61,650 nucleotides of DNA from IMG/VR virus record IMGVR_UViG_3300047476_000161, positions 1-61,650 of that record. The stretch is one strand, 5' to 3'. The notes beneath the pieces are model-generated. The model was not told where the DNA came from and did no database searches. It saw nothing but the letters and a program-made list of their open reading frames with translations. This document shows, piece after piece, positions 1 through 61,650 of this stretch (the first letter of the stretch is position 1; every line of letters begins with the position of its first letter). The position numbers were made by a program, and so were the translations under genes. This stretch comes from a virus.

Positions 1-18
1 TTGATTGTCTGGGTATCT

Positions 19-984
19 TCATTCATTTTCTAGTTCTTCCAATTCTTCTTCGCTTAGGTTTTCTGCATCATACTCGGCCTTTTCACGGTCGAGTGCAGCT
101 ACAATAGTTTTGCACAAGAACCTGTAAGCGTCTGCATCATTGTCTTGGCTACCTTCGTGGCCACCTGGAATCCAAGTCTTGCGAGTGCTGTGCATAAACG
201 AATCGATAAACACACCCTTGAGGTAGTCTGTTAGTAACTCAATCAGTTTAGCATCTTCATTTTCTGCAAGCATCTCACCTGCAATTAGTTTAACATCAAC
301 AAGACGGCTATAACGATAAGCATCGCCCTGTAGGTATCGTGCGGCTTTATTGACGCTTCGATAATGATGTAGGCGCTCGAAACTCAATGTGCGAGCAATA
401 AACTGTTGTCGTCGTTCTGCAGGAATGTCTTTAAGGAACGGCAATAGTTCTTCATCAGGGTTACGCATAAGGTCAAGTAGTGCAGGTAGGTCCGCAATAA
501 TCTCTTTAAACCCGTAGCTGATATAATTGTTGCCCCAGCCGTGCGTACCTTTGCCATCACCTACATACTCTTCAACCTTGTAGTTAGCAAGGATATCATC
601 TACTACATCCTTACGGAACATTGTAAACTGTAGCTTAGTGCCGCGAACACTCAGTCGGTCTTCGTGCACTGCTTCGAAAAACAATTCTTCACTAAAGTCT
701 TTCTTTGTAACTGCAATGTCGTGATACTCGTTATCACCCACATCAAGCTCGTCAAGGTCTTCTCGAATAGCACTAAGGATTAGATTAAGTGCAACACCAG
801 AACTATTCTCGCCGCCGCCGTAATCGTTATACTCGCTAGTAAATGGAAGTAGCAGAGGTCGATATAGACTAGTAGTGTAGCAATGACTGTCATCACGCTT
901 GTCCTCAAGGACAAACACATACACAGGAGAACCAGCAGTAATGTGCAGGCTAGTTAGTCCGCAAGTTTTGTTCCAGCAACCCAT
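19..984 (-). CDS. conserved phage protein of unknown function (321 aa)
   Basis: I do not recognise a characterised family. The N-terminus MGCWNKTCGLT is a Cys-containing start that I associate with uncharacterised proteins of large tailed phages. The protein is soluble, without signal peptide or membrane segment, and ends in a very acidic tail (EELEELENE). The ATG is supported by a TAAGG Shine-Dalgarno nine bases upstream. It is the last of a run of small minus-strand early-type genes and closely follows the 48-residue gene at 993-1139. Function is unknown. Confidence 0.8.
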   Translation of the reverse strand: MGCWNKTCGLTSLHITAGSPVYVFVLEDKRDDSHCYTTSLYRPLLLPFTSEYNDYGGGENSSGVALNLILSAIREDLDELDVGDNEYHDIAVTKKDFSEELFFEAVHEDRLSVRGTKLQFTMFRKDVVDDILANYKVEEYVGDGKGTHGWGNNYISYGFKEIIADLPALLDLMRNPDEELLPFLKDIPAERRQQFIARTLSFERLHHYRSVNKAARYLQGDAYRYSRLVDVKLIAGEMLAENEDAKLIELLTDYLKGVFIDSFMHSTRKTWIPGGHEGSQDNDADAYRFLCKTIVAALDREKAEYDAENLSEEELEELENE

Positions 985-992
985 ATTATACC

Positions 993-1139
993 TTACTTGT
1001 AATCTGCTCGACGCAGGAATTTAACAGGACGATTAATGTAAACGCCAGAGTGTAGCTCACGTTTACACAACCACCACGCACTATGATTCAAACCCATCCC
1101 GCCCGGAATGTAGTTCACGACAAATTCTGTCATTTCCAT
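993..1139 (-). CDS. small hypothetical protein (48 aa)
   Basis: The reading frame is open further upstream, but that part overlaps the gene at 1144-1524. The ATG at 1139 lies five bases after that gene's stop, so a 48-residue product (MEMTEFVVNY...) is preferred. A second in-frame ATG at 1133 is possible, and the ribosome binding site is weak for both. The product is rich in aromatic and basic residues with one Cys. It belongs to the early cluster transcribed from the promoter at 1555-1583. No function recognised. Confidence 0.55.
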   Translation of the reverse strand: MEMTEFVVNYIPGGMGLNHSAWWLCKRELHSGVYINRPVKFLRRADYK

Positions 1140-1143
1140 TTTA

Positions 1144-1524
1144 TTACCAGTTGTTACGGTCGTTAAGCCCAAGAGCGTGTTTTTCTTCATCGCTCAACTT
1201 TGCAAATGCTTGGCGACGCAGATTGCTCAGGCGTTCTGCTTCTGCACGTTCTTCTGCCTTGCTTTGCAATTCCCATTCGAGGTTTTCAAGGAAGGATTGC
1301 GAAGTAGGATTGTGTGCTACTGCAAACACATATTCATCGCGAGAATCAAGGTCACGGAGGTTGAACATTCCGTCGCGAACTTGCAGTTCAAAATTGTTCT
1401 TAGTAGTTGCTTCTTCTAACGCTTGCATCAAACGAGTAGGATATGCAGCCTGTTCTTCTGCAAGTTGGCGGGCAAGGAAAGCATCGCGTTCTGCTTGCAA
1501 TTCTGCCTTAGTCTTACGTGCCAT
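1144..1524 (-). CDS. small coiled-coil early protein (126 aa)
   Basis: This is a highly charged, Ala/Glu-rich protein with heptad-like stretches at about residues 5-40 and 85-115, so a coiled coil is likely. Its C-terminus (FAKLSDEEKHALGLN) resembles that of the neighbour at 1575-1865 (LAKLTPEEKRVLNLT), suggesting a shared C-terminal motif or duplication. A strong sigma70-like promoter (1555-1583) sits just upstream, so early expression is likely. Function unknown. Confidence 0.75.
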   Translation of the reverse strand: MARKTKAELQAERDAFLARQLAEEQAAYPTRLMQALEEATTKNNFELQVRDGMFNLRDLDSRDEYVFAVAHNPTSQSFLENLEWELQSKAEERAEAERLSNLRRQAFAKLSDEEKHALGLNDRNNW

Positions 1525-1554
1525 TTTCTACTCCGTTTTGTTTACAATACAAGT

Positions 1555-1583
1555 ATTATAGCGCCAATTGAATTTTAGGTCAA
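1555..1583 (-). promoter_or_regulatory. sigma70-like early promoter
   Basis: On the minus strand TTGACC (1578-1583) and a perfect TATAAT (1555-1560) are separated by 17 bp. The start codon of the 126-residue gene is at 1524, leaving a normal leader. The -35 box overlaps the 3' end of the upstream gene. Confidence 0.8.
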
Positions 1584-1865
1584 ATTGAGCACTCGTTTTT
1601 CTTCTGGCGTTAGTTTGGCAAGGGCCGATTTACGAAGCGCCTTTGCTTCTTCTGCCTGACGTTTAGCTTCCATTGCCTTAGCATCATCAATCTTGTGTTG
1701 AGTCCACCAAGTGTTAGTTTCTTTATTTTTTAGTACTTTGTTATTAGGATCAATTCGCTCGAGTTCTGCTAGTGCACGGCAGGCAATGCGAGCGAGTTTA
1801 TCACGCAATTCCTTGCCGGTATCACGGGCAGGTGTGTAGTCTGGTTCATAGCTCATACAGGGCAT
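1575..1865 (-). CDS. small charged early protein (96 aa)
   Basis: This is a charged, mostly helical protein with a Lys/Ala/Glu-rich second half. The first ATG has a good AAGGAG Shine-Dalgarno, so MPCMSYEPD is taken as the start. The C-terminal motif AKLTPEEKRVLNL is shared with the adjacent 126-residue protein, so the two may be diverged duplicates or carry the same short interaction motif. No known function. Confidence 0.75.
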   Translation of the reverse strand: MPCMSYEPDYTPARDTGKELRDKLARIACRALAELERIDPNNKVLKNKETNTWWTQHKIDDAKAMEAKRQAEEAKALRKSALAKLTPEEKRVLNLT

Positions 1866-1890
1866 AATCTTCTCCTTTGTGTAATTACTG

Positions 1891-2175
1891 TTAAACTTTG
1901 CGCCAGAGTTGGAACTCTACACGGAACAAAGTGATAGCAAAACCACGTACTTTAGTATTAGTTGGCTTACGAACGCCAAACCACTTAGCACCCTTGACCA
2001 CATCGAAGCCTACATCGGCAAAATCTAGAGCAAAGGAACCGGCAATCAAAACAACCATCAAGGGCCAAAAAACAGTAGCAAAGATTACTACTTGGCAGTC
2101 CTCGCGTGGCGTGCGAACAGCGGCAATAGCTTGCAGAACAAAAATAACTGCCACGTAACCAATTGCATATTCCAT
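1891..2175 (-). CDS. small membrane protein (94 aa)
   Basis: Two hydrophobic segments (about residues 3-20 and 30-52) suggest an inner-membrane protein, followed by a basic, presumably cytoplasmic C-terminus. The start is set at the ATG at 2175, six bases after an AGGAG Shine-Dalgarno; the frame's upstream TTG is less likely. It is expressed from the promoter at 2209-2237. It could be an early host-takeover or membrane-modifying protein, but that is a guess from position and topology. Confidence 0.7.
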   Translation of the reverse strand: MEYAIGYVAVIFVLQAIAAVRTPREDCQVVIFATVFWPLMVVLIAGSFALDFADVGFDVVKGAKWFGVRKPTNTKVRGFAITLFRVEFQLWRKV

Positions 2176-2208
2176 CTTCAACTCCTGTTTGTTGCTGTCT
2201 ATGTATGT

Positions 2209-2237
2209 ATTATAGCAGTTTTGGATTTATTGAGCAA
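2209..2237 (-). promoter_or_regulatory. sigma70-like early promoter, conserved-spacer family
   Basis: TTGCTC (2232-2237), a 17-bp spacer and TATAAT (2209-2214) on the minus strand. The spacer AATAAATCCAAAACTGC is almost identical to those at 46921-46949 and 47210-47238. The spacer contains the TAA stop of the upstream 45-residue gene. It drives the membrane protein at 1891-2175. Confidence 0.8.
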
Positions 2238-2364
2238 ATTGTTCTGTAGTACTTTTGTAGTTAATTAGGAATTCTACCATTTGGGCAAAGTTGCGCTCTG
2301 CTTGCTGGTCACGTTGTAGCCATTCTTGTTCAGTTGCTTCGAGGATAGAGGCTGCATAGTTCAT
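2227..2364 (-). CDS. short hypothetical protein (45 aa)
   Basis: A short gene read directly from the sequence: ATG at 2364, stop TAA at 2227-2229, preceded by an AGGAG Shine-Dalgarno (AGGAGTTTTACAATG). The product begins MNYAASILEATEQEW and ends TEQFAQ. It is acidic, Gln/Glu-rich and probably helical. Its last codons form part of the downstream promoter's -35 and spacer. It fills what would otherwise be a gap between two early genes. Function unknown. Confidence 0.65.
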   Translation of the reverse strand: MNYAASILEATEQEWLQRDQQAERNFAQMVEFLINYKSTTEQFAQ

Positions 2365-2385
2365 TGTAAAACTCCTGTTTTAAGA

Positions 2386-2583
2386 TTAAGCGACTTTGCG
2401 CTGGGGGAAAGAAATAACGTTTTGGGCTGGAAAGTTGGAGCGATCCAGGGCGAAACATACTGCAACTTCGTAAACATCGAATGTTGCATAGTACGTATTG
2501 TTACGATACACAGTATAACACTTTTCGTTTACTTTGTAAACTTCTGCATTAGTAATGCAGCTTTTGATGAGCAGTTTATTCAT
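2386..2583 (-). CDS. small hypothetical protein (65 aa)
   Basis: The ATG at 2583 is preceded by an AAGGAC Shine-Dalgarno. The product (MNKLLIKSCI...) is basic and aromatic-rich with two Cys and no recognised domain. A TATAAT lies at 2614-2619 but its -35 region is poor, so the promoter is uncertain. It is a member of the early cluster. Confidence 0.65.
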   Translation of the reverse strand: MNKLLIKSCITNAEVYKVNEKCYTVYRNNTYYATFDVYEVAVCFALDRSNFPAQNVISFPQRKVA

Positions 2584-2659
2584 TGCAGTGTCCTTTGCGC
2601 TGTAACTGTAGTTATTATACAGTCACTTCTAGCTCAAAAGACACTTTGATAGAAAAAAT

Positions 2660-3124
2660 TTAGTGTTGTTTTTTCGCCGCAATGTAGGCGTTGTTTTCTA
2701 TCCATTGTAAGGATTTTGTAAGGAATCCCCACTCGCGTTGTTGACGTCCGGGCATAAACAATGTCCAACATTCTACACCAGGATCTACTTCGATGCGATG
2801 GAAACTTGTAGCACTGCAAGTCCTAAAGTGACCAGGTCCGCGCCACTTTTGCATTTCACCGATCTTCTTGCCTTTGCCGTCAAACATCGGCACCCATTCC
2901 CAGTAGCCGCCTTTTAGTACTAAGGTAGCATAAGGCCAAGGGTGGTCGTGGAGGTCATCGGGGTCAGACTTTAAAAACTTGTGCAAGAACACATTAAACG
3001 GAAAACGCTTTCTATCTTTAAGGAATAGGTAATAGCGTTCAAGGTAAGGTTCGTTGCTTTCACGGTCTAAAATGATGCGTTTTCGACCTAGTTTTTCGAG
3101 GATTTTTGCAATAAAATGGATCAT
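2660..3124 (-). CDS. cupin-fold protein (154 aa)
   Basis: The central motif DDLHDHPWPYATLVLKGGYW looks like cupin motif 1 (HxH...G): residues LHDHPW followed by a beta-strand run and KGGYWEWVP. A second His-containing strand (SFHRIEV) and a later E/W-rich strand complete a small double-stranded beta-helix pattern. Metal binding is likely; the substrate is unknown. The start has AAGGAG upstream and a near-consensus early promoter (3144-3172). It could be a metal-dependent isomerase or dioxygenase, or a non-catalytic binding protein. Confidence 0.65.
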   Translation of the reverse strand: MIHFIAKILEKLGRKRIILDRESNEPYLERYYLFLKDRKRFPFNVFLHKFLKSDPDDLHDHPWPYATLVLKGGYWEWVPMFDGKGKKIGEMQKWRGPGHFRTCSATSFHRIEVDPGVECWTLFMPGRQQREWGFLTKSLQWIENNAYIAAKKQH

Positions 3125-3143
3125 AAGTGCTCCTTATGATCCT

Positions 3144-3172
3144 AGTGTAGCATACTGCTAATTAAATGTCAA
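3144..3172 (-). promoter_or_regulatory. sigma70-like promoter for the cupin gene
   Basis: Perfect TTGACA (3167-3172), 17-bp spacer and TACACT (3144-3149), with an AAGGAG-equipped ATG at 3124. It lies between the peptidase gene and the cupin, so it starts a new early unit. Confidence 0.8.
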
Positions 3173-3173
3173 A

Positions 3174-4001
3174 TTAGCGTTTAGGTCTAAACACCCTAAT
3201 TCCGCCTTTGCTTAAATCGTAACCACTAGGCCAGCTAATAGTTACATCACCATCGCTAGGGTTATTGTTTTTACCACTGCTAGGTGTTTGGTTACCTCCG
3301 CAAAACGTAACCTTATTTCCTTGCCTAGTATAGATAAAGTTAACGTGACTGAATGGCCATAACACTACATCGCCTGGCTGTGCATCTTTTGGATTTACTT
3401 CTGTGTTGATTAGGCTAGCTGTTTGCCTTGCACCTGCACATTGGTAATATTTGTATCCAGAGTTTTTAAGAGCAAAGTTAACAAAACCTGCACACCAAGC
3501 AGTTTGATCAGTATTCCAGCAAGCACCGGGACCGATGCCTAGATTCTTCCAAATACCCGTAATGTTTGGATTGCTAGGTCTTCCGCCCTGCCCGCTTTCA
3601 CGCCACATACCCCTTTTAGCTTCTTCGAGAATTTTATTAAGGAAAGGAATAATGTCTCCTGCTGCTGCTTCGGAACTAGGTGGAAGTTCTTTTGCATCAG
3701 TTGCATCTTCAGGAGGTGGGTTATAGTTACCTTTAACACCTGCTTCACTTGCTGCTGCATTTTGAAATGCGCCTGGGTTGGCCAAGTAATTATCTGTAGA
3801 TGCGTTAGCCTCTGCTTGTTTAACAGGATCAATAGTTACTGCGGGGTCTGCAGAAATACTAGAAAACGCAGAGCTTGCCCCAGGCTCTTCCCATAGCGCA
3901 ACTAATTTGTTATTAGCATATACGTTGGTACTATGGAAAACATCCTTAACTTCCGGTAAGCCGGAATCGCCTTGACTAGTTGATCCTGTTACGTATGGCA
4001 T
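3174..4001 (-). CDS. PAAR-like spike tip fused to NlpC/P60-type peptidase (275 aa)
   Basis: Residues 1-40 resemble a PAAR tip (DVFHSTNVYANNKLVALW, compare phage and T6SS PAAR proteins). A Pro/Ala-rich linker follows (about 45-115). Residues about 150-275 look like the Cys/His hydrolase family known as TIGR02594 (CHAP/NlpC-P60 type): WCAGFVNFAL has the Cys nucleophile, AQPGDVVLW the family's PGD turn, SHVNFIY the His, and FCGGNQ the GGNQ signature. The likely role is sharpening the tail spike and cutting peptidoglycan at injection. The gene abuts the Sm-like gene (two-base gap). Confidence 0.7.
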   Translation of the reverse strand: MPYVTGSTSQGDSGLPEVKDVFHSTNVYANNKLVALWEEPGASSAFSSISADPAVTIDPVKQAEANASTDNYLANPGAFQNAAASEAGVKGNYNPPPEDATDAKELPPSSEAAAGDIIPFLNKILEEAKRGMWRESGQGGRPSNPNITGIWKNLGIGPGACWNTDQTAWCAGFVNFALKNSGYKYYQCAGARQTASLINTEVNPKDAQPGDVVLWPFSHVNFIYTRQGNKVTFCGGNQTPSSGKNNNPSDGDVTISWPSGYDLSKGGIRVFRPKR

Positions 4002-4003
4002 AA

Positions 4004-4297
4004 TTAAGCAGGCATTGCAATACCAGTAGTAGCTTGCATATACTGGCTACCGACTTGGCTGTTAGTTGTGCCAATCGCTAGCACGTGTTGTAGTTTAATC
4101 TTAATGCTGTTCTGCACATCGCTAGTTAGCATAAAGGGTGTTAGGGCAGGACCTTGTGGCCCCATACCTAGACTAACTGGCTTACTAATATTTAGGTAGT
4201 CTGCTGTTTCGTCTTCTAAACGTGCAACAACTTCCTCTCCTGATACTAGCTTTAGGCTGATGATATCGCCCACTTTGTAAGGTACTGTAATTAACAT
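4004..4297 (-). CDS. small Sm/Hfq-like beta-barrel protein (97 aa)
   Basis: The N-terminal half (VGDIISLKLVSGEEVVARLE) reads like an Sm-type strand pattern in which a hydrophobic strand is followed by an SGEEVVARL turn. Similar small proteins occur in aquatic T4-like phages without known function. The Shine-Dalgarno is AGAGAG. RNA binding is only a possibility suggested by the fold-like pattern. It lies between glutaredoxin and the spike-tip gene. Confidence 0.5.
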   Translation of the reverse strand: MLITVPYKVGDIISLKLVSGEEVVARLEDETADYLNISKPVSLGMGPQGPALTPFMLTSDVQNSIKIKLQHVLAIGTTNSQVGSQYMQATTGIAMPA

Positions 4298-4318
4298 ATG
4301 TGTCTCTCTGTAAAATGT

Positions 4319-4564
4319 TTAAGCAGGATGTTTAGCTGTCCACGCTTTTAGTTGTTCAAATCCGCCGATGCACTCGTCGTCAATAAAGATCTGAGGAACG
4401 GTACGAGGAATTTGACCAATTCTCTGTGATAGTTCTGCAATCATTGCTTCCCTATTGTCTGCACTGATATAGTGTTCAATGTAGTCCCAATTTCTAGCTT
4501 TGAATAAATTCTTAGCTTGTACGCAAAAAGGGCAAGCGTCTTTAGTGTAAATTTCTATCTTCAT
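4319..4564 (-). CDS. nrdC: glutaredoxin
   Basis: An 81-residue thioredoxin-fold protein with redox motif CPFC (C11, C14), the cis-proline TVPQIF and the GG(F) glutathione-binding turn. In T4-like phages such a protein re-reduces ribonucleotide reductase. Here it is immediately downstream of nrdB (three-base gap), which supports that role. Length and motifs are typical of phage glutaredoxins. Confidence 0.9.
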   Translation of the reverse strand: MKIEIYTKDACPFCVQAKNLFKARNWDYIEHYISADNREAMIAELSQRIGQIPRTVPQIFIDDECIGGFEQLKAWTAKHPA

Positions 4565-4567
4565 ATC

Positions 4568-5668
4568 TTATAGTGCAGGTAGTGCATCGTAGTCGATGCT
4601 GTCGCCCATAACACCAATTACATAGTTTGTTGATTCATTTTCCTGCAATGCTGTTTGCTTCTTGCTAGGATCGCTGTGTTTATTAAACCAAGGAATAGGA
4701 TTACTCTTAGGGGCAGGTAGAGTGTATTTAATGCCAATGTCTGCAAGAGCAGCTTTAGCAGTGTAATCTACGAACTCTTTAAGAATAGGAGCGTTCAAGC
4801 CGATGACAGGTCCTTTGATAAACAGGTAATCTGCCCATTCCTTTTCTTCACGGATAACATCTAAGTATAACTGGTATACTTCTGCTTCGCACTCTATTTT
4901 TGCTCGAGCAAAGCGTGGATCTTCCTTAACAACTTGATTGATAAGATAAGCAGTCCAGTCTTTGTGTAGTAATTCATCTTGTAGAATTAAGCCGATGATG
5001 TTGCCGTTACCAATAAAGATTTTGTTCTCTACCATTGCAAGGCTTGTAGCAAATGATACCATAAAGCGGAATGCTTCTAGTGCATAGCTTGCATTTAGCG
5101 CAAGCCAAATTGCCTTGATATGCTGTGGCTCCAGGACTTCTAGACCGATTTCTTTTTGGCAGTTGATAACGTGTAGTGCATCATAGTAACTGCCTACGCT
5201 ACTTGCCATTTCAACAATAGGCTTAGTGTCGTGAATAGTGTTAAACACTTCCTTAGGCACGTTGTAGATGTTACGGATGATGTGACTGTAGCTACGGCTG
5301 TGGATGTTTGTTTCAAAGAAACTCCAATTATACATTAGAGCTTCTAATTCAGGTAGACTTACAACTGGCGTGAATACTTGCGCCGGGCCTCGGCCTTGTA
5401 AACTATCCAATGCAGTCTGGCGAAGTAAGTTGCTAGTAAAAATGTGCTTGACAGCATCGCTAGCGTCTTTAAAGTCACCTGCGTCTTTGGTTAAGCTAAC
5501 TTCTTCGGGAACCCAAAAGAAGCCACGTGCGGTTTGTTCAATCTTTTGAATCTTAGGATATTTAACTTCTTCGAATCTCTGGATAGTAACTGGACCTTCT
5601 GGGTCCAGGAACATCTTTCGGCTCAAGTAATCTGTTTTTGTAGTTAAATTATATTGTTGTTTACTCAT
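4568..5668 (-). CDS. nrdB: ribonucleotide reductase class Ia beta subunit
   Basis: A 366-residue R2 protein that houses the di-iron/tyrosyl-radical cofactor. The segment FETNIHSRSYSHIIRNIY carries the iron ligands Glu and His and the radical Tyr (equivalent to E. coli Y122), and LLHKDW carries later ligands. It forms the active reductase with NrdA just upstream (15-base gap). The start codon has no Shine-Dalgarno, and a promoter at 5677-5705 ends eight bases before it, so a leaderless second transcript is predicted in addition to nrdA readthrough. Confidence 0.95.
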   Translation of the reverse strand: MSKQQYNLTTKTDYLSRKMFLDPEGPVTIQRFEEVKYPKIQKIEQTARGFFWVPEEVSLTKDAGDFKDASDAVKHIFTSNLLRQTALDSLQGRGPAQVFTPVVSLPELEALMYNWSFFETNIHSRSYSHIIRNIYNVPKEVFNTIHDTKPIVEMASSVGSYYDALHVINCQKEIGLEVLEPQHIKAIWLALNASYALEAFRFMVSFATSLAMVENKIFIGNGNIIGLILQDELLHKDWTAYLINQVVKEDPRFARAKIECEAEVYQLYLDVIREEKEWADYLFIKGPVIGLNAPILKEFVDYTAKAALADIGIKYTLPAPKSNPIPWFNKHSDPSKKQTALQENESTNYVIGVMGDSIDYDALPAL

Positions 5669-5676
5669 AGTCTAGT

Positions 5677-5705
5677 ATTATACTTATAGCTTGCAAGATT
5701 CGCAA
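5677..5705 (-). promoter_or_regulatory. promoter inside nrdA 3' end, start-proximal to nrdB
   Basis: TTGCGA (5700-5705), 17-bp spacer and TATAAT (5677-5682) on the minus strand. Only eight bases separate the -10 box from the nrdB ATG at 5668, so transcription would start at or within a few bases of the ATG. Confidence 0.6.
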
Positions 5706-8011
5706 TCGTCTCCGTAGTCTTCTTCGGCTGCTTGGATAAACACAGGAGCTTCTTCTTCCTGCTGTGCTTTAGACCCTGACTTGTTAATCAAACTGTAGTA
5801 GAAGGTCTTGATACCCCAATGGTGTGCCAACATTAAGTTCTTAGCAATTAGAGTAGCAGGAACTTTTCTGTCAATGAAGTGAGCAGGATTATAGAATGTG
5901 TTAGTGCTGATACTTTGATCCGTATAGGCAGAGATAACTGCCGCAGTCTTTAGGTATCCAACACAATCAGTCTGTTCCCACATTAGCTGATACTTGTTCT
6001 TTAGCTTGTGGTACTCGGGTACAACTTGTGTAAATGAGCCAGCCTTAGATTCCTTAGTTGAAATTAAGCTCATTGGCATTTCGATACCGTTAGTAGAGTT
6101 AATAACAACTGAGCTAGACTCAACCGGAGCAACTGCACTATTAGTTGCATTGCGGACCCCGTACTTGATCATCTCAGCACGTAATGGCTCCCAATCTAAT
6201 TCAGGAGTAAAGTCTGTTAATTCATTAACACCGTTGGCACGTAATTCCCAAGGGAATTTACCTTGTCCATAACGTGTCTTGTCGCTATGTAAGCACTTGC
6301 CGCGTTCTTTAGCTAGTTCTACACTAGCTTCTGTTAGGTAATATGATTGATGTTCTTGCCAAGATTTAACTTCTGCTAGTGCATCCTTGTCTCCGTAACG
6401 TAGGCCGCGCTTGGCGTGCCAGTATGCTAGGTTAGTAATACCAATACCTAGAGGACGGATCTCATCGTTGCTTAACTTAGACTGAATAGATAAAAAGTCT
6501 TGATAGTCAAGAATGTTATTAAGGCTGCGATGCAGAATGCGGCAAGCACGACGCATATCTTCTGGATTTCTGAATGCTCCCCAGTTGATACTACCGAGTG
6601 TACATAGCGCAATGCGGCCGGTATCGTCGTCAAGACGCTTAAAAGGAACAGTAGGTAATAGGATTTCACAGCATAAGTTACTTTGATAAATGGTATGGTA
6701 CTCAGGATCGAAAGGACCTTGATTCATTACGTTATCGATGAACACTAAGTACACACGACCTGTATCAGTGCGCTCTTTAAGGATGCCGCCTTTGAATACA
6801 TCTTCTGCATTCATTGTCTTTTTACGGAGGCCGGGTGTGTTCTCATACTTTACATAGAGTTCTTCAAACAGTGCAGTGTTTGAGTAGAAGGCTTCGTATA
6901 AGTCAGGAACTTCATTAGGATCAAAGAACGTTATGTTTTCTTTGTTTTTAAATCGTCTGAAGAAGAAAGCACTAAGCACAACCCCATAATCCAAATGACG
7001 GACTCGGGTTTCTTCTGTTCCTTGGTTGTTCTTAAGGACGATAAGATCATCAAACTGATGATGCCAAATAGGATAAAAAACTGTAGCACTAGCATTACGA
7101 ATACCTCCTTGTGAGCACGAACGTAGGTCACCGAACCACTTCTTCAAGAATGGAATCATACCTGTGTGCATAATTTCGCCTCCACGAATAGGCGAACCGA
7201 GCGGGCGTAGGCGACCAATCTCTAAACCAATGCCGGCACGTTTGCTAGCATACTTGGCCATCATTTCGCCCGAAGCAAAAATAGAGTCCAAATCGTCGTC
7301 GGAGCGAATAAGAACGCAGGATGAAAATTGCTTTGTAGGAGTGCCCAGGCCTGCAAGCACAGGAGTAGCAAGAGTAAACAAACCGTCGCTAGCCGCATTA
7401 TAATATTCCTTAATGTAACGAAGACGAGCAGCGTTAGGTTCCTCTTTATGGAACACAGTAGCGGCTGCTACCATATAACGAACCTGCGGAGTTTCGTAGA
7501 TTTCTTTAGTTGCACGATTGCGAACTAGATACTTTTCAATTAGTTGTTCGATAGCTGCATAGCTATACTGTTCATCTTTTTCGTGGTCGATGATATCTTC
7601 CATCTTATCCCAGTCGGCTTCTGTATACCACTCTAATAGTTCCGGGGTATATAAACCAACTGCAACGTTCTTCTTGACGATATCGTATAAGCGTGGAGGA
7701 TCGTAATCTCCGTATACATCTTTACGTAACATACTTAGACGTTGCTTGCCTGCTACGTATTGATAATTAACGTGACCGATATCCGAATTAGACTCTACGT
7801 CAATCAAATCTACAATAGCACGTAATGTAATTTCGTCGATTTCTTTAGTTGTAATCCCATCATAGAAATGAGGCTGTGCCTTAATCTCTATCATAGATTG
7901 ACTAACGTCTGCGATTCCTTTACATACCTTTGCAATTTGAGCTTGCCACTTTTCAACGGCTAAGGGCTCTCTTCGTTCGTCCCTTTTTATTACAAAAATT
8001 TGTTTAGACAT
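5684..8011 (-). CDS. nrdA: ribonucleotide reductase class Ia alpha subunit
   Basis: A 775-residue R1 protein that reduces ribonucleoside diphosphates for phage DNA synthesis. The N-terminal ATP-cone (VIKRDERREPLAVEKW) is present, so dATP control is possible. Active-site segments are FSSCVLI, NLCCEILLP (thiyl-radical Cys with Asn/Glu) and ALCTLGSINW. The C-terminus ends DDCESCKL, the mobile CxxC pair reduced by glutaredoxin. The ATG at 8011 is preferred over an in-frame GTG nine bases upstream because AGAGTGAGA precedes it as Shine-Dalgarno. Uninterrupted by intron or intein. Confidence 0.96.
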   Translation of the reverse strand: MSKQIFVIKRDERREPLAVEKWQAQIAKVCKGIADVSQSMIEIKAQPHFYDGITTKEIDEITLRAIVDLIDVESNSDIGHVNYQYVAGKQRLSMLRKDVYGDYDPPRLYDIVKKNVAVGLYTPELLEWYTEADWDKMEDIIDHEKDEQYSYAAIEQLIEKYLVRNRATKEIYETPQVRYMVAAATVFHKEEPNAARLRYIKEYYNAASDGLFTLATPVLAGLGTPTKQFSSCVLIRSDDDLDSIFASGEMMAKYASKRAGIGLEIGRLRPLGSPIRGGEIMHTGMIPFLKKWFGDLRSCSQGGIRNASATVFYPIWHHQFDDLIVLKNNQGTEETRVRHLDYGVVLSAFFFRRFKNKENITFFDPNEVPDLYEAFYSNTALFEELYVKYENTPGLRKKTMNAEDVFKGGILKERTDTGRVYLVFIDNVMNQGPFDPEYHTIYQSNLCCEILLPTVPFKRLDDDTGRIALCTLGSINWGAFRNPEDMRRACRILHRSLNNILDYQDFLSIQSKLSNDEIRPLGIGITNLAYWHAKRGLRYGDKDALAEVKSWQEHQSYYLTEASVELAKERGKCLHSDKTRYGQGKFPWELRANGVNELTDFTPELDWEPLRAEMIKYGVRNATNSAVAPVESSSVVINSTNGIEMPMSLISTKESKAGSFTQVVPEYHKLKNKYQLMWEQTDCVGYLKTAAVISAYTDQSISTNTFYNPAHFIDRKVPATLIAKNLMLAHHWGIKTFYYSLINKSGSKAQQEEEAPVFIQAAEEDYGDDCESCKL

Positions 8012-8079
8012 TATTCTCACTCTGTTATTTTATTGTTCGGTATTTAAGTAGTTGTCATATTCAATAACAACTGCTTTTA

Positions 8080-8514
8080 TCAAACTAATTTTCTTAATTC
8101 TTGACTATCAAAAATATTTAATATTTCCAACAACTCTGTGTCAGTCGCGGACATAGTACTATTATAAGTCATAACAACCTCTGAATCAATGATCAGAGCA
8201 AGTATATTTTGCTTTTGCACTCTGTCACTGATGATAGAAAGTTGTATGCTAGACAAGTCTATGTCTGCCAAGGTAAGAGTATACCATATCCCTAATATGA
8301 TGCTATTAGCGCATTGTTCTTCTTGGTACAATAGTGTCCAAGGATTTGGCCAAGACTCTTGCTTCCAAGGATCAAAAGTCCTGCGTATAGCAGGACTTGA
8401 TTTCCACCATACAGAAACTTCTTGCAAAGCTACTGCCGGTGGTAGTGTTTCAATTGAATTACGAAGTGCACGCCAAGATTTATATCGTGCCTGTAAACCT
8501 GCTGACCACAACAT
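8080..8514 (-). CDS. conserved hypothetical protein (144 aa)
   Basis: A tryptophan-rich protein (VSVWWKSSP, FDPWKQESWPNPWTLLY) of a type I associate with structural regions of aquatic T4-like phages. The frame is open to a TTG at 8529, but the ATG at 8514 is chosen because it overlaps the previous stop as TAATG and has GGAGAA upstream. Overlap with the preceding gene suggests translational coupling. The short Pro/Trp motif may contact a virion partner; function unknown. Confidence 0.7.
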   Translation of the reverse strand: MLWSAGLQARYKSWRALRNSIETLPPAVALQEVSVWWKSSPAIRRTFDPWKQESWPNPWTLLYQEEQCANSIILGIWYTLTLADIDLSSIQLSIISDRVQKQNILALIIDSEVVMTYNSTMSATDTELLEILNIFDSQELRKLV

Positions 8515-9185
8515 TAATTTGTTCTCCAAGCTCTAACTGAATAATAGAATGTAGCATCGTATGCGTCTGTGTTAGTAAACGTGATAGATATCACTCCGTC
8601 TGCTAACGTCGCTGCTAATTCTACTTTAGGTTGGCTTGGACCGGCAGTTATGCCGTTAACTACATAGTCTAAGTTACCATCGTGAACGATAATATAAATG
8701 TTACCGATTTGCTTGTAACCATTACCGCTAACGCTGTAATCTAGCACAATACTGTTAGTAGAGGCTTCTGTAAATTTAACAGTAGACTCAGTAAATGTAG
8801 TTGTGTTTCCTGCTAGGGTTGCAGTTAAGGTTTCAATAACAGACGCTTGTCCTTTAAAGGACAATTCATTATTATAGCTTAATGCGATTGTTGCACCTGC
8901 AGGCGGTGTTGATAAAAATGTAGCTGTTCCTGTTGTTCCTGTCCAGTTAACTGTAATAGGAGCAGGTACTCCGTTAACTTTGGCGTGAACAATAGAACCG
9001 AATTTGATTTTAGTTAAGTCGATACTGTACGTAGTTGTAGTTCCGTCTGCTACTAACGTTTGCGGTAAGGTACCTAGGAACAATCTATTAGAATCTTCAG
9101 CAAGACCAAATTCACCTGTGTCTAATGCTGTTATATCTTGTTCTAAGCCTGTTCTTACTTGTATCGTTGCGATCTGTGTTGTCAT
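8514..9185 (-). CDS. putative virion/baseplate protein (223 aa)
   Basis: Beta-rich, Thr/Ser/Gly-rich sequence. The N-terminus (IQVRTGLEQDITALDTGEFGLAED...) matches the start common to many phage fibre/receptor-binding proteins, where a short RxG...GE(L/F)G...D segment forms a trimeric shaft adaptor. The rest is consistent with beta-sandwich domains. AGGAG precedes the ATG. Probably a tail-associated structural protein; exact counterpart unclear. Confidence 0.55.
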   Translation of the reverse strand: MTTQIATIQVRTGLEQDITALDTGEFGLAEDSNRLFLGTLPQTLVADGTTTTYSIDLTKIKFGSIVHAKVNGVPAPITVNWTGTTGTATFLSTPPAGATIALSYNNELSFKGQASVIETLTATLAGNTTTFTESTVKFTEASTNSIVLDYSVSGNGYKQIGNIYIIVHDGNLDYVVNGITAGPSQPKVELAATLADGVISITFTNTDAYDATFYYSVRAWRTN

Positions 9186-9200
9186 CGTGTGTGGCTCCTA

Positions 9201-9881
9201 TTACATATTTAGTTCATAATACCGACCAACTCGTTCTACCCACTTGTTAGCATAGTCTTTAAATTCAGGGCCTTTAATAACAAATTCTTGATATTCACAA
9301 TTTCTGCTGCACATAAAAATAACTGCTTGATCTATGTCTGTGCCGTATACATTGTTATGTGCGGCAGCGTAGGCGCACATTTGTAGGAAATAGTCTTCGA
9401 TCCAGTCTCTTTTCTTGGGTTTATTGGTAGTTTTATAGTCAACAATAGCAGGTCGACCTTTATACATTGCAATCAAGTCTGTAGTACCTGCGTACAGTTC
9501 AGGGTAATACAATCCTATTTCCATTCCCCATACTTCGTCAATCTGGCTAAGTCCGTGTTCAATAATAGTGTCTGCCATACTACTGGCCATTACACGAACT
9601 TGGTTATTGCCAGCTGGACGATCTTTGCCTAGAATATAATTCTCTAAATGTGTGTGCATTAGTGTACCTAGCCCTGCGCTTTCGGTACTAATGCGTTGTG
9701 CTTCGGACTCGCCTACACGCTTCTTCCATTCCATTAGGAATGTCTTGTCTTTAGTTTTGTCTAGAATAGTTGTAACGCTGGGAACCTTTTGTCCATCGGG
9801 CGTTTGATAAAGTCGTTTGCCGTCTACCTCTACTCGAGGCACTGGCAAATAAGTAAATGGGGGATTGATTGCAATGCTCAT
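9201..9881 (-). CDS. PD-(D/E)XK family nuclease
   Basis: A 226-residue protein with RecB/Cas4-like nuclease layout. GTLMHTHLE is the helical His motif, GTTDLIAMY carries the metal-binding Asp, and AIVDYKTT is the D-x-K catalytic pair. A Tyr/Gln-rich helix (DYFLQMCAYAAAH) matches the QxxxY motif of this superfamily. Likely role is DNA recombination or degradation of host DNA. A promoter at 9887-9915 lies so close to the ATG that the mRNA may be leaderless. Confidence 0.85.
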   Translation of the reverse strand: MSIAINPPFTYLPVPRVEVDGKRLYQTPDGQKVPSVTTILDKTKDKTFLMEWKKRVGESEAQRISTESAGLGTLMHTHLENYILGKDRPAGNNQVRVMASSMADTIIEHGLSQIDEVWGMEIGLYYPELYAGTTDLIAMYKGRPAIVDYKTTNKPKKRDWIEDYFLQMCAYAAAHNNVYGTDIDQAVIFMCSRNCEYQEFVIKGPEFKDYANKWVERVGRYYELNM

Positions 9882-9886
9882 ACTCT

Positions 9887-9916
9887 AGTGTAGCATAATC
9901 GCTACACTAAAGTCAA
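9887..9916 (-). promoter_or_regulatory. start-proximal promoter for the nuclease gene
   Basis: TTGACT, an 18-bp spacer and TACACT (9887-9892) on the minus strand. The ATG at 9881 is five bases past the -10 box, so the transcript would begin at about the start codon. AGAG just before the ATG is at best a weak Shine-Dalgarno. Confidence 0.6.
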
Positions 9917-10231
9917 TTACCAGGCAGCGATCCAGACGAACGTATCGCCTGTGCCTTGATTGGTTTTTCTATCCAAAGTGTAACCTAACTTAGTAAAGCT
10001 AGCGATAACTTGGTTCATTCTATCACGTAAAATAACGTTAGGGGCAGTGCCCTTCCATTCATTATAGTAAGCCGGTGCAGTTTCACCGTTAGTCATTTCT
10101 GTAGTTGCTACAGTTACATCTAACTCGCCGTCGGACGATGCTTGTATAATTGCTAATTCGATTGCTTTGATTTCGTTGTAAACAACCATATCATTGCGAG
10201 CTTTTAGTCTTGCTTGTTCTGCTGTTAACAT
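9917..10231 (-). CDS. conserved hypothetical protein (104 aa)
   Basis: A small soluble alpha/beta protein starting MLTAEQARLKARNDMVVYNE and ending in a Trp-rich tail (TFVWIAAW). It overlaps the preceding gene by one base (TAATG type), so the two are probably coupled. It lies in a run of late, probably virion-associated genes. Function unknown. Confidence 0.7.
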   Translation of the reverse strand: MLTAEQARLKARNDMVVYNEIKAIELAIIQASSDGELDVTVATTEMTNGETAPAYYNEWKGTAPNVILRDRMNQVIASFTKLGYTLDRKTNQGTGDTFVWIAAW

Positions 10232-10563
10232 TAGAAATCCTTACCGATCTGTTTGCTTGCTAATTTAGATACTGTATCTTTGTTAGCATCTTTTTCGTCT
10301 TGGTTGGTATATTCTTCGTCGTTTGAATTGATACCAGTATCTAACTCTACTGTATCCTTGCTGATAGATTTAACAACAGGATTACCTTCTAGTATGTCAA
10401 TTAAATCCTTGACGTTTACAAAGTAACCCTGTGACTTTAAATCATCTATTAAGTCTGTAGTAGATAAGTTATCTTGGCCTTCTGCGCTGGCGGTATAAAG
10501 GATGTCAATAATGACATCGCTTAACTCACCTACATATTGGCTGTGTAACTCAAATAGCTTCAT
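10231..10563 (-). CDS. conserved hypothetical protein (110 aa)
   Basis: The N-terminal 70 residues are helical with a winged-helix-like alternation (LYTASAEGQDNLSTTDLIDDLKSQG), then an acidic, Asn/Asp-rich C-terminal tail. It overlaps both neighbours by one base. A DNA- or protein-binding helical domain is possible but not demonstrated. Confidence 0.65.
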   Translation of the reverse strand: MKLFELHSQYVGELSDVIIDILYTASAEGQDNLSTTDLIDDLKSQGYFVNVKDLIDILEGNPVVKSISKDTVELDTGINSNDEEYTNQDEKDANKDTVSKLASKQIGKDF

Positions 10564-11282
10564 TACTTTAGCTCTCTACCAGTTGGCTCTTCTGCCGGAC
10601 CACTAGCTGCTTCTGCACCTGCTACGCCTGCGTTATCCATATCTAGTTCTGGTGCTGCTGCCATATCGTCTGCGCCCATATCCATTTCTGGAGCAGGTGC
10701 TTCTGTAGGAGCATCCATACTAGCTGCTTCGTCGCCTGCAACTACTGCGGCTGCATTACTAATAGCATCGTGTGTTTGCTTTAGTGTATCTAGTAGAGTC
10801 TGTAGTGAGCTTTCGACTGTGTTATTGAACTGCTCTGCTTCTGCTGTACCGTGAGTTTCTTTCATTGTATCAACTAAAGCCATTAGAGTTTCTACTTGCA
10901 TTTTAGCAATCTTTTCAGCCATTTCCTTGACATCTTCTGCCATACTCTTAGCTGCTAGTGCTACTTCAGCTTGTTCTAAGTCTTGTTCAACTAATAGCTG
11001 TAAACGTGCTACGCTTTCGCTTAGTGCTTGCTTTTTCTTGCCCTGCATAATGCGTAGGCTTTCAGCAATCATTACGCTCTTAACGTATTCGCTGTTGTTC
11101 TGATAGTTCTTAACTGAGCAGCTTAGGTCCCACTGTTGCTTCTGTAGCTGTGATAGTGCACGTGCTACTTTAGCTTGGTCGAACTTGTCGGCATTTAATG
11201 TGTAGCCGAAGTTTTCCTTAAGATACGAGTTAATTTCACGCATCTTTTGATTTGGTGTTAGTGATAGATCTGTTAATCTCAT
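10563..11282 (-). CDS. helical protein with acidic Met/Ala-rich tail (239 aa)
   Basis: Long helical N-terminal part (about residues 1-175) then a Pro/Ala/Met/Asp-rich acidic tail. The composition resembles phage core or scaffold-associated proteins, but I cannot assign it. The ATG at 11282 follows TTGGAAAC; the upstream TTG in frame is not preferred. A late promoter (GATAAATA, 11306-11313) precedes it, so late expression is expected. Confidence 0.65.
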   Translation of the reverse strand: MRLTDLSLTPNQKMREINSYLKENFGYTLNADKFDQAKVARALSQLQKQQWDLSCSVKNYQNNSEYVKSVMIAESLRIMQGKKKQALSESVARLQLLVEQDLEQAEVALAAKSMAEDVKEMAEKIAKMQVETLMALVDTMKETHGTAEAEQFNNTVESSLQTLLDTLKQTHDAISNAAAVVAGDEAASMDAPTEAPAPEMDMGADDMAAAPELDMDNAGVAGAEAASGPAEEPTGRELK

Positions 11283-11305
11283 TGTTGTTTCCAAAAGTAT
11301 ATTTT

Positions 11306-11313
11306 TATTTATC
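11306..11313 (-). promoter_or_regulatory. T4-type late promoter GATAAATA
   Basis: GATAAATA on the minus strand, 23 bases before the ATG at 11282. It matches the T4 late consensus TATAAATA at seven of eight positions. Confidence 0.6.
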
Positions 11314-11316
11314 TAT

Positions 11317-11949
11317 TCAGTAGCTTTTGAGGATGTTCCTCTTAGCATCCTTTGCCATACCTACGCTGCGTGAATATTTGCTTTCGTACAAACTGCGCTT
11401 GTCTAAGTCGTTAGTACGCTGAATTCGTTGTTTATAGGACATTGCCTCGTAAAAATGACGAGCATAATCCTCGTCTAATCTAGCAATAGTGTTGCATTTA
11501 ACAAATGCTGCGGCTGGGTTTTTTAGCAACTGTTTAGTGATTGCCATAACGCTTTCATATAGAGCTAAATCGCTGTATAGTACGTTGCCCGTAGCTGCTT
11601 CTGTTATTGTATATGTGTTCTTTACTGTGCCGTTAACGTGTGATTCTACAATGTCAACTATATAATTGGCTATTTTTACGCCACTAGCTGTTTGTTCTGT
11701 AGACGCTAGTTGCTTGTTGACTACATCTGTGCTTTCAGAAATTACTTCGCGGGTCTGTTCGTTAACTCTGCTTAAACGTGTTAGGATGTCGAGCATTGCT
11801 TGAGAATCAGGGTCCTTGGCCTTAGCACCTGAAGATTGTGCAAAATTTTGTGATCTTTCACCACTTTGCGGCGGTCTCTGATCTGTAATGGAGCTAAGAT
11901 TACCTAGCACCTTTTTCATTGCTTCTATTTCTTGTGGTGTGACTGTCAT
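11317..11949 (-). CDS. conserved putative virion protein (210 aa)
   Basis: A mostly helical protein with a Gly/Ser/Gln-rich segment at about residues 20-45 and a basic C-terminus (SRSVGMAKDAKRNILKSY). Proteins of this type recur beside the 826-residue protein region of aquatic T4-like phages. GGAAA precedes the ATG. Probably virion-associated from its context; no enzymatic motif seen. Confidence 0.6.
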   Translation of the reverse strand: MTVTPQEIEAMKKVLGNLSSITDQRPPQSGERSQNFAQSSGAKAKDPDSQAMLDILTRLSRVNEQTREVISESTDVVNKQLASTEQTASGVKIANYIVDIVESHVNGTVKNTYTITEAATGNVLYSDLALYESVMAITKQLLKNPAAAFVKCNTIARLDEDYARHFYEAMSYKQRIQRTNDLDKRSLYESKYSRSVGMAKDAKRNILKSY

Positions 11950-11977
11950 CTGTAATTTCCTTTACTTTACTTAGCTA

Positions 11978-12271
11978 TCACTTCAAAAGAGTTTTAAAGT
12001 TGACAACCAAATAACCTAGTACTGTTAACAGTCCTGCAACAACTGTTCCAGCAGTTCCTACTAAAACCTTAAATTTATCCTGATTAGCTGTAGAAATTAC
12101 ATCCATAATTTCTTTATGGCTAGCATCAAGTTTCTCGTCCAGCTTTAAGAAGTCATCTTGCAAGGACAGTAGTTTGTCTTCTAACGTTTCGAATTTTTCT
12201 TCCAATCTTTTATACCTTTCAGCGCATAAATCTACGTGTGCTTCTAGGTTTGTTCTTTCTAATTCGCTCAT
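11978..12271 (-). CDS. coiled coil with C-terminal membrane anchor (97 aa)
   Basis: Residues about 5-60 are heptad-rich (RYKRLEEKFETLEDKLLSLQ), followed by one hydrophobic segment (VLVGTAGTVVAGLLTVLGYL) near the C-terminus and a short basic end. This tail-anchored layout is common in small phage proteins and could be a holin-like or spanin-like lysis protein or an exclusion factor. The ATG at 12271 has GGAAC upstream. A perfect late promoter (12345-12352) precedes it. Confidence 0.7.
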   Translation of the reverse strand: MSELERTNLEAHVDLCAERYKRLEEKFETLEDKLLSLQDDFLKLDEKLDASHKEIMDVISTANQDKFKVLVGTAGTVVAGLLTVLGYLVVNFKTLLK

Positions 12272-12344
12272 AATATGTTCCAATTCTAGCAGTTAGTCTG
12301 AATTATTACCCAAACTCTGGTTGCCTTGCCCGATCCTAACTAAC

Positions 12345-12352
12345 TATTTATA
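12345..12352 (-). promoter_or_regulatory. T4-type late promoter, perfect TATAAATA
   Basis: Exact TATAAATA on the minus strand, overlapping the stop codon of the gene at 12348-12809 and about 75 bases before the ATG at 12271. Confidence 0.75.
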
Positions 12353-12809
12353 GTGTCTCGTGCTGGATAAAGTATATATTTTTCTCTGCATCACTAAAGG
12401 CATTTATAACTGCATTAGAGAACGTTGCTGTTTCGTCTAAGCCCGTAATGATAGGTAGTCCGTCTGAGTCTTGTCGTAGCAATGCAGGGCTACTAAATCC
12501 TGCTCGCTCTGTTGCAAACTTTAACACCCAAACAGTGTGTGATCCTGTAAAGTTGCTGCCGAAGTCGTAATCGGCCATATCTTCGCCTTCGTACTTGTCC
12601 ACTTGAACTAGTACAGGTTGTATACGTAAGCCAATTAATTGGATTAAGCTGTTTAAGTTTTGCGCTTGCAAGTATGGTCCTTGAGGGACTACTCGTGGGT
12701 CGCTAACACCTGTGTCTGTAATGTCTACTAGGGAGTAGACTGTAAAGAAGTCCATATTGCCGCCGAAGTTCTCGGTGCTTCTTGCTGTTCCATTTGTTTT
12801 TATAACCAT
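12348..12809 (-). CDS. conserved hypothetical, probably virion protein (153 aa)
   Basis: Beta-rich protein with motifs FFTVYSLVDITDTGV and TVWVLKFATERAGF. No known domain. A late promoter (12841-12848) precedes it, and its neighbours are late structural genes, so it is probably a minor virion component. Start ATG at 12809. Confidence 0.65.
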   Translation of the reverse strand: MVIKTNGTARSTENFGGNMDFFTVYSLVDITDTGVSDPRVVPQGPYLQAQNLNSLIQLIGLRIQPVLVQVDKYEGEDMADYDFGSNFTGSHTVWVLKFATERAGFSSPALLRQDSDGLPIITGLDETATFSNAVINAFSDAEKNIYFIQHETL

Positions 12810-12840
12810 TGTGTACCCTAATTAAAATGTATGTTAATTT

Positions 12841-12848
12841 TATTTATG
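12841..12848 (-). promoter_or_regulatory. T4-type late promoter CATAAATA
   Basis: CATAAATA on the minus strand immediately after the terminator at 12849-12878, about 31 bases before the ATG at 12809. The terminator/late-promoter pair separates two transcription units. Confidence 0.65.
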
Positions 12849-12878
12849 CAAAAAAATATCCCGCCGAAGCGGGATATT
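12849..12878 (-). terminator. intrinsic terminator
   Basis: A 10-bp perfect stem (AATATCCCGC / GCGGGATATT) with loop TTCG on the minus strand, followed by a run of seven T. It ends the transcript of the small gene at 12904-13158. Confidence 0.9.
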
Positions 12879-12903
12879 AGGTTTACTTACTGTACAGTTC
12901 TAA

Positions 12904-13158
12904 TTAGAATGCAACGTCAGTAACAGTGTAACCAGCAACTGCTGTTACGTCTTTACCTTCGATGATCATACTAACTGACTCGCTTGTACCAGCAACGAAA
13001 GCGCCGATAGCTGTAACTGTGCTTGTCATTTGTACTGCGTGTACTAGAGCTTCTAGGTCAGCCTGGCTCATTGCTGCGCCGAAGTCGAAGTTCTTGATGA
13101 AAATTGCGCGGCCGATAGCTGCGAATGGTTGTGCAAAACCTTTAGTTGCGAATGTCAT
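12904..13158 (-). CDS. small Ala-rich protein, possibly abundant virion component (84 aa)
   Basis: The 84-residue product is neutral and hydrophobic-rich (TFATKGFAQPFAAIGRAIFIKN). It has its own late promoter (CTAAATAA, 13198-13205) and a strong dedicated terminator, a layout typical of highly expressed structural genes. It could be a decoration or head protein; unassigned. Confidence 0.65.
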   Translation of the reverse strand: MTFATKGFAQPFAAIGRAIFIKNFDFGAAMSQADLEALVHAVQMTSTVTAIGAFVAGTSESVSMIIEGKDVTAVAGYTVTDVAF

Positions 13159-13197
13159 AATATATTCTCCTATTGTGTGGACACAGAGGTCCTACTT

Positions 13198-13205
13198 TTA
13201 TTTAG
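13198..13205 (-). promoter_or_regulatory. late promoter CTAAATAA
   Basis: CTAAATAA on the minus strand, about 40 bases before the ATG at 13158. Confidence 0.5.
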
Positions 13206-13236
13206 CCTTTTGTGCAAATAACAGTGTTATTATACA

Positions 13237-13887
13237 TTAATCTATATCTTTAGATCTAGCTAGTTTATTGACTATAGGCAGTAAATCTATGTTTGCTGCG
13301 TGTGTTGTAAGCCAGTTCTTTAACCTAGCAATAGTGTAGACTTTTTCGCCCGGATCAAGGTGATACCACTCCTGTGCATTCCTACGTAATTGTCGTAGTG
13401 TAGAATCTACTACATATAGGTCTGTTTCTAGCCTGAATAGCACCTGAGCAATATAACCCCTAGAGTCTAGGCTTAACTGTGCCATATCCCCAAACATTTT
13501 CTTCAGCAAAGGAACATTTATCTTAGCATTGTCCCATACCGTGCTAGTTAGTGCGTTAGGACGTAATGCACCTGCAATCATACTTTCGCCCTTAGTAGAT
13601 ATTCCGTGGAACGCAAGATACAAGTCATTTGCCAGAATACGTTTGGTACTAAAGTCGTTGTTGATTTGTATAAAGTCAAATACCTTAGCTGCATAAGCAC
13701 TAGCTTGGCTTCGTGTTTCTGCTTGGTAATAGCAAACGTAAAGAGCTAACACCGACACAAATGCTAAGTCGGCTAACTCTCGTGCGCTTAATTGGTTAAC
13801 ACTAGCAGCGGAAGTAAACAACTTACTTTCCATATACGTTTGATGTATGTTTGCTGCTGCTAGTTGCTCTAATAGATTTTTATCCAT
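13237..13887 (-). CDS. conserved hypothetical protein (216 aa)
   Basis: All-helical protein with a central hydrophobic stretch (LADLAFVSVLALYVCYY). The ATG at 13887 overlaps the preceding stop as TAATG and is preferred over a TTG nine bases upstream. It is translationally coupled to the KWDG protein. No motif gives a function; virion or host-interaction protein are both possible. Confidence 0.65.
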   Translation of the reverse strand: MDKNLLEQLAAANIHQTYMESKLFTSAASVNQLSARELADLAFVSVLALYVCYYQAETRSQASAYAAKVFDFIQINNDFSTKRILANDLYLAFHGISTKGESMIAGALRPNALTSTVWDNAKINVPLLKKMFGDMAQLSLDSRGYIAQVLFRLETDLYVVDSTLRQLRRNAQEWYHLDPGEKVYTIARLKNWLTTHAANIDLLPIVNKLARSKDID

Positions 13888-15248
13888 TACTTCCAATTCT
13901 TAGGTAGTGTGAAGTTTAGTCTACTAAATTCTAAACGGTCGATTAGCTTTAGTGCCGATCCCATATGATCAACAATAACGTGGCCTTCTTCTGGAGTAAC
14001 ACTGTATGTTCCGTCTGGATTGTTTACGAATGTATCGATTGCCTTGATACCTTTTAACTTAGAGATTAGTATAATCTTTGCGTTAATAGTATCAATGTAA
14101 ATTCGGTATAGTGTGCTTAACTGCGGTTTATGTGTATGCAAGAATTGAAGATCCTTTTGCAAAGCTTCTAACTTGCGCTCCTTACCGGCTTGTGTCTTTA
14201 GCTTGTCTATTGCTAGTTGCATTTTTTGCTCGTAACGAGTAATAAAGTTTTCAGCAAAGGCGTGAGGGTCGCTTTCAAACTCTCCTGCATTTCTAATCAT
14301 TGAGTTGATGTAAGTCTTTAGCTCTAGCTTAAATGCGTTACCCTGTTCTGTAGTGTTTAACCATTTGAATGTATCAACTGTTACTGCTTTTGTTGCTGCA
14401 CGTAAATGGGCAATAGCTGTTTCGATTTCTTTAGATTCAGCGGCAGTAAGAGTTACTCGTCCACTTAGGTCCTTAACTGTTGCGTCAGTTATCCATAAGC
14501 CTTTTACTTCTGGTAAGTTATCTGCACTGTATCCAAACCTTGCTTGCATATCCTGTAGTGTCGGGCCGCCTTCGTAATAAGTATGGAACACTACGCCTGC
14601 TTTAGAAGATAGTATCTTTGCTGCTAATGCACTATTAGTAGGCACTGCATACGTAATTGTATTAGGACGGAAGATTACATATTCTTGTCCGTCAATAGTT
14701 GTTTTAGTAAGGTCGTTATGAGTGAACAATAGGTCACCTTGTACAATACCTTTAATGCCTAACTTAGGTAATTCTTTTAACAGTAACTTGTACTTTTCGC
14801 GAAGGCCTGCATAGCTAACTACTTGGCCGTCCACTTCTTTGTCTGGCTTAACACGGTCGACATCTTTAGCTGTAAACATTCTGTTATCTTTTGTGGTACT
14901 AAAAATACCCTTATCGCCGATAACGAATTTACCTGTTTCTGGATCAGTTCCGCAGAAGATGGCAGGAGCACCGTCCCACTTAGTAGTAATGCTGTAGCCT
15001 TTGTCTGCGTGACCTTTGAGCATACTGTATAAGGATGCGATTGCATCAAATGCGATACGAACACCAGCAATACCCTTGTCGATAATTTCATCTTCCAAGT
15101 GCTGTAGGTGCTTGTTTTTCCCGTCGTCTGCTTCGTCTAGTTCTTCTGGCTTATTTGGATCAAGTAAATCTCGTTGGACCACTCGTGCGGGACGCAAACG
15201 TGCGGGACGCTTGCGGTTTCCACCTAATGTAATCTCACTTATTTTCAT
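13887..15248 (-). CDS. KWDG-motif protein, possible nucleotidyltransferase fold (453 aa)
   Basis: Belongs to an uncharacterised family of T4-like phages. Residues about 88-96 read TTKWDGAPA, which looks like motif I (KxDG, the adenylated Lys) of ATP-dependent DNA/RNA ligases. Downstream, GIVQGDLLFT and EYVIFRPNTITYA could be the later strand motifs of that fold. The C-terminal 200 residues are helical. It overlaps the 826-residue gene by four bases (ATGA), so both are co-translated. Ligase-like chemistry is an inference; a non-catalytic virion protein is also possible. Confidence 0.6.
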   Translation of the reverse strand: MKISEITLGGNRKRPARLRPARVVQRDLLDPNKPEELDEADDGKNKHLQHLEDEIIDKGIAGVRIAFDAIASLYSMLKGHADKGYSITTKWDGAPAIFCGTDPETGKFVIGDKGIFSTTKDNRMFTAKDVDRVKPDKEVDGQVVSYAGLREKYKLLLKELPKLGIKGIVQGDLLFTHNDLTKTTIDGQEYVIFRPNTITYAVPTNSALAAKILSSKAGVVFHTYYEGGPTLQDMQARFGYSADNLPEVKGLWITDATVKDLSGRVTLTAAESKEIETAIAHLRAATKAVTVDTFKWLNTTEQGNAFKLELKTYINSMIRNAGEFESDPHAFAENFITRYEQKMQLAIDKLKTQAGKERKLEALQKDLQFLHTHKPQLSTLYRIYIDTINAKIILISKLKGIKAIDTFVNNPDGTYSVTPEEGHVIVDHMGSALKLIDRLEFSRLNFTLPKNWK

Positions 15249-17725
15249 TGCTGTTGTGCTCGCTTAGTTAAAATTCCGGCTAAACGTCGTGCATCATCCG
15301 GAGTCAATGAGTCTAAAGAATTAATAATGTCTTGTGTCATTGTACTACTGTCTTTCCACTTCATACCGACTTTAGATTGTACAGGTGCTTTACCTGCTAG
15401 TGCGCCCATTACGTTTGCTGCTCGATTGATCGGGTTGTTACCTGGATCGCTAGTAATTTTTCCGCTATCGTATAACGTGCGAATAACTTCTGCCCATACT
15501 TGCGCTGTTTGCTCGGGTTTCAAAATGACGCCAGTAGCAGCAGGTTGGCTAGCGCCACTGGCTGCTTGCTGACTTTGGTCAGCCTGTCCTAATGTTTGAT
15601 CTGACTGCTGCTGGGTCTGTCCAGCTGACTGCTGACTTTGTGCTGCATTTTGTGACATTGCACGGCGTCTATCTTTAAGGTTACCAACTGCGTTAGCAAC
15701 TCCGCCTGCTGTTCTAGGATCAGATGAATCGTTTGGACGATTACCTAATTCATTTATTTGAACGCTCTCGACTGTCTTTAGAGCAGTTTGTAAAATGTCT
15801 TTCAGTACACCCCTAACTTGTGGTGGCAGGCCTTTACCTTGTTCCTGGAATGCCTCCCAGGCGGCACGTAGTTTTTTGTAGTCTGAAAATACAGAACTAC
15901 CTGCTGACTGTTTTTGTGGAGCTTCTGCATCTTGTTGATTAGGTGCACTAGCTGCTGTTGCAGCGTCTTGTGGTTGAGTGCCCGATACTGTTTGTATAGC
16001 AGACTGCGCTACAGTTGTGTCGACTCCCTGGCCTGCTAAAAATTTTGCCAATTCATCAGAATCGGTAGGACTTCCTGCTTTTTTCCAGGCACTGGCTAGC
16101 TTATCGGCTGTTACCTTTGTTGTTAAATTATGACCTATTGTGGATGCTTTTTGTTTAATTTGATCCCAGCCAGCTTCTTTTAGTTGTTTCTTAGATTCTC
16201 TAACTGCAATCAACTTGAATACTGTCTTAATCTGAGACTCATTTAACGCAGGTGCCTTAGATAAAACAGACTCGCCTCGTACCATTGCTTGCATTGCAAT
16301 CTTTTGTGCAAGTGTTTCAGCAGTTTGTACACTTAAAGGGCCGCCTTGTAATGTGCTATATTTTTCTAGTACAGATTGTGCAACACTGGCTAAATCTCCC
16401 TGACCAGTAGTTCCGTTTGATATTGCTTGCTGCACAGCTTTGAACGCTTCGTTACTAGCTTGTTGGCGCACTGCTGCGACGCCTGCTTGGGCTGCACTTG
16501 CGCCGGCATCACCGCCTTGCGGTGCTCCTTTAACTGCTTGACCGACTTGGCCTGCGGCGTACGCCATTGCGCCCGTCTTTGCACCACTATAAGCAGCACT
16601 AGAAAACTTTTCACCTTGCAGTAGCTTATCTACCATTTTAAATAGGCCAAGGGCTGCGGCTCCACCTAATCCTGCGCCACTAATACCGGCGGCAGCGATC
16701 AATGCAGAATAAATTAAACTCTGTGCGACAGGGTGTTTCTTGGCAAAGTCACGATACATTTGTACATATTTCATTACACCTTGATCGCCGCCTGTGGCCT
16801 GCTTTAACTTTTCAGCAGCCTGATCGTACATTGAGTCCACATTTTTAATGGGACCGGAATTTTGTACTTTAGTCTTTAAGTCTTCCCAAGCCGCATTAAC
16901 TGCACTGGCTGCATCTTTTCCTTTACCTAGCATTGTGCGATTGCCGCCTGCTGCTGTAGCACCTTGTTCTACATTTGCAAATATTTGGTTAATCTGGTCA
17001 GCAGTCAATTGGGCTTCTGCCAACATTCTTCCTGCTTTTTGCCAAACAGAATATGATTTTTGCTCTGTTAATAACGATACAGACTTGTATTGCTGTACTT
17101 GCTCTAGTACGAATCCACCTGTTACTCTTTTAGCAGAATACCCCATCGACGATAGATTGTAATCAAACCCTTCTAATAAGTTATTGATAGTGTATAACTC
17201 TTTACTTGTGATTACTGTTCCGCTTTTAGCTAGGGATTCTAATTTTGTGCCGCCTGAGCGCATCCAGATATCCTTCAATACTGCTAGCAAGTCAGGGTCT
17301 GCAATTAATTTATAATTAGGATTTTGTTTTACAAACTCGTCCCACTCAGCACGAAACTTAGCTGCGTCTTTGAATATAGCAGGATCGGGTTGTTGATCTT
17401 GCTGAGGCTGGCTCTGCTGTTGGCCTTGTTGCTGTTGATCTTGTTGCTGCTGTTCTACGCCTGCAATAGCATAAAGTTTTGAGACATCACCGAGCCCTAA
17501 CTGAGTGGTAACATACTTGATGATGTTATCAAAGTTATTAGGGTCTTTACTATTCTGTGTTTGGTTGCTCCAACGCAAGAACTTAGTTTGTTGGTCTTTA
17601 ATATACTGGCTCTTTTCACCCTCGCCACTGGCATCGGTAAATTTATCTGCTATTTTTGCGCTTGCACTTTTTAATGCGTCAAATGGGCCTTCATTGACCT
17701 GGCTTTTTAGTTGGCGTAGCTTCAT
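15245..17725 (-). CDS. large Q-rich virion protein with internal duplication (826 aa)
   Basis: Contains two related helical modules: FRAEWDEFVKQNP...LLAVLKDIW (about residues 122-170) and LRAAWEAFQEQGK...VRGVLKDILQTAL (about 625-665), each followed by Gln/Ser-rich low-complexity sequence. A glycine/alanine hydrophobic segment (LIYSALIAAAGISGAGLGGA) near residue 345 could insert in a membrane. This layout suggests an internal or ejected virion protein. No lytic motif was found. Late expression is expected from the promoter at 18006-18013. Confidence 0.65.
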   Translation of the reverse strand: MKLRQLKSQVNEGPFDALKSASAKIADKFTDASGEGEKSQYIKDQQTKFLRWSNQTQNSKDPNNFDNIIKYVTTQLGLGDVSKLYAIAGVEQQQQDQQQQGQQQSQPQQDQQPDPAIFKDAAKFRAEWDEFVKQNPNYKLIADPDLLAVLKDIWMRSGGTKLESLAKSGTVITSKELYTINNLLEGFDYNLSSMGYSAKRVTGGFVLEQVQQYKSVSLLTEQKSYSVWQKAGRMLAEAQLTADQINQIFANVEQGATAAGGNRTMLGKGKDAASAVNAAWEDLKTKVQNSGPIKNVDSMYDQAAEKLKQATGGDQGVMKYVQMYRDFAKKHPVAQSLIYSALIAAAGISGAGLGGAAALGLFKMVDKLLQGEKFSSAAYSGAKTGAMAYAAGQVGQAVKGAPQGGDAGASAAQAGVAAVRQQASNEAFKAVQQAISNGTTGQGDLASVAQSVLEKYSTLQGGPLSVQTAETLAQKIAMQAMVRGESVLSKAPALNESQIKTVFKLIAVRESKKQLKEAGWDQIKQKASTIGHNLTTKVTADKLASAWKKAGSPTDSDELAKFLAGQGVDTTVAQSAIQTVSGTQPQDAATAASAPNQQDAEAPQKQSAGSSVFSDYKKLRAAWEAFQEQGKGLPPQVRGVLKDILQTALKTVESVQINELGNRPNDSSDPRTAGGVANAVGNLKDRRRAMSQNAAQSQQSAGQTQQQSDQTLGQADQSQQAASGASQPAATGVILKPEQTAQVWAEVIRTLYDSGKITSDPGNNPINRAANVMGALAGKAPVQSKVGMKWKDSSTMTQDIINSLDSLTPDDARRLAGILTKRAQQQ

Positions 17726-17975
17726 TTTTCTTGGACTCTTTAATGATTCTGATTCCTCGAATAAACTTACGCTCGTCGCCAGATTTCATACTATTAAATA
17801 GTCGCTTGATTAACTCACTTCTCTCTGGCTCTGCGTAACTTGTTTCAATAAGCCTTACTAAATTAGACACGCTGGCAATCACCTGTGTTGCGCGGCTTTC
17901 AACAACACTGTGCTTGTCCTTTGCAGGAACAATGCTATTAATCTCTTCTAGTAGGCTTCTCGTCTGTTTTTTCAT
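17691..17975 (-). CDS. small basic hypothetical protein (94 aa)
   Basis: Helical, Lys/Arg/Ser-rich (ERSELIKRLFNSMKSGDE) with a basic C-terminal tail. It overlaps the 826-residue gene by 35 bases, so translation of the two is likely coupled. A late promoter CTAAATAC lies about 30 bases before its ATG. No function recognised. Confidence 0.65.
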   Translation of the reverse strand: MKKQTRSLLEEINSIVPAKDKHSVVESRATQVIASVSNLVRLIETSYAEPERSELIKRLFNSMKSGDERKFIRGIRIIKESKKNEATPTKKPGQ

Positions 17976-18005
17976 AAGTTTTTCGAGGGCAACGATCTCG
18001 TTATT

Positions 18006-18013
18006 GTATTTAG
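18006..18013 (-). promoter_or_regulatory. late promoter CTAAATAC
   Basis: CTAAATAC on the minus strand just after the gp41 stop codon (18025) and about 30 bases before the ATG at 17975. It would start the 18-13 kb late unit. Confidence 0.5.
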
Positions 18014-18024
18014 CTTAACCAAAC

Positions 18025-19497
18025 TTATTTTCTAAGCATATTCCTGAGCTGTTCTGTCCTTGCAATAGTACTGCTAATTGCACTATTTGACGGGACTGTT
18101 TCTTTCTTCATAATAGGCGTAAAATCAAAGCCTTCCTTAGGTTGCGGGTATGCAGCCGGCGGCGCAGGCTTATTAACTGCTTGCGGCGCAGGGGCAGTTT
18201 GCGCCTGTCGTTTTAAGTTATTAAACATTACATCCGCTGTAGTAGGACCAGTTGCTTGATCTTCTTCAGTTAAATCAGTGATTTTTAATGTTTTAACATC
18301 CCAGCTTAGTTCTACTTTTTGTCCTAGACCGCTAGAGTTACGTGTTTTCATAAACTGAATCTGTACCCTACCGCGCTCACGCATAGTCATACTACTGAAA
18401 ATACCGATTACGTTGTCAGCAGTCTGAATCTTACTTAAACCGCCTGCAATGTGACTGTGGTCAAATTCTACAGATTCTACAGCGCCGCGGTTCAGCTGCG
18501 ATGCCGTTACTAAGAAGCAGTTTTGTTCAATAGCAAAGTTGCGTAGTTCTTCTGATACATACTTGTCTTTAATAAAGAGGTTTTCTGCACTTACTTTAAC
18601 ACTGACAGGGTGCATCAAGTCTAAGTAGTCAATAATAACTGCATCAAACTTAACACCATACTGAATGTGGTATTCCTTAACCCAGGCCTTAATATCATTA
18701 ATGGTAACGCCGTTAGGCACTTGCACAATCTGTAGCTTGCCTGCCTTTTTACCTACCATACGAACTTTAAGGTCTACTTCATCTAGGTTCTGATAGATTT
18801 CCTTAGCACCAAAACCAGTAACCATACTGTCTATACGTTTAGAGCATAGTCCTTCGGAAAGTTCAAGGCTAAAGTAAACAACATTCATTCCTGCTTGCGA
18901 CCAATTAACAGCAATGTTTTGCAAGAATACAGACTTACCACCACCTGACGGTGCAGCAAAGATGTTAAGAGTACCTCGATCAAAACCGCCGTACAACTTA
19001 TCGTCAATAGTTTTCCAACCTGTGCTAGTAGCTGCGTTCCTGTTACGCAATTCATTTAATCGCCCTGCAGGGTCTGCGTAATAGTCAATACCAAATGTCT
19101 TGGCTAAACCGACTTCAGTAGCTTCCTTAATTAGCTTCTCCACGCTACCATAGTCTTGCTTTTCTAGTAGGTCAGCACTCTTTAAGATAGCCTTTTCTAG
19201 GGCTTTGTACTTACAGAATTTTTCAAACTCGTCAATAAACCATTTGCCGTGTTCTTCTGCAACTTTACCTAAGTCTCGTAGCTCTAGTCCCACTGCTGCT
19301 TTAATTTGTTCAACTGTGGGTACTGCACTATATTGATTGCTGTAGTCAACAAGGAACTTGACTGCCGGCTCTAGCGACCTATCGAAATAGTTTGTACTGA
19401 TAATGTTGTTAGTGCGGCCTAGCAATTCTCTGTCGCTAACAAGGAACTCCAGGAATAACTTTTGAAGGTCGACTGTGTAATCTTTAATTTCACTCAT
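18025..19497 (-). CDS. 41: replicative DNA helicase (gp41-like)
   Basis: A 490-residue DnaB/RecA-fold helicase that unwinds the fork and loads the primase. Walker A APSGGGKS is at about 181-188, Walker B VIIDYLDL at about 286-293, and the sensor region VTASQLNRGAV follows. An N-terminal all-helical domain (1-130) matches DnaB-type helicases. The C-terminal 60 residues are Pro/Ala/Gln-rich. It overlaps the primase gene by eight bases, consistent with a gp41/gp61 primosome. Confidence 0.93.
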   Translation of the reverse strand: MSEIKDYTVDLQKLFLEFLVSDRELLGRTNNIISTNYFDRSLEPAVKFLVDYSNQYSAVPTVEQIKAAVGLELRDLGKVAEEHGKWFIDEFEKFCKYKALEKAILKSADLLEKQDYGSVEKLIKEATEVGLAKTFGIDYYADPAGRLNELRNRNAATSTGWKTIDDKLYGGFDRGTLNIFAAPSGGGKSVFLQNIAVNWSQAGMNVVYFSLELSEGLCSKRIDSMVTGFGAKEIYQNLDEVDLKVRMVGKKAGKLQIVQVPNGVTINDIKAWVKEYHIQYGVKFDAVIIDYLDLMHPVSVKVSAENLFIKDKYVSEELRNFAIEQNCFLVTASQLNRGAVESVEFDHSHIAGGLSKIQTADNVIGIFSSMTMRERGRVQIQFMKTRNSSGLGQKVELSWDVKTLKITDLTEEDQATGPTTADVMFNNLKRQAQTAPAPQAVNKPAPPAAYPQPKEGFDFTPIMKKETVPSNSAISSTIARTEQLRNMLRK

Positions 19498-20497
19498 AAT
19501 AATGTTTGCTTGTTATACTCAACTTAATCTTGTTCGATTCTTTGTGTTCGATAATGTTCTTTAATACGAACAACTGCCCGTATACTTCTACTGCCTTAGC
19601 AGTGTCTTTAATCGACTTGTCCCATACAGGATGACTTACGCTCCATCCATAACCAATGGCTGCTTCTTCTAAATCTCTGCCTGCTCGATCCCTGTCTGGA
19701 ATTACTATTACTTCCTTGTGTAGTGCATTTATTACATCTGCTTGATTTTGAGATACACGGTTAGTACCTACACTAATTCCACTAATAGACAAAGCATCGT
19801 ACTCGCCTTCTGTAACTATAACATATTTTCTATCTGCTGTCTGTGCGTCTAGTCCATATATGTAATCACTATCGTGCTTCTTAACAATCTTGCGTGTTTT
19901 CTTGTCAGGCACGTCGCCTGCATATCTGGCGTGCCAACCTTTAATTTCTCCCTTGTATGTTAAAGGAAGTATAGCTCTGTTATATAGCTCAAAGTCCTCA
20001 GAATCTGACCACATCCAATCTGCCAACTCCAGTAGGCTTCTACTGTGCAAATATTGTGCTACATTTAGTGCACGTGGATCAGTTAGGCATTCGACTAGCG
20101 GCCTAGTGTTAGCCGGTAAGCTAGTATACTTCCAATTAGGTACATACGTTTCACGCTTAACTGGAACAGCCGATAACAAGGTGTGCTCTTCATTTTCTTT
20201 AAGAACTGCAATTATTAATCGTTGTAGCTCTGCTTCGGGCATACCAATACCTTGCAGTAACTTTCTAAATCTAGAAGTTAGTGGTGTGCCTAATCTCCAG
20301 CCTGTTTTGTATCCACAGTTAAAGCAACTGTATCTAATGCTAGTGTCGTCAGGAAACTGCATACCACCGCGCTTGCGGGTGTCTGCTCTAGGTTGACCAT
20401 TGTGGAGGCACATAGGACAATTAAAGCTGAACCAGCCGTTGTGTCCTAGTTTCTGTGTGGGCAAATAACTACGTACAATGTCTTGAATAAGACTCAT
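19490..20497 (-). CDS. 61: DNA primase (gp61-like)
   Basis: A 335-residue DnaG-type primase. The N-terminal zinc ribbon has C27/C30 (CPMC) and C58/C61 (CFNC). The TOPRIM core has the catalytic Glu in TEGEYDALS (about 219-227) and the DxD in PDRDRAG (about 257-263). It makes RNA primers for lagging-strand synthesis with gp41, encoded next with an eight-base overlap. Confidence 0.93.
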   Translation of the reverse strand: MSLIQDIVRSYLPTQKLGHNGWFSFNCPMCLHNGQPRADTRKRGGMQFPDDTSIRYSCFNCGYKTGWRLGTPLTSRFRKLLQGIGMPEAELQRLIIAVLKENEEHTLLSAVPVKRETYVPNWKYTSLPANTRPLVECLTDPRALNVAQYLHSRSLLELADWMWSDSEDFELYNRAILPLTYKGEIKGWHARYAGDVPDKKTRKIVKKHDSDYIYGLDAQTADRKYVIVTEGEYDALSISGISVGTNRVSQNQADVINALHKEVIVIPDRDRAGRDLEEAAIGYGWSVSHPVWDKSIKDTAKAVEVYGQLFVLKNIIEHKESNKIKLSITSKHYYE

Positions 20498-20506
20498 ACG
20501 TATATT

Positions 20507-21277
20507 TTAGCTTCTGTAGATGATTTTATCAACATCTCCGCTGTCCGGAGTGTCTGGTTTCCAAGCAAATCTCACCCATTCTACATCGTTGTCAAATGTG
20601 AAGCCGATAGTCTGGGTTTCGTTATTAAAAGAAACCGTCTGTTGACCTGGTTCTAGTTGAATGGTATTCCAAGTAGCACCTGATAAGCTATAGTCGGTAG
20701 TATACTCTGCTTTGATTTGTCCAGTGTAGCCGTGCATCCTGTAGCTAACTGTATGAATACCCGTGTTGCCTGGGCGTGGTTGAAAGTTGTCGGTATAGTA
20801 CCAACCGTCAGCATACATACTAAATCTCATTGTAGAGTTAGCCTGTGTGCTTTCCATAAACATACCTTCTTTAATTTCAATTACTATGTTTACTTCGCCT
20901 GCTAGATTGGTATAGAAATATTCCTCGTCGCCTTCTGGATTTACAATACTAAATGTCATATTGTATAGTCCATCTGGTAAACTATCTAAGTCTCTGTCGT
21001 TTAATTGAACAACAAATACACCCTTGCTGCGGTCCATTATTGTTGCAGGTCCAACTGCAACTGCGCCGAAGTTAAGCTGAACGATTCGCCAGTATACTTC
21101 CTTCTGTGCTAGATTTACCGGCTTGCGGTCGGCATTGTAGGCCTTAACTTGGAACTTGTTAAGTACGCCTCTGTGTAATGTTATTTTTCTTTCATTCATA
21201 GCAGGTGTGTTCTGAGTGGCTCCAAAGCCCCCTAAATTTAGGGTAATTGTAGGGAGAAACGAGTATACTGTTATCAT
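20507..21277 (-). CDS. putative virion beta-sandwich protein (256 aa)
   Basis: Two beta-rich halves: an N-terminal domain (ITLHRGVLNKFQVKAYNADRK) of the type seen in baseplate upper-protein-like modules, and a C-terminal discoidin-like domain (TWNTIQLEPGQQTVSF...VEWVRFAW). The first ATG (21277) has no Shine-Dalgarno. An ATG at 21199 (MNERKITLHRG) would fit the usual start of this domain and remains possible. Late promoter-like GATAAATA and GTAAATAA precede it. Probably baseplate or fibre-associated. Confidence 0.6.
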   Translation of the reverse strand: MITVYSFLPTITLNLGGFGATQNTPAMNERKITLHRGVLNKFQVKAYNADRKPVNLAQKEVYWRIVQLNFGAVAVGPATIMDRSKGVFVVQLNDRDLDSLPDGLYNMTFSIVNPEGDEEYFYTNLAGEVNIVIEIKEGMFMESTQANSTMRFSMYADGWYYTDNFQPRPGNTGIHTVSYRMHGYTGQIKAEYTTDYSLSGATWNTIQLEPGQQTVSFNNETQTIGFTFDNDVEWVRFAWKPDTPDSGDVDKIIYRS

Positions 21278-21304
21278 AAATTATTTACCAATTGGATGCT
21301 GTTT

Positions 21305-21321
21305 TATTTATCGCTAAATAG
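21305..21321. promoter_or_regulatory. divergent pair of late promoters
   Basis: GATAAATA on the minus strand (21305-21312) and CTAAATAG on the plus strand (21314-21321) lie back to back between the divergent genes at 20507-21277 and 21342-21710. Confidence 0.6.
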
Positions 21322-21341
21322 TTTGCGATAGATTAAGAACA

Positions 21342-21710
21342 ATGACAACACCCCAAGAATTATTAGATAGATTCCCATTTTTGAGCCTATGCAGATGCGG
21401 AACTGAAGAATACATAGGAATTATACAGAATTATGACACTGGCGTAGTTGCTATGTACGTCTACAACCATCTGAATTGCATAGAAGATAAGGAACTGTTC
21501 TTGGAACTAGGTGATGAATGGTGGTGGGATAGTAATAGAATGTTGCCAATTAATCTAATCATAGGGGACAGGTTCAAGCCCCTAAGTTATTGTCTATCTA
21601 CTTTTAACGCAAAAAACTTTACTCTTGTAAGTGGTCCGAGTGTGAGCTTAAATAACATCATAACTAAACGCATCAAGCGTAGACAAATACAACTAGTAAG
21701 GAAAATATAA
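21342..21710 (+). CDS. conserved hypothetical protein (122 aa)
   Basis: First gene of a two-gene plus-strand island. A Cys pair (SLCRCGTEEYIGII) is followed by beta strands (VVAMYVYNHL), a Trp-rich patch (GDEWWWD) and a basic C-terminus (KRIKRRQIQLVRKI). The layout resembles small phage proteins of unknown function in aquatic T4-like genomes. It overlaps the Fe-S carrier gene by one base (TAATG), so the two may be coupled. No activity assigned. Confidence 0.7.
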   Translation: MTTPQELLDRFPFLSLCRCGTEEYIGIIQNYDTGVVAMYVYNHLNCIEDKELFLELGDEWWWDSNRMLPINLIIGDRFKPLSYCLSTFNAKNFTLVSGPSVSLNNIITKRIKRRQIQLVRKI

Positions 21711-22045
21711 TGGACTATCCCGTAACACTAACTTCTGCTGCTGTTGAAAAGATTAGAGATCTTATGGCAGAAGAGAACAGAGAGAATATCAAGATGCGTA
21801 TCTACGTCCAGGGCGGCGGATGTGCCGGATTCGAGTACGGTTTTGCCTGGGATACGGAGTTTGCAGAAGACGACTTCCAAATGAATTATGACGGAGTCGG
21901 TGTAGTGATTGATGCAATGTCAATGCAATACTTGCAAGGTATCAAAGTAGACTGGGTAGAAAGCCTAATGGGTGCTAGCTTCGAAATTGACAATCCGAAT
22001 GCTAACACCAGTTGCGGTTGCGGGTCTAGTTTTAACCCATTTTAA
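21710..22045 (+). CDS. A-type iron-sulfur cluster carrier (ErpA/IscA/HesB-like)
   Basis: A 111-residue HesB-fold protein with all three conserved cysteines: GGGCAGFEYGF (about residues 36-46) and SCGCGSSF near the C-terminus. Family members accept Fe-S clusters from a scaffold and hand them to apo-enzymes. The Shine-Dalgarno is AAGGAAAA. Coupled to the upstream 122-residue gene, and its 3' end overlaps the convergent gene at 22032. Possible clients include host or phage Fe-S proteins; no partner is visible in the window. Confidence 0.92.
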   Translation: MDYPVTLTSAAVEKIRDLMAEENRENIKMRIYVQGGGCAGFEYGFAWDTEFAEDDFQMNYDGVGVVIDAMSMQYLQGIKVDWVESLMGASFEIDNPNANTSCGCGSSFNPF

Positions 22046-22601
22046 TTAAATTCATCTGAACTATAATAGCCATAGCATACCCTAAGCTATGGCTTTTCTT
22101 AAAGTAATACGTTCCGTCAGCAGGTTTTTGCCAAATCTGCTTTTCAATTTCATCCCAAGACAAATGCTCTAAGTGCCGCTTGCCCGGACGAATCAATGCC
22201 AGCAACATAGCCAGTTCATTAATGTTACGTGGTGCTTTGCGTACAGTAATGTCAACGTGGTTACCAAGATGGAACAACTTAGACACAACTTCCGGATCTT
22301 TAAGCATTGACCAATCTGGCTCAATGCTGCATAACTTGTCTAGATGTTCCGGATCTTTAACTTGCTTGTATAGGCTAACGTTTAGAACGTCAATCTTAAA
22401 GTAGCCCAATTCTTCTGCTTCTTTAAAGTCGACGCTAGCTAGCTTAGTTAATGGATTAGATGGCATCTCGTGAAAGTAAACACCTGTATTGTGTTTGCGT
22501 TCTTTGCCATTGTCTCGTTGCATAGCAGGCACGTGGTTAATTAACCCTAATAGCTTGTCGCGGTCTGCAACGTCAATGTCAATGTCAGTTCTGATTTTCA
22601 T
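22032..22601 (-). CDS. miniature DnaE-like (DNA polymerase III alpha) palm protein (189 aa)
   Basis: Motifs follow bacterial DnaE in order. TDIDIDVADRDKL (residues 5-17) matches the PDxDxDF motif with the two catalytic Asp (E. coli D401/D403). GYFKIDVLNV (66-75) matches the (V)KFDFLGL motif with the third Asp (D555). KLFHLG (108-113) matches VFQLES, ALIRPGK (135-141) matches ALFRPGP, and KSHSLGYAMAIIVQ (169-182) matches KSHxxAYxxxxYQ. PHP, OB and tau-binding regions are absent (DnaE is about 1,100 residues). Whether it polymerises DNA is unknown. It is adjacent to small genes near gp62. Confidence 0.75.
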   Translation of the reverse strand: MKIRTDIDIDVADRDKLLGLINHVPAMQRDNGKERKHNTGVYFHEMPSNPLTKLASVDFKEAEELGYFKIDVLNVSLYKQVKDPEHLDKLCSIEPDWSMLKDPEVVSKLFHLGNHVDITVRKAPRNINELAMLLALIRPGKRHLEHLSWDEIEKQIWQKPADGTYYFKKSHSLGYAMAIIVQMNLIKMG

Positions 22602-22996
22602 AGTGAGAGCATAATTTCAAAAGCACGTTCTTTATCGGGAAACTCAATGTTAATTTTACCTGCTTCCTTTATACTAGGATAGTAAGTCAATCGTGTTTCC
22701 TTGCTTATATTATACAGTTTAAAATACTGTTTGTCACTGATTGTAATTTTAGCTTGCGCCAACCAGCCACGGGGACTTTCAGAATCTAAAGTTACTAGTC
22801 TAGGATTTCTGCGATTTAAGCTAATCATTGAATGGTAGCAGTCGCTTGCCCTGCTACCTGTTATTAGTATTGCAATGGTAGGATGAACAATAACTCCGCA
22901 ATTAGGATTGAACCAAACGTGTTTTGAGCTTAGATTGTTCCTGTATAAAAATTCCGAGTACGTGTCATACGAGTCAGTTATCAAATAATACATCAC
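22598..22996 (-). CDS. hypothetical protein (132 aa)
   Basis: Begins MMYYLITDSYDTY, with alternating beta strands and a Cys-containing segment (RASDCYHSM). The end (FPDKERAFEIMLSL) overlaps the start of the DnaE-like gene by four bases, so it is probably co-translated with it. No family recognised; a partner of the DnaE-like protein is possible on context alone. Confidence 0.65.
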   Translation of the reverse strand: MMYYLITDSYDTYSEFLYRNNLSSKHVWFNPNCGVIVHPTIAILITGSRASDCYHSMISLNRRNPRLVTLDSESPRGWLAQAKITISDKQYFKLYNISKETRLTYYPSIKEAGKINIEFPDKERAFEIMLSL

Positions 22997-23238
22997 TACT
23001 TAATGGATTTAACTTTTTGCATTAAGTAGTTCCTTGTCTCTTTAAGATTGCTGACTTGAACTTCTAACGCTTTTATTCTTTTCTCTAGAGCAGCTACATA
23101 GTCTACATTTACTAGCACAACCCGAGTGCCATCAACAATAAGCTCTTTAGCAAGTGCATCAATTTGACGTAGTTCGGCCTTAGCTTCAACTACTGTTTCC
23201 TTTGGCTTAGATGACGATGGTTGGTTATACTGGTTCAT
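22996..23238 (-). CDS. small coiled-coil protein (80 aa)
   Basis: Residues about 40-80 form a clear heptad pattern (ALEKRIKALEVQVSNLKETR) after a polar N-terminus (NQYNQPSSSKPKE). It overlaps the upstream zinc-finger gene by 14 bases and the downstream gene by one base. Likely an oligomerising accessory protein; function unknown. Confidence 0.65.
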   Translation of the reverse strand: MNQYNQPSSSKPKETVVEAKAELRQIDALAKELIVDGTRVVLVNVDYVAALEKRIKALEVQVSNLKETRNYLMQKVKSIK

Positions 23239-23917
23239 ATGTTTTTATTCCTGCTGAATTGAATACACCTTGTACCCAAGCAGAATCTTCTCGTTGTCTT
23301 GCAACTTTAAATTGCCAGTACTTGGGTTCAATGTACTCGACAATTAACTCTAGTTGCTCCTCGTTAAATCTGTTAACAAGGGCTTGGCCTGCATCTGTAG
23401 CAAACAACACCCACGGGCTTATTCTGCCAGTTCTAATCCAATGCACGGCTTGATTGGTATTTACACGCACAAAGAAGTCTGTCCAGTTTTCTTGCTCTCG
23501 TTCGCTCCACGTTTTCATTAGCAAAACACTGCGTTCGACTGCTCTATCAACAGACTCTTTTTTACTAACTTCTCGTATCCACGCTTCGTATACCCATATC
23601 TTAGTCCAATCGTCTAGCTTAACGCTGTTACGAATAACAAAGTCCACAAAGTCATCTACACTGTGCGGGTTTAAGTCGATAACGTGTCTTGCAAATTTAA
23701 CAAAGCCTGTATAGACATTGCTGTTAACAAAATCCTCGTAAGTCTTTTCCTTACGAGCGTTGGGTGTGCAATACTTTAAGAACTTACGCCATACGTTGAA
23801 CGCTAGCCTATTAGGCTTGTCGTGTTCGGCCATCATCCTGCGCTTTTTCTCACAGGCGTGACTCAATAGTGTAGATTCTTTTACAAAAGTCTTTTTGCAA
23901 TACTTACACTGATGCAT
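23225..23917 (-). CDS. C2H2 zinc-finger protein of the replication cluster (230 aa)
   Basis: Residues 4-22 (CKYCKKTFVKESTLLSHAC) form a zinc-finger-like Cys2 plus His/Cys motif. The remaining 200 residues are helical and Trp/Tyr-rich. It overlaps the gp62-like gene as TGATG. The position suggests a replication or recombination accessory protein. A gp59-like helicase loader is a possibility from size and context only; I cannot confirm it. Confidence 0.65.
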   Translation of the reverse strand: MHQCKYCKKTFVKESTLLSHACEKKRRMMAEHDKPNRLAFNVWRKFLKYCTPNARKEKTYEDFVNSNVYTGFVKFARHVIDLNPHSVDDFVDFVIRNSVKLDDWTKIWVYEAWIREVSKKESVDRAVERSVLLMKTWSEREQENWTDFFVRVNTNQAVHWIRTGRISPWVLFATDAGQALVNRFNEEQLELIVEYIEPKYWQFKVARQREDSAWVQGVFNSAGIKTYEPV

Positions 23918-24387
23918 CAGGAAAACAGTTCTTTAATTTCTTTTTTATCTAGGCCAGATTGCTCTGCTAGGTCTTTAATTGCATCTTCTGAGTTGACTTG
24001 GATGAATAGCTCAATCTCGTCGTCTCGCAGGTGCGGATACTTTTTACTTAGCCACTTGGCTAATTTATTCTGAGCTTGTTTTTTAGGAGGCTTAATAAAA
24101 GGATGCAGTTGCTTTTTGCCAATGCCCGCTAGTTGTAGCGTCATCCAATGTAACTCGTTATGCTTGCTACCTAGTGCACTAAAGTTCTTATTACAGAACT
24201 CGTTTACAGTTAGCAAATAGTGTTCTTGTATGTAGTCAGGGCCGTCTACACTGCTAGCAAAGCGCATAGCTACCCAAGGACTAAACTCTTTTTGTTGTTC
24301 TTCGTCTAATGAATTATACCACTGCGCCTGTCTACGGTCCAGTGCCAATAACATATCAGGTAATTGTATTTTGCGCTCTGCTGCCAT
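23917..24387 (-). CDS. 62: probable clamp-loader small subunit (gp62-like)
   Basis: A 156-residue helical protein. FSPWVAMRFASSV near residues 35-47 resembles the gp62 segment in which a short conserved FxPxxxxR(A/W) helix begins the protein, and NKLAKWLSKKYPHLRDDE resembles its basic C-terminal helix with the KW element. Gp62 with gp44 loads the sliding clamp. Neither gp44 nor gp45 is in the window, so the assignment rests on motif style and the neighbouring replication genes. Confidence 0.55.
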   Translation of the reverse strand: MAAERKIQLPDMLLALDRRQAQWYNSLDEEQQKEFSPWVAMRFASSVDGPDYIQEHYLLTVNEFCNKNFSALGSKHNELHWMTLQLAGIGKKQLHPFIKPPKKQAQNKLAKWLSKKYPHLRDDEIELFIQVNSEDAIKDLAEQSGLDKKEIKELFS

Positions 24388-24388
24388 A

Positions 24389-24889
24389 TTAAACCATATT
24401 GTGTAGTGCTAGTACGTCGGGGACTTTTTGTGTTTCTTTAACAAAGTATGCACAAGGAGGATCTTCGCCATCAGTTAAAGGTACTGCAAGTATATGCCCA
24501 AATTTTAATTTAGGGAAATACCACTTAACTTCTGTGTAGACATTAACTAGTTCTAAAGGCTCGAAGTGTGGCTTAAATCCTGTAATAGGATTAAACACAA
24601 ACGCTTTAAAGCCCCTGTCGTTAATTGTCATCAGAGATACAATTTCCGGCTCGCCAAAGTCGGGTTCTCCTATGATCACACTCCAATCCAAAGGCATTTG
24701 GATTAGCTTGCCTCCGATTTTAATCACTGCCGCTGGTGCATTAAAACTTTCCATAAAGACCATCGGAACAAAGTGATAGTCTACGTTGTTAGTATTGCTG
24801 TAGTCAAGTACAGCATACCTTAAATCGTCGACTTCTTCAGGCATATCGTTCATATCGAATGCCACGTTATCGGTTGTTAGTATTTTCAT
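24389..24889 (-). CDS. conserved hypothetical protein (166 aa)
   Basis: Beta-rich protein (DYHFVPMVFMESFNAP, AAVIKIGGKLIQMP) with a C-terminal segment GEDPPCAYFVKETQKV. I associate this type with aquatic T4-like phages but know no function. Its ATG at 24889 lacks a Shine-Dalgarno and lies six bases past a promoter -10 box (24896-24901), so a leaderless transcript is predicted. It is followed by the gp62-like gene after one base. Confidence 0.65.
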   Translation of the reverse strand: MKILTTDNVAFDMNDMPEEVDDLRYAVLDYSNTNNVDYHFVPMVFMESFNAPAAVIKIGGKLIQMPLDWSVIIGEPDFGEPEIVSLMTINDRGFKAFVFNPITGFKPHFEPLELVNVYTEVKWYFPKLKFGHILAVPLTDGEDPPCAYFVKETQKVPDVLALHNMV

Positions 24890-25471
24890 TTAACTATTAT
24901 AATGTCTATTGTCGGATAATTCAAGTACCAAAGAGGCAAATAAATCGCTTCCTGTCTCTACGTTTGTTTTCCAGGATTCTGCACTGTCTCCGTTAGCGTG
25001 ATCCGATACGTGTTTGTATATACGCCAAGGTATGCCGTGTATGTTAGCAGCCCTTGCTATTGCATAACCTTCCATATCGACTAAATCGCAATGGTCAACA
25101 AGCCAGGGGTCTGTATCTGTAACAAAACTGTCTCCTGTGCCTAGTCTTAGTCCAGGTCTAGAGTTAGTCAGGTACAATGAAGTATCTTTACTAAACGGTG
25201 TAATGCCACGAGGTCCTAAGTCTGCAGGTAACATATCACGTTGACAAACTTTGGTTACTTCTTTAAATCCAGTTGCCCCGCTAATTGATCCAGCTGTTCC
25301 ATAGTTAACAATCATATCCGGGCTATAGAACCTAATAGCAGTTAATGTTGTTAATGCCGCATTAACTTTGCCTACCCCCGAATACACTATGTCAACACCT
25401 GCTTGCGTTAACAGTTGATTTGCTTGACCACTGAGCTCTTGCTCTAGTGCTACTACTACTAAAACTTTCAT
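24890..25471 (-). CDS. MTA/SAH nucleosidase-like protein
   Basis: A 193-residue nucleoside phosphorylase-fold protein of the Pfs/MtnN type. ALEQEL carries the first catalytic Glu, GVGKVNAA and NYGTAGS form the ribose pocket, VDMEGYAIA is the purine-binding Met-Glu motif, and SDHANGD carries the catalytic Asp. It would cleave S-adenosylhomocysteine and/or 5'-methylthioadenosine, by-products of methylation and polyamine synthesis. The ATG at 25471 overlaps the uvsW stop (ATGA). At 193 residues it is shorter than the bacterial enzyme (about 230), so the fold is trimmed. Confidence 0.82.
   Translation of the reverse strand: MKVLVVVALEQELSGQANQLLTQAGVDIVYSGVGKVNAALTTLTAIRFYSPDMIVNYGTAGSISGATGFKEVTKVCQRDMLPADLGPRGITPFSKDTSLYLTNSRPGLRLGTGDSFVTDTDPWLVDHCDLVDMEGYAIARAANIHGIPWRIYKHVSDHANGDSAESWKTNVETGSDLFASLVLELSDNRHYNS
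24896..24924 (-). promoter_or_regulatory. start-proximal promoter upstream of the 166-aa gene
   Basis: TTGAAT (24919-24924), 17-bp spacer and perfect TATAAT (24896-24901) inside the 3' end of the nucleosidase gene. The ATG at 24889 is six bases beyond the -10 box. Confidence 0.6.
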
Positions 25472-26922
25472 TTCCACTTTAACTTATTAATGGTGTAAGG
25501 ATACTTGGCATCTTGATAATACTTCTTCCTTACAGTAAGATGTTTCTTACTAAACTTTGCGTTGGATGTAATATCCCAAATTTGCACACTGTCTTTGTCT
25601 TGTGCTTTTCTTATACCGCGTCCAATACTTTGGATAACACGGACAAAACTTTTCCCGGGTTCCACAAGCACCAGATTAAAAATACGAGGGATGTTAATGC
25701 CCACAGCAGCAACACCATAGGTAGCCACAATAACCTTCCCATCAGCCGACGCAACGTCGTCATATTCATCCTTTCTGTCTTTTGATTTCATCGAACCACT
25801 GATAAACACACTACCGGGGATAGCTTCACAAATCATCTCGCCACTCTTAACCCTATCCACTAGAATAAGTGTATTACCTGACTCGGCAATACGGTTAAAC
25901 ATAGTAACAAGATAATTGATACGCTTCTGGTTAGTTGTTAGATAAGTTAGTTCTTCTTGATATGTCTTGTACTCTACATCATCTGCTAACTGCACAATGT
26001 TTACATCGCAGCTAGCTAGAACGCCTGCTTCTTGTAGTTCATTGGCGGTTAGCTTGTTAACTACATTGCCGAGAGTGGCAAAGATGCCGACTTGTTCATA
26101 TTCTTCTTTAGGGATAGTACCTGTCAGCCCCCAGCGAATAGGTACATTTGCAAATGGGCCGCTTAGTAGCTTTTGCAATACATCTGCCTTGGCTTGATGT
26201 ACTTCGTCTACAATGACTGCCACCATACCTTGTCCAAACTCTTGTAAGCTAAGGTCGCTATCACCTTCTTTAAAACGCTTTTCCATACTGTTTAGGCTTT
26301 GCCAAGTACAAATGGTATGTGTTTTGCCTACTTCCTTTTTGTCTCCGAAATACACACCTACGTCTAGGCCTAAGTTGTGGTAGTCTTCGTATGTTTGACG
26401 TACTAGGTCCTTGTTAGGGACAATAACAATACTGCGACCGTAGGGTTCTACTAGCCTGCTAAGTGTAGCAGTCATAATAGTCTTGCCTGCGCCCGTCGAT
26501 ATTTCCTGTACGCACTGCGGATTTGCAATAAATTCATTTACTGCGGTTACCTGATAATCACGCAATAAGATAGGCTCGCCTTCCTTGGGATGACCTTTTG
26601 GCCACACTGCACCCTCGTGGAAGGTTTCTGTTACTACAGGGAATTGAAAGTCGTGATGCTGACGTTCATCTTTAACTTCTACAGTGTAGCCTGCATCTAT
26701 AATGTCCGGTAGTAGCCTATCTAACAAGTTGAGATAAGTCCTGCCTCCTATAGTGCAGTAGCTAACGCACCCGTCCCATCGACCTAACTTATAAGCAGGG
26801 GTGTGATATGCGTGTGGTTGGAAAAATTTAAGTTTCTTTTCAAGTGTGCGTCTGACCCCAATGTCGAGATTTTTAAGGTGGACGTTCACTTCGTCTTCAA
26901 TATGTATCGTACAAGTGTTCAT
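25468..26922 (-). CDS. uvsW: UvsW-like ATP-dependent helicase
   Basis: A 484-residue SF2 helicase for fork reversal and recombination. Walker A STGAGKTIM is at about 142-150, DEVH at about 239-242, and motif III-like GLTGT follows. The C-terminal RecA domain has VRVIQSIGRGIRK (motif VI). A T4-like N-terminal region precedes the helicase core. It has no Shine-Dalgarno at its ATG (MNTCTIHIE) and a promoter -10 (26929-26934) only six bases upstream. It overlaps the nucleosidase gene by four bases. Confidence 0.93.
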   Translation of the reverse strand: MNTCTIHIEDEVNVHLKNLDIGVRRTLEKKLKFFQPHAYHTPAYKLGRWDGCVSYCTIGGRTYLNLLDRLLPDIIDAGYTVEVKDERQHHDFQFPVVTETFHEGAVWPKGHPKEGEPILLRDYQVTAVNEFIANPQCVQEISTGAGKTIMTATLSRLVEPYGRSIVIVPNKDLVRQTYEDYHNLGLDVGVYFGDKKEVGKTHTICTWQSLNSMEKRFKEGDSDLSLQEFGQGMVAVIVDEVHQAKADVLQKLLSGPFANVPIRWGLTGTIPKEEYEQVGIFATLGNVVNKLTANELQEAGVLASCDVNIVQLADDVEYKTYQEELTYLTTNQKRINYLVTMFNRIAESGNTLILVDRVKSGEMICEAIPGSVFISGSMKSKDRKDEYDDVASADGKVIVATYGVAAVGINIPRIFNLVLVEPGKSFVRVIQSIGRGIRKAQDKDSVQIWDITSNAKFSKKHLTVRKKYYQDAKYPYTINKLKWK

Positions 26923-26928
26923 ACATAT

Positions 26929-26958
26929 AGTTTACACTAACGCAGAACACAAAGTCAA
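26929..26958 (-). promoter_or_regulatory. start-proximal promoter for uvsW
   Basis: TTGACT (26953-26958), an 18-bp spacer and TAAACT (26929-26934) on the minus strand. The uvsW ATG at 26922 follows six bases later. The -10 is weaker than in the other promoters, and the -35 overlaps the U-tract of the upstream terminator. Confidence 0.45.
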
Positions 26959-26985
26959 AAAAATAGCTACCATAGGTAGCTATTT
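26955..26985 (-). terminator. intrinsic terminator
   Basis: An 11-bp perfect stem (AAATAGCTACC / GGTAGCTATTT) with a 3-base loop and a T-run on the minus strand. It ends the AAA+ ATPase transcript just before uvsW. Confidence 0.9.
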
Positions 26986-27000
26986 AAGGAGCAAGCAATT

Positions 27001-28059
27001 TTAGCCGCGTTTCATAACAGTGGTCTCTGCCAAACGCTTCCAGCCATTGGGCTTCATTTTAACAAGGTCGGCTACCTTGAGCACAGTACGCAGACTAACT
27101 TCACGCAGGCGGGCGGCATTGTCAATAACAAAGTCCATAACTTCTTTCTTCTGCTCGTCGCTGAACTCGTATTTGTCAAGCATACCGTCCTTGACAATCT
27201 GCTTAATACGAATGAACTTGTCGCGGGTAGTGTCCATAGTCAAGTCCAAATAGTGGCAACGGCTTTCCAATGCGCCCAGGTGATCGCGGAGCTTGGCACT
27301 GCGGATGTGTTCAAACTTAAGGTTAGTAATGAACACTACGCTACCTTTAAAGTCAAAGCGATCTGGCACACCTTCACGGCGCAGAACAGAGCTGTCGGTG
27401 TTCCAGCTGATAGTACGCTTGTCGGAACTATCTAGTGCAGCCTTAAGAATGTTCAACGAAACATCGTCAAGCAAAATGCTGTCGCAGTCGTCAAACACCA
27501 GCACACTGTTAGTATCGCTGTACTTATACAGTTGCACGTACAGGCCGATGGCACTCATTGCACCTTTAATAACTTCGTAACGCACCTTGCGCTGGCCGAT
27601 GCGGTCAAAGAAGCTAGCTTGCTCTAGCACTTTCTCAACGCCGAAGCTCTTACCAACGCCGGGAGGGCCGCTAACAATCATTGCCTTAACAGTGCCTTCA
27701 CGTGCACCTTCAGTCATTTCTTCCAGAATCTGGAAACGTTCGCGAATACGCTCAATGGCTTCTTCTTCAGTTTCCTCAGGGACACTTGCAACAGGAGTAT
27801 CCAAATCCACTACAGTACCTTTCTTGTATGCCTCAATGTCACGGTCGGACATATCTTCAATGGTAGAGCCAGTAACTTCGATGTCACTGAACTTTACCTT
27901 AATCTTAACTTCGTCAGGGCAACCAGGAAACATACCGTCATTGCGGACCTTAACAAAGCCGCCCTTGGCGCCTTCGGTATAGCCTTGCACAAGACGCAGA
28001 GTCTTGTTAGCAACTTTGAAATTACGGTACTCACCTTGACGAATAGTAACTTGAGCCAT
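27001..28059 (-). CDS. AAA+ ATPase (352 aa)
   Basis: Walker A GPPGVGKSFG (about 131-140), Walker B VLVFDDCDSI (about 186-195), sensor I-like VVFITNLKF. Related AAA proteins occur in several phage lineages as 'putative ATPase'. The N-terminal 100 residues are a beta-rich domain. It is not gp44 by its motifs, so a clamp-loader role is not supported. Early expression is expected from the conserved promoter at 28093-28121. The substrate is unknown; protein remodelling or DNA-replication assistance are candidates. Confidence 0.85.
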   Translation of the reverse strand: MAQVTIRQGEYRNFKVANKTLRLVQGYTEGAKGGFVKVRNDGMFPGCPDEVKIKVKFSDIEVTGSTIEDMSDRDIEAYKKGTVVDLDTPVASVPEETEEEAIERIRERFQILEEMTEGAREGTVKAMIVSGPPGVGKSFGVEKVLEQASFFDRIGQRKVRYEVIKGAMSAIGLYVQLYKYSDTNSVLVFDDCDSILLDDVSLNILKAALDSSDKRTISWNTDSSVLRREGVPDRFDFKGSVVFITNLKFEHIRSAKLRDHLGALESRCHYLDLTMDTTRDKFIRIKQIVKDGMLDKYEFSDEQKKEVMDFVIDNAARLREVSLRTVLKVADLVKMKPNGWKRLAETTVMKRG

Positions 28060-28092
28060 TTAGTTTCCTTTGTTGTTTAACGCAATACAAGT

Positions 28093-28121
28093 ATTATAGT
28101 GCCAAACGAATTTCTCGTCAA
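28093..28121 (-). promoter_or_regulatory. sigma70-like early promoter for the AAA+ ATPase gene
   Basis: TTGACG (28116-28121), 17-bp spacer and TATAAT (28093-28098) on the minus strand. The ATG at 28059 has AAGGAAA as Shine-Dalgarno. Confidence 0.8.
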
Positions 28122-28122
28122 A

Positions 28123-28257
28123 TCACTTGCACTCTTGCTCGAGTGCTTCGAGCAAAAAATGTGTATACTTTTGTATAAAGATGGCAAACCACATACTATT
28201 GAGTACGTCCTCGGGGCAACCGGCACGTTCGCAAAGTTGTTTCAGTTCTTCGTTCAA
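28123..28257 (-). CDS. short protein with TTG start (44 aa)
   Basis: Read directly from sequence: TTG start at 28257 with AGGA seven bases upstream, stop TGA at 28123-28125. Product begins MNEELKQLCERAGCPEDVLN and ends in a hydrophobic plus acidic helix (FLLEALEQECK). Such 'NEELKKL...' small proteins occur in many phages. It has its own promoter at 28290-28318. Function unknown. Confidence 0.55.
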   Translation of the reverse strand: MNEELKQLCERAGCPEDVLNSMWFAIFIQKYTHFLLEALEQECK

Positions 28258-28289
28258 TTTTGTATCCTGTTTTGTTAACCTATGCCATA

Positions 28290-28318
28290 ATTATAGCAGG
28301 TTCGGATTTATTGGTCAA
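28290..28318 (-). promoter_or_regulatory. sigma70-like early promoter, conserved-spacer family
   Basis: TTGACC (28313-28318), 17-bp spacer AATAAATCCGAACCTGC and TATAAT (28290-28295) on the minus strand. It drives the 44-residue gene. The spacer shares its first nine bases with those of the 2.2, 46.9 and 47.2 kb promoters. Confidence 0.8.
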
Positions 28319-28325
28319 ATTTTGG

Positions 28326-28736
28326 TTAGTCTTCGATAGCACGGCGCAGGATAAGCTCTTGCCTGCTAAACGCTTCGATTTCCCAAGGGCGGTCCAAATA
28401 ATTAGTACTTTTTTTGTACTGTTTTCCTGCCCAAATGTTAGTACCGCGTGGGCCGTACTTGAGCTGGCCTTTTGCTAGTTGCTTAACGTGCACTAGCTCG
28501 TGGGCTAGCGTCATACCGATTTCTTTTAACTTGCGGTGTGGCTTAATTACAACAAGATAAGCGCCAGTGGCGGCTGTCAAATCTAATGTAACTCCCTGGT
28601 TGTCTTCGCACTCGTCGTAGATGCGAATTAGTAATGCTTTGGTACTATTTTCTAATTTAAGCTGTTTAAGCATCGACGGTAGCAGTGCTTCAACGAACTT
28701 TTTATTCCTGCGACTGCCTTCTACTTTGATTTCCAT
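28326..28736 (-). CDS. small zinc metallopeptidase-like protein (136 aa)
   Basis: HELVHVKQ (about residues 79-86) is a gluzincin-style HExxH zinc motif, and DRPWEIEAFSRQ about 35 residues on could give the third ligand Glu. The protein is too short for SprT and lacks a signal peptide, so it acts inside the cell if active. Shine-Dalgarno AGGAGAG. Early expression from 28759-28787. Protease activity and target are inferred, not shown. Confidence 0.7.
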   Translation of the reverse strand: MEIKVEGSRRNKKFVEALLPSMLKQLKLENSTKALLIRIYDECEDNQGVTLDLTAATGAYLVVIKPHRKLKEIGMTLAHELVHVKQLAKGQLKYGPRGTNIWAGKQYKKSTNYLDRPWEIEAFSRQELILRRAIED

Positions 28737-28758
28737 CGTGCTCTCCTAAGTAACCCAT

Positions 28759-28787
28759 AGTATAACACTTTTGGATTTATCAGTCAA
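28759..28787 (-). promoter_or_regulatory. sigma70-like early promoter, conserved-spacer family
   Basis: TTGACT (28782-28787), 17-bp spacer GATAAATCCAAAAGTGT and TATACT (28759-28764) on the minus strand. It sits directly downstream of the terminator at 28789-28809. Confidence 0.75.
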
Positions 28788-28788
28788 A

Positions 28789-28809
28789 TAAAAAGCCCCT
28801 TGCGGGGCT
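28789..28809 (-). terminator. intrinsic terminator
   Basis: A six-bp stem AGCCCC / GGGGCT with a 4-base loop and a T-run on the minus strand, just after the uvsY-like stop. Confidence 0.85.
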
Positions 28810-28812
28810 GTG

Positions 28813-29274
28813 TTAGTCTAAGCGAGCGTCATCTAGTCCGGCTACCCTTAGCTTAACAATGTTACTAACGTTCCAGTTAAGGCTGTCGAACCCTTTCATT
28901 ACACCTAGCCAGTAGTTACGCAATAGTGCTAACTCGTTGATTAGCTTTTGCAAGTTAACTACATCTAAGTCTCCGTCTACATACTTTTCAGCATCTCGGC
29001 TACTTAGTGCACGATTGTAATTCTCAATGAACTTCTTAAACTTCTCGCTACGCAACTTGCGGAGGTCAATGTTAAGATGCTCTAAGATGGCTTCAATTGT
29101 TTGAAGTTGCCCGAACCTATTTTCAAATATGCCGGGCAAAGTCTTTGCAACTGTTTCCAGGTTACCTTTTACTTTTAGCTCACGCCTAGCTGCATCGAGT
29201 TCATTTTCATAAAACGCAATACAGTTAGGCAGTTGACTAATGTCATTAGTAACGGCGTGGAACCAATTAATCAT
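28813..29274 (-). CDS. uvsY: probable UvsY-like recombination mediator (153 aa)
   Basis: A small helical, basic/acidic protein in the UvsX neighbourhood. Its C-terminal pattern (helical ALLRNYWLGVMKGFDSLNW then IVKLRVAGLD) is consistent with UvsY, whose last helix also ends in a short basic-hydrophobic segment. T4 UvsY is 137 residues. It overlaps the preceding gene by eight bases. Mediator function (displacing gp32 for UvsX) is inferred from size and position. Confidence 0.5.
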   Translation of the reverse strand: MINWFHAVTNDISQLPNCIAFYENELDAARRELKVKGNLETVAKTLPGIFENRFGQLQTIEAILEHLNIDLRKLRSEKFKKFIENYNRALSSRDAEKYVDGDLDVVNLQKLINELALLRNYWLGVMKGFDSLNWNVSNIVKLRVAGLDDARLD

Positions 29275-29542
29275 AGTCTGGCTCGTCTCCGTAACCTAGA
29301 TCATCATAGCCGCCATCATCGTCATCGAGGAATTCTTCTTCACCATCCTCGGGATACATTTCCTTAAAGGCTGCATCTAGGTGTCGATCCTCGCCTTTAA
29401 TTTCTTGCATCACAAATTCAATGTCGATAAATTCCTCTGCTTGACGAACATATGCCATTGCAGCTTCGCCGATTTCTTTCTTAGAGATATAAGGTTTTAG
29501 GCTTAGCCATAAGTTTAGAAATAGATCGCTGTCTTGATTCAT
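29267..29542 (-). CDS. small protein with acidic tail (91 aa)
   Basis: Helical first half, then a strongly acidic, Gly/Tyr-containing C-terminus (FLDDDDGGYDDLGYGDEPDYD). It lies one base from uvsX and overlaps the uvsY-like gene. Acidic tails of this kind mimic DNA or bind basic recombination proteins. The role here is unknown. Confidence 0.6.
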   Translation of the reverse strand: MNQDSDLFLNLWLSLKPYISKKEIGEAAMAYVRQAEEFIDIEFVMQEIKGEDRHLDAAFKEMYPEDGEEEFLDDDDGGYDDLGYGDEPDYD

Positions 29543-29543
29543 A

Positions 29544-30632
29544 TTATTCCTCTGTAGTAATTTCGCCTGTTTCTTCGTCTACTGTAACAGAACTAATGTT
29601 AGTTGATAATGTATCTCTGTACATTACTTCATCCATTAATTTATCTAAGCAGCCTTCTTCGTTGCGCTCCCACTCCTTACGGAATAGCTTAATTTCTTCG
29701 CCGGACTTTAGTGTCACCTTTAGACGGTTGCCGTCTTTTTGTAGCAAGCCACGACCCTCACACAAGTCGACTAGACCACTGTGTGGGCTCATACCTTTGT
29801 CATAAGGAATTTTAACTTGTACAGATTCAAAAGGTTTAGCGTAACGTGTCTTCATAATCTTGCAAGCGGCGCGGATACCGTTTACTTCAGAAGTCTTGTT
29901 ACCATCTTCGTCTTCTTTTAGCTTTAGCTTACGCATAGCAACAACGATAGAGCTGGCATAGATAAAGCCTTGACCGCCACTGATCTTGTCATCTGGATCA
30001 AACATATCCTGACTTGCGTAGGTGTGGTTAGTTGCAACTAGACCGATGTTTAGGTTACCAAACATATTAACACAGTTACGAACTAGTGCTGTAAGTGCTT
30101 TAGGCTTACGGCCCATATCGCCTTTTAAGTCGCCGCCGTCGAACTGATTTACGTCAGTTGGAGTTAATAGCATACCTAGACTGTCTAGTACGAAAAGTAC
30201 TTTAGGTCGCTCGTCTTCTGGCATTTCGCGATAGTCCTTAACGAAAGTACTAATCATCTTAGCAACATCGTCAATCATAGCCATATTCAGCTTGAGCAGT
30301 TTCTTCTCGTCGGTGTCGACACCTAGAGCGTGTAGCCAGGCTTCGTCTAGTGCGTTTTCTGTATCAATTAGCACTACATAAATGCCTTGTTCCTGTGCGT
30401 GGCGTACAAGGTTGCCTGAGCAAATGTAGCTCTTGCCTGCACCGGACTCACCTGCAAACACAGTAACTTTACCCATCGGAATACCTTTGTTAAAGTCTCC
30501 GCTAACTAGGTAGTTAAGTGCGTGATTGCCGGTACTGACCCAATCAGTCGGGTCATTAAAGCCTACGCTAAGACCATCAATGCTCTTAGTTAGACTCTTT
30601 CTAAATTTTGTAACGTCAAACGGTTTTGTCAT
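29544..30632 (-). CDS. uvsX: UvsX-like RecA recombinase
   Basis: A 362-residue RecA-fold strand-exchange protein. Walker A GESGAGKS (about 61-68), Walker B-like VLFVLDSLGML, the ATP-binding NTENALDE segment and L2-region SGGQGFIYASS are visible. T4 UvsX is 390 residues. It works with the gp32 and uvsY-like genes around it. AAGGAAG precedes the ATG. Confidence 0.94.
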   Translation of the reverse strand: MTKPFDVTKFRKSLTKSIDGLSVGFNDPTDWVSTGNHALNYLVSGDFNKGIPMGKVTVFAGESGAGKSYICSGNLVRHAQEQGIYVVLIDTENALDEAWLHALGVDTDEKKLLKLNMAMIDDVAKMISTFVKDYREMPEDERPKVLFVLDSLGMLLTPTDVNQFDGGDLKGDMGRKPKALTALVRNCVNMFGNLNIGLVATNHTYASQDMFDPDDKISGGQGFIYASSIVVAMRKLKLKEDEDGNKTSEVNGIRAACKIMKTRYAKPFESVQVKIPYDKGMSPHSGLVDLCEGRGLLQKDGNRLKVTLKSGEEIKLFRKEWERNEEGCLDKLMDEVMYRDTLSTNISSVTVDEETGEITTEE

Positions 30633-30888
30633 TTTCTTCTTCCTTCTGTTCTATGTTATACGACATCATCATACGAGTCAACGGTTCCATTTGCTTTTGG
30701 AATACTTCAGGAACTTGTTCCGCAACTCGGGCCATATCCCAATCACTAGGATAATGTCGTAAAATACTCCAGGCCTGCTGCCGTACAGCTTTAGGGATTC
30801 TGGGATATTTTTTAGTATCGTTTGCTAGCTCACCTAAAAATTTACTAGCCCACAATACTGCACGGTATCGTTCGTCGGGTAATGTCAT
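30616..30888 (-). CDS. BPSL0761-like small conserved protein (90 aa)
   Basis: MTLPDERYRAVLWASKFL and the RQQAWSILRHYPSDWDM motif match a small family of unknown function known from bacteria and phages (BPSL0761 type). The ATG at 30888 with AGAGAAG upstream is preferred over an earlier ATG at 30927, which lies in the terminator region. It overlaps the uvsX start by 17 bases. Confidence 0.7.
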   Translation of the reverse strand: MTLPDERYRAVLWASKFLGELANDTKKYPRIPKAVRQQAWSILRHYPSDWDMARVAEQVPEVFQKQMEPLTRMMMSYNIEQKEEENDKTV

Positions 30889-30930
30889 ATCTTCTCTACT
30901 TCGTGAGAGTAAGCGTTTTTTGTGCATAAA

Positions 30931-30957
30931 CTAAACAAGGGGTTTCCCCCTTGTTTT
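30931..30957 (-). terminator. intrinsic terminator after gene 32
   Basis: A 10-bp stem AAACAAGGGG / CCCCTTGTTT with a short loop directly after the gp32 stop codon. The T-tract is interrupted (TTGTTTAGTTT). Confidence 0.8.
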
Positions 30958-30958
30958 A

Positions 30959-31957
30959 TTAGGCTGCACTCTTACGGTTACGAATCATTGATAGTAAGTC
31001 ATCAACGCTTGGCTTACCGGCTGCTGCTGGAGCAGGAGCAGATGCTGCTGATGTATCGAATGGAGGATCATCGTCCTCAGTTGCTTGAGGTGCTGCCACC
31101 GGAGCAGGTGCTGCCTTAGGTGCAGGAGCAGGTGCTGCGCTTGTAGTTGAACCTGTCGCAACTTCATCGCGATAGCCAGCTGGCTTATAGAACTGTGCCC
31201 AACGTGCTGGGTCATATAGTTCGCCATCTACACTTGCTTCGAACATTTCAACGATAGCGTTTAGTTCTTCAGCATTTGGCTTCTTAGGCATAAAGTCGTT
31301 TAGGTTGTACAAGTTATATTGTGCAATAGCACCTAGTTCTTGCTCGTTCAAGCTACGTTCTTTACGTGCCCAAGTAGATGTAGAGTAGTCAGCATAACCG
31401 CCCTTAGAAGTCTTGACTAGACGGAAGTCAGTACCTTGGACATAGTCGGTTGGTAGTTCTTCCATCTCAGGGTTCATAAGTGCGCTCTTGATGATACCGA
31501 AGATGCTTGGGTTGATGATGAAACGACGGATTGGATTTTCCGGTTGGTCGTCTGCTAGTGGATTTGTTGGTACAAAACCTTGGAAGATGTAGCTACGCTT
31601 CTTCCAGTACTTACGACCCATTTCTTCCATACGTGGGTCTTTGAACCAAGGACGGATTGCAGCGTGGACTGGGCAAGTCTCATTCCACATTTCCATACAA
31701 GGAACTTTTACTGTAACTGGTTTATTAGTGTCGCCACCTTTAACACCGCTAAACGGGATGTTAATGATTTGACGTTCGCGCCAGAAGAATGTGTTTGATT
31801 CGTCTGCGTCTGGGAGGAATCGAAGAACTGCTGTTGAGCCTTCGGGAATATTCCAAAATGCGTAAATTGAATTGTCGCCGCCGCCTGTGTTGCCTTGGGA
31901 CTTTGTACGCTCTTCTTGTTGTGCTAGTTTCGCACGGATTTCTGCTAGTGATGCCAT
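30959..31957 (-). CDS. 32: single-stranded DNA-binding protein (gp32-like)
   Basis: A 332-residue ssDNA-binding protein. The N-terminal basic LAST-like region, a Cys/His zinc region (VPCMEMWNETCPVH), an OB-like core and an acidic, Ala/Pro-rich tail (DDDPPFDTSAAS) fit gp32. T4 gp32 has 301 residues; the extra length is in the low-complexity linker. The leader carries a promoter (32031-32060) and two dyads. GGAG precedes the ATG. Confidence 0.92.
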   Translation of the reverse strand: MASLAEIRAKLAQQEERTKSQGNTGGGDNSIYAFWNIPEGSTAVLRFLPDADESNTFFWRERQIINIPFSGVKGGDTNKPVTVKVPCMEMWNETCPVHAAIRPWFKDPRMEEMGRKYWKKRSYIFQGFVPTNPLADDQPENPIRRFIINPSIFGIIKSALMNPEMEELPTDYVQGTDFRLVKTSKGGYADYSTSTWARKERSLNEQELGAIAQYNLYNLNDFMPKKPNAEELNAIVEMFEASVDGELYDPARWAQFYKPAGYRDEVATGSTTSAAPAPAPKAAPAPVAAPQATEDDDPPFDTSAASAPAPAAAGKPSVDDLLSMIRNRKSAA

Positions 31958-31970
31958 AATGTTTCTCCTA

Positions 31971-32000
31971 TATTAGCCTAGTTAAGTTAGTATTAGCCTA
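31971..32000 (-). repeat. direct repeat in the gp32 leader
   Basis: The 10-base sequence tattagccta (plus strand) occurs at 31971-31980 and 31991-32000, a period of 20 bp, inside the untranslated leader. Confidence 0.75.
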
Positions 32001-32002
32001 GA

Positions 32003-32027
32003 TAGTACCTACACCGTGTAAGTACTA
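32003..32027. promoter_or_regulatory. 25-bp dyad overlapping the predicted gp32 transcription start
   Basis: A near-perfect inverted repeat with 12-bp arms TAGTACCTACAC and GTGTAAGTACTA around a single central base (one mismatch). Its right arm covers the predicted +1 position of the promoter at 32031-32060. Operator or mRNA 5' hairpin are both possible. Confidence 0.65.
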
Positions 32028-32030
32028 ACG

Positions 32031-32060
32031 ATTTTACTGGTATTACCTGACCAGTGTCAA
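32031..32060 (-). promoter_or_regulatory. gp32 promoter with symmetric spacer
   Basis: Perfect TTGACA (32055-32060), 18-bp spacer and TAAAAT (32031-32036) on the minus strand. The spacer itself is bracketed by CTGGT and ACCAG (32037-32054), a second inverted repeat between the two boxes. Confidence 0.7.
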
Positions 32061-32070
32061 CAGCTTTATC

Positions 32071-33363
32071 TTATTTTGATAAAATTGTTGACGCAGTGTA
32101 TTTTGAAATAGCTTCTTGTACGCTGCTCAGGACAATGTCATCAACTCCATTGTTGATAACGTGTTCTTTATTTATTACAACTGACTTACGAATCAAATTT
32201 CGTAGCAGTTCGGATACTTGGTTGCTTGTGTTATGATCCAATGAATCATACACATCAATGATTGATTGTAGCTTACTTGCTACGTTACTGTCAACTGCGT
32301 GGCTAGCCAAAAATTTAGCAACGTGTTTGTTACGTGCATTAGTGTCGCTACCAAAATTTAAGTTACTAGGATGGTTGACATCATCTTCGTCTGCGTTCTT
32401 GAGTTCGAGTTCTCTAATAGTGTCTAGCTGTCCGATTACGTCTGCAATTTCGTTCATCGTGCTTTCTTGCAGTGTAGCCTGGTCTAACAGTGCTAGTACG
32501 TATGGCATTGCAGACTCTACCGCAGTATTAACAGACTTCTTAGTAAAGTTGTTCTTCATTTCAGAAATTCTGTTGTTGTCATCGATTGTTGACAGTAATG
32601 TCATTTCTGCCAGACCGCGACCTGTCTTAAATGCCTTACCGATCTCTGCTGCTTTTTGTTCTGCTAACTCGACTAACTTAGCAGTATCCTCATTTACAAA
32701 ATTACTGCGCTTGCTGTGTGATACAAAACGCTTTAGTGAAATGTATTGCTCTGCTAGTTGAATTAATTTTTGACCTTGTTCGTCGTAAGGGTTGCCGCCT
32801 TCGCTAACGTGGTGAGCTAGTGCACGTGCACCTGCTAGATATTTAAACGGGTATGAGAAACGTTCGCCGACACGGTTCTCAATAAAGATTGCTTGTATGC
32901 TACGACTACGAGCACCTTTTACTTCTTCATTAACTGCTTTAGTGTGACGAATGATTAAACGAGCATTTTCTAATTTTTGATAGCTAGACTTTGTAGTACC
33001 TGTCATATTAACAGATTCGCTAACAGACTCTTTAGTAATTTGGAAAGCAAAGTCTTTTGGTTCTAATTTTTTACCGTAGTTTTTAACAGTAAATGTTAGC
33101 ATATAGTGACGTGCAGTAGTTTTAACTGCGTTAACTAAATCCTTAACATCATCGTACTGTTGGTTGTTGCCTACGTATAGTGAGATGTTATTTGCACTGC
33201 GGTCGTAGTGAATCATACTGTGTTTATCTTTAAGATAAAAACGAGTAGCTTCGTTTGGATCCAAAGTCTTTTTGGCTTCGTCGTCACCCATAATGATAGC
33301 GTTGCCGCTACCCACTAGGATATCAAATAATCTATTAGAAACGTTCTGTTTGTTTATGCTCAT
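32071..33363 (-). CDS. conserved hypothetical, probably virion protein (430 aa)
   Basis: A large helical protein with a charged middle (HTKAVNEEVKGARSRS) and no recognised domain. Homologous-looking proteins flank the DNA-packaging genes of aquatic T4-like phages. A late promoter CTAAATAA (33370-33377) lies only six bases before the ATG and no Shine-Dalgarno is seen, so the mRNA would be leaderless. Likely a structural or assembly protein. Confidence 0.65.
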   Translation of the reverse strand: MSINKQNVSNRLFDILVGSGNAIIMGDDEAKKTLDPNEATRFYLKDKHSMIHYDRSANNISLYVGNNQQYDDVKDLVNAVKTTARHYMLTFTVKNYGKKLEPKDFAFQITKESVSESVNMTGTTKSSYQKLENARLIIRHTKAVNEEVKGARSRSIQAIFIENRVGERFSYPFKYLAGARALAHHVSEGGNPYDEQGQKLIQLAEQYISLKRFVSHSKRSNFVNEDTAKLVELAEQKAAEIGKAFKTGRGLAEMTLLSTIDDNNRISEMKNNFTKKSVNTAVESAMPYVLALLDQATLQESTMNEIADVIGQLDTIRELELKNADEDDVNHPSNLNFGSDTNARNKHVAKFLASHAVDSNVASKLQSIIDVYDSLDHNTSNQVSELLRNLIRKSVVINKEHVINNGVDDIVLSSVQEAISKYTASTILSK

Positions 33364-33369
33364 AATGTA

Positions 33370-33377
33370 TTATTTAG
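33370..33377 (-). promoter_or_regulatory. late promoter CTAAATAA, start-proximal
   Basis: CTAAATAA on the minus strand right after the stop of the oxygenase-like gene, six bases before the ATG at 33363. Confidence 0.5.
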
Positions 33378-33968
33378 TCAATTTGCATATCTCAATTCTT
33401 TAAGAATAGACAAGCAATCGTCAAAACTCAGTGCCTTATCAAACGACATACTAAGCAATATTCTTGTTTCTGTTTTACTCTTATTAAGGACCCGGTGATA
33501 TTCCGATGTATTGAACAATACTGCATTGTTGTCCATAGAAAATGACACTATAGCCTTCGGCGGCGATTTATATATTCCTGTAGTATAAAATGTATCAATG
33601 TTATAATGGAATTCGAAGTCGGGCTTGGTGTAGAATTCCGTTACCGAATCCGTATTAATTATAGGAAAATTCAAGCATATATGACGTTCTTGTTCTTTAT
33701 TAGGAATATGATCTATATGAATGTTAGTACTGGATTCTGGTGTTAGGTACATTACCAATCCGGAACCTACCAAATACTTAGATAAATCAGGGAAGTACAT
33801 TTCCGCAATGTCATTAAGATGCTTAACCTTATGGCCATTGCACCTTATAGCCTTATCTCTTTCACCTAACTCCGAAAATTTGTCAAAGTATGCTGTTTGT
33901 ACTCCTTTAATCACGCTTTCTTTAAAATTTAAAGAATACACATACGGCTTACATTTTATTCCATCCAT
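33378..33968 (-). CDS. HxD...H...R oxygenase-like protein A (196 aa)
   Basis: NIHIDHIP carries an HxD metal-binding pair, and SEYHRVLNKSKTETRILLSMSF carries a second His and the Arg expected of 2-oxoglutarate/Fe(II) oxygenases. Beta-strand pattern LNFPIINTDSVTEFYT between them fits the jelly-roll core. It is similar to the next gene at 33956-34555 and to 47228-47749. It overlaps that neighbour by 13 bases. Substrate unknown; protein or small-molecule hydroxylation is inferred from fold only. Confidence 0.6.
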   Translation of the reverse strand: MDGIKCKPYVYSLNFKESVIKGVQTAYFDKFSELGERDKAIRCNGHKVKHLNDIAEMYFPDLSKYLVGSGLVMYLTPESSTNIHIDHIPNKEQERHICLNFPIINTDSVTEFYTKPDFEFHYNIDTFYTTGIYKSPPKAIVSFSMDNNAVLFNTSEYHRVLNKSKTETRILLSMSFDKALSFDDCLSILKELRYAN

Positions 33969-34555
33969 TTAAAATACTCCATTGCATCATAGTATGACAT
34001 CCCGTCTTTAATGGATAAACTAAGAACCACACGTTTAGTTTTGCCTAAGTTAGTAATAGAATGCCATTGCTTAGTGTTAAGCAATACGGGGTCATTTATC
34101 ATATAACATTCTGCTACCTTAACAAGCAAATTACTATCATTTGCAAAAATTGTTTTAGTTTTTTCATCGTAGTGTGTGCTGCCACTATTTGTGTAGAACA
34201 CCGTAGGGGAATCAACAGTACATCCTTCTATAGGAAAATTTAATGCCGACTTACGTACTGATTCGTCGAAGCCTGCATCTGTATGCGGCAATGTTCTGCC
34301 GCCGGGGTTTAAATCGGAAATTAAACAGCCACCGCTGAGTATTGGTAATTTTTGCTTTATGGACTTGTATGCATCTACGTTTAGTTTGTCTACATCAAAA
34401 TAAGTTACCACATCGCCGTTGGCATTCTTATTTTTAGATACTAACGACATCATATTATGCACCGGCTTTATATACGTATGGTAATACTGAACAATTTCTT
34501 GCTGCAAGCCAGCAGGCAATACAGGAGCATAAAAATAGTCATCAGTATTAACCAT
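33956..34555 (-). CDS. HxD...H...R oxygenase-like protein B (199 aa)
   Basis: LPHTDAG supplies the HxD pair, and WHSITNLGKTKRVVLSLSI the second His and Arg. The intervening ALNFPIEGC...PTVFYT matches protein A's core, so the two are paralogues. The ATG at 34555 is preferred over an upstream GTG. Its first bases overlap the gp17 stop region. It could be an aspartyl/asparaginyl-type or prolyl-type hydroxylase; substrate unknown. Confidence 0.62.
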   Translation of the reverse strand: MVNTDDYFYAPVLPAGLQQEIVQYYHTYIKPVHNMMSLVSKNKNANGDVVTYFDVDKLNVDAYKSIKQKLPILSGGCLISDLNPGGRTLPHTDAGFDESVRKSALNFPIEGCTVDSPTVFYTNSGSTHYDEKTKTIFANDSNLLVKVAECYMINDPVLLNTKQWHSITNLGKTKRVVLSLSIKDGMSYYDAMEYFKWME

Positions 34556-34557
34556 TT

Positions 34558-36102
34558 TCACAACCCTATAGGCATAGGCATCATAATCTCTGCCTTTTCT
34601 ACTTCATCTTGTAAACGCTCAAACAAATTCTGATCCCAATTCATTAGCAACTGTATCATACGGACTGATAGTATAGATGCCATCACTAAGTCGTCTGTTT
34701 CGCCTTGTTTAGCTGCAAAGCTCTGGCCACTGGCAATAAAGTTCTTCATTTCTCTAATTAAGTTCTTAGAGCTAACTTTCATCTTGTCGTTTTCGATCCA
34801 GTACTTGAACTTCGCGCACGCCGCGATTTTTGTTTTGAACGACGTTGTGAAACCGCGCCTTTGTTTGCCCGGCTCCGTGAGGAACGTTGCTGGGATGTTT
34901 TCTTCACCCATCTCCCTAATAGCCATAAGAGCAGCTTCGCCAATAGTATTATTTTCAACACTCCAGTAGATCTCCCCTTTTTGTTTTTGATTTTTTATTT
35001 CGTGATCTATGTAAGAAATAATGTCCCTAATAATTTTTAGTTGTCCTTTAATGTCAGTTTTATTGTGCTGCCATTCTGCAACTTGTACCATTTCAGGAAG
35101 CTGGAATACTTGCACTGCCGAGTAATCGCCACCTGTTCCTAAGCTAGGGTCCCAAGACAATACAAATGTTTTGTTACCCTCAATGTGTCTGTAGTAGCGC
35201 ACTTGTCCTGCTTTTAGGATAGGATCTACTCCAGACAACTCTGCTAGCTTTAGGCTGTTAATTAGTGTTTCGTCGAATACGATGAATTCACATAAGTGCT
35301 CTCGACGGAAACGTTCTTCGCCAATCTTATTACGTTCTGCGTCTGCCCAAACCTGATCACGCTCTGGATGGCGGCTCCAATCGAACATAATGCTCTTAAA
35401 GCCGTTAACACCTACGCCAGTGTCGTTACCATATTCGTCTATTGTCTTGTTAGCTAGTTTCCAAATCTGTGCAAACTGGTCATCGTCGCTGTTAGGGGTG
35501 CTTGTAATAATACACTTACCACCAGTGCTTAGTGTAGGGCTCAGTGACGTCCAGAATTCTGTAGCAATGCGCGGCTTAACGAACGCAAACTCGTCTAGGT
35601 ATACTAGTGTTAATGACATACCACGACCGGTATTTTCTGTAGTAGTTGCACTAACAATACGACTACCGTTGTCAAACTCTAAGCTACCTTTGTTATAACT
35701 AGTTGCACCTGCACGTAAGTAGTTAGGCAAGTTTTCGTACATATAACGAATACGTTGCATAATTTCTTGTGCACCTGTGTGCTTATGCGCTGCAATTAAA
35801 ATTGTACTGTCGGGCACAAACATTGCATACCATAGCAAGTAGCCTGCTGCACAAGTAGACTTACCCATCTGACGCCCTAGCATATTAATGCTGTAGCGGT
35901 TATTGTGATAGCAATCCAACAAGTCGACCTGATAGTCGAATAAGTCAAACTTAACACGACCTTTAGTAGGGTGTTGGATATACATATGCGTCTTGATAAA
36001 GTATATTGGATCTGCTGCGCTCTTAGTGATTTCTTCAATCATCTCCGGCGTATAAGTTTCCGACGTATAAGGACGCTTTACTAATTCAAATTCTGATGCC
36101 AT
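34558..36102 (-). CDS. 17: terminase large subunit (gp17-like)
   Basis: A 514-residue packaging motor. Walker A-like GRQMGKST (76-83), Walker B VYLDEF (about 168-173), and the C-terminal RNase-H-type nuclease with acidic residues in SWDPSLGTGGDYSA, SVENNTIG and ETDDLVMA. It translocates DNA into proheads and cuts concatemers. The ATG lacks a Shine-Dalgarno and lies five bases after a late promoter (36108-36115). Confidence 0.95.
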   Translation of the reverse strand: MASEFELVKRPYTSETYTPEMIEEITKSAADPIYFIKTHMYIQHPTKGRVKFDLFDYQVDLLDCYHNNRYSINMLGRQMGKSTCAAGYLLWYAMFVPDSTILIAAHKHTGAQEIMQRIRYMYENLPNYLRAGATSYNKGSLEFDNGSRIVSATTTENTGRGMSLTLVYLDEFAFVKPRIATEFWTSLSPTLSTGGKCIITSTPNSDDDQFAQIWKLANKTIDEYGNDTGVGVNGFKSIMFDWSRHPERDQVWADAERNKIGEERFRREHLCEFIVFDETLINSLKLAELSGVDPILKAGQVRYYRHIEGNKTFVLSWDPSLGTGGDYSAVQVFQLPEMVQVAEWQHNKTDIKGQLKIIRDIISYIDHEIKNQKQKGEIYWSVENNTIGEAALMAIREMGEENIPATFLTEPGKQRRGFTTSFKTKIAACAKFKYWIENDKMKVSSKNLIREMKNFIASGQSFAAKQGETDDLVMASILSVRMIQLLMNWDQNLFERLQDEVEKAEIMMPMPIGL

Positions 36103-36107
36103 ATATT

Positions 36108-36115
36108 GTATTTAC
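36108..36115 (-). promoter_or_regulatory. late promoter GTAAATAC, start-proximal to gp17
   Basis: GTAAATAC on the minus strand, five bases before the gp17 ATG at 36102 and directly after the terminator at 36120-36147. Confidence 0.5.
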
Positions 36116-36119
36116 AAAG

Positions 36120-36147
36120 ACAACAAAAGGGGTCAAAACCCCTTTTT
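36120..36147 (-). terminator. intrinsic terminator
   Basis: A stem of about nine bp (AAAAGGGGT with ACCCCTTTT) with a four-base loop between the 123-residue gene and gp17. The T-tract is short (TTTTGTTG). Confidence 0.75.
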
Positions 36148-36166
36148 GCTGTTTGCAACATTGTGT

Positions 36167-36538
36167 TTACTCTGCTGCTTTAAATTTTGCGTATGATTCG
36201 CTGATGCTTTCATATGTTAGTGGATTGTCGCCGCTAGCTGCTGTACCGCGATAGCCGTGTTTGCTCTTACCTTGACCTGGCGCACCGAAGTCTGTAATGT
36301 CGCCGTGTACACGTGGGCTGCGTTCCTTAGTAGAGTCGGGAGTATTTTCAAACTCTTCTTCTACTTCCATTTGGCATTCGCCTTCTACTTGATGCGGCTC
36401 GTCGATGGCAACTACTTCGTGGCTAACAACTTGCTGGCCGCTTAACTGCATAATCTTCAATACATCTTCGGGGTCTGTAGTCTGCATTGTGATTACTTTA
36501 GTAGGTGTCTGAATTGTTAATTGAAAAACTTGTTCCAT
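36167..36538 (-). CDS. conserved hypothetical protein (123 aa)
   Basis: An N-terminal beta/alpha part (FQLTIQTPTKVITMQTTD), an acidic middle and a Gly/Ser-rich tail. Found in the packaging operon between gp17 and a 204-residue gene; I cannot assign a function. It could be a small portal- or terminase-associated protein. Confidence 0.6.
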   Translation of the reverse strand: MEQVFQLTIQTPTKVITMQTTDPEDVLKIMQLSGQQVVSHEVVAIDEPHQVEGECQMEVEEEFENTPDSTKERSPRVHGDITDFGAPGQGKSKHGYRGTAASGDNPLTYESISESYAKFKAAE

Positions 36539-36539
36539 T

Positions 36540-37154
36540 TTATTTTCCCTTTCCTATCTTCATTGGATCAGGGATAGTGTTGCGACCGCTGATCGGACTT
36601 GTCTTGCCGTCTTCTGTTGGCATAGGACTTGGTTTGATTTCTGTCTTTTTAGCAAAAGTCATTTTACGAGTTTGCTTACGGATTTCTTTAATGAAATCTG
36701 CTGTAGGCTTGTTGCCGTATACTGTTTGCTTTTCTTGTTTAACTTCGCTGTACTTAGGATCTTCTAAGCGAGCTTTATACTCTTGCTTATCGTCCTCTGC
36801 TGCTTCCATAGCTTCTTGTTCTACTTCGCTAGGTTCGCCGGCTACACGTACACGAATTTGTGATTCGGAAATTCCTAAAATCTTGCATAGCTCTGATTGC
36901 AGTGCAAAGCTACTTACTGGTAGCGCACAGCAAGCATCAATGATATAGATCTCGTAACCTTTAAGGTCAGGAAAGTCAATTGGTGTGCTTTGCAGCATTG
37001 TCTTTTGCGGTGCACTTACTTTTTGTGCATCGTACTTAGTCAAGTGACGTTCTAGTTTGTCTAGTTGTTCCTTCTCAGGTTCAAACGCAAACTTAATGCG
37101 GACGTCGACTTCTTTTTTGTTCTGTTCGATATATTCTAGTAGGGTCTTTGTCAT
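36540..37154 (-). CDS. conserved hypothetical protein (204 aa)
   Basis: The N-terminal half has the pattern of a small alpha/beta domain (VDVRIKFAFEPEKEQLDKLERHLTKY is helical; YEIYIIDACCALPVSS is a strand), while the C-terminal half is charged and Lys/Pro-rich. It sits between gp16 and the 123-residue gene behind a late promoter (37176-37183). Possibly virion-associated; no family named. Confidence 0.6.
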   Translation of the reverse strand: MTKTLLEYIEQNKKEVDVRIKFAFEPEKEQLDKLERHLTKYDAQKVSAPQKTMLQSTPIDFPDLKGYEIYIIDACCALPVSSFALQSELCKILGISESQIRVRVAGEPSEVEQEAMEAAEDDKQEYKARLEDPKYSEVKQEKQTVYGNKPTADFIKEIRKQTRKMTFAKKTEIKPSPMPTEDGKTSPISGRNTIPDPMKIGKGK

Positions 37155-37174
37155 ATCAGGATCCTTTTATAAGT

Positions 37175-37699
37175 TTATTTATCCTTATTGGACACTTGCT
37201 TGATGATTTCCTTGAGCAAGCTGTTCCTGTCAGTTACTATTACACCCTCAGTTTCTACAACTTCGCCGTTACCCAGACGTGCATCTCCAGTTTCTGCAGG
37301 CTTTTCTAGCTGCTTAACTTTTAAGTCCAGGTTTGCTTTTTTAAGTTGCAAGTCAATCATTTTTAGCTTTTTATCCAATTTAGCTGTTTTAGCTGTAATT
37401 GCTGCACTCATCATCTTGCTAGCAACGTCAAATATAGCTCCGGCATTTCTGTCGTCTACATTCATACCTAAGTCTACTAGCCTGTCATATGTGTCCATTG
37501 CTTTACGTGCATACTCGTCAAAGTCTGCATCGTCTGCTTCCATTCCGCGAACTTGCGGAAGTGCTCGATCAATTTTATCAGCAGTCTGTAGCACTTGCTC
37601 TGCTTGTTCGTCATCTAGCTCAACTGGCAGGGGAGCAGGGTTAATATCCTCGTGCTCTACAGAATCCAAATTGAATAGCTCTTCTAACTTTTTTGTCAT
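37175..37699 (-). CDS. 16: terminase small subunit (gp16-like)
   Basis: A 174-residue helical protein with the gp16 pattern: an acidic N-terminus, a long helical pair (YARKAMDTYDRLVDLGMNV, AGAIFDVASKMMSAAITA) and a Lys/Leu-rich coiled segment (KLKMIDLQLKKANLDLKVKQ). Gp16 recognises DNA and stimulates gp17. The T4 gp16 is 164 residues. It overlaps the gp4 gene by four bases. Confidence 0.8.
   Translation of the reverse strand: MTKKLEELFNLDSVEHEDINPAPLPVELDDEQAEQVLQTADKIDRALPQVRGMEADDADFDEYARKAMDTYDRLVDLGMNVDDRNAGAIFDVASKMMSAAITAKTAKLDKKLKMIDLQLKKANLDLKVKQLEKPAETGDARLGNGEVVETEGVIVTDRNSLLKEIIKQVSNKDK
37176..37183 (-). promoter_or_regulatory. T4-type late promoter GATAAATA
   Basis: GATAAATA on the minus strand overlapping the gp16 stop codon and 22 bases before the ATG at 37154. 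Confidence 0.6.
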
Positions 37700-38133
37700 T
37701 TTCGTTTGCCCATCCTGTTGTAGATATCTTCCTCGGTTACTACTCTAAAAATAGCACCGTGTTTTTTACACCAGGCTTTAGCGGCTTCCCATTTAGCCAT
37801 ATTTAATACCACAGCCGCCTTTTGTTGTTGACTCTTAGCTTCTTCTAATCTAGCCTGATTGCGGGGCTTGATTTCGATAATTTCTGTTATCTTTTTACCA
37901 TTCTTGTCTTGATACATAATCAAGAAGTCTGGCACATAAAATGTATCTCTACCGGTAAAAGGATTGCGATATGGTATACGCAAACATTCACTACCCCAGT
38001 TAATTATACCAGGGTGATTGTCGCAGAAGCGCATAAACGTCATTTCCCACGAGCTTCTGTAATTAGGTGCGTGATGACCTACATATTTCTCAGGGTTCTG
38101 TACTACATAGGTGCCTTGGCTGTACTTGGCCAT
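37696..38133 (-). CDS. 4: head completion protein (gp4-like)
   Basis: A 145-residue protein with the gp4 signature start (MAKYSQGTYVVQNPEKYVGH) followed by YRSSWEMTFMRFCDNHPG and a nuclease-like core (YVPDFLIMY, IEIKPRNQ). In T4, gp4 completes heads after packaging; the D/E-xK-type core suggests a TnsA/endonuclease fold. It overlaps gp16 by four bases. Confidence 0.85.
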   Translation of the reverse strand: MAKYSQGTYVVQNPEKYVGHHAPNYRSSWEMTFMRFCDNHPGIINWGSECLRIPYRNPFTGRDTFYVPDFLIMYQDKNGKKITEIIEIKPRNQARLEEAKSQQQKAAVVLNMAKWEAAKAWCKKHGAIFRVVTEEDIYNRMGKRK

Positions 38134-38417
38134 TAGTTAATTTCCCTAGAAACTAGATTAGGAGTTTGTTTGATTGTTTCGACACCTAGCTTAGATCCGT
38201 CAGGGCGCATAACATTTAATTGTTCCAGCACTTCTTTGCTTAGGTTAATACCAGAACGAGTGATATTAGATAGTATAGACTTGTAGCTTTTACCTGTACT
38301 AGCAGCTAACACTAAAATGTTAAATCCTAGAGTTTCTGCCACTTCTCTGTTAAGGCCTTTGCCTAGCAATTCGCCCACTATAATGTCGTAGTGTTGCTTG
38401 TTAATAGGTTGCGTCAT
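38133..38417 (-). CDS. small conserved protein (94 aa)
   Basis: A helical protein (MTQPINKQHYDIIVGELLGK) with a central AASTGKSYKSILSNI segment that only superficially resembles a nucleotide-binding loop. The ATG at 38417 overlaps the previous stop (ATGA) and follows GGAGG. It lies between a tail-tube-like gene and gp4, so is probably an assembly or structural protein. Confidence 0.65.
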   Translation of the reverse strand: MTQPINKQHYDIIVGELLGKGLNREVAETLGFNILVLAASTGKSYKSILSNITRSGINLSKEVLEQLNVMRPDGSKLGVETIKQTPNLVSREIN

Positions 38418-39565
38418 AACCAACCTCCGCCTAAACGTTTAATATCAAAGCCTTTAATGTATTTGTCTAGAGCACTCTTAGCAGCAGGGAATTGGTTAAC
38501 CATTCCTGATATTGCCTTAACTTTGTAACCTGTTTGTGCTATCTTGCCTAAAGGACCCTTAGAATATTTCTGCATACCAGGTAATTGTGTAATTGCGCCT
38601 GCAACTGCAAATACACTAGAAGCTGCACCCACTGCCTTGCCTATTGCAGCACCAGCAGGGCTTTTAGGATTAATAATACCACCTAATGTACTACCGTTAA
38701 TTGCTGTACCAGCTGGAATAGAACCGCCCGGCTTTTGGAAAACTTCTGCCAACACTGCATTAGGGTTTTGTGCTGATCGAATTGCGTTGTTTACAGAGTT
38801 TGTATTAGGGCCGCTAACTACATCGCCACCAGCATCAAATCCTTCGCCCGGGTTAGGTCCAGCAGAATAGGGTGCAGGATTATACAGTGCTGCAACCGCA
38901 GCTTCGGAGTAGTCTGGATGAACTTGGCTATCTAAGAACTCGATACCTTCAGGTTGAACAATAATAGTCCATTTAACTATGCCCGATTGTTGTGTGTAAT
39001 CTAAAGTGTCACGGGATACGCTAGATATCTTAGGGTTTAATAACCTAACTGGAGTTACGTTTCCGCCGTATTCCTGATTGATTTGAATGTAGCTTATAAC
39101 ATTATCCTCGCCGGATATTGCATCAACTGCTGCAATACCGTAGTTATTTTTTATTTCAGGAATCAATAGATCTCTATCTTTTATTGCACTGACACCGTCT
39201 GCGTTAAAGTTATCGCTGACTAGGTTCATATAGGACGTTATAAAATTTCTAAAGAATCCGTCTACTGTGTCAAAGAAAGTTAATGTTACTTGCTTGTATG
39301 TTATTGTAGTATTAACTACACGTTTTCTATTGTATTGATTAATTAGAACTTGTTCAACATCCCAGCCAGGTAAATCCACTGACTGGGCTGTATATACAAG
39401 ATTTTCTGCTAAGTCTTGCTGACTGATATTAAGTTGCTCAACTGCGGTAGGAGTTAGATTAAAACTAACCGTCCATTGGAACTTAGTAAAGGGAACCTTT
39501 GTAAAATAAGTTCCCTTTACATAATAGTTACTAGCGTGGTTGTTAAACCCTATAATGCCAGCCAC
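38414..39565 (-). CDS. tail-tube-fold protein, baseplate-type candidate (383 aa)
   Basis: The N-terminal 200 residues resemble the tail-tube/baseplate-cap fold: FTKVPFTKFQWTVSFNL and VDLPGWDVEQVLINQYNRK (the 'PG...' strand that pairs in tube rings). The C-terminal 170 residues are Gly/Ala/Asn-rich with hydrophobic stretches. It lies 14 bases from gp19. A gp48/gp54-type tail-tube initiator is plausible, but I cannot choose the exact counterpart. Confidence 0.55.
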   Translation of the reverse strand: MAGIIGFNNHASNYYVKGTYFTKVPFTKFQWTVSFNLTPTAVEQLNISQQDLAENLVYTAQSVDLPGWDVEQVLINQYNRKRVVNTTITYKQVTLTFFDTVDGFFRNFITSYMNLVSDNFNADGVSAIKDRDLLIPEIKNNYGIAAVDAISGEDNVISYIQINQEYGGNVTPVRLLNPKISSVSRDTLDYTQQSGIVKWTIIVQPEGIEFLDSQVHPDYSEAAVAALYNPAPYSAGPNPGEGFDAGGDVVSGPNTNSVNNAIRSAQNPNAVLAEVFQKPGGSIPAGTAINGSTLGGIINPKSPAGAAIGKAVGAASSVFAVAGAITQLPGMQKYSKGPLGKIAQTGYKVKAISGMVNQFPAAKSALDKYIKGFDIKRLGGGWL

Positions 39566-39579
39566 AAGCTACCCCTTAA

Positions 39580-40218
39580 TTAGTTAGGGTTAGTTGCAGT
39601 ATCACCAGCTGATAGTGCACGTAGAGCAGGACCGCCGCCTAGGTCACCTAGTAAGCCTGGTAAGCTAGATTCTGGCATATCACCGATATGGTAGTCTGCG
39701 TTATCATATGCAATAGTCATACTAATTGTAACTGCGTCGCTTGTACCGTAGTTCATTTCGTTGTAGTTAACGCTAGTTAACCAGCAACCTGCTAAACTCC
39801 AAGTGTCTAGGACTTGAACAGTGTCATTGCCGCCGTCTAGAGTTTGAATAACCATACCGAACTTGTAGTTAGTACCTGCTGTTGCACTGCTTTGACCAGC
39901 GTGGTCCATTTGACGGCCCATCTGTGCAGAAATAACACGAGCAACAGTGTTGCTAATGTCATCACGTACAACTAAGTTGATATCTTGCCAAGTACTCTTA
40001 CCTGCTAGTTTGATTTTACTGTTATAAACGTCGATAGTTGTAGTTTCTGTTTGTAGACTTGGACGGCCAACACTTACAACTTGACTTGTTAGTGTACCTA
40101 GTGCTGGGATAACTTCGCCAGCGAAGCCTAAAAACTTAACTCGGAATCTGTAGCCTAATTTAGGCATTAGAACAGGCATCTCGCCGCCTGGTACCCCGAA
40201 TTTAGATAATTGTGCCAT
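39580..40218 (-). CDS. 19: tail tube protein (gp19-like)
   Basis: A 212-residue protein with a tube fold: YRFRVKFLGFAG, SVGRPSLQTETTTIDVYNSKI and the loop/strand pairs typical of gp19 (T4 163 residues; the tail here is longer). It is next to the sheath gene, the expected arrangement. Own late promoter at 40249-40256 and a strong terminator before it. Confidence 0.88.
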   Translation of the reverse strand: MAQLSKFGVPGGEMPVLMPKLGYRFRVKFLGFAGEVIPALGTLTSQVVSVGRPSLQTETTTIDVYNSKIKLAGKSTWQDINLVVRDDISNTVARVISAQMGRQMDHAGQSSATAGTNYKFGMVIQTLDGGNDTVQVLDTWSLAGCWLTSVNYNEMNYGTSDAVTISMTIAYDNADYHIGDMPESSLPGLLGDLGGGPALRALSAGDTATNPN

Positions 40219-40248
40219 ATTGTTCTTCTCCTAATGGAATTGTATCAA

Positions 40249-40256
40249 CTATTTAG
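40249..40256 (-). promoter_or_regulatory. late promoter CTAAATAG
   Basis: CTAAATAG on the minus strand, about 30 bases before the gp19 ATG, downstream of the terminator at 40290-40317. Confidence 0.55.
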
Positions 40257-40289
40257 CCAATTGCCGGCGAAATAATTAAGTACATATAG

Positions 40290-40317
40290 AAAAAGCTCGG
40301 ATCTCTCCGAGCTTTTT
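40290..40317. terminator. strong intrinsic terminator between gp18 and gp19
   Basis: A perfect 12-bp stem AAAAAGCTCGGA / TCCGAGCTTTTT with a 4-base loop, T-runs on both strands, so it can act in both directions. It ends the sheath transcript on the minus strand. Confidence 0.95.
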
Positions 40318-40340
40318 GTGTTTTACAAGCTAAGTTTGAA

Positions 40341-42701
40341 TTAACTTAGTGCGCCTGTGTTAACAATACGGATTGGAATGTAGATGAATTCAGCCGCTTT
40401 AACTGGCTCAATCGCTACGTCGATCCATAGTTCGTTAGCATCAATACGTGCAGGTGTGTTGTTTGTTTCATCGCAAACTACAACGAAGTCATATACACCG
40501 CGCTTCTGCATAATGTCGCCTAAGAAGCGATCGAATAGTGCCTTAACGTTGCTACGTGTGTTTAGATCGTTTGGTTCAAAGATGAACGGACGAGCTAACG
40601 GATCAAATTGTTCACGTAAGTAAGCAATTAAACGAGCTACGTTTACACGGTCTAGTGCACTAGCGATTGGGCTTAGTGTCTTCTGACCCCATACAACTAG
40701 GCCCTGGCCTGGGAAGTTAACTAGTGGGTTAACCTTGTTAGCGTATAGTGTGTCACGTTGACCTGCATTTAGTGCTAGAGGTTGGAATTCACCTTCTGCT
40801 GTTACATAACCAAAGTTAGTTGCGTTAGTTACAACACCGCGAGTTAAACCAGCCGGAGCAAACCAAGGATAGCTTACGTTGTCGTTATATGCGTATGTAC
40901 GTAGAACTACGTGACTTGCAGGAGCAACTACATCTGTACCATCTAGGTTAGTAGTTAGTACGCTTGGGTAGTATACTGCTGCTTCGCTTGACTTAGTTAC
41001 TAAACCATCTTCGCCGTTTGAACCTGCGTTAACGCCAGTTACCCAGTCAATTAAACCTTGTGCATCTGGTGCGAGGCGTACTGGTGTATCCACAATAACG
41101 AACGCTGTTTCTTTACGGTCAACGTTTAGAGTTAGCATTTCGTCTGCTAGTTCTGGATAACCAGGAGCAGCGATTAAGCTGAACTTGATTGTTTCTTCGC
41201 GTAGACGATCGCTAGCTGCTACTGCTGCTTGCATAGCTGTAACAATAACTTGACGTACTGCTTTACGGCCTGCGTACATTGCGCCTGCTTTAGGGCCGCT
41301 AGTGTAGTTGCCGCTGATTGTGTGCCATAGGCCGTCTGCTGCGCTGTACTGCTTAACGTTGTATGTGCTTACCATACTGTTCCATAGTAGCATACCATCT
41401 GGGTGTACTAAAGGATCAGGAGTATCAATTTCGTCCCAAGGTGTAGCACCGCCCGCATTGCTTGAATCGCCTGCTGTTGCTGTTAGGTCAGCAAATACCA
41501 CACCGTTTGGAGTTGTTTGGTCTGCTGTGTTGCGTAGGACCCACTCGCTACCGCTGTAACGCTTGATAACTGGATAGTTATCTAGGTCGTTTGTATCAAC
41601 CCAAATATCGCCAACTGTTGCAGTGTCAGGTTGTTCGGTGTCGATTGTAACTTGGCCAGTAACTGGCATCCACTTGCCGTTGTTCTTGTAATAAATGTCT
41701 GCTACTAGTTCAGTGTTGTACCATAGTGCGCCATCTGGAGTTGCGCCAACTGGTGCTACTGCTGCTGCATCATAGCTTAATACGCTCCACATAGAACCGT
41801 CGAAACGACGTAGAACGAAGTTAGCTGTGTTAGCTGTAAACTTAGCATATACATCACCTGCGCTTAGTGTTGCGCCAAATGCGCCTTCTGCTGCTGCGTC
41901 GCTGTCAAATGCAGCTACGTTTAATTGTACCCACTGGCCTGCACTTGCACTGTACTTCTTAACAACTGGGGCAAAGCCGCTGTTAGGAGTTGTTGTCTTA
42001 AACCATACATCGCCTGCGTTTGCTGGGCTTGGATAGTTATAGTGAGGTTGTGCAAATACTGTCTTGCTTAGGCTTGCGCTTGTAACTGGAACCCAGTTAC
42101 CTACTACTTTCTTGAAGTATGTATTGTTTGTTGTTAGTGTAACAACTGCATAGTCACCGTTTGAACCGATTGAACTTAGTGGGATGTTCATTGCATCTAC
42201 TTGAGCAGAATCGCTAACTACTGTAACTGCTTTCTGTACCCAAGTTGTGCCGTCTGCTTCAAATAGACCGAATACTGTGCTAGCTGTATCTAACCAGTGT
42301 TGACCATTTGCTGGAGCGCCTGCTGGAGCTGTTGCACGTGCTTCTAGTGCTGCTAAGTCGATATCTGCACGAATTACGTATGCACGATTTGCTAGGCCTA
42401 AGAAGCTGTGTGCTGCTAATAGACCATATTCGTTTAATTCGTCACCGTGTTGTGGTGTACCGTTTAATGTTTTGAAAACCGGAGCGCCGAATAGCTGTGC
42501 TAGCTCACGCTGACTTGTTAATAAAACTGGCTTGCCCGCTGTTGCCTTTGTTGTATAGCCTGCAATGCTTGTGCCGCCAGGAACTGTTTTGTCCTGTGCT
42601 GTTGCAAGAATAACTAAAGGTACAGTACCGTTGCCGCCTGATGCGTATGCGCTTTCGTCAACTACGCTGACTGCTACGCCTGGACTTACTAATGTTGGCA
42701 T
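40341..42701 (-). CDS. 18: tail sheath protein (gp18-like) with repeated surface modules
   Basis: A 786-residue contractile-sheath subunit. The N-terminus (PGVAVSVVDES) and the C-terminal core (LIAYLREQFDPLARPFIFEPND, GVYDFVVVCDETNN, VEPVKAAEFIYIPIRI) match the gp18 core. Between about residues 130 and 465 lie about seven copies of a module of the form GD(x)W...(V/I)K(R/K)Y...G(x)WV, such as GDIWVDTNDLDNYPVIKRY. T4 gp18 has 659 residues, so the extra mass is these insertions. Surface decoration is inferred. Confidence 0.93.
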   Translation of the reverse strand: MPTLVSPGVAVSVVDESAYASGGNGTVPLVILATAQDKTVPGGTSIAGYTTKATAGKPVLLTSQRELAQLFGAPVFKTLNGTPQHGDELNEYGLLAAHSFLGLANRAYVIRADIDLAALEARATAPAGAPANGQHWLDTASTVFGLFEADGTTWVQKAVTVVSDSAQVDAMNIPLSSIGSNGDYAVVTLTTNNTYFKKVVGNWVPVTSASLSKTVFAQPHYNYPSPANAGDVWFKTTTPNSGFAPVVKKYSASAGQWVQLNVAAFDSDAAAEGAFGATLSAGDVYAKFTANTANFVLRRFDGSMWSVLSYDAAAVAPVGATPDGALWYNTELVADIYYKNNGKWMPVTGQVTIDTEQPDTATVGDIWVDTNDLDNYPVIKRYSGSEWVLRNTADQTTPNGVVFADLTATAGDSSNAGGATPWDEIDTPDPLVHPDGMLLWNSMVSTYNVKQYSAADGLWHTISGNYTSGPKAGAMYAGRKAVRQVIVTAMQAAVAASDRLREETIKFSLIAAPGYPELADEMLTLNVDRKETAFVIVDTPVRLAPDAQGLIDWVTGVNAGSNGEDGLVTKSSEAAVYYPSVLTTNLDGTDVVAPASHVVLRTYAYNDNVSYPWFAPAGLTRGVVTNATNFGYVTAEGEFQPLALNAGQRDTLYANKVNPLVNFPGQGLVVWGQKTLSPIASALDRVNVARLIAYLREQFDPLARPFIFEPNDLNTRSNVKALFDRFLGDIMQKRGVYDFVVVCDETNNTPARIDANELWIDVAIEPVKAAEFIYIPIRIVNTGALS

Positions 42702-42748
42702 TGTTTTTTCCTTATTCTGAACCGACTGTCTCTATTCGGTGTTGAAAA

Positions 42749-42756
42749 TATTTATC
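42749..42756 (-). promoter_or_regulatory. T4-type late promoter GATAAATA
   Basis: GATAAATA on the minus strand about 48 bases before the gp18 ATG. A second late-like CTAAATAG at 42792-42799 is upstream of a terminator and probably unused for gp18. Confidence 0.6.
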
Positions 42757-42765
42757 GGTAGATAA

Positions 42766-42790
42766 GGAAAACCGGGCTGATTAGCCCGGT
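42766..42790 (-). terminator. intrinsic terminator
   Basis: An eight-bp stem ACCGGGCT / AGCCCGGT with a 4-base loop and TTTTCC after it on the minus strand, ending the gp1 transcript before gp18. Confidence 0.85.
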
Positions 42791-42832
42791 GCTATTTAGC
42801 AAAAACTTTAAAAAAGTTAAAACGCCTGCATC

Positions 42833-43459
42833 TTACACTGTTTCGGCTGTAACTAGCATCTCAATGTTTTCGTATAAGTCCTCAATTGAACTGTCGTTGT
42901 CTAAAACACAATCAAACTTTGAACCTACCCAGCTATATTCACTTGCGTGAACTTCAGGAAAAGCAGTTGCCATATGATTAAAGCCCGTTATATTAGACTC
43001 TGCTGCTACATCAAACCACTCGGGATCAGGACCTCGTTTAATGCGAATTACTTTGCCGCCTTGGTTACGAATAGCTTTGATTTCGTTAGGGAATCGAACA
43101 TCACTAATAACAATGTTATCTTGTGTTTTGCGGATCTTGTTTTCTAGACTAGCAATCCAGATATCATCGTGGAAGTTCATTCTGCATACTTCAGTGCCCC
43201 ATTGCTGTAAGACCCAGCGTGGAGTAATATCCATACCTAGTCGCTCACTCCACCAATCATCACGTTCTTCTCGCCAAGCCCTAGCTTGCTTGGTTTTGCC
43301 TTCTAGTAGCACACGGTCCCAGCCGAATACGGCTGCTACTGCGTCCTTAAGAGTTCCTGCAAAGCTATCTCGTCTAAAGCCGTGAAAGTTAACCAAATAA
43401 TCTGCGGCTGTATCTTTGCCGCTACCTATCAACCCTACAAAACCAATTACTTGTGGCAT
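42833..43459 (-). CDS. 1: deoxynucleoside monophosphate kinase (gp1-like)
   Basis: A 208-residue P-loop kinase with GLIGSGKDTAADYL (Walker A at about residues 9-16), the SDVRFPNEI NMP-binding motif and a lid-like basic segment. In T4, gp1 makes dNDPs (including hydroxymethyl-dCMP) for reductase-independent supply. It sits two bases from the desaturase gene. Confidence 0.88.
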   Translation of the reverse strand: MPQVIGFVGLIGSGKDTAADYLVNFHGFRRDSFAGTLKDAVAAVFGWDRVLLEGKTKQARAWREERDDWWSERLGMDITPRWVLQQWGTEVCRMNFHDDIWIASLENKIRKTQDNIVISDVRFPNEIKAIRNQGGKVIRIKRGPDPEWFDVAAESNITGFNHMATAFPEVHASEYSWVGSKFDCVLDNDSSIEDLYENIEMLVTAETV

Positions 43460-43460
43460 T

Positions 43461-44174
43461 TTATTTCCTTATGAGTTTAATAATCCAGTACCCTGTGTCT
43501 AGTTGGTACCAGGCTTTTGAAAAATTAACACTGTATGACTCGTGGTGATTTTTATGTAAGCAGCTACCGCCAAATACAGGACTCAGCAATGCAGAGTTAT
43601 AAACCTTTCCTGTAGGTGAATGGAACAAACAATTCAAGCTAGTTTCCATTAAAAATACAGTGAACATAGCTAGTGCAATACTTGCACACACTATAGGGCT
43701 CAAAAAATAAGCAATTACTAGAGTTACATACGGTAGTATAAAAGATAATTTTTCTAGTGTCAACGTAACATTGTCCTTATACAAGTCTTTAACGCTGGCT
43801 AACATTTTAGGCGTAACATCAAATGTATAGACCCAAGAATATGCAGAATGGATGAATCCGTGCTTGGGACTGTGCGGATCTAAATCAGTATCACTGTGCT
43901 TGTGATGCTGCCTATGCACTAGGCTCCAGCTAATAGGGCCGCCGATTATTGCTAATGTGCCCAAATATCCCATAATAATTTTCAACGGCACACTTGTCTT
44001 GAAGCCATTATGGGAAAAGTATCTGTGGAAGCCTACACTAATTCCTACAGTCTGGATTAAAAATACGCTAACTAAGAAAGTAGCCAAGTCGATGCCAAGC
44101 ATATATGCACTTACTATAGCAAATATGCTAATAGGTGCGTGAACTGCTAGTGCATAGACTGCTGATATTCTCAC
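43461..44174 (-). CDS. membrane fatty-acid desaturase
   Basis: A 237-residue di-iron membrane desaturase. The three His boxes are visible: HRYFSH, HRQHHKHSD and HKNHHES, with hydrophobic segments between them. Family enzymes introduce double bonds into acyl chains using ferredoxin or cytochrome b5. The likely start is a GTG at 44174 overlapping the previous stop (TCGTGAG) with GAGGAA upstream. Desaturases are known in cyanophages. It is probably a metabolic gene acting on host lipids. Confidence 0.85.
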   Translation of the reverse strand: MRISAVYALAVHAPISIFAIVSAYMLGIDLATFLVSVFLIQTVGISVGFHRYFSHNGFKTSVPLKIIMGYLGTLAIIGGPISWSLVHRQHHKHSDTDLDPHSPKHGFIHSAYSWVYTFDVTPKMLASVKDLYKDNVTLTLEKLSFILPYVTLVIAYFLSPIVCASIALAMFTVFLMETSLNCLFHSPTGKVYNSALLSPVFGGSCLHKNHHESYSVNFSKAWYQLDTGYWIIKLIRK

Positions 44175-44662
44175 GAGAACTGTTCCTCTAACCAAGGCTT
44201 GCAAGCTGTCCAACTACGGTACACGTGAGCTCGACCTTTTGCATTAATCCATTCTTCGCAGTTGACTGTCCTGTCGTCGATTAGAATGTCGCCGGGGCGG
44301 CAGTGCATCCACTTTTGGTTACTGAACGGTCCGATGAATACAGGAATATCAGGGAAGTGTTGCTGTCCCCAGAGTACTTTATCTTGTACTGCCCAGGGCA
44401 TATCATTTTTGTGCGGGATAGCAGTCAAGAAGTAAAGCCCGTCTATCTTCTCATCACGGAGCAAGGCACGACAATAGTTAACTAACTCTAGTGCACCTTC
44501 TTTTAACGGAAGTTTGCTGTACATCCTAGGGTCGTCTTTAAGTCTACGCCAGGTAGTGTCCGGCAAGATCTCGCCCTCTTTCCAGTTTGGTTCTCTAAGG
44601 TATGCTCTGGCATATCCCATCCAATCTGCAATTACGTCGTCAATGTCTAAGTATATTTTCAT
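44171..44662 (-). CDS. HAD-family 5'-nucleotidase-like protein (163 aa)
   Basis: DIDDVIADW at the N-terminus is the HAD catalytic Asp-x-Asp motif of deoxy-5'-nucleotidases, LYFLTAIPHK supplies the motif-II Thr, and ILIDDRTVN the C-terminal acidic motif. It likely dephosphorylates dNMPs or balances the nucleotide pool. The ATG at 44662 is preferred over one at 44680. Its Shine-Dalgarno (AGGG) is in the preceding terminator stem. It overlaps the desaturase start by four bases. Confidence 0.8.
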   Translation of the reverse strand: MKIYLDIDDVIADWMGYARAYLREPNWKEGEILPDTTWRRLKDDPRMYSKLPLKEGALELVNYCRALLRDEKIDGLYFLTAIPHKNDMPWAVQDKVLWGQQHFPDIPVFIGPFSNQKWMHCRPGDILIDDRTVNCEEWINAKGRAHVYRSWTACKPWLEEQFS

Positions 44663-44696
44663 AAAAAAAGCCCTATGCACTAATTTAGCATAGGGC
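44663..44696 (-). terminator. intrinsic terminator upstream of the nucleotidase gene
   Basis: A nine-bp stem GCCCTATGC / GCATAGGGC with a nine-base loop and a run of seven T on the minus strand. It ends the gp13 transcript, and its 3' arm also supplies the AGGG that serves the next ATG. Confidence 0.85.
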
Positions 44697-44717
44697 CCAG
44701 TTAAAAGTCAATCGGAA

Positions 44718-45455
44718 TTAACCTATAACAAAGGTATAGCCTGTACCACCTTCGATATAGTTCTTTAATTCTTCTTCTAGCTTTTCAATGTCTGCGTTTG
44801 CTTCTTGTATCAAGTTAGCACCGTTTAGCTGTGCACCGCCGCTAGGGCCTGCAATTTGGCTAAACTTGCTACGTGCTTGTCCAAGAATTAATTTAGCTTG
44901 CGCTAGTGCATATGCCCTAATCCAAGGACCTGCATAAGTGTCCTCGATAAGGCTGTTGTCAGGACGGATCATATAAACGTGCATAATAACACTGTCCTCT
45001 GCACGAACGTTCCTGTGTATAGTTAGCTTGCGGCTTTGTGGTAGCCAAGTAAATTGTACGTGTGCGCCAAACATTTTACCTAGTGTTTCGCGGTAACTAC
45101 TGTACAATTCAAATGTTAGTAAGCCGCCCATTTTGTGGCTTTGTAGCAAGTAGGTGTTTAAGAAGCCTGCTTCGAACGGTTCAATGTCTTGGCCAGCACT
45201 AGCAATACCGCCCGCTACACGACGATACAATACTCTAACTTCTTGTATCTCTTTTGGTAGTTGGTATTCGCTTTGTCCTTCTATTAGATTTAGAACAACG
45301 AACGCCTCTTCCACACTTCTAGAACTACGCTGTCTAATCTTGCCTAACGCAATATCAATAGCCTGGTTATAATCTTCGGGGTCTAACTCAACGTCGACCA
45401 TACTTGCGCCTAGTGAGCGCTCGATGCTTTTAATTAAATCGTCTCTAGCTGCCAT
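44718..45455 (-). CDS. 13: neck protein (gp13-like)
   Basis: A 245-residue protein with the pattern of T4-like gp13: N-terminal DLIKSIERSLGASMVDVELDPEDYNQAIDIAL, LPKEIQEVRVLYRR, and the C-terminal GPWIRAYALAQAKLILGQ and IEKLEEELKNYI segments. Gp13 caps the head before tail joining. T4's has 309 residues. A perfect late promoter (45475-45482) precedes it and a terminator follows. Confidence 0.7.
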   Translation of the reverse strand: MAARDDLIKSIERSLGASMVDVELDPEDYNQAIDIALGKIRQRSSRSVEEAFVVLNLIEGQSEYQLPKEIQEVRVLYRRVAGGIASAGQDIEPFEAGFLNTYLLQSHKMGGLLTFELYSSYRETLGKMFGAHVQFTWLPQSRKLTIHRNVRAEDSVIMHVYMIRPDNSLIEDTYAGPWIRAYALAQAKLILGQARSKFSQIAGPSGGAQLNGANLIQEANADIEKLEEELKNYIEGGTGYTFVIG

Positions 45456-45474
45456 AACAGTTTCCTAATAACTG

Positions 45475-45482
45475 TATTTATA
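45475..45482 (-). promoter_or_regulatory. T4-type late promoter, perfect TATAAATA
   Basis: Exact TATAAATA on the minus strand, 19 bases before the gp13 ATG at 45455. Confidence 0.8.
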
Positions 45483-45503
45483 GCAACTAGAGACCTAGTC
45501 TGC

Positions 45504-46643
45504 TTACTTGACTACTTTAACAATTAGAGTGTCTTCGTTCAAGCGGCCTGTTAGCTTGACTTCTACTGCATTGATCCCGTCCATAAACTTACGGATTTGG
45601 ATCTTGCCCGCAGTTAGCAGAGCTTTTAGCTGTTCTGCTGGCTTACGCAGAGTCTTAGCAACACTCTTAGCTTCGTCAAATCCAGTCAGGCTAGTACCTT
45701 TAACACCAATCGGACCCAAGGTAGCATCTGCAATATACTTGCCTAGCTTGCGTGTTTTAGTGTTGAACACCCACACTTCTGTTGCTCCGATCATTTGTGC
45801 AGGGTTAACGCTAGTAACCTGCAGGCCTGTATCCGCCTTCATATACTTGACCTTGGACACAATCTTCTCGACACTCTTAGCCTTAGCTTTGCGTGGCTTC
45901 TTAACTGCCTTCTTAGTAGTAACATAGCTTTGGCAATCTGCAACTACGGACTCAAAGAACTTGATTACAGCCTTGAGCTTAACTTTACTAAAGTTAGAGT
46001 ACGCTTCCTTGAGTTCTTTGTCATCGGTGTTTTGCACTTCAGTGAACTCGGCAATACGCTTGTTAGCAAAGTCAACAATCTTGCCCACTTGTGCCTGCGG
46101 CGTGTTGCGTTCTTTGAGCAGTGCAAAGGCATTGGCTTTAACGTTAGTGTCTGCTACAAAATCGTCAAAGCGGCCTTCTAGTTCGCCTAGCGTTTCAGCA
46201 GTCTTCTCACGCAAGAAATCCTGGATCGTAGGCTTTTGCACTACTTGTTCCGGAGTCTTAATCTTAGGCTCAGTGTCGGCAACAATGGAGGCTTCGGCCT
46301 CACGAATCGCTTTTGCTAGCTTTTTCATTTCGCGATAAGAAGCAGGATACCCCATAGTAATCATACGAGCTAGCCAGCCGTAAGTAGAGGAGATGTCTAG
46401 CTTCTTTTGACTCTTAAACTTCTTAGCAAGGTCTCGGCGCTTGGGCTTAGAGTTAAGCCAGTATACGATAAACTCTTGCGCCTTATCTGCTCCGTACAGA
46501 TAATTATACCAGTTAAAGGCTCGCATTGCATCTACTTGGCCGTAAGTGTTACCTTGAACCCAGACTGGTTCATCACCTGTAAATTTAGCGTCTGAGCCGC
46601 GGTTGATAATTTGACCTTCTACTGATGCTTTACGAGTTGCCAT
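45504..46643 (-). CDS. conserved phage protein (379 aa), early expressed
   Basis: A basic protein with a Lys-rich middle (KKAVKKPRKAKAKS) and two helical, mixed domains; the first (AFNWYNYLYGADKAQEFIVYW) is Trp/Tyr-rich. I associate this type with phages of several lineages but know no function. A good sigma70-like promoter (46669-46698) indicates early expression, unlike its late structural neighbours. DNA or RNA binding is possible from the basic stretch. Confidence 0.7.
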   Translation of the reverse strand: MATRKASVEGQIINRGSDAKFTGDEPVWVQGNTYGQVDAMRAFNWYNYLYGADKAQEFIVYWLNSKPKRRDLAKKFKSQKKLDISSTYGWLARMITMGYPASYREMKKLAKAIREAEASIVADTEPKIKTPEQVVQKPTIQDFLREKTAETLGELEGRFDDFVADTNVKANAFALLKERNTPQAQVGKIVDFANKRIAEFTEVQNTDDKELKEAYSNFSKVKLKAVIKFFESVVADCQSYVTTKKAVKKPRKAKAKSVEKIVSKVKYMKADTGLQVTSVNPAQMIGATEVWVFNTKTRKLGKYIADATLGPIGVKGTSLTGFDEAKSVAKTLRKPAEQLKALLTAGKIQIRKFMDGINAVEVKLTGRLNEDTLIVKVVK

Positions 46644-46668
46644 ACTGTTTCCTTGCTATGAGTTTGCT

Positions 46669-46698
46669 ATTATATAGTCAATTAGGCAATAAAGTCAA
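46669..46698 (-). promoter_or_regulatory. sigma70-like early promoter
   Basis: TTGACT (46693-46698), an 18-bp spacer and TATAAT (46669-46674) on the minus strand, overlapping the 3' end of the small gene at 46682-46888. Confidence 0.75.
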
Positions 46699-46888
46699 AT
46701 AGGTAGCCATAAGAGCCATCGCGGCTCATTTGGACTTTGTTGCTGTAGTCTTTGTTCAGACGAGCAAGCACCTTCTTTGCTTCTGCTTCGGAGCAAATGA
46801 CACTCAACGTACCGCAGAAGAAGCTAGCGGCGTTGTCATTTTTAAGAATTTTTTCAACTTTGTTCAACACTACAGTTTCGAAACCCAT
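46682..46888 (-). CDS. small early hypothetical protein (68 aa)
   Basis: Starts MGFETVVLNKVEKIL with AGGAGAA upstream, and carries the SEAEAKKVLARLNKDY helix. The size and pattern are typical of small early phage proteins. Preceded by a conserved-spacer promoter at 46921-46949. Function unknown. Confidence 0.65.
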   Translation of the reverse strand: MGFETVVLNKVEKILKNDNAASFFCGTLSVICSEAEAKKVLARLNKDYSNKVQMSRDGSYGYLFDFIA

Positions 46889-46920
46889 TGCGTTCTCCTG
46901 TTTTGTTACGCTATGAATGT

Positions 46921-46949
46921 ATTATAGCACTTTTGGATTTATTGAGCAA
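46921..46949 (-). promoter_or_regulatory. sigma70-like early promoter, conserved-spacer family
   Basis: TTGCTC (46944-46949), spacer AATAAATCCAAAAGTGC and TATAAT (46921-46926). The spacer is identical to that at 47210-47238 and one base different from the one at 2209-2237. Confidence 0.85.
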
Positions 46950-46957
46950 ATTTTGAC

Positions 46958-47179
46958 TCATTCTTCAGGGAAGCCATAGCCGCCGCGGCAACTGCCGTCA
47001 TAGGGCTGGATAATAGTGTATACTTTAGTATTATCTTTTTTCCACTCGTCATAAGCAAAAGAATGTGCCCAGGCCAGGTTGTCGTGCTCAAACAACACTT
47101 TAGATTTGTCGTAGCTCCAAGGATCGCTTGCATCACTGCACTCAAACACTTGATAAAAGCTCTTGGGATAGTTGTTCAT
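46958..47179 (-). CDS. small early hypothetical protein (73 aa)
   Basis: Trp/Tyr-rich acidic protein (MNNYPKSFYQVFECSDASDP) with a Gly-rich end. An alternative frame at 46939-47145 was judged a shadow. The start is not strongly supported by a Shine-Dalgarno. It follows promoter 47210-47238. Function unknown. Confidence 0.6.
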   Translation of the reverse strand: MNNYPKSFYQVFECSDASDPWSYDKSKVLFEHDNLAWAHSFAYDEWKKDNTKVYTIIQPYDGSCRGGYGFPEE

Positions 47180-47209
47180 CTGATGCCCGTTGTTGCTTAC
47201 TATACTAGT

Positions 47210-47238
47210 ATTATAGCACTTTTGGATTTATTGAGCAA
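47210..47238 (-). promoter_or_regulatory. sigma70-like early promoter, conserved-spacer family
   Basis: TTGCTC (47233-47238), spacer AATAAATCCAAAAGTGC and TATAAT (47210-47215). It overlaps the last codons of the third oxygenase-like gene. Confidence 0.85.
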
Positions 47239-47749
47239 ATTTCGACAAGAAGTTGGCTTCGTTCAGACGAATGCTTACGCAAATCCTACACTGTGCAGAC
47301 ACATTAATAATCCTGTGCGGAGCAGATATATTAACTATAGCAGGCCCATTCCAGTATTTAGAATACTCTAGCTTGCATTCATCTTCTGTATATTCTATAA
47401 ATTTTCTATCTATTTTGTTATAAGACAATGTATCTGTTTTGTTTATTAAAGAAAACCATTCCATTACCCAGGTTTTAGATTTTCCTATTATCCAGTTAAT
47501 TGCATACAATCCATTATCTATCGAATCTCCGTCTGTATGTAATGCCATTTTTAATCCGGGAGGAGAAACAAATATCTGCACTTCCTTTACAGTTAACCCC
47601 AGGGCATTTATTCCATTTACTACAGGGAGGCTTAATACATTAACGGGTAAATTGATGATATCACGCTTAGTTCCGAATAGAATCTCAGGGTCGGTAGTGT
47701 CTATTAATGGGTAATTTCCCCAATCCTGTAATATCTTGTAAAAATACAT
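47228..47749 (-). CDS. HxD...H...R oxygenase-like protein C (173 aa)
   Basis: ALHTDGDS has the HxD pair, and APHRIINVSAQCRICVSIRL the second His and the Arg. The jelly-roll strand pattern is shared with the two genes near gp17, though the sequence is more diverged. A late-type CTAAATAC (47754-47761) lies four bases before the ATG, so it may be leaderless. Its substrate is unknown. Confidence 0.55.
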   Translation of the reverse strand: MYFYKILQDWGNYPLIDTTDPEILFGTKRDIINLPVNVLSLPVVNGINALGLTVKEVQIFVSPPGLKMALHTDGDSIDNGLYAINWIIGKSKTWVMEWFSLINKTDTLSYNKIDRKFIEYTEDECKLEYSKYWNGPAIVNISAPHRIINVSAQCRICVSIRLNEANFLSKFAQ

Positions 47750-47753
47750 AGCC

Positions 47754-47773
47754 GTATTTAGTAAGGTAAATAC
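47754..47773. promoter_or_regulatory. divergent late promoters
   Basis: Minus strand CTAAATAC (47754-47761) faces the oxygenase-like gene; plus strand GTAAATAC (47766-47773) faces gp14 (ATG 47795, AAGGA Shine-Dalgarno). Confidence 0.55.
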
Positions 47774-47794
47774 ACTATAAAAAGGATTATTCTT

Positions 47795-48796
47795 ATGGCT
47801 CGTTTATCGCTATGGAAAAATTATAAAAGCAAAGACTATTACTTCCTTGACCGCACTGTAAGAGAACAGTTCGAAATAGGCGGTACAGGTATCTTCATTC
47901 ACAAATACACCGGGCCAGTAGAAGCAGACGGGGTAGTAAATCCTGACGAATTGACAGAAATAACTATTCAAGACTTGACGTTTTTAGAAAACCGTGATCG
48001 TAAATACGACCCAGATGTATACGAAATTAAAGGGCACTATCAAGTTAGTGATCACGATTTCGATCTAAGTCAGTTTGGTTTATTCTTGCAGACTGATACA
48101 GTTTACATTACTTTCCATTTAAATGAAATGGTAGAGCGTATCGGGCGCAAATTAATGAGTGGTGATGTGCTAGAATTACAGCACTTGCGTGACGATATGG
48201 GACTAGATGAATCAAAAGCACCTAGTCGTAAATTTTACGTTGTGCAAGATGCGAGTCGTGCTTCGGAAGGTTATACCCCGACTTGGTATCCACATATTTG
48301 GCGTGTTAAATGTGTGCCACTAGAAGATACACAAGAATTTAAACAAATCCTCGAGCTCGAGAATGACGATGGTACCACTATCAAGGATACTCAAACTTCA
48401 TTGCAAACTGCACTTAACATTACTGACGCTATTGTTGCGGCTGCTGAAGAAAATGACCCTACTGGTGCTAGTTGTACTGCTCATCTTGCTAACTACGATC
48501 CTGAAACATTTGTCTATAACTACGGTGCAGACATTCCAGAAGGAGAAACTTTTCCTAGTACACCTCGACTAGGTGACAAGTTTATACGCACAGACTTTGT
48601 GCCGCATCGTCTGTTCGAGTACAGAGACAATAGATGGCATCGCTTGTACGATAACATAGATCAAAACACTTGGGCAACTAAGACTATCAACGGCGCAACT
48701 TTTGTTAATAACAGTAATACTACTGTAGTCGGCGGTAAGGAGTTTGATGAACGTCAACCATTGAGCAAAGTTATCAAACCTAAAACGGACAATTAA
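47795..48796 (+). CDS. 14: neck protein (gp14-like)
   Basis: A 333-residue protein with strong gp14 character: LDRTVREQFEIGGTGIFIHKY, IQDLTFLENRDRKYDPDVY, DFDLSQFGLFLQTDTV, GRKLMSGDVLEL and YVVQDASRASEGYTPTWYP. Gp14 with gp13 closes the head for tail attachment. The C-terminal segment GDKFIRTDFVPHRLFEYRDN resembles the surface modules of gp18. First gene of the second plus-strand island. Confidence 0.82.
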   Translation: MARLSLWKNYKSKDYYFLDRTVREQFEIGGTGIFIHKYTGPVEADGVVNPDELTEITIQDLTFLENRDRKYDPDVYEIKGHYQVSDHDFDLSQFGLFLQTDTVYITFHLNEMVERIGRKLMSGDVLELQHLRDDMGLDESKAPSRKFYVVQDASRASEGYTPTWYPHIWRVKCVPLEDTQEFKQILELENDDGTTIKDTQTSLQTALNITDAIVAAAEENDPTGASCTAHLANYDPETFVYNYGADIPEGETFPSTPRLGDKFIRTDFVPHRLFEYRDNRWHRLYDNIDQNTWATKTINGATFVNNSNTTVVGGKEFDERQPLSKVIKPKTDN

Positions 48797-48798
48797 TT

Positions 48799-50151
48799 AT
48801 GGACTTCTTTTACGATCAACAAATACGCAGACACATTGAACAATTTATTCGCTTGTTTAGCGGATTAAATGTTTATATGGGCAAAGACAAGAATGGAATT
48901 GATACGTTCCAGCGTGTTCCTGTACGCTACGGAGATGCAAGCCGTATGGCAAGTCACATCCTTCGCAACAATACAGAAAACTTTATGAACACTGTGCCTG
49001 CTATTAGTTGTTACATAGAGAATATGTCCATTAACGCAAGCCGCAGAGCTAACCCTACATACCAGGATAAAGTACAGGTATACGAACGCAAGTACGACAA
49101 GGAAACTGGCAAATACACAGACGGAACCGGTGATACTTATACTATCGAGCGCCATATGCCTGTCCCTTACGACTTAAAGTTTAGCGTAGATGTATGGACT
49201 AGCAACACTGATCAAAAGTTCCAGTTAATAGAGCAGATTGCTATTATGTTCAACCCCAGTGTTAATATTAGAAGTAGCTGCAATGCGTTTGACTGGACTG
49301 CTCCTACATATGTAGAGCTATCCGACTTAACATATTCCAGCAGATCTATTCCTCAGGGCCCTGACGCTAGCATTGATATTACCAGCTGGAAGTTTAATAT
49401 GCCTATATGGATTACTCCTCCTGCTAAAGTCAAACGCCAGGTCTTAATTTATAACATTATGACTAATATCCACACTGTGGATACCCTAGAGACTCCGTTA
49501 AGCGATATGCCATTTGACGAAGTTCCTAAAGAAACTACATCCTTTATGGTTATTACTTACGAGGATAGAAAAGTAGATGTAGAAGGCAATCGCATCAAGC
49601 TGTTAAACGATAGAGGCACTACTCACGATGATGCTAACGGCGGAGAACTAAGCTGGGTTACAGAGCTTAAACAGTTCGGGCAAATCAAGCCAGGCATTAG
49701 TCAAATACGCTTACGCAGAAGCGATGACATAGAGTACGCAAATGACGATATTGTCGGCTTAATCGAGCACGACCCCGATAACGATAACGAACTTATTTTT
49801 ACTGTAGACACTGCTACTATGCCTGCTGATACATTGCCGATGGTCATAGGTGTAATCAATCCTACTAAGTCGCATCCAGGATCAGGGATACTTCCTCCTG
49901 CTGCTAGTGGTCAGCGTTACTTGCTAGTAGAAGATTGTCCTGCGGACGGGTTATGGGATGTGACTGCTAGCGCCAATGACATTATAGAGTACGACGGTGA
50001 ACAATGGTTTGTTGCGTTTTCTCATACTAGCACTGCAACACAATTTGTGACTAATGCTAACACTATGGTTAAATACCAATGGACAGGAACCGAGTGGGTA
50101 GATGCTTATCAAGGCGTTTACAATCCTGGCTATTGGAGACTATATCTGTGA
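48799..50151 (+). CDS. 15: tail sheath stabiliser / tail completion protein (gp15-like)
   Basis: A 450-residue protein. The N-terminal 210 residues match gp15 (FYDQQIRRHIEQFIRLFSG, VPVRYGDASRMASHIL, VPAISCYIENMSINASRR). T4 gp15 has 272 residues, so about 200 residues of C-terminal extension are extra; its end (LLVEDCPADGLWDVTASAND, TMVKYQWTGTEWVDAYQG) is again module-like. It terminates the tail and contacts the neck. Two bases from gp14. Confidence 0.82.
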   Translation: MDFFYDQQIRRHIEQFIRLFSGLNVYMGKDKNGIDTFQRVPVRYGDASRMASHILRNNTENFMNTVPAISCYIENMSINASRRANPTYQDKVQVYERKYDKETGKYTDGTGDTYTIERHMPVPYDLKFSVDVWTSNTDQKFQLIEQIAIMFNPSVNIRSSCNAFDWTAPTYVELSDLTYSSRSIPQGPDASIDITSWKFNMPIWITPPAKVKRQVLIYNIMTNIHTVDTLETPLSDMPFDEVPKETTSFMVITYEDRKVDVEGNRIKLLNDRGTTHDDANGGELSWVTELKQFGQIKPGISQIRLRRSDDIEYANDDIVGLIEHDPDNDNELIFTVDTATMPADTLPMVIGVINPTKSHPGSGILPPAASGQRYLLVEDCPADGLWDVTASANDIIEYDGEQWFVAFSHTSTATQFVTNANTMVKYQWTGTEWVDAYQGVYNPGYWRLYL

Positions 50152-50606
50152 AAGTAAGTGCTAGCGGAACGCTATTCTTTAGTATTAAAACAAAACGTAT
50201 TCTTATACAGTTGCGTTCTAAACGTGCTAGCTATCCTTTGACTTGGAGTTTATGGGGCGGGAAACAAGAAAAGAACGAACGCCCTATAGAGACCTTACTC
50301 CGAGAAATTAAAGAGGAAATGGGCAATGTTCCAGAAATTAAAAAGATTTATCCTCTTCATAAATATAGTAGCAAGGACGGAGAATTCGAATACAATAGCT
50401 TTTGCTGTTTAGTAAACGACGAATTTATTCCGGAATTAAATACAGAGAGCGCAGGATACGCCTGGATAGAACCTGGGTTTTGGCCAAGGCCCTTGCACAA
50501 CGGAGCGAAAGGATTTTTACTTAGCAAGACATTTAAAACTAAATTGTCAGCACTAGTAGAATACATAGAACACAATTATGCCAGCAACAATAATAAGGTT
50601 TCCTGA
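50148..50606 (+). CDS. Nudix hydrolase
   Basis: A 152-residue protein with the Nudix box GGKQEKNERPIETLLREIKE followed by EMG (G-x5-E-x7-REUxEE-x-U-G pattern satisfied), at about residues 37-59. It would cleave nucleoside diphosphates linked to another group (for example oxidised dNTPs, NAD derivatives or capped RNA). It starts at a GTG overlapping the gp15 stop (CTGTGA). Substrate cannot be predicted from the box alone. Confidence 0.88.
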   Translation: MKVSASGTLFFSIKTKRILIQLRSKRASYPLTWSLWGGKQEKNERPIETLLREIKEEMGNVPEIKKIYPLHKYSSKDGEFEYNSFCCLVNDEFIPELNTESAGYAWIEPGFWPRPLHNGAKGFLLSKTFKTKLSALVEYIEHNYASNNNKVS

Positions 50607-50967
50607 AACAATAAAGAAGCAGGAATTTAAAGTACAAAAGAGTTTTGAGCTAATTGCGGCTTGGCACCCTAAATTCTTCAATCCGTACTTAAATGCAATC
50701 TACAGCGAAACTGTACCTTATTTAGAACGTTGGTATTTAGAAACAAGGCATTGTCTTGCTAAAGAAACTCCTAACAATTTATTAGGGCAATTAATACAAG
50801 ACAAACAGTACTGCAAGGAATTTATAGATGCTTGCGAGTCTGATCTTAAAATGTGCAAGGAATACTTGAACGACGACGAGTATTCAATTATGGCAGAGTA
50901 CTGGATAAAAAAGCTAAGAAGATGGCAAAGCAACTTCTTAGCTTGTTACAATCACACTATATCTTAA
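50578..50967 (+). CDS. conserved hypothetical protein (129 aa)
   Basis: A helical, Trp/Tyr-rich protein (LIAAWHPKFFNPYLNAIYSE, MAEYWIKKLRRWQSNFLACY). It overlaps the Nudix gene by 29 bases, so the start is constrained and translation probably coupled. It ends right before a bidirectional terminator. Function unknown. Confidence 0.6.
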   Translation: MPATIIRFPETIKKQEFKVQKSFELIAAWHPKFFNPYLNAIYSETVPYLERWYLETRHCLAKETPNNLLGQLIQDKQYCKEFIDACESDLKMCKEYLNDDEYSIMAEYWIKKLRRWQSNFLACYNHTIS

Positions 50968-50998
50968 TAAACAAGGGCATTAGCCCTTGTTTAGTTTT
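50968..50998. terminator. bidirectional intrinsic terminator between convergent genes
   Basis: A ten-bp stem AAACAAGGGC / GCCCTTGTTT with loop ATTA. The loop contains the TAA stop of the minus-strand fibre gene (50980-50982). It separates the plus-strand island from the fibre gene. Confidence 0.9.
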
Positions 50999-53900
50999 GA
51001 CTCTAGATCTTTTACCTTAGCACTTAGTTCCTTAACTGCTTCAATTAGCAATGCAGTTAGTTTGTCGTACTTAACAGTCTTATAACCTTCATATGCGCTG
51101 TCTGTTACTAGCTGCGGTAACACTGCTTCAATTTCTTGTGCAATGACACCAACTTGCGGCGTGTTGTCGACGCCTAATGCTAGTGCAGTTTCATTAGGAT
51201 CAAATGTAACACCTCTAATTGCTTCTACTTTGTCTAGTGCATTTTCAATAGGTGCAACATTAGTCTTTAGTCGAGCATCAGAGTAGTATGCTGTTACTTC
51301 GCCAGTAGCAGTGATATCGCCTGTAATTGCAATACTGCCACCAATACTGCCACCGCCTGTAGATAATAAGTTAGTGATAACACCAGTTGTATTGTTGTAG
51401 CTAATACCGGTGCCTGCGCTTAGTGCTGCTCTTGCACGTGCATCTGTGTAGTATAAGTTACTGCCTTCTGCAATACTAGAAGTAGTGTATGTAGGAGTTG
51501 TATAACTAATAACACCGGTTGTTGGGTTATAGCTTAAACTGCCGCTTACACTAATTGCATTACGTGCACGTGTAGTCGTGAAGTATAAGTTAGTGCCGCC
51601 TTCTGGTACTGCATCTGTTGTGCCAGGGCTTGAACTGATTTCGATATAACTAGAGCCGGACCATCTGTATGTCTTGTTAGTGTCTAGTGCTACATAAATC
51701 TTACCTGTTTCGCCTGTTCCTGGGAAACTACCTGTGTTGATGTATTCGACTACATCATCCACAAAGCTAGGTAGCTGCGCTGCCGGTACCTTACCAGTGC
51801 TATCTAAACTTGCATATCCATTTGCAACACCTTTGTTTGCTGCATTTTCCGGAGTATAAGTTAATGCACCAGTTACATCACTTGACTGTAGTGTAACTGC
51901 GCCAGTGCGTCCGAATACACTTTGTACTGGTGCTGCTGCACTTGCTCTTGCATTGGTATAATATAAATTAGTACCTTCTGCAATGTCGCTAGTTGTTGCA
52001 TTAGTTGCGCTAGTTGTTCTACCCTTAGCATCAACAGTTACCTTTGTGTATGTACCTGCTGTTACACCTGTGTTAGATAGTGTAGCAGTAGAAGAACCTG
52101 CAGGGATAGCAACATCGCCTGTAATTTGTGGTTGTATTCTATTCCAGCTAGAACCGCTATCAACATACAATGTATAAACATCATCTGCTACATAGAATCG
52201 GCCAACTGTACCTGGTGCTGGTTTGGCTGCGTCTGCGCCACGCTGGATGCTTTCTGCGCCACCTGCATTGATTACTTGAGCATTGTTTGTTACATTAGTT
52301 AATCCGACATCTGCTTTAGTTAATGTTACTGCGCCAGTACGGCCTGCTACACTAGTTACTGGGAAGTCTATTGCAGTATTAGATACGCTAGTTACTCGGC
52401 CTTTGCTGTCGATTGCAACGGTAGGTACCGCGGTACTTGTGCCGTATACACCTGCACTTACGCCAGTGTTGTGTAGTGTCACACTAATTGCAGTAGTACC
52501 AGAACCTGTTACATCACCATTTAGCGTAATTGTTTGGTTGCCGGTTAAGTATGCTGCATTAGAACCTGCTGTTACACGACCTTTTGCATCAACTTGTACT
52601 GTGTTGTAAGTTCCTGCCGTTACACCAGTTGTTGCCAAAGTAGCAACTGTATCGCCTGCTGTAATTGATATATCGCCTGTAATAGCAGGCTGACTCATAT
52701 TAGTCCAACTAGAGCCATTGTAGGTGTATATAGAGTGAGCGTCGGTGCCGATATATACTGCACCGTTAACACTAGATGCAGGGCGGGCACTTAGCAATCC
52801 TGTTGAAATTTTAGGAGTAGAACCCGCGTTCTCAACTTGTGCTACGTTTAATACGTTGCCTAAACCTACGTCTGTACTAGTTACTGTAACATCACCTGTA
52901 CGTCCTGCAACACTAGTCACTGGGAAGTCAATGTTAACTTCTGCTGCGTTAGATAGTCTACCTTTATTGTCTACTGTGAATGTAGCTGACTTAGTAGAGC
53001 CGCCATACGATCCTGCTGTAACACCGGTTGTCGATAACAAGGTAGCTATGTTAGTATTACCTGTGCCAATTATGTCACCTGTTAAACTGATAACTTGGTT
53101 GGCAGTTAAGTAAGCTACGTTACTCCCGTTAGTTGCACGGCCATAAGCATCAACTGTAATGTTATTATATGTTCCTGTTGTTACGCCTGTTTGTGCTAGA
53201 TCAATACTGTCCGGGTTAACAACAATTCTTCCAGAGTCTGCAGATACAATATCTAGCTGACTAAATGTTTTTGTTAAACCTGCACCTGCTGTTACACTAG
53301 CTGCTGCCAAGAATGTTTGGAAAGATAAAGCTGTTGTTCCTAGTACAATAGGATTTGGTGTACTTAAAATAAAGCTGTAGCTTGCATATGTGTCACCGTA
53401 TTCTACTGGGGTATAGCTACCGCTAGGTAATTCTGCACTAGTGTCTGCATCGCTACTACGTGTCCAAGGTCCCGAAGACACATCATAAATGCCGTTTTCA
53501 GATGCAGTTAATTGGTCTTTAACTAGAACACGTTCGCCTGCTGATAGTGAATAGCCGTCGATAGTCTGTAAACCGCTTAAAGTAATAGGGCCAGTAGTTG
53601 CGACCGCAACTGGACTATGATAGCTAACGTTAACAATACCATATAAAGTATCGTCTACGTATTTCTTAGTGGCAGCGTGTAAGTCTGCACTAGGTGCACC
53701 TGCTAGCACTAACTCACCGGTCATAGTGTCGCCCGCTTTGTTTAACGGAACATAGCCTAGTGTGTTCGTTATATCGGTAGCACTAAGCAATCTTGCATCG
53801 GTAATTCTACCCTTAGTATCAACTGTAAAGTTATTATAGATGCCAGGAGTAACTGCTGTATTAGCCAATGTCATTGTGATAGCAGCGTTTGAGCTACCAT

Positions 53901-56166
53901 CAAATAATGCACTACCAGTAGCATCGCCGTTAACTGAAATGCTTCTAGCAGTAGCTAGCTTAGTTGCAGTGCTTGCGTTACCAGACAATGTTGCGCTAAT
54001 TGTACCTGCGCTAAAGTTTCCGCTGGCATCACGAGCTACTAGGCTTGAAGGAGTGTTATCACTATGACTGTCTAGTGCAATTACACCAGTGCCAGAGTTG
54101 TATGATAAGCCAGTGCCTGTTGCGCTTAGTGCTGCTCTTGCACGTGCATCTGTGTAATATAAGTTGCTACCTTCGGTAATACCGGTTGTACTAGGAGTTG
54201 TATAGCTGATAACACCGGTTGTTGGGTTATAGCTTAAACTTCCATCTGCGCTGATTACATTACGTGCACGTGCATCGGTAAAGTATAAATTAGTTACACC
54301 TTCAGTAATTTCGTCTGTGTTGTCTTTACCTGCTACTGCGGCATCTACATAGGACTTGGTTGCTGCGTGATTAGATGCAGTAGGACTTGCTACTTGTAGG
54401 GTACCAGTAATAAGGGCATCGCCGCCTACTGATAAACGTTTTGTTTCGTCGTGCGGTTCTGGTATGTTGATACAGACTGCGCCGTCGTCGTGTAACTCTA
54501 GGTTAACTGTGCCATTGCTTACTAGATATGTTGTAGTTCCGTTACGGTAAAAACCAGTTGCAGGGCTGCTGTTAAAATAGAAAGACGGGCTTAGTAAACT
54601 ACCATCAGGTAAGCCAACTGCACCTTGTAATTGGCCTCCAGTAACTGGTACCGGAATGTAGCCTAGTGTGTTTGTAATGTCTGTAAATGTTAGTTGAGCA
54701 CCAGTTGTTACACGGCCTTTTGCATCTACAGTTACCTTTGTATATGTACCTGCTGTTACGCCAGTGTTAGACAAAGTACTAATGCCGGTGTTAGCGGTAA
54801 TGTTAACATCACCTGTTACTGCCGGGCGTAAAGTTTCCCACGCCGTACCTGTATCTCGAGAAATGCTCAGTGTATCTGTTGCAACGAATAGTCGACCTGC
54901 TATACCTGCTGCTGGGCGAGCACCTAGTGTGTTTGCAACAATACCAGGCACGCCAGAGTAGTTTACGACCTGTGCAGAATTAAGAACATTGCCTAATCCA
55001 ACGTCACTGTTGTTTAGTGTAACTGCACCTGTTTTACCTGCAACACTAGTTACCGGATAAGTAACATCAACTTGAGATGCTGCGGTAACTCGTCCTTTGC
55101 TATCTATTGTTAGGCCAACAAACTTGTTGTTTCCGCCATATGTTCCTGCGGTGACCCCAGTGTCTATTAGAGTGACGTTGATGCTAGTATTGCCCGAACC
55201 AGTTGCATCACCTGTTACGCTAATGCTTTGGTTTTCAGTTAAGAAGTCAATTAAATTGACACCAACAACACGACCATACTTGTCGATTTGAATTAAGTTG
55301 TATGCACCTTCTGTTGTTCCGGGAACATCGCTCCATAAGTCATATAAATTGATACCGGACTCGGTCACTGTAATTGCTTCCGGATCTGCTGTTTTGATTT
55401 CAACTTGGTTAGCACCGTTAACTTGTGTACCGTTACCTGCTGTAACTTCGGTTAAGAAGTCGATTAAGTTAACACCAACAACACGGCCGTATTTGTCGAT
55501 TTGAACTAGGTTGTATGCACCTTCTGTTGTTCCGGGCACATCACTCCATAAGTCGTATAAGTTAATACCGTCTTGAGTTGCAACAATGGCTTCAGAATCC
55601 GCTGTTTTAACTTTAATCAAGTTACCGGACATTTCTAAGCCTTCGCCTGCTAGTAGAGTACCAGTGCCTGTAAACTGACTAAAAACAAGCTCAGTAATGC
55701 CTAAAACAATGTCTTTTGATACTAAAATCCAGCCTGTTTTAGCATAAGTGACGCCTTCTGCAACGAATGTATGTAGACCTTGTGTAACGTCTAGATTCGT
55801 ATTTGCATCGTCTGATCTAACTAAACCTGTGTCAGTTAGTGTGTAGATACCATTAAATCGTTTGTCTGCTTGTCCAATTAGCAATACTCGATCGCCTGTT
55901 GCTAGCGTTACTCCGTCTACAGTTGCAGGAGGATTTGCTAGGTCAGATATATTAAAATCTGCCAATGCTCGGCAACTTGCTTTCGGATCTAGACCTTGTG
56001 CAACTAAGTCTACGTAGGCTTTGGTTGCAACGTGTGTCGGACTAGTCGGATCTGCTACAACGATACGTGCGTTGTCAACTACAACATCGCCATTGGCGTT
56101 GACTGTAATTTTATCTTGTTCTGCTACATTTAGAACATATTTGCTAGACGTTTTACTCTTAAACAT
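50980..56166 (-). CDS. large tail fibre with chaperone-type C-terminal domain (1728 aa)
   Basis: Built from repeated shaft modules of about 130-200 residues: TGVTAGTYxxVTVDAKGRVT, SVTGDATGSG, PVTSVAGKTGAVTLNNSDVG. SPTHVATKAYVD near residue 40 (with LHAATKKYVD later) marks adaptor sites. A unit GINLYDLWSDVPGTTEGAYN occurs twice. The C-terminal 110 residues have the intramolecular-chaperone (peptidase S74) signature YYSDARLKTNVAPIENALDK and QVGVIAQEIEAVLPQ, so the fibre trimerises and probably self-cleaves. Late promoter-like AATAAATA (56195-56202) precedes it. Confidence 0.9.
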   Translation of the reverse strand: MFKSKTSSKYVLNVAEQDKITVNANGDVVVDNARIVVADPTSPTHVATKAYVDLVAQGLDPKASCRALADFNISDLANPPATVDGVTLATGDRVLLIGQADKRFNGIYTLTDTGLVRSDDANTNLDVTQGLHTFVAEGVTYAKTGWILVSKDIVLGITELVFSQFTGTGTLLAGEGLEMSGNLIKVKTADSEAIVATQDGINLYDLWSDVPGTTEGAYNLVQIDKYGRVVGVNLIDFLTEVTAGNGTQVNGANQVEIKTADPEAITVTESGINLYDLWSDVPGTTEGAYNLIQIDKYGRVVGVNLIDFLTENQSISVTGDATGSGNTSINVTLIDTGVTAGTYGGNNKFVGLTIDSKGRVTAASQVDVTYPVTSVAGKTGAVTLNNSDVGLGNVLNSAQVVNYSGVPGIVANTLGARPAAGIAGRLFVATDTLSISRDTGTAWETLRPAVTGDVNITANTGISTLSNTGVTAGTYTKVTVDAKGRVTTGAQLTFTDITNTLGYIPVPVTGGQLQGAVGLPDGSLLSPSFYFNSSPATGFYRNGTTTYLVSNGTVNLELHDDGAVCINIPEPHDETKRLSVGGDALITGTLQVASPTASNHAATKSYVDAAVAGKDNTDEITEGVTNLYFTDARARNVISADGSLSYNPTTGVISYTTPSTTGITEGSNLYYTDARARAALSATGTGLSYNSGTGVIALDSHSDNTPSSLVARDASGNFSAGTISATLSGNASTATKLATARSISVNGDATGSALFDGSSNAAITMTLANTAVTPGIYNNFTVDTKGRITDARLLSATDITNTLGYVPLNKAGDTMTGELVLAGAPSADLHAATKKYVDDTLYGIVNVSYHSPVAVATTGPITLSGLQTIDGYSLSAGERVLVKDQLTASENGIYDVSSGPWTRSSDADTSAELPSGSYTPVEYGDTYASYSFILSTPNPIVLGTTALSFQTFLAAASVTAGAGLTKTFSQLDIVSADSGRIVVNPDSIDLAQTGVTTGTYNNITVDAYGRATNGSNVAYLTANQVISLTGDIIGTGNTNIATLLSTTGVTAGSYGGSTKSATFTVDNKGRLSNAAEVNIDFPVTSVAGRTGDVTVTSTDVGLGNVLNVAQVENAGSTPKISTGLLSARPASSVNGAVYIGTDAHSIYTYNGSSWTNMSQPAITGDISITAGDTVATLATTGVTAGTYNTVQVDAKGRVTAGSNAAYLTGNQTITLNGDVTGSGTTAISVTLHNTGVSAGVYGTSTAVPTVAIDSKGRVTSVSNTAIDFPVTSVAGRTGAVTLTKADVGLTNVTNNAQVINAGGAESIQRGADAAKPAPGTVGRFYVADDVYTLYVDSGSSWNRIQPQITGDVAIPAGSSTATLSNTGVTAGTYTKVTVDAKGRTTSATNATTSDIAEGTNLYYTNARASAAAPVQSVFGRTGAVTLQSSDVTGALTYTPENAANKGVANGYASLDSTGKVPAAQLPSFVDDVVEYINTGSFPGTGETGKIYVALDTNKTYRWSGSSYIEISSSPGTTDAVPEGGTNLYFTTTRARNAISVSGSLSYNPTTGVISYTTPTYTTSSIAEGSNLYYTDARARAALSAGTGISYNNTTGVITNLLSTGGGSIGGSIAITGDITATGEVTAYYSDARLKTNVAPIENALDKVEAIRGVTFDPNETALALGVDNTPQVGVIAQEIEAVLPQLVTDSAYEGYKTVKYDKLTALLIEAVKELSAKVKDLESKLNKG
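55241..55570 (-). repeat. 117-bp direct repeat inside the fibre gene
   Basis: 55241-55357 and 55454-55570 are near-identical, encoding the duplicated unit beginning GINLYDLWSDVPGTTEG and the following IDKYGRVVGVNLIDFL. It is probably a recent in-frame duplication. Confidence 0.8.
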
Positions 56167-56194
56167 TTGTGAGGTGTTCCCCTAATAATAAATG

Positions 56195-56202
56195 TATTTA
56201 TT
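56195..56202 (-). promoter_or_regulatory. late promoter-like AATAAATA
   Basis: AATAAATA on the minus strand about 29 bases before the ATG at 56166 of the fibre gene. Confidence 0.5.
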
Positions 56203-56226
56203 ACTTTTAGGAGCCGAAATTCTAGC

Positions 56227-56253
56227 CAAAAAAAAGCAGCCCGAAAGCTGCTT
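56227..56253 (-). terminator. intrinsic terminator
   Basis: A seven-bp stem AAGCAGC / GCTGCTT with a 6-base loop and a run of eight T on the minus strand, after the glycosyltransferase gene and before the fibre gene. Confidence 0.9.
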
Positions 56254-56269
56254 AAAAAGGGGAATTTAG

Positions 56270-56968
56270 TTACTCTAAATTCGGCTCTACTAAATCGTGT
56301 GTAAAGCTAATACTGCCCACGTGGCCTAACTTGGGGCTAAGTTCGTTATCAATCATAACGCTAATGCCTTGTTTAGCTAGTTCTCGGCAGTGGCGCATAT
56401 CTTCGCCCATATGATCGTCGCTACGCTCTACATATTCTAACGCATACCAAGGTTTTTCTAGGCTACGATAAACTGTAATATCCTCTAGCATACAGCCCAT
56501 ACCGACCCCGTCTACTTTAGTTAGACCTTCGAAGTTTTCGGTATCGCTGTGAACTAGATAGCTGCGCCAATCCATAAGACGCTTGTATGCTACTGATTTA
56601 AATGGCTTGCGGCGAGTTGCATAGTTACCTGCAACTACCGGAACATTGTGCTTTAGTAAACGTTCTGTAGTGTCTTTAGGAAACTGCATATCGCTATCTA
56701 GCCATAAAACGTGAGTAGCACCTACTTCTAATGCTTGTTGTACTAGGGTTTCGCGTTGATTGATAATCAACGTACCCATATTAAAATGTAGAGTAGTTCT
56801 AATGCCTACGCTAGCATTGTATGCCATTAGTTCTGCAAGACTGTACGCAAATACTGCGTGAAGCATATCACGAGTAGGTACGCATACTGCTACTGACACA
56901 CCTTCAAAGTTTTGTGAGTTTGCGTCTAACAGTTTCTTTTTTACGGAAACAGATTTCAATAAACTCAT
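56270..56968 (-). CDS. GT-A type glycosyltransferase (232 aa)
   Basis: VAVCVPTRDMLHAVFAYSL starts a GT2-like Rossmann fold, and WLDSDMQFPKD has the DxD metal-binding motif. YATRRKPFKSVAYK and GVGMGCMLEDITVYRSL resemble acceptor-side motifs of phage family 2-like enzymes. It could glycosylate a virion protein, host surface glycan or DNA base; no partner in the window decides this. It overlaps nothing and lies two bases from the next gene. Confidence 0.82.
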   Translation of the reverse strand: MSLLKSVSVKKKLLDANSQNFEGVSVAVCVPTRDMLHAVFAYSLAELMAYNASVGIRTTLHFNMGTLIINQRETLVQQALEVGATHVLWLDSDMQFPKDTTERLLKHNVPVVAGNYATRRKPFKSVAYKRLMDWRSYLVHSDTENFEGLTKVDGVGMGCMLEDITVYRSLEKPWYALEYVERSDDHMGEDMRHCRELAKQGISVMIDNELSPKLGHVGSISFTHDLVEPNLE

Positions 56969-56969
56969 C

Positions 56970-57491
56970 TTAACCCCTAATATCTGCGCCAGTTACTAGC
57001 TCTGCTGGCTCTTCGTCGAACATATCTCGTTCGATTTGGCTAGTAGTTTGCTTGATGTACTGGATAATTCTATTAGAAACTTCTACTGACTTAGTGTAGT
57101 CCTCGATTGGTAGTAGGGCCATTTTAGTTAAAGTTTCTTGACTGATTTTATCAGTCGTTAGAACTTCTATTGCGGCGGCACGGCCTAATGTTTCTGCCCA
57201 GTGGTCGCCTTCTTCTGCTTCTAAGTTGTCTAGTACGTTAGCTAATTGTTCTTCATCAAATTGACCAAGGAAAGAATCAATTTGTGCAAGACGCTTAGTA
57301 ACATCATCGGCGTAGCGGCTACTTGCTGCTTCTACGCCAAATTCGCTTACTTGACGTTCTAATTCTTCTTTTTCAACTAGCAAGTCACGTACTTGGCGTG
57401 CTGCTGAGTTTGATGCTCCTACAACAAAATTATCAAATTCATATTGTGTACGGCCGATTGGAACGTTTTTAAGTAATTTTTTGGTATCCAT
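56970..57491 (-). CDS. conserved, probably virion-associated protein (173 aa)
   Basis: A helical, acidic protein with coiled-coil-like segments (RQVRDLLVEKEELERQV, LANVLDNLEAEEGDHWAET). No domain recognised. It lies between glycosyltransferase and a small late gene, with AAGGACA upstream. Likely a late structural or assembly protein from context. Confidence 0.6.
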   Translation of the reverse strand: MDTKKLLKNVPIGRTQYEFDNFVVGASNSAARQVRDLLVEKEELERQVSEFGVEAASSRYADDVTKRLAQIDSFLGQFDEEQLANVLDNLEAEEGDHWAETLGRAAAIEVLTTDKISQETLTKMALLPIEDYTKSVEVSNRIIQYIKQTTSQIERDMFDEEPAELVTGADIRG

Positions 57492-57548
57492 AAGTCTGAG
57501 TGTCCTTTATGCTTATTTTATGACTATATTTACTGTGTTGTCAATATC

Positions 57549-57583
57549 TAAAAAAATAGCTAGTGTATTTCTACACTAGCTAT
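57549..57583 (-). terminator. intrinsic terminator
   Basis: A perfect 12-bp stem ATAGCTAGTGTA / TACACTAGCTAT with a 4-base loop and a run of seven T on the minus strand, after the 71-residue gene. Confidence 0.95.
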
Positions 57584-57602
57584 CAGTTTACTACGTATTA
57601 GA

Positions 57603-57818
57603 TTAGTAAGTACCTGGATATGGGCGACCACCGAAGCTTGAGCTTAGTGGTGCTTGTCCGGAAATTGGATCAATATCGTCAGCACCTGTTGTTGGGTTGC
57701 GCTTTCTACGACTTTGACCTAATGTTCCGCGAAGGCCTGCTTGACCTGATAAGTTTAACGCATTTCTGACTCGGCCCATAGCGATTGTTGTACCTGTTGC
57801 TGGGAAAAAACCTGGCAT
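57603..57818 (-). CDS. small Gly/Arg-rich virion protein (71 aa)
   Basis: MPGFFPATGTTIAMGRVRNAL is a conserved-looking start among small proteins of aquatic T4-like phages, followed by SGQAGLRGTLGQSRRKRNP and a Ser/Gly/Pro end. The protein has its own late promoter (57842-57849) and strong terminator, a layout expected for an abundant structural gene. Role unassigned. Confidence 0.6.
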   Translation of the reverse strand: MPGFFPATGTTIAMGRVRNALNLSGQAGLRGTLGQSRRKRNPTTGADDIDPISGQAPLSSSFGGRPYPGTY

Positions 57819-57841
57819 AATTTCTTGTTCCTTTACTAGAT

Positions 57842-57849
57842 ATATTTAG
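57842..57849 (-). promoter_or_regulatory. late promoter CTAAATAT
   Basis: CTAAATAT on the minus strand, 24 bases before the ATG at 57818. A second late-like ATAAATAG lies on the other side of the adjacent hairpin. Confidence 0.5.
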
Positions 57850-57873
57850 CAAGTGACGCTGGGCCACTTGCTA
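57847..57873 (-). terminator. hairpin after the second fibre gene
   Basis: A stem of about nine bp (TAGCAAGTG / CACTTGCTA) with a nine-base loop. There is no T-run on the minus strand, so it may be a weak terminator or an mRNA-end stabiliser. Confidence 0.55.
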
Positions 57874-57896
57874 TTTATGCTCTACTTAACCAAGAA

Positions 57897-59789
57897 TTAC
57901 TTCTTTAGTTTAGCAACTTCTGCAGATAATTCTGCTATCTGTACTTGCTGAGCCTTGATTGCTTCAATTAGAACACCAACGATGTTACCGTAAGCAACAC
58001 TGTGGATATCTGCTTGTTCATCATAGTTAACTACTTGTGGTAGTACTTCCTTGACTTCTTGAGCAATAACACCAACGCTAGCCTTACCGTCTTGAATACG
58101 ATCGAATGTAACACCGCGCATCTTTGTTACGATGTCTAGTGCGTTTTCGATTGTCTTGACGTTAGTCTTAACCTTAGCATCAGAGTAAGCAGTTAGTTCG
58201 CCTGTTGCAATGAATGTACCATTGCTTTGCATTACGAACTGGCTACCTGCATCACTTGCTGTACCGAAGTGGAAGCCAATACTGTCAGAGCCGCCACGGC
58301 CGGAAGTACCCTGGAAGTAGCTCAAACCGTAACCGTCTGCGTTACCGAAGCTCCAAATACGATTACGTGCGCCGCCTACATATGCAGTTGTTTGATAACC
58401 GCCTGCAGATGACATAACACCAGTTGCCGTTACGTTATTAGAGATGAAGCTAGCGTTGTTATAAGTACGAACGTTGCCTACTTCAGTTGCGTAGATACCT
58501 ACTGCATAACTTTCGTTATACCAACCTGTTTGTCCAGAGCTACGGAACCAGTTACCGCAAGAGAAACTACCTGAATATAAGTAGTCGCTACTTGGGTTGC
58601 AATAAATGCCGCCAGTACCATAAACGCTATTACCAGAACCCCATAGCATTTGGTATGTGCTGTTACTATCGTTGTTGTAGTTGATAGTAACTTGACCTGC
58701 TGTAGCAGCAGAGCTTGCACTTGTTGCAGAACCTGCAGATGTAGCATACGTTGCAGTACTTGCATTGCCGTTTAATGTAGCAGTAATTGTACCTGCGTTA
58801 AAGTTACCGTTTGCATCACGTGCTACAATATGGTTTGCATTACTAGCAACAGATGCTTGCACTGCTAAAGTAATAGAACTTGAACTAGTTTGGTTAGCAG
58901 TAAATGAGCCGCCACCTGTTAAGTATGAACCTGCTGTAATAGTTTGTGTGCCGTTACCAATTGTTAGAGCAGAAATAGCTGCGCTTAGTTCAGCGTCAGT
59001 TGCCATAGCATTTTGAATTTCTGCTAAAGTGTCGTATGCCGCACTAGCACCGTTAACTAGGTTAGAAATCGCAGTGTCAACATATGTTGTACTTGCTGCA
59101 CCACTTACGTCTGCTACTGCTAGAGTAACTGCGCCAGTTTTACCAGCTACGCTTGTTACAGGGAAAGCAATGCTTGAATTGCTTGCACTAGTAACGCGAC
59201 CTTTTGCATCGACTGTTATGCTACTAACTTGTGTACCAGAGCCATATGTGCCTGCTGTTACACCACTGTTAGCTAGTGTTAATGTGATGCCCGTTGTACC
59301 AGAACCTGTTGCATCGCCTGTGACGCTGATGCTTTGGTTGCCAGTTAAGTATGCGCTGTTAGAGCCTGCTGTTACGTGACCATATGCGTTAACTGTAACG
59401 TTGTTGTATGTACCTGCTGTTACGCCACTGTTAGTATGGGTAATAGTTTGGTTACTGCTTAGAGAGCCACCACCGCTTAGAGCGCCTGTACCAGTAACGG
59501 TTGTAGTTGTAGCAACTTTACCTGCTAGGCTGTTTGTAACAGTTGTTGCAAAGCTAGCGTCGTTGCCTAACGCTGTTGCTAATTCATTTAATGTATCTAA
59601 TGCTGCTGGTGCACTTGCTACTAAGTTTGCAACTTTAGTATCTGTATATGTATTTGCGCTAGTTTTAGCAGAGTCTACATATGCTTTTGTTGCTGCATCT
59701 TGACTGTTTACTGGATCTGTAACGTTAGTAATTGTATTATTATTGTTATCTAGACCCTTCTGAGCCATAAATCGCTTTTGATTTGCCAT
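57897..59789 (-). CDS. tail fibre with chaperone-type C-terminal domain (630 aa)
   Basis: N-terminal adaptor (MAQKGLDNNNNTITNVTDPV, SQDAATKAYVD), shaft modules like those of the 1728-residue fibre, and a C-terminal S74-type chaperone (AYSDAKVKTNVKTIENALDI, VGVIAQEVKEVLPQVV). The 'SDAKVK' variant has Lys where the family usually has Arg. A distinctive Asn/Tyr-rich tip (LWGSGNSVYGTGGIY) lies before the chaperone. Receptor binding is likely. Confidence 0.88.
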   Translation of the reverse strand: MANQKRFMAQKGLDNNNNTITNVTDPVNSQDAATKAYVDSAKTSANTYTDTKVANLVASAPAALDTLNELATALGNDASFATTVTNSLAGKVATTTTVTGTGALSGGGSLSSNQTITHTNSGVTAGTYNNVTVNAYGHVTAGSNSAYLTGNQSISVTGDATGSGTTGITLTLANSGVTAGTYGSGTQVSSITVDAKGRVTSASNSSIAFPVTSVAGKTGAVTLAVADVSGAASTTYVDTAISNLVNGASAAYDTLAEIQNAMATDAELSAAISALTIGNGTQTITAGSYLTGGGSFTANQTSSSSITLAVQASVASNANHIVARDANGNFNAGTITATLNGNASTATYATSAGSATSASSAATAGQVTINYNNDSNSTYQMLWGSGNSVYGTGGIYCNPSSDYLYSGSFSCGNWFRSSGQTGWYNESYAVGIYATEVGNVRTYNNASFISNNVTATGVMSSAGGYQTTAYVGGARNRIWSFGNADGYGLSYFQGTSGRGGSDSIGFHFGTASDAGSQFVMQSNGTFIATGELTAYSDAKVKTNVKTIENALDIVTKMRGVTFDRIQDGKASVGVIAQEVKEVLPQVVNYDEQADIHSVAYGNIVGVLIEAIKAQQVQIAELSAEVAKLKK

Positions 59790-59806
59790 TGTTTTGATTC
59801 ACTTTC

Positions 59807-59840
59807 CTCAAATAAACTAGGGTACTCTGTACCTTAGTTT
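59807..59840 (-). terminator. hairpin terminator-like structure
   Basis: A 12-bp stem AAACTAGGGTAC / GTACCTTAGTTT with one G-U pair and a 3-base loop after the third fibre gene, followed by TTTATTTG on the minus strand. Confidence 0.65.
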
Positions 59841-59846
59841 GGCTTA

Positions 59847-61650
59847 TTAGACTGATACTACAGTCTTCATTACTTTGAATGTTGTAGCTGCGTTTACCGG
59901 AGTTACTAACAGACGAACGTTACCGATTTGTAAATCAGCATCGAATTCTGCTAGATCTGCTCCTGTTGAAACGTTAGCGTACTCTACCATAGATACTGTA
60001 GAACCGTCGTGAATTAATAGTAATTCAACTGACTGGTATGCAGTGCCACTAGTAGCTTGAATTAAATACTTAACAGTACGGTATGCAGATCCGTTAAAGA
60101 TGTCCAGGACCTGATTTGCTGTTGTAGCACTAGTTGTTAAGCTAGCTGTATCGATACTACCGAAACCATCAACTGTAATGCTTGTTGTTGTTAAGCCACC
60201 GTTGAATGTAACTGCTGTACTTGTGCTTGCACCGCGACCTGTTACAGTTGCTAGTGTATCGCTTTCTACTGTTAGGTAGCTACTTAGGCTTGGAGGTGTA
60301 AATGTTAGAACACCTGTTGAGCTGTTGTATGCTAGGCTACCAGAACCGCTAGCGGCTGCTGTAGTTGTACTAATACTTGCACGAGCGCGAGCCTGTGTGA
60401 AGTATAGGTTTGTTGTACCTTCTACTACTGCATCTGTAGAACCAGGTGCTGCTGAAATTTCAACATAAGCACTGCCGCCCCAACGATATGTTTTACCTGT
60501 ATCTAGAGCAACATAGATCTTACCAGATTCGCCAGTTACTGGGAAACCACCAGTTGCTGCTGCTTCTACTACGTCGTCAACATAGCTAGGTAGTTGAGCT
60601 GCTGGCACTTTACCTGTTGCGTCTAGACTTGCATAACCATTAGCAACGCCTTTGTTTGCGCTGTTTTCTGGAGTAAAGCCAAGAGCACTTGTTATATCGC
60701 TAGACTGTAGTGTAACTGCACCAGTACGACCAAATACGCTAGTGACTGGAGTTGTGTAGCTGATTACACCTGTAATGCTGTCATATGATAAGCTACCGCT
60801 AACACTGATAGATGAACGAGCACGTGCTGTAGTGAAGTACTTGTTAGTTACATCTTCGCTTACATCCGCAGTACTTAGTGTAACTGCGCCTGTCTTACCT
60901 GCAACTGAAGTTACTGGATAAGCAATAGCTGTATTAGTTGCGCTTGTTACACGGCCTTGAGCATCGACTGTTACAGTGCTTACACTAGTACTTGTACCGT
61001 ATGTGCCTGCGCCAACACCTGTACTAGTTAAGCTAAAGCCGATTCTGTTTGCTGCGTCATCGTAAGATGCAGTAATACCAGAGTGTACACCAGAAGTGAT
61101 ACTACCTGCTGCTGCGTCCATTGCTGCTTCGGCAAAGTCAGTAATACTTGCGCTTGTTACGCTAACTGTGTTAGTTGTTACGCTTGTTACACGGCCTTTT
61201 GCATCTACAGTGATTGCTGGAATACTTGCAGCATTACCGTATGTACCTGCTGTTACACCGCTAGCTGCTAGAGTTGCGGAAATTGTAACACCTGCACTAC
61301 CGTCAAATGTAGCTGAACCTGTTGCGTCACCGCTTAGAGCGATGCTGCGGCCTGTTGCTAGTTTTGTAGCTGTATCTGCATTGCCTGTTAGTGCACCAGT
61401 GAAGCTAGTAGAAGAAACACTTGTTAGACCTGCTAATGTTGTGCTTGAACCGCCTAGACTGATTGCTGTTGTACCAACTGTTACGCTGCTGTTTGATAAG
61501 CTGCTGTTTGGAATTGCACTTGCGCTGATTACACCAGTTGTGCTGTTGTAGCTGATACCTGTACCTGCGCTTACTGTTGCACGTGCCATTGCATCAGTGT
61601 ACTGGGTGATTGTACTGCTGATTACACCAGTTGTGCTGTTGTAGCTGATA
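59847..61650 (-). CDS. third fibre-like protein, N-terminus outside the window (partial)
   Basis: The frame remains open through the right-hand edge: residues encoded beyond the first ATG (61589) continue as ISYNSTTGVIS-type repeats. Shaft modules match those of the other two fibres (TGVISASAIPNSSLSNSS, SVAGKTGAVTLSTADVS, QLPSYVDDVVE, GKIYVALDTGKTYRWGG). The C-terminal 110 residues are a beta-domain (FDADLQIGNVRLLVTPVNAA), not an S74 chaperone. Hence it is another adhesin or a fibre subunit. Confidence 0.85.
   Translation of the reverse strand, partial: ISYNSTTGVISSTITQYTDAMARATVSAGTGISYNSTTGVISASAIPNSSLSNSSVTVGTTAISLGGSSTTLAGLTSVSSTSFTGALTGNADTATKLATGRSIALSGDATGSATFDGSAGVTISATLAASGVTAGTYGNAASIPAITVDAKGRVTSVTTNTVSVTSASITDFAEAAMDAAAGSITSGVHSGITASYDDAANRIGFSLTSTGVGAGTYGTSTSVSTVTVDAQGRVTSATNTAIAYPVTSVAGKTGAVTLSTADVSEDVTNKYFTTARARSSISVSGSLSYDSITGVISYTTPVTSVFGRTGAVTLQSSDITSALGFTPENSANKGVANGYASLDATGKVPAAQLPSYVDDVVEAAATGGFPVTGESGKIYVALDTGKTYRWGGSAYVEISAAPGSTDAVVEGTTNLYFTQARARASISTTTAAASGSGSLAYNSSTGVLTFTPPSLSSYLTVESDTLATVTGRGASTSTAVTFNGGLTTTSITVDGFGSIDTASLTTSATTANQVLDIFNGSAYRTVKYLIQATSGTAYQSVELLLIHDGSTVSMVEYANVSTGADLAEFDADLQIGNVRLLVTPVNAATTFKVMKTVVSV
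61524..61650 (-). repeat. 34-bp exact direct repeat in the third fibre gene
   Basis: 61524-61557 and 61617-61650 are identical over 34 bases, encoding the ISYNSTTGVIS unit. The second copy touches the window edge. Confidence 0.8.

Follow-up and report, generated by a model that had tools for sequence, protein, structure and literature searches.

The C-terminal half of a split minimal DNA polymerase III alpha in an environmental jumbo-phage fragment, probably one part of a two-gene enzyme

A minimal DNA polymerase III alpha made as two proteins from distant genes has been described in the group 2.2 jumbo phages, which encode a family B polymerase as well (Iyer et al. 2021, Viruses 13:63, PMC7824862). 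The same authors proposed one-strand synthesis or repair as its role and suggested that the split minimal enzyme models a stage in the ancestry of Pol III. No experimental test of the split enzyme was found in the literature searched. Shortened Pol III alpha homologues have also been noted in RaK2-type phages, CBB_328 and Atu_ph07 gp316 being the examples (PMC5259590, PMC6102473); they belong to the same phage group as the gene described here, but the two-part enzyme was not recognised in those papers. In a marine survey, one cluster of jumbo phages had PF07733 as the sole distinguishing gene shared by at least half of its members (PMC9123017). Full-length Pol III alpha of the phage G/c-st type (PHROG 405), the main replicase of those phages (Iyer et al. 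2021, PMC7824862), is also a phage-encoded C-family polymerase, but it is a single chain with a host-like architecture. The cellular enzymes DnaE and PolC (PDB 2hnh, 2hpi, 4iqj, 3f2b) are likewise single chains (900-1,200 aa), in which PHP and C-terminal domains, a thumb and full fingers are all present.

The DNA analysed here, the window, is a 61.6-kb fragment of a phage genome. It encodes one half of such an enzyme, referred to below as the C-half; the other half is referred to as the N-half. The C-half resembles the split Pol III alpha of Iyer et al. in protein family and phage group; its long relatives also share with that enzyme the separate, distant genes for the NTP-binding and the Mg/template-binding parts and the accompanying family B polymerase. 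Unlike the published set, the window represents a further, environmental member whose N-half would lie outside the fragment. The split itself had already been published; the exact break point, the one-to-one co-occurrence of the halves and their gene neighbourhoods were measured in the present analysis.

The 189-residue open reading frame reported in a preliminary description of this DNA was recovered at the same coordinates, on the minus strand (Table 1). That description had also stated that the flanking domains of DnaE are missing, and this holds: the protein is 189 aa long, whereas DnaE has about 1,160 aa, and it contains no other domains. The single-chain arrangement of PHP, thumb, full fingers and C-terminal domains is thus not seen in the C-half. 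The overlap of its start codon with the stop of the upstream gene suggests translational coupling of the two genes.

Table 1. Positions in the window of the C-half gene, its conserved motifs and neighbouring genes.
Feature	Position	Strand	Remarks
C-terminal half of split minimal DNA polymerase III alpha (C family)	22032..22601	-	ATG at 22601, stop ends at 22032; palm part with catalytic Asp plus reduced fingers/O-helix, no thumb; PHROG, alignment, model and fold search
Codons 6-11, including DIDID	22569..22586	-	D6/D8 = E. coli D401/D403, D10 = D405; invariant, n=36; strand 7-11 modelled
KHNTG, codons 36-40	22482..22496	-	= DnaE K510-H511-A-G-G; H37 and G40 invariant
K-I-D, codons 69-71	22389..22397	-	K69/D71 = E. 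coli K553/D555; invariant; strand 70-74 modelled
LIRPG, codons 136-140	22182..22196	-	= DnaE ALFRPG (R639-P640); R138 and P139 invariant
K-S-H, codons 169-171	22089..22097	-	= DnaE K758-S759-H760; begins terminal O-helix; helix 169-188 modelled
Upstream gene, 132 aa, no family match	22598..22996	-	stop overlaps start codon of the C-half by 4 bases
Protein of 230 aa	23225-23917	-	PHROG 11058, E=2.4e-64
Nucleoside phosphorylase superfamily protein	24890-25477	-	PF01048, E=1.6e-15
A-type iron-sulphur carrier (IscA/ErpA-like)	21710-22045	+	PF01521, E=1.8e-19; C-x-C near C-terminus
gp61-like DNA primase	19490..20497	-	downstream, same direction as C-half; PHROG 47, E=1.5e-27; synteny kept in relatives
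gp41/DnaB-like replicative helicase	18025..19497	-	PHROG 19, E=1.1e-71; PF03796; synteny kept in relatives

Profile comparisons were carried out to place the C-half in a family. It matched PHROG 11778 ('DNA polymerase') over its full length (residues 2-187, E=1.9e-67) and PHROG 405, the full-length phage Pol III alpha, at E=2.4e-5. When 17 members of the family were compared with the same profiles, all matched PHROG 11778 and 16 matched PHROG 405. Identity of the C-half to its relatives is 41-55% over the full length. As a single sequence, the protein gave no match in Pfam, and its PDB search returned a glucosaminidase at E=0.08, which was set aside as a chance match; profiles are needed at this distance. 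With the 17-member profile, Pol III alpha chains were the only matches in the PDB, each of them weak (E 0.05-0.6), and hhalign of the C-half against cellular DnaE gave a probability of 29%. The AlphaFold model of the C-half has a mean pLDDT of 89. In a Foldseek search of the PDB with this model, ranks 1-11 were all C-family polymerases (best E=6.6e-4, probability up to 1.00), at modest TM-scores of 0.33-0.49. The model thus has the palm catalytic core fold of DnaE/PolC. The relationship to DnaE put forward in the preliminary description is borne out by the PHROG matches, by the weak but exclusive Pol III alpha matches of the PDB profile and by the fold search; the profile search on which that description had made the assignment depend did find a DnaE match.

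The protein carries, in order, TDIDID, KHNTG, GYFKIDVLNV, LFHLG, ALIRPG and KSHSLGYA. Five of these motifs had been listed earlier as those of the DnaE core and all five are present; the KH..G motif had been overlooked. A regular expression for the ordered motifs matched both the C-half and DnaE of E. coli; when the C-half protein was shuffled 200,000 times, no shuffled sequence matched. The residue register given earlier needs correction in part. Equivalence of D71 with E. coli D555 stands, but D8/D10 do not correspond to D401/D403. As the E. coli motif reads P400-D401-F402-D403-V404-D405, the phage residues T5-D6-I7-D8-I9-D10 place D6/D8 on D401/D403 and D10 on D405. The Mg-binding aspartates D6, D8 and D71 therefore occur in the same order as E. 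coli D401, D403 and D555, to which they align, and both Asp segments are strands in the model. Conservation was assessed in 36 distinct C-half sequences with a median pairwise identity of 46%. D6, D8, D10, H37, K69, D71, R138 and P139 are invariant in this set, and H171 is kept in 35 of the 35 sequences that reach this position. Its E. coli counterpart, H760, is the proposed steric gate of Pol III alpha (PMC8485763). The C-half thus shares with DnaE/PolC the catalytic Asp triad, KH..G, RP and the KSH of the O-helix, as well as the palm core fold.

In the relatives the remainder of the palm is encoded by a separate gene. The N-half has about 170-180 aa, contains the triphosphate-binding GVGRGSS motif and ends in EFLR/K. 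PF07733 finds it above the cut-off in seven of nine related records. It falls in PHROG 11127, which like the C-half family is named 'DNA polymerase', and the two halves match complementary parts of the PHROG 405 profile. By hhalign the N-half corresponds to E. coli DnaE 323-393; it ends at E. coli residue 393, and the C-half begins at about 396. Profiles of the N-half matched Pol III alpha in the PDB at E=8e-4 and, with another profile, at 0.012. Its AlphaFold model has a pLDDT of 86, and ranks 1-8 of the fold search are all Pol III alpha. The preliminary description had taken the C-half for a stand-alone palm. This does not hold, as the palm is cut in two, with the triphosphate-binding half as a separate gene present once in every long relative.

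The N-half reading frame stops 0-2 residues past EFLR/K in essentially all loci examined. A split intein was set aside, since the sampled N-half frames stop right at the end of the motif. Among 143 sequences, no locus had the halves fused or adjacent. The N-half also matches near the end of one, and the C-half near the middle of the other, of two further families, PHROG 13169 (463 aa) and PHROG 12219 (823 aa). These matches suggest another phage Pol III alpha with a similar split point and more domains retained.

Twelve related records are 259 kb or longer, and each of them has exactly one convincing copy of each half; three records have one half only, and all three are of 222 kb or less. On the linear record the two genes lie about 15 kb apart in RAS14, the shortest distance, and up to about 280 kb apart in the others. 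In RaK2 the N- and C-halves are gp373 and gp411, and in PA5oct they are gp196 and gp264. By tblastn, 90 phage records were found for each half, with near-identical genus tallies; for the C-half, the 90 annotated records are those in which the relative covers 80% or more of its length. One record with the C-half only, Klebsiella phage W12-3, is a 109-kb entry. Carriers of the C-half include RaK2, 121Q, PBECO4, GAP32, CBB, Atu_ph07, Phosso, PA5oct, SCTP-2 and Vibrio phage 2.275.O, and many IMG/VR contigs carry it as well. A motif and HMM search found no N-half in the 61.6-kb window or beside the C-half; a fragment of this length is too short to show the N-half of its own phage. In Stenotrophomonas phage RAS14 (OP752703) the halves, at 189861 and 204467, are the nearest to each other and have the lowest scores of the 12 long records. 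This pair is possibly a deep branch that could help to date the split.

The gene order after the C-half, both in the window and in relatives, is a convergent small gene, another gene, the gp61 primase and the gp41 helicase. In the three genomes checked (RaK2, Phosso and PA5oct), a gp31/GroES-like gene and the gp44 clamp loader come after the N-half. No family B polymerase was found in the 61.6-kb fragment, and one is present in 12 of the 12 records of at least 259 kb. A C-family palm had been called unexpected in a phage of a kind that normally uses a family B polymerase; the long relatives have both. A DnaQ-type proofreader was considered as a constant partner and set aside, as PF00929 was found in only five of the 12 long relatives and is not fixed at that sensitivity.

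The convergent gene in the window encodes an IscA/ErpA-like protein and overlaps the end of the C-half gene. An iron-sulphur carrier as a conserved partner of the C-half was rejected, because in six relatives the convergent genes in this position have no PF01521 match; the IscA/ErpA-like gene therefore looks like a lineage-specific replacement. The nucleoside phosphorylase superfamily protein lies inside the replication gene cluster. The strongly conserved 230-aa protein has an N-terminal C2H2-type zinc-finger-like motif (CKYC...H).

Compared with DnaE/PolC, the phage halves have a split palm and lack thumb, PHP and C-terminal domains. The spacing from D10 to H37 (of KH..G) is about 26 residues in the C-half and about 105 in E. 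coli, from which the absence of the thumb follows. Similarly, RP and KSH are separated by about 29 residues against about 118, so that most of the fingers is absent, including the segment with E. coli R709/R710. At the position of E. coli R390 the N-half has a conserved Glu, replaced by Asp in two sequences. Loss of this arginine, together with that of the R709/R710 segment, calls for caution, as the two chains might form a nucleotidyltransferase of Pol III alpha fold that is not template-dependent, such as a terminal transferase, a primer-modifying enzyme or a primase helper. A grip on the template is doubtful with small fingers and no thumb, and the location of the C-half gene just upstream of primase and helicase would also suit such an activity. 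The K-S/A-H steric-gate motif of the O-helix is kept, however, and in Pol III alpha this motif is tied to dNTP selection; we consider a non-polymerase enzyme of this kind unlikely.

The absence of the parts of DnaE known to contact clamp, tau and epsilon, the missing thumb and the very small size of the proteins could also be read as signs of a catalytically dead accessory factor or decoy, one that imitates host Pol III alpha and takes up contacts in the replisome. Yet the catalytic and dNTP-contact residues are all invariant across relatives that are only about 46% identical, and every long relative retains a separate gene for the triphosphate-binding half; a decoy needs neither. Moreover, the domains for host contacts, which a decoy would keep, are those that were lost. 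Such a role is very improbable. The preliminary description had proposed a minimal polymerase, an accessory factor or a decoy; with a separate triphosphate-binding half, one per long relative, a one-chain minimal polymerase or a decoy is less likely than a two-chain enzyme. Seen as a single gene, a product of 189 aa might suggest a decaying fragment of a captured host dnaE, which encodes about 1,160 aa. Its length and boundaries are, however, constant in tens of divergent phages, its active site is invariant, its synteny is conserved and the N-half is always paired with it. This pattern already contradicts decay, which is hardly credible.

The two proteins are homologous to Pol III alpha, have complementary boundaries, co-occur and conserve the catalytic residues. 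We consider it probable, at roughly 0.8, that the C-half is part of a two-gene minimal C-family DNA polymerase that RaK2/PA5oct/Atu_ph07-type jumbo phages encode in addition to their family B replicase. Assembly of the halves into one enzyme and its polymerase activity are what we infer. In such an enzyme, the C-half would supply the aspartates that bind metal and the O-helix in contact with the incoming dNTP, and the N-half the part of the palm whose GRGS binds triphosphate. The chains would meet at the position of E. coli DnaE 393/396 and form one active site, without thumb, PHP, C-terminal domains and most of the fingers.

At the fork, a speculative role for the two-chain polymerase would be short synthesis, for instance to extend RNA primers until the B-family replicase takes over, or repair. 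Primer extension beside a family B replicase is suggested by where the two genes lie and by the precedent of B. subtilis DnaE/PolC (PMC5627055). Its most specific form is put forward tentatively and may well prove wrong: the two short chains would be an obligate, thumbless heterodimer, a C-family polymerase totalling about 360 residues, which extends primers and hands over to the family B replicase. Such a hand-off would be a phage analogue of B. subtilis DnaE/PolC or of eukaryotic pol alpha, built from the minimum catalytic core of Pol III alpha.

The findings raise the question of why phages with a family B replicase of their own keep both halves. If the two-gene reading is true, the minimum C-family polymerase would be defined by an active site cut between its triphosphate- and metal-binding parts, with thumb and most of the fingers gone.

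Follow-up and report, generated by a model that had tools for sequence, protein, structure and literature searches.

Two small overlapping genes beside the terminase gene of a large phage, and a third 13 kb away, share an HxD...H...R pattern, which raises the question whether they encode Fe(II)/2-oxoglutarate (2OG) dioxygenases and whether they act together. An earlier sequence-only reading had proposed both, describing three paralogues that form one phage hydroxylation system. The stretch of virus DNA analysed here, hereafter the window, is IMG/VR record IMGVR_UViG_3300047476_000161, positions 1 to 61,650. It is part of the genome of a T4-related, jumbo-type phage, whose terminase shares 55.6% identity with the enzyme of Pseudomonas jumbo phage PA5oct and about 50% with the enzymes of Phosso and Atu_ph07. 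The relevant features are the following.

33378-33968, minus strand: gene A, 196 aa, Fe(II)/2OG oxygenase-like, with H84, D86, H158 and R169 (open reading frame, conservation, model, Foldseek)
33956-34555, minus strand: gene B, tandem paralogue of A with HxD...H...R (open reading frame, BLASTP to A, alignment)
47228-47749, minus strand: gene C, 173 aa, with HxD...H...R, of another subgroup than A/B (open reading frame, alignment)
34558-36102, minus strand: terL (gp17-like), PHROG terminase large subunit, E 5.6e-121; upstream border of the A/B slot
32071-33363, minus strand: virion structural protein, phrog_13484, E 6.9e-25; downstream border of the A/B slot
47795-48796, plus strand: virion structural gene, phrog_11591, E 1.3e-84; divergent from C and bordering the C slot

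The three open reading frames lie exactly where the sequence-only reading had placed them, and A and B indeed overlap next to terL, by 13 nt, with B abutting terL. For B, a start at the ATG at 34555 (199 aa) is likelier than one at the GTG at 34561 (201 aa). Because terL is followed by B and A on the same strand, with ends that overlap, the two are probably translated together with the late packaging and structural genes. The TAAATAC late-promoter motif was tested and is not enriched. The GC contents of A (34.3%), C (35.1%) and B (37.0%) are the three lowest among 53 genes longer than 400 bp. Recent acquisition was considered as an explanation and rejected, as their third-position GC is ordinary (33-36% versus 36.8 +/- 5.5); the low GC thus reflects amino-acid composition.

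The reading that we prefer, with a probability of roughly 0.7, is that A, B and C jointly belong to the Fe(II)/2OG dioxygenase superfamily and are auxiliary, exchangeable cargo. Each protein would fold into a double-stranded beta-helix in which two His and one Asp hold iron, while an Arg 10-11 residues past the second His would hold 2OG. The genes would be cargo rather than core virion genes, with C in a second slot; both slots are exchanged or emptied between close relatives. The proteins probably hydroxylate or otherwise oxidise a substrate, a modification that probably helps in some hosts and not in others. As the target, a lipid, surface glycan or small molecule seems slightly likelier than a virion or host protein.

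The relationships among the three genes bear on the idea of a single system. A and B are paralogues, as judged from their BLASTP match (E 5e-12, 32% identity over 133 aa). C is barely detectable in pairwise comparison with either of them (E 0.004 and 0.02), and in a tree with many long branches it falls with its counterpart in another contig (L147_C) and with genes from oxygenase clusters of larger phages, while A falls with L003_A, the protein of a sibling contig; at least two changes are forced. The claimed paralogy therefore holds for A and B and fails for C. Since C groups with other phage genes and A, B and C do not form one clade, the idea that one gene was triplicated, with C as the third copy, was rejected, although many branches are long. 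Together with the replacement or loss of all three in close relatives, this leaves the proposal of one phage hydroxylation system in three copies unsupported.

What the genes might act on is suggested by the company that such genes keep. Among 77 readable terL loci, some of which are near-duplicates, a structural gene directly follows terL in 67, typically after 15-60 bp, and the slot likewise holds no cargo in PA5oct, Phosso, Atu_ph07 and Vibrio phage 2.275.O. Cargo is present in the other ten and is an HxD...H...R open reading frame in five of these.

terL slot of L003, L057, L058, L062 and L072: HxD...H...R open reading frames
terL slot of L012 and L014: QueC/PP-loop-like protein
terL slot of L063 and L076: methyltransferase
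terL slot of L050: protein of no recognised kind

For L014 and L076, the assignment rests on agreement in size and position with the occupants of L012 and L063, and for L014 also on sequence. In larger phages, oxygenase-like genes gather: phage records of 335, 264 and 80 kb each have three to four profile matches, lying within 6-14 kb, with additional HxD...H...R open reading frames around them. Neighbouring genes encode fatty-acid desaturases, radical-SAM enzymes, a TauD-like oxygenase, a methyltransferase, a nitroreductase and a QueC-like protein, and by eye sulfotransferase-, GNAT- and sugar-epimerase-like genes were added. The terL-slot protein of L012 and one cluster protein have 37% identity (E 2e-71). 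A desaturase in the window (43461-44213, minus strand; PF00487, E 5.6e-11) has relatives among the cluster desaturases (E down to 2e-22); its distance is about 3 kb to C and 9 kb to B, and it does not form a cluster with them. These two relationships link slot cargo to the clusters, and it is mainly this link that favours tailoring of a small molecule, lipid or glycan. The dense oxygenase-like clusters in L232, L233 and L231 (phage records of 80-335 kb), which besides radical-SAM, desaturase and nitroreductase genes also have PP-loop-like and transferase-like genes, possibly encode a biosynthetic pathway.

The best-placed competitor, unlikely but deserving serious consideration, is hydroxylation of a protein (a tail fibre, another virion protein or a host factor) in the manner of aspartyl/asparaginyl or prolyl hydroxylases. 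The location of B/A in the late structural module is consistent with it, as are the tandem oxygenase pair that adjoins a 1688-aa tail-fibre-like gene in a 231-kb relative, the Asp/Asn hydroxylases among the viral structure matches of A, and the weak similarity of relatives to PF05118 (Asp_Arg_Hydrox), which in L098 reaches E 7.4e-4, below the cut-off. However, no candidate target protein was identified, the genes are absent from most relatives with the same virion genes, and the clusters of larger phages abound in enzymes for small molecules and for sugars or lipids. A wider and rather improbable extension of the preferred tailoring reading is that jumbo-type phages draw on a common mobile toolbox, in which highly diverged genes for 2OG oxygenases are joined by desaturase, radical-SAM, PP-loop and transferase genes. 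Such genes might dock singly in small slots, as after terL, or gather in clusters, and the clusters might then encode a phage-directed lipid, glycan or natural-product-like pathway that differs among close relatives.

The enzyme class itself was approached through residues, conservation and predicted structure. The sequence-only reading had described a shared HxD, an N-P-I strand and a late His...Arg. HxD and His...Arg are found in A (H84-I-D86, H158, R169), B (H93-T-D95, H167, R177, numbered from the GTG start) and C (H71-T-D73, H145, R155); the N-P-I strand is confined to A and B (NFPI), the corresponding residues of C being NWII. By itself, the HxD...H...R motif is weak evidence: a bare regular expression is matched by shuffled versions of A, B and C in 4.6, 1.2 and 0.2% of trials, and by 17 of the 397 open reading frames of 150-230 aa in related loci, HNH-nuclease-like ones among them. 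It is conservation among relatives that lifts the motif above chance. Across 34 aligned proteins, many of them identified from a profile or from their position rather than from the motif, the best-conserved positions of A besides Met1 are H84 (34/34), H158 (34/34), D86 (33/34; D or E in all 34, giving an HxD/E...H facial triad) and R169. An Arg of the 2OG type at +10/+11 from the distal His occurs in A, B and C and in 32 of the 34 relatives. Some relatives were pulled out by a DNA pattern, V-L-[LF]-N-T-x-x-[YW]-H-x3-N, derived from A, B and L003_A, and a later profile search added more members; HxD and Arg both lie outside this pattern and are nonetheless present in every protein that it retrieved.

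The sequence-only reading had staked its proposal on a jelly-roll fold, and the double-stranded beta-helix is indeed what the model of A predicts (pLDDT 82.7, pTM 0.82). In a Foldseek search of the PDB, the top matches of this model are almost all Fe(II)/2OG dioxygenases (SptF, TlxIJ, SyrB2, SnoK, KanJ, AsqJ), with a best E of 7e-6 and 174 matches at E<=1e-3, at modest TM-scores to solved structures of 0.41-0.52. In the viral library BFVD, it matches cyanophage 2OG-Fe(II) oxygenases, phytanoyl-CoA dioxygenases and Asp/Asn hydroxylases. For C, modelling gave a weak result (pLDDT 65.5), with cysteine dioxygenase and cupin folds ranking first in the PDB. This ranking is what speaks for the notion that A, B and C are cupin-like metal proteins lacking 2OG chemistry, or inactive relatives, an alternative that seems quite improbable given that HxD and the Arg at +10/11 are so widely conserved and that the model of A matches 2OG dioxygenases and not cupins. 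The Fe(II)/2OG-like assignment is thus well supported for A through its predicted model and the structural matches of that model, and supported for B by homology and residues; for C, since its own model is poor and prefers cupins, it rests on residues and relatives.

Family searches show how far the three proteins have diverged. No Pfam or PHROG family confidently recognises A, B or C; PF13640, PF05118, PF05721 and PHROG 61 give no above-cut-off or significant match, and their relatives give only sub-threshold matches to curated families. Direct look-ups in viral contigs or phage genomes returned no significant relative of A, B or L003_A, and for C an identical contig only. A PDB profile search gave chance matches only. 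When 84,980 bacterial and archaeal genomes were scanned for the residue pattern given above, no relative passed the length and HxD filter. Adjacency to the terminase, which acts in DNA packaging, could point to DNA base modification (TET/JBP- or AlkB-like), repair or anti-restriction. A repair role has been proposed for cyanophage 2OG oxygenases (PMC3037559; PMC2984593), a methyltransferase occupies the terL slot of L063 and L076, and there are weak matches to phrog_274, labelled 'DNA endonuclease V'. This explanation is nevertheless very doubtful: the Pfam models of DNA-acting dioxygenases (TET/JBP, AlkB) match none of A, B and C, no base-hypermodification genes were noticed among the window's open reading frames, and position after terL need not mean function, since unrelated cargo occurs there too. 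The label of phrog_274, moreover, probably mis-names a 2OG-oxygenase-like family, because its match spans the HxD...H...R region. That family is matched by L098:494-1090 and by other 2OG-oxygenase-like phage proteins, and proteins named 'DNA endonuclease V' also occur among the Foldseek matches of A.

The preferred reading of A, B and C as exchangeable cargo stands on comparisons with close relatives, in which two segments of the window are replaced or absent.

33398-34545: segment replaced in L003 (BLASTN borders at window positions 33397 and 34546)
47243-47762: gene C segment absent from L146 (520 bp gone, 15 bp in place)

The sibling L003 is 95% identical to the window in DNA on both sides of the A/B slot, ungapped, and in it a single gene, 46% identical to A, replaces A and B. 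The replacement is bordered by the terL stop and the last codons of A, and the flanking proteins are nearly unchanged (terL 99.4% and the downstream virion structural protein 99.3% identical). At the second slot, L146, which comes from the sample that also yielded L003, aligns with window positions 43608-47242 and 47763-48802 at 94-95%, and the product of the bordering virion structural gene is 99.7% identical. L147, whose flanking proteins are 68-81% identical, carries in the C slot a homologue that is only 35% identical to C. In the 231-kb relative (G006), both slots are empty and the tandem oxygenase pair lies elsewhere. That close relatives swapped or lost the genes at exactly the same spots is what marks A, B and C as exchangeable cargo. 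Errors of metagenome assembly are a hardly plausible cause of these differences: both L003 and L146 are short and come from a single sample (IMG 3300016476), as contigs whose origin from one phage is not provable, but reading frames are intact, identity is about 95% on both sides, junctions are clean at both slots, L147 holds its diverged homologue in the C slot and the terL slot contains other genes in other lineages.

In T4, gp17 lies in the stretch between g15 and g18. In cyanomyoviruses, the genome between g15 and g18 is described as a hyper-variable region (Millard 2009, as reported in PMC2984593). As far as that report describes it, the region resembles the terL slot in having cargo inserted in a structural module, in the stretch that holds gp17; the slot described here differs in comprising one or two genes immediately after terL, in another phage group, with oxygenase-, QueC/PP-loop- or methyltransferase-like contents.

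T4-like cyanophages encode several 2OG-Fe(II) oxygenases, for which an effect on 2OG levels or a role in repair has been proposed (PMC3037559; PMC2984593), and structure-based annotation finds prolyl-hydroxylase-like proteins to be widespread in marine phages (PMC12774648). To this known kind, A, B and C add new members that are highly diverged. Like the cyanophage enzymes (PMC3037559; PHROG 61), they are small, have a 2OG-oxygenase fold as predicted for A, occur several per genome in T4-related phages and have proposed auxiliary roles. Unlike them, they show no significant sequence match to those families, and A and B occupy a terL-adjacent slot in PA5oct/Atu_ph07-related phages. The phytanoyl-CoA hydroxylase-like and SptF-SyrB2-SnoK-type dioxygenases share the predicted fold, the HxD...H triad and the Arg 10-11 residues after the distal His; A is shorter (196 aa) than these enzymes, with 8-16% identity and a TM-score of about 0.4-0.5.

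A search of the open-access literature found no description of such an enzyme's substrate, nor of the terL slot. Phage 2OG oxygenases are common in marine phages and few have known substrates, so that near-identical phages differing by exactly these genes constitute a natural experiment, and the contents of slot and clusters suggest which other enzymes to test alongside. The set as a whole is widespread, highly diverged and missed by standard profile libraries.

Some further observations concern the remainder of the window. A promoter-like repeat, TTTGCTCAATAAATCCAAAAGTGCTATAAT (TTGCTC-17-TATAAT), precedes small open reading frames on the minus strand at 47210-47239, 46921-46950 and 2209-2238, with a diverged copy near 28265-28324, where none is expected by chance; the stop codon of C falls within one of the copies. 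A cysteine-dioxygenase-like protein (phrog_4786, E 5.4e-36) is encoded at 2660-3124 on the minus strand. Finally, the large tail-fibre-like open reading frames at 50980-56166, 57897-59789 and 59847-61589 have repeated DNA segments in common, at roughly 68-84% identity.
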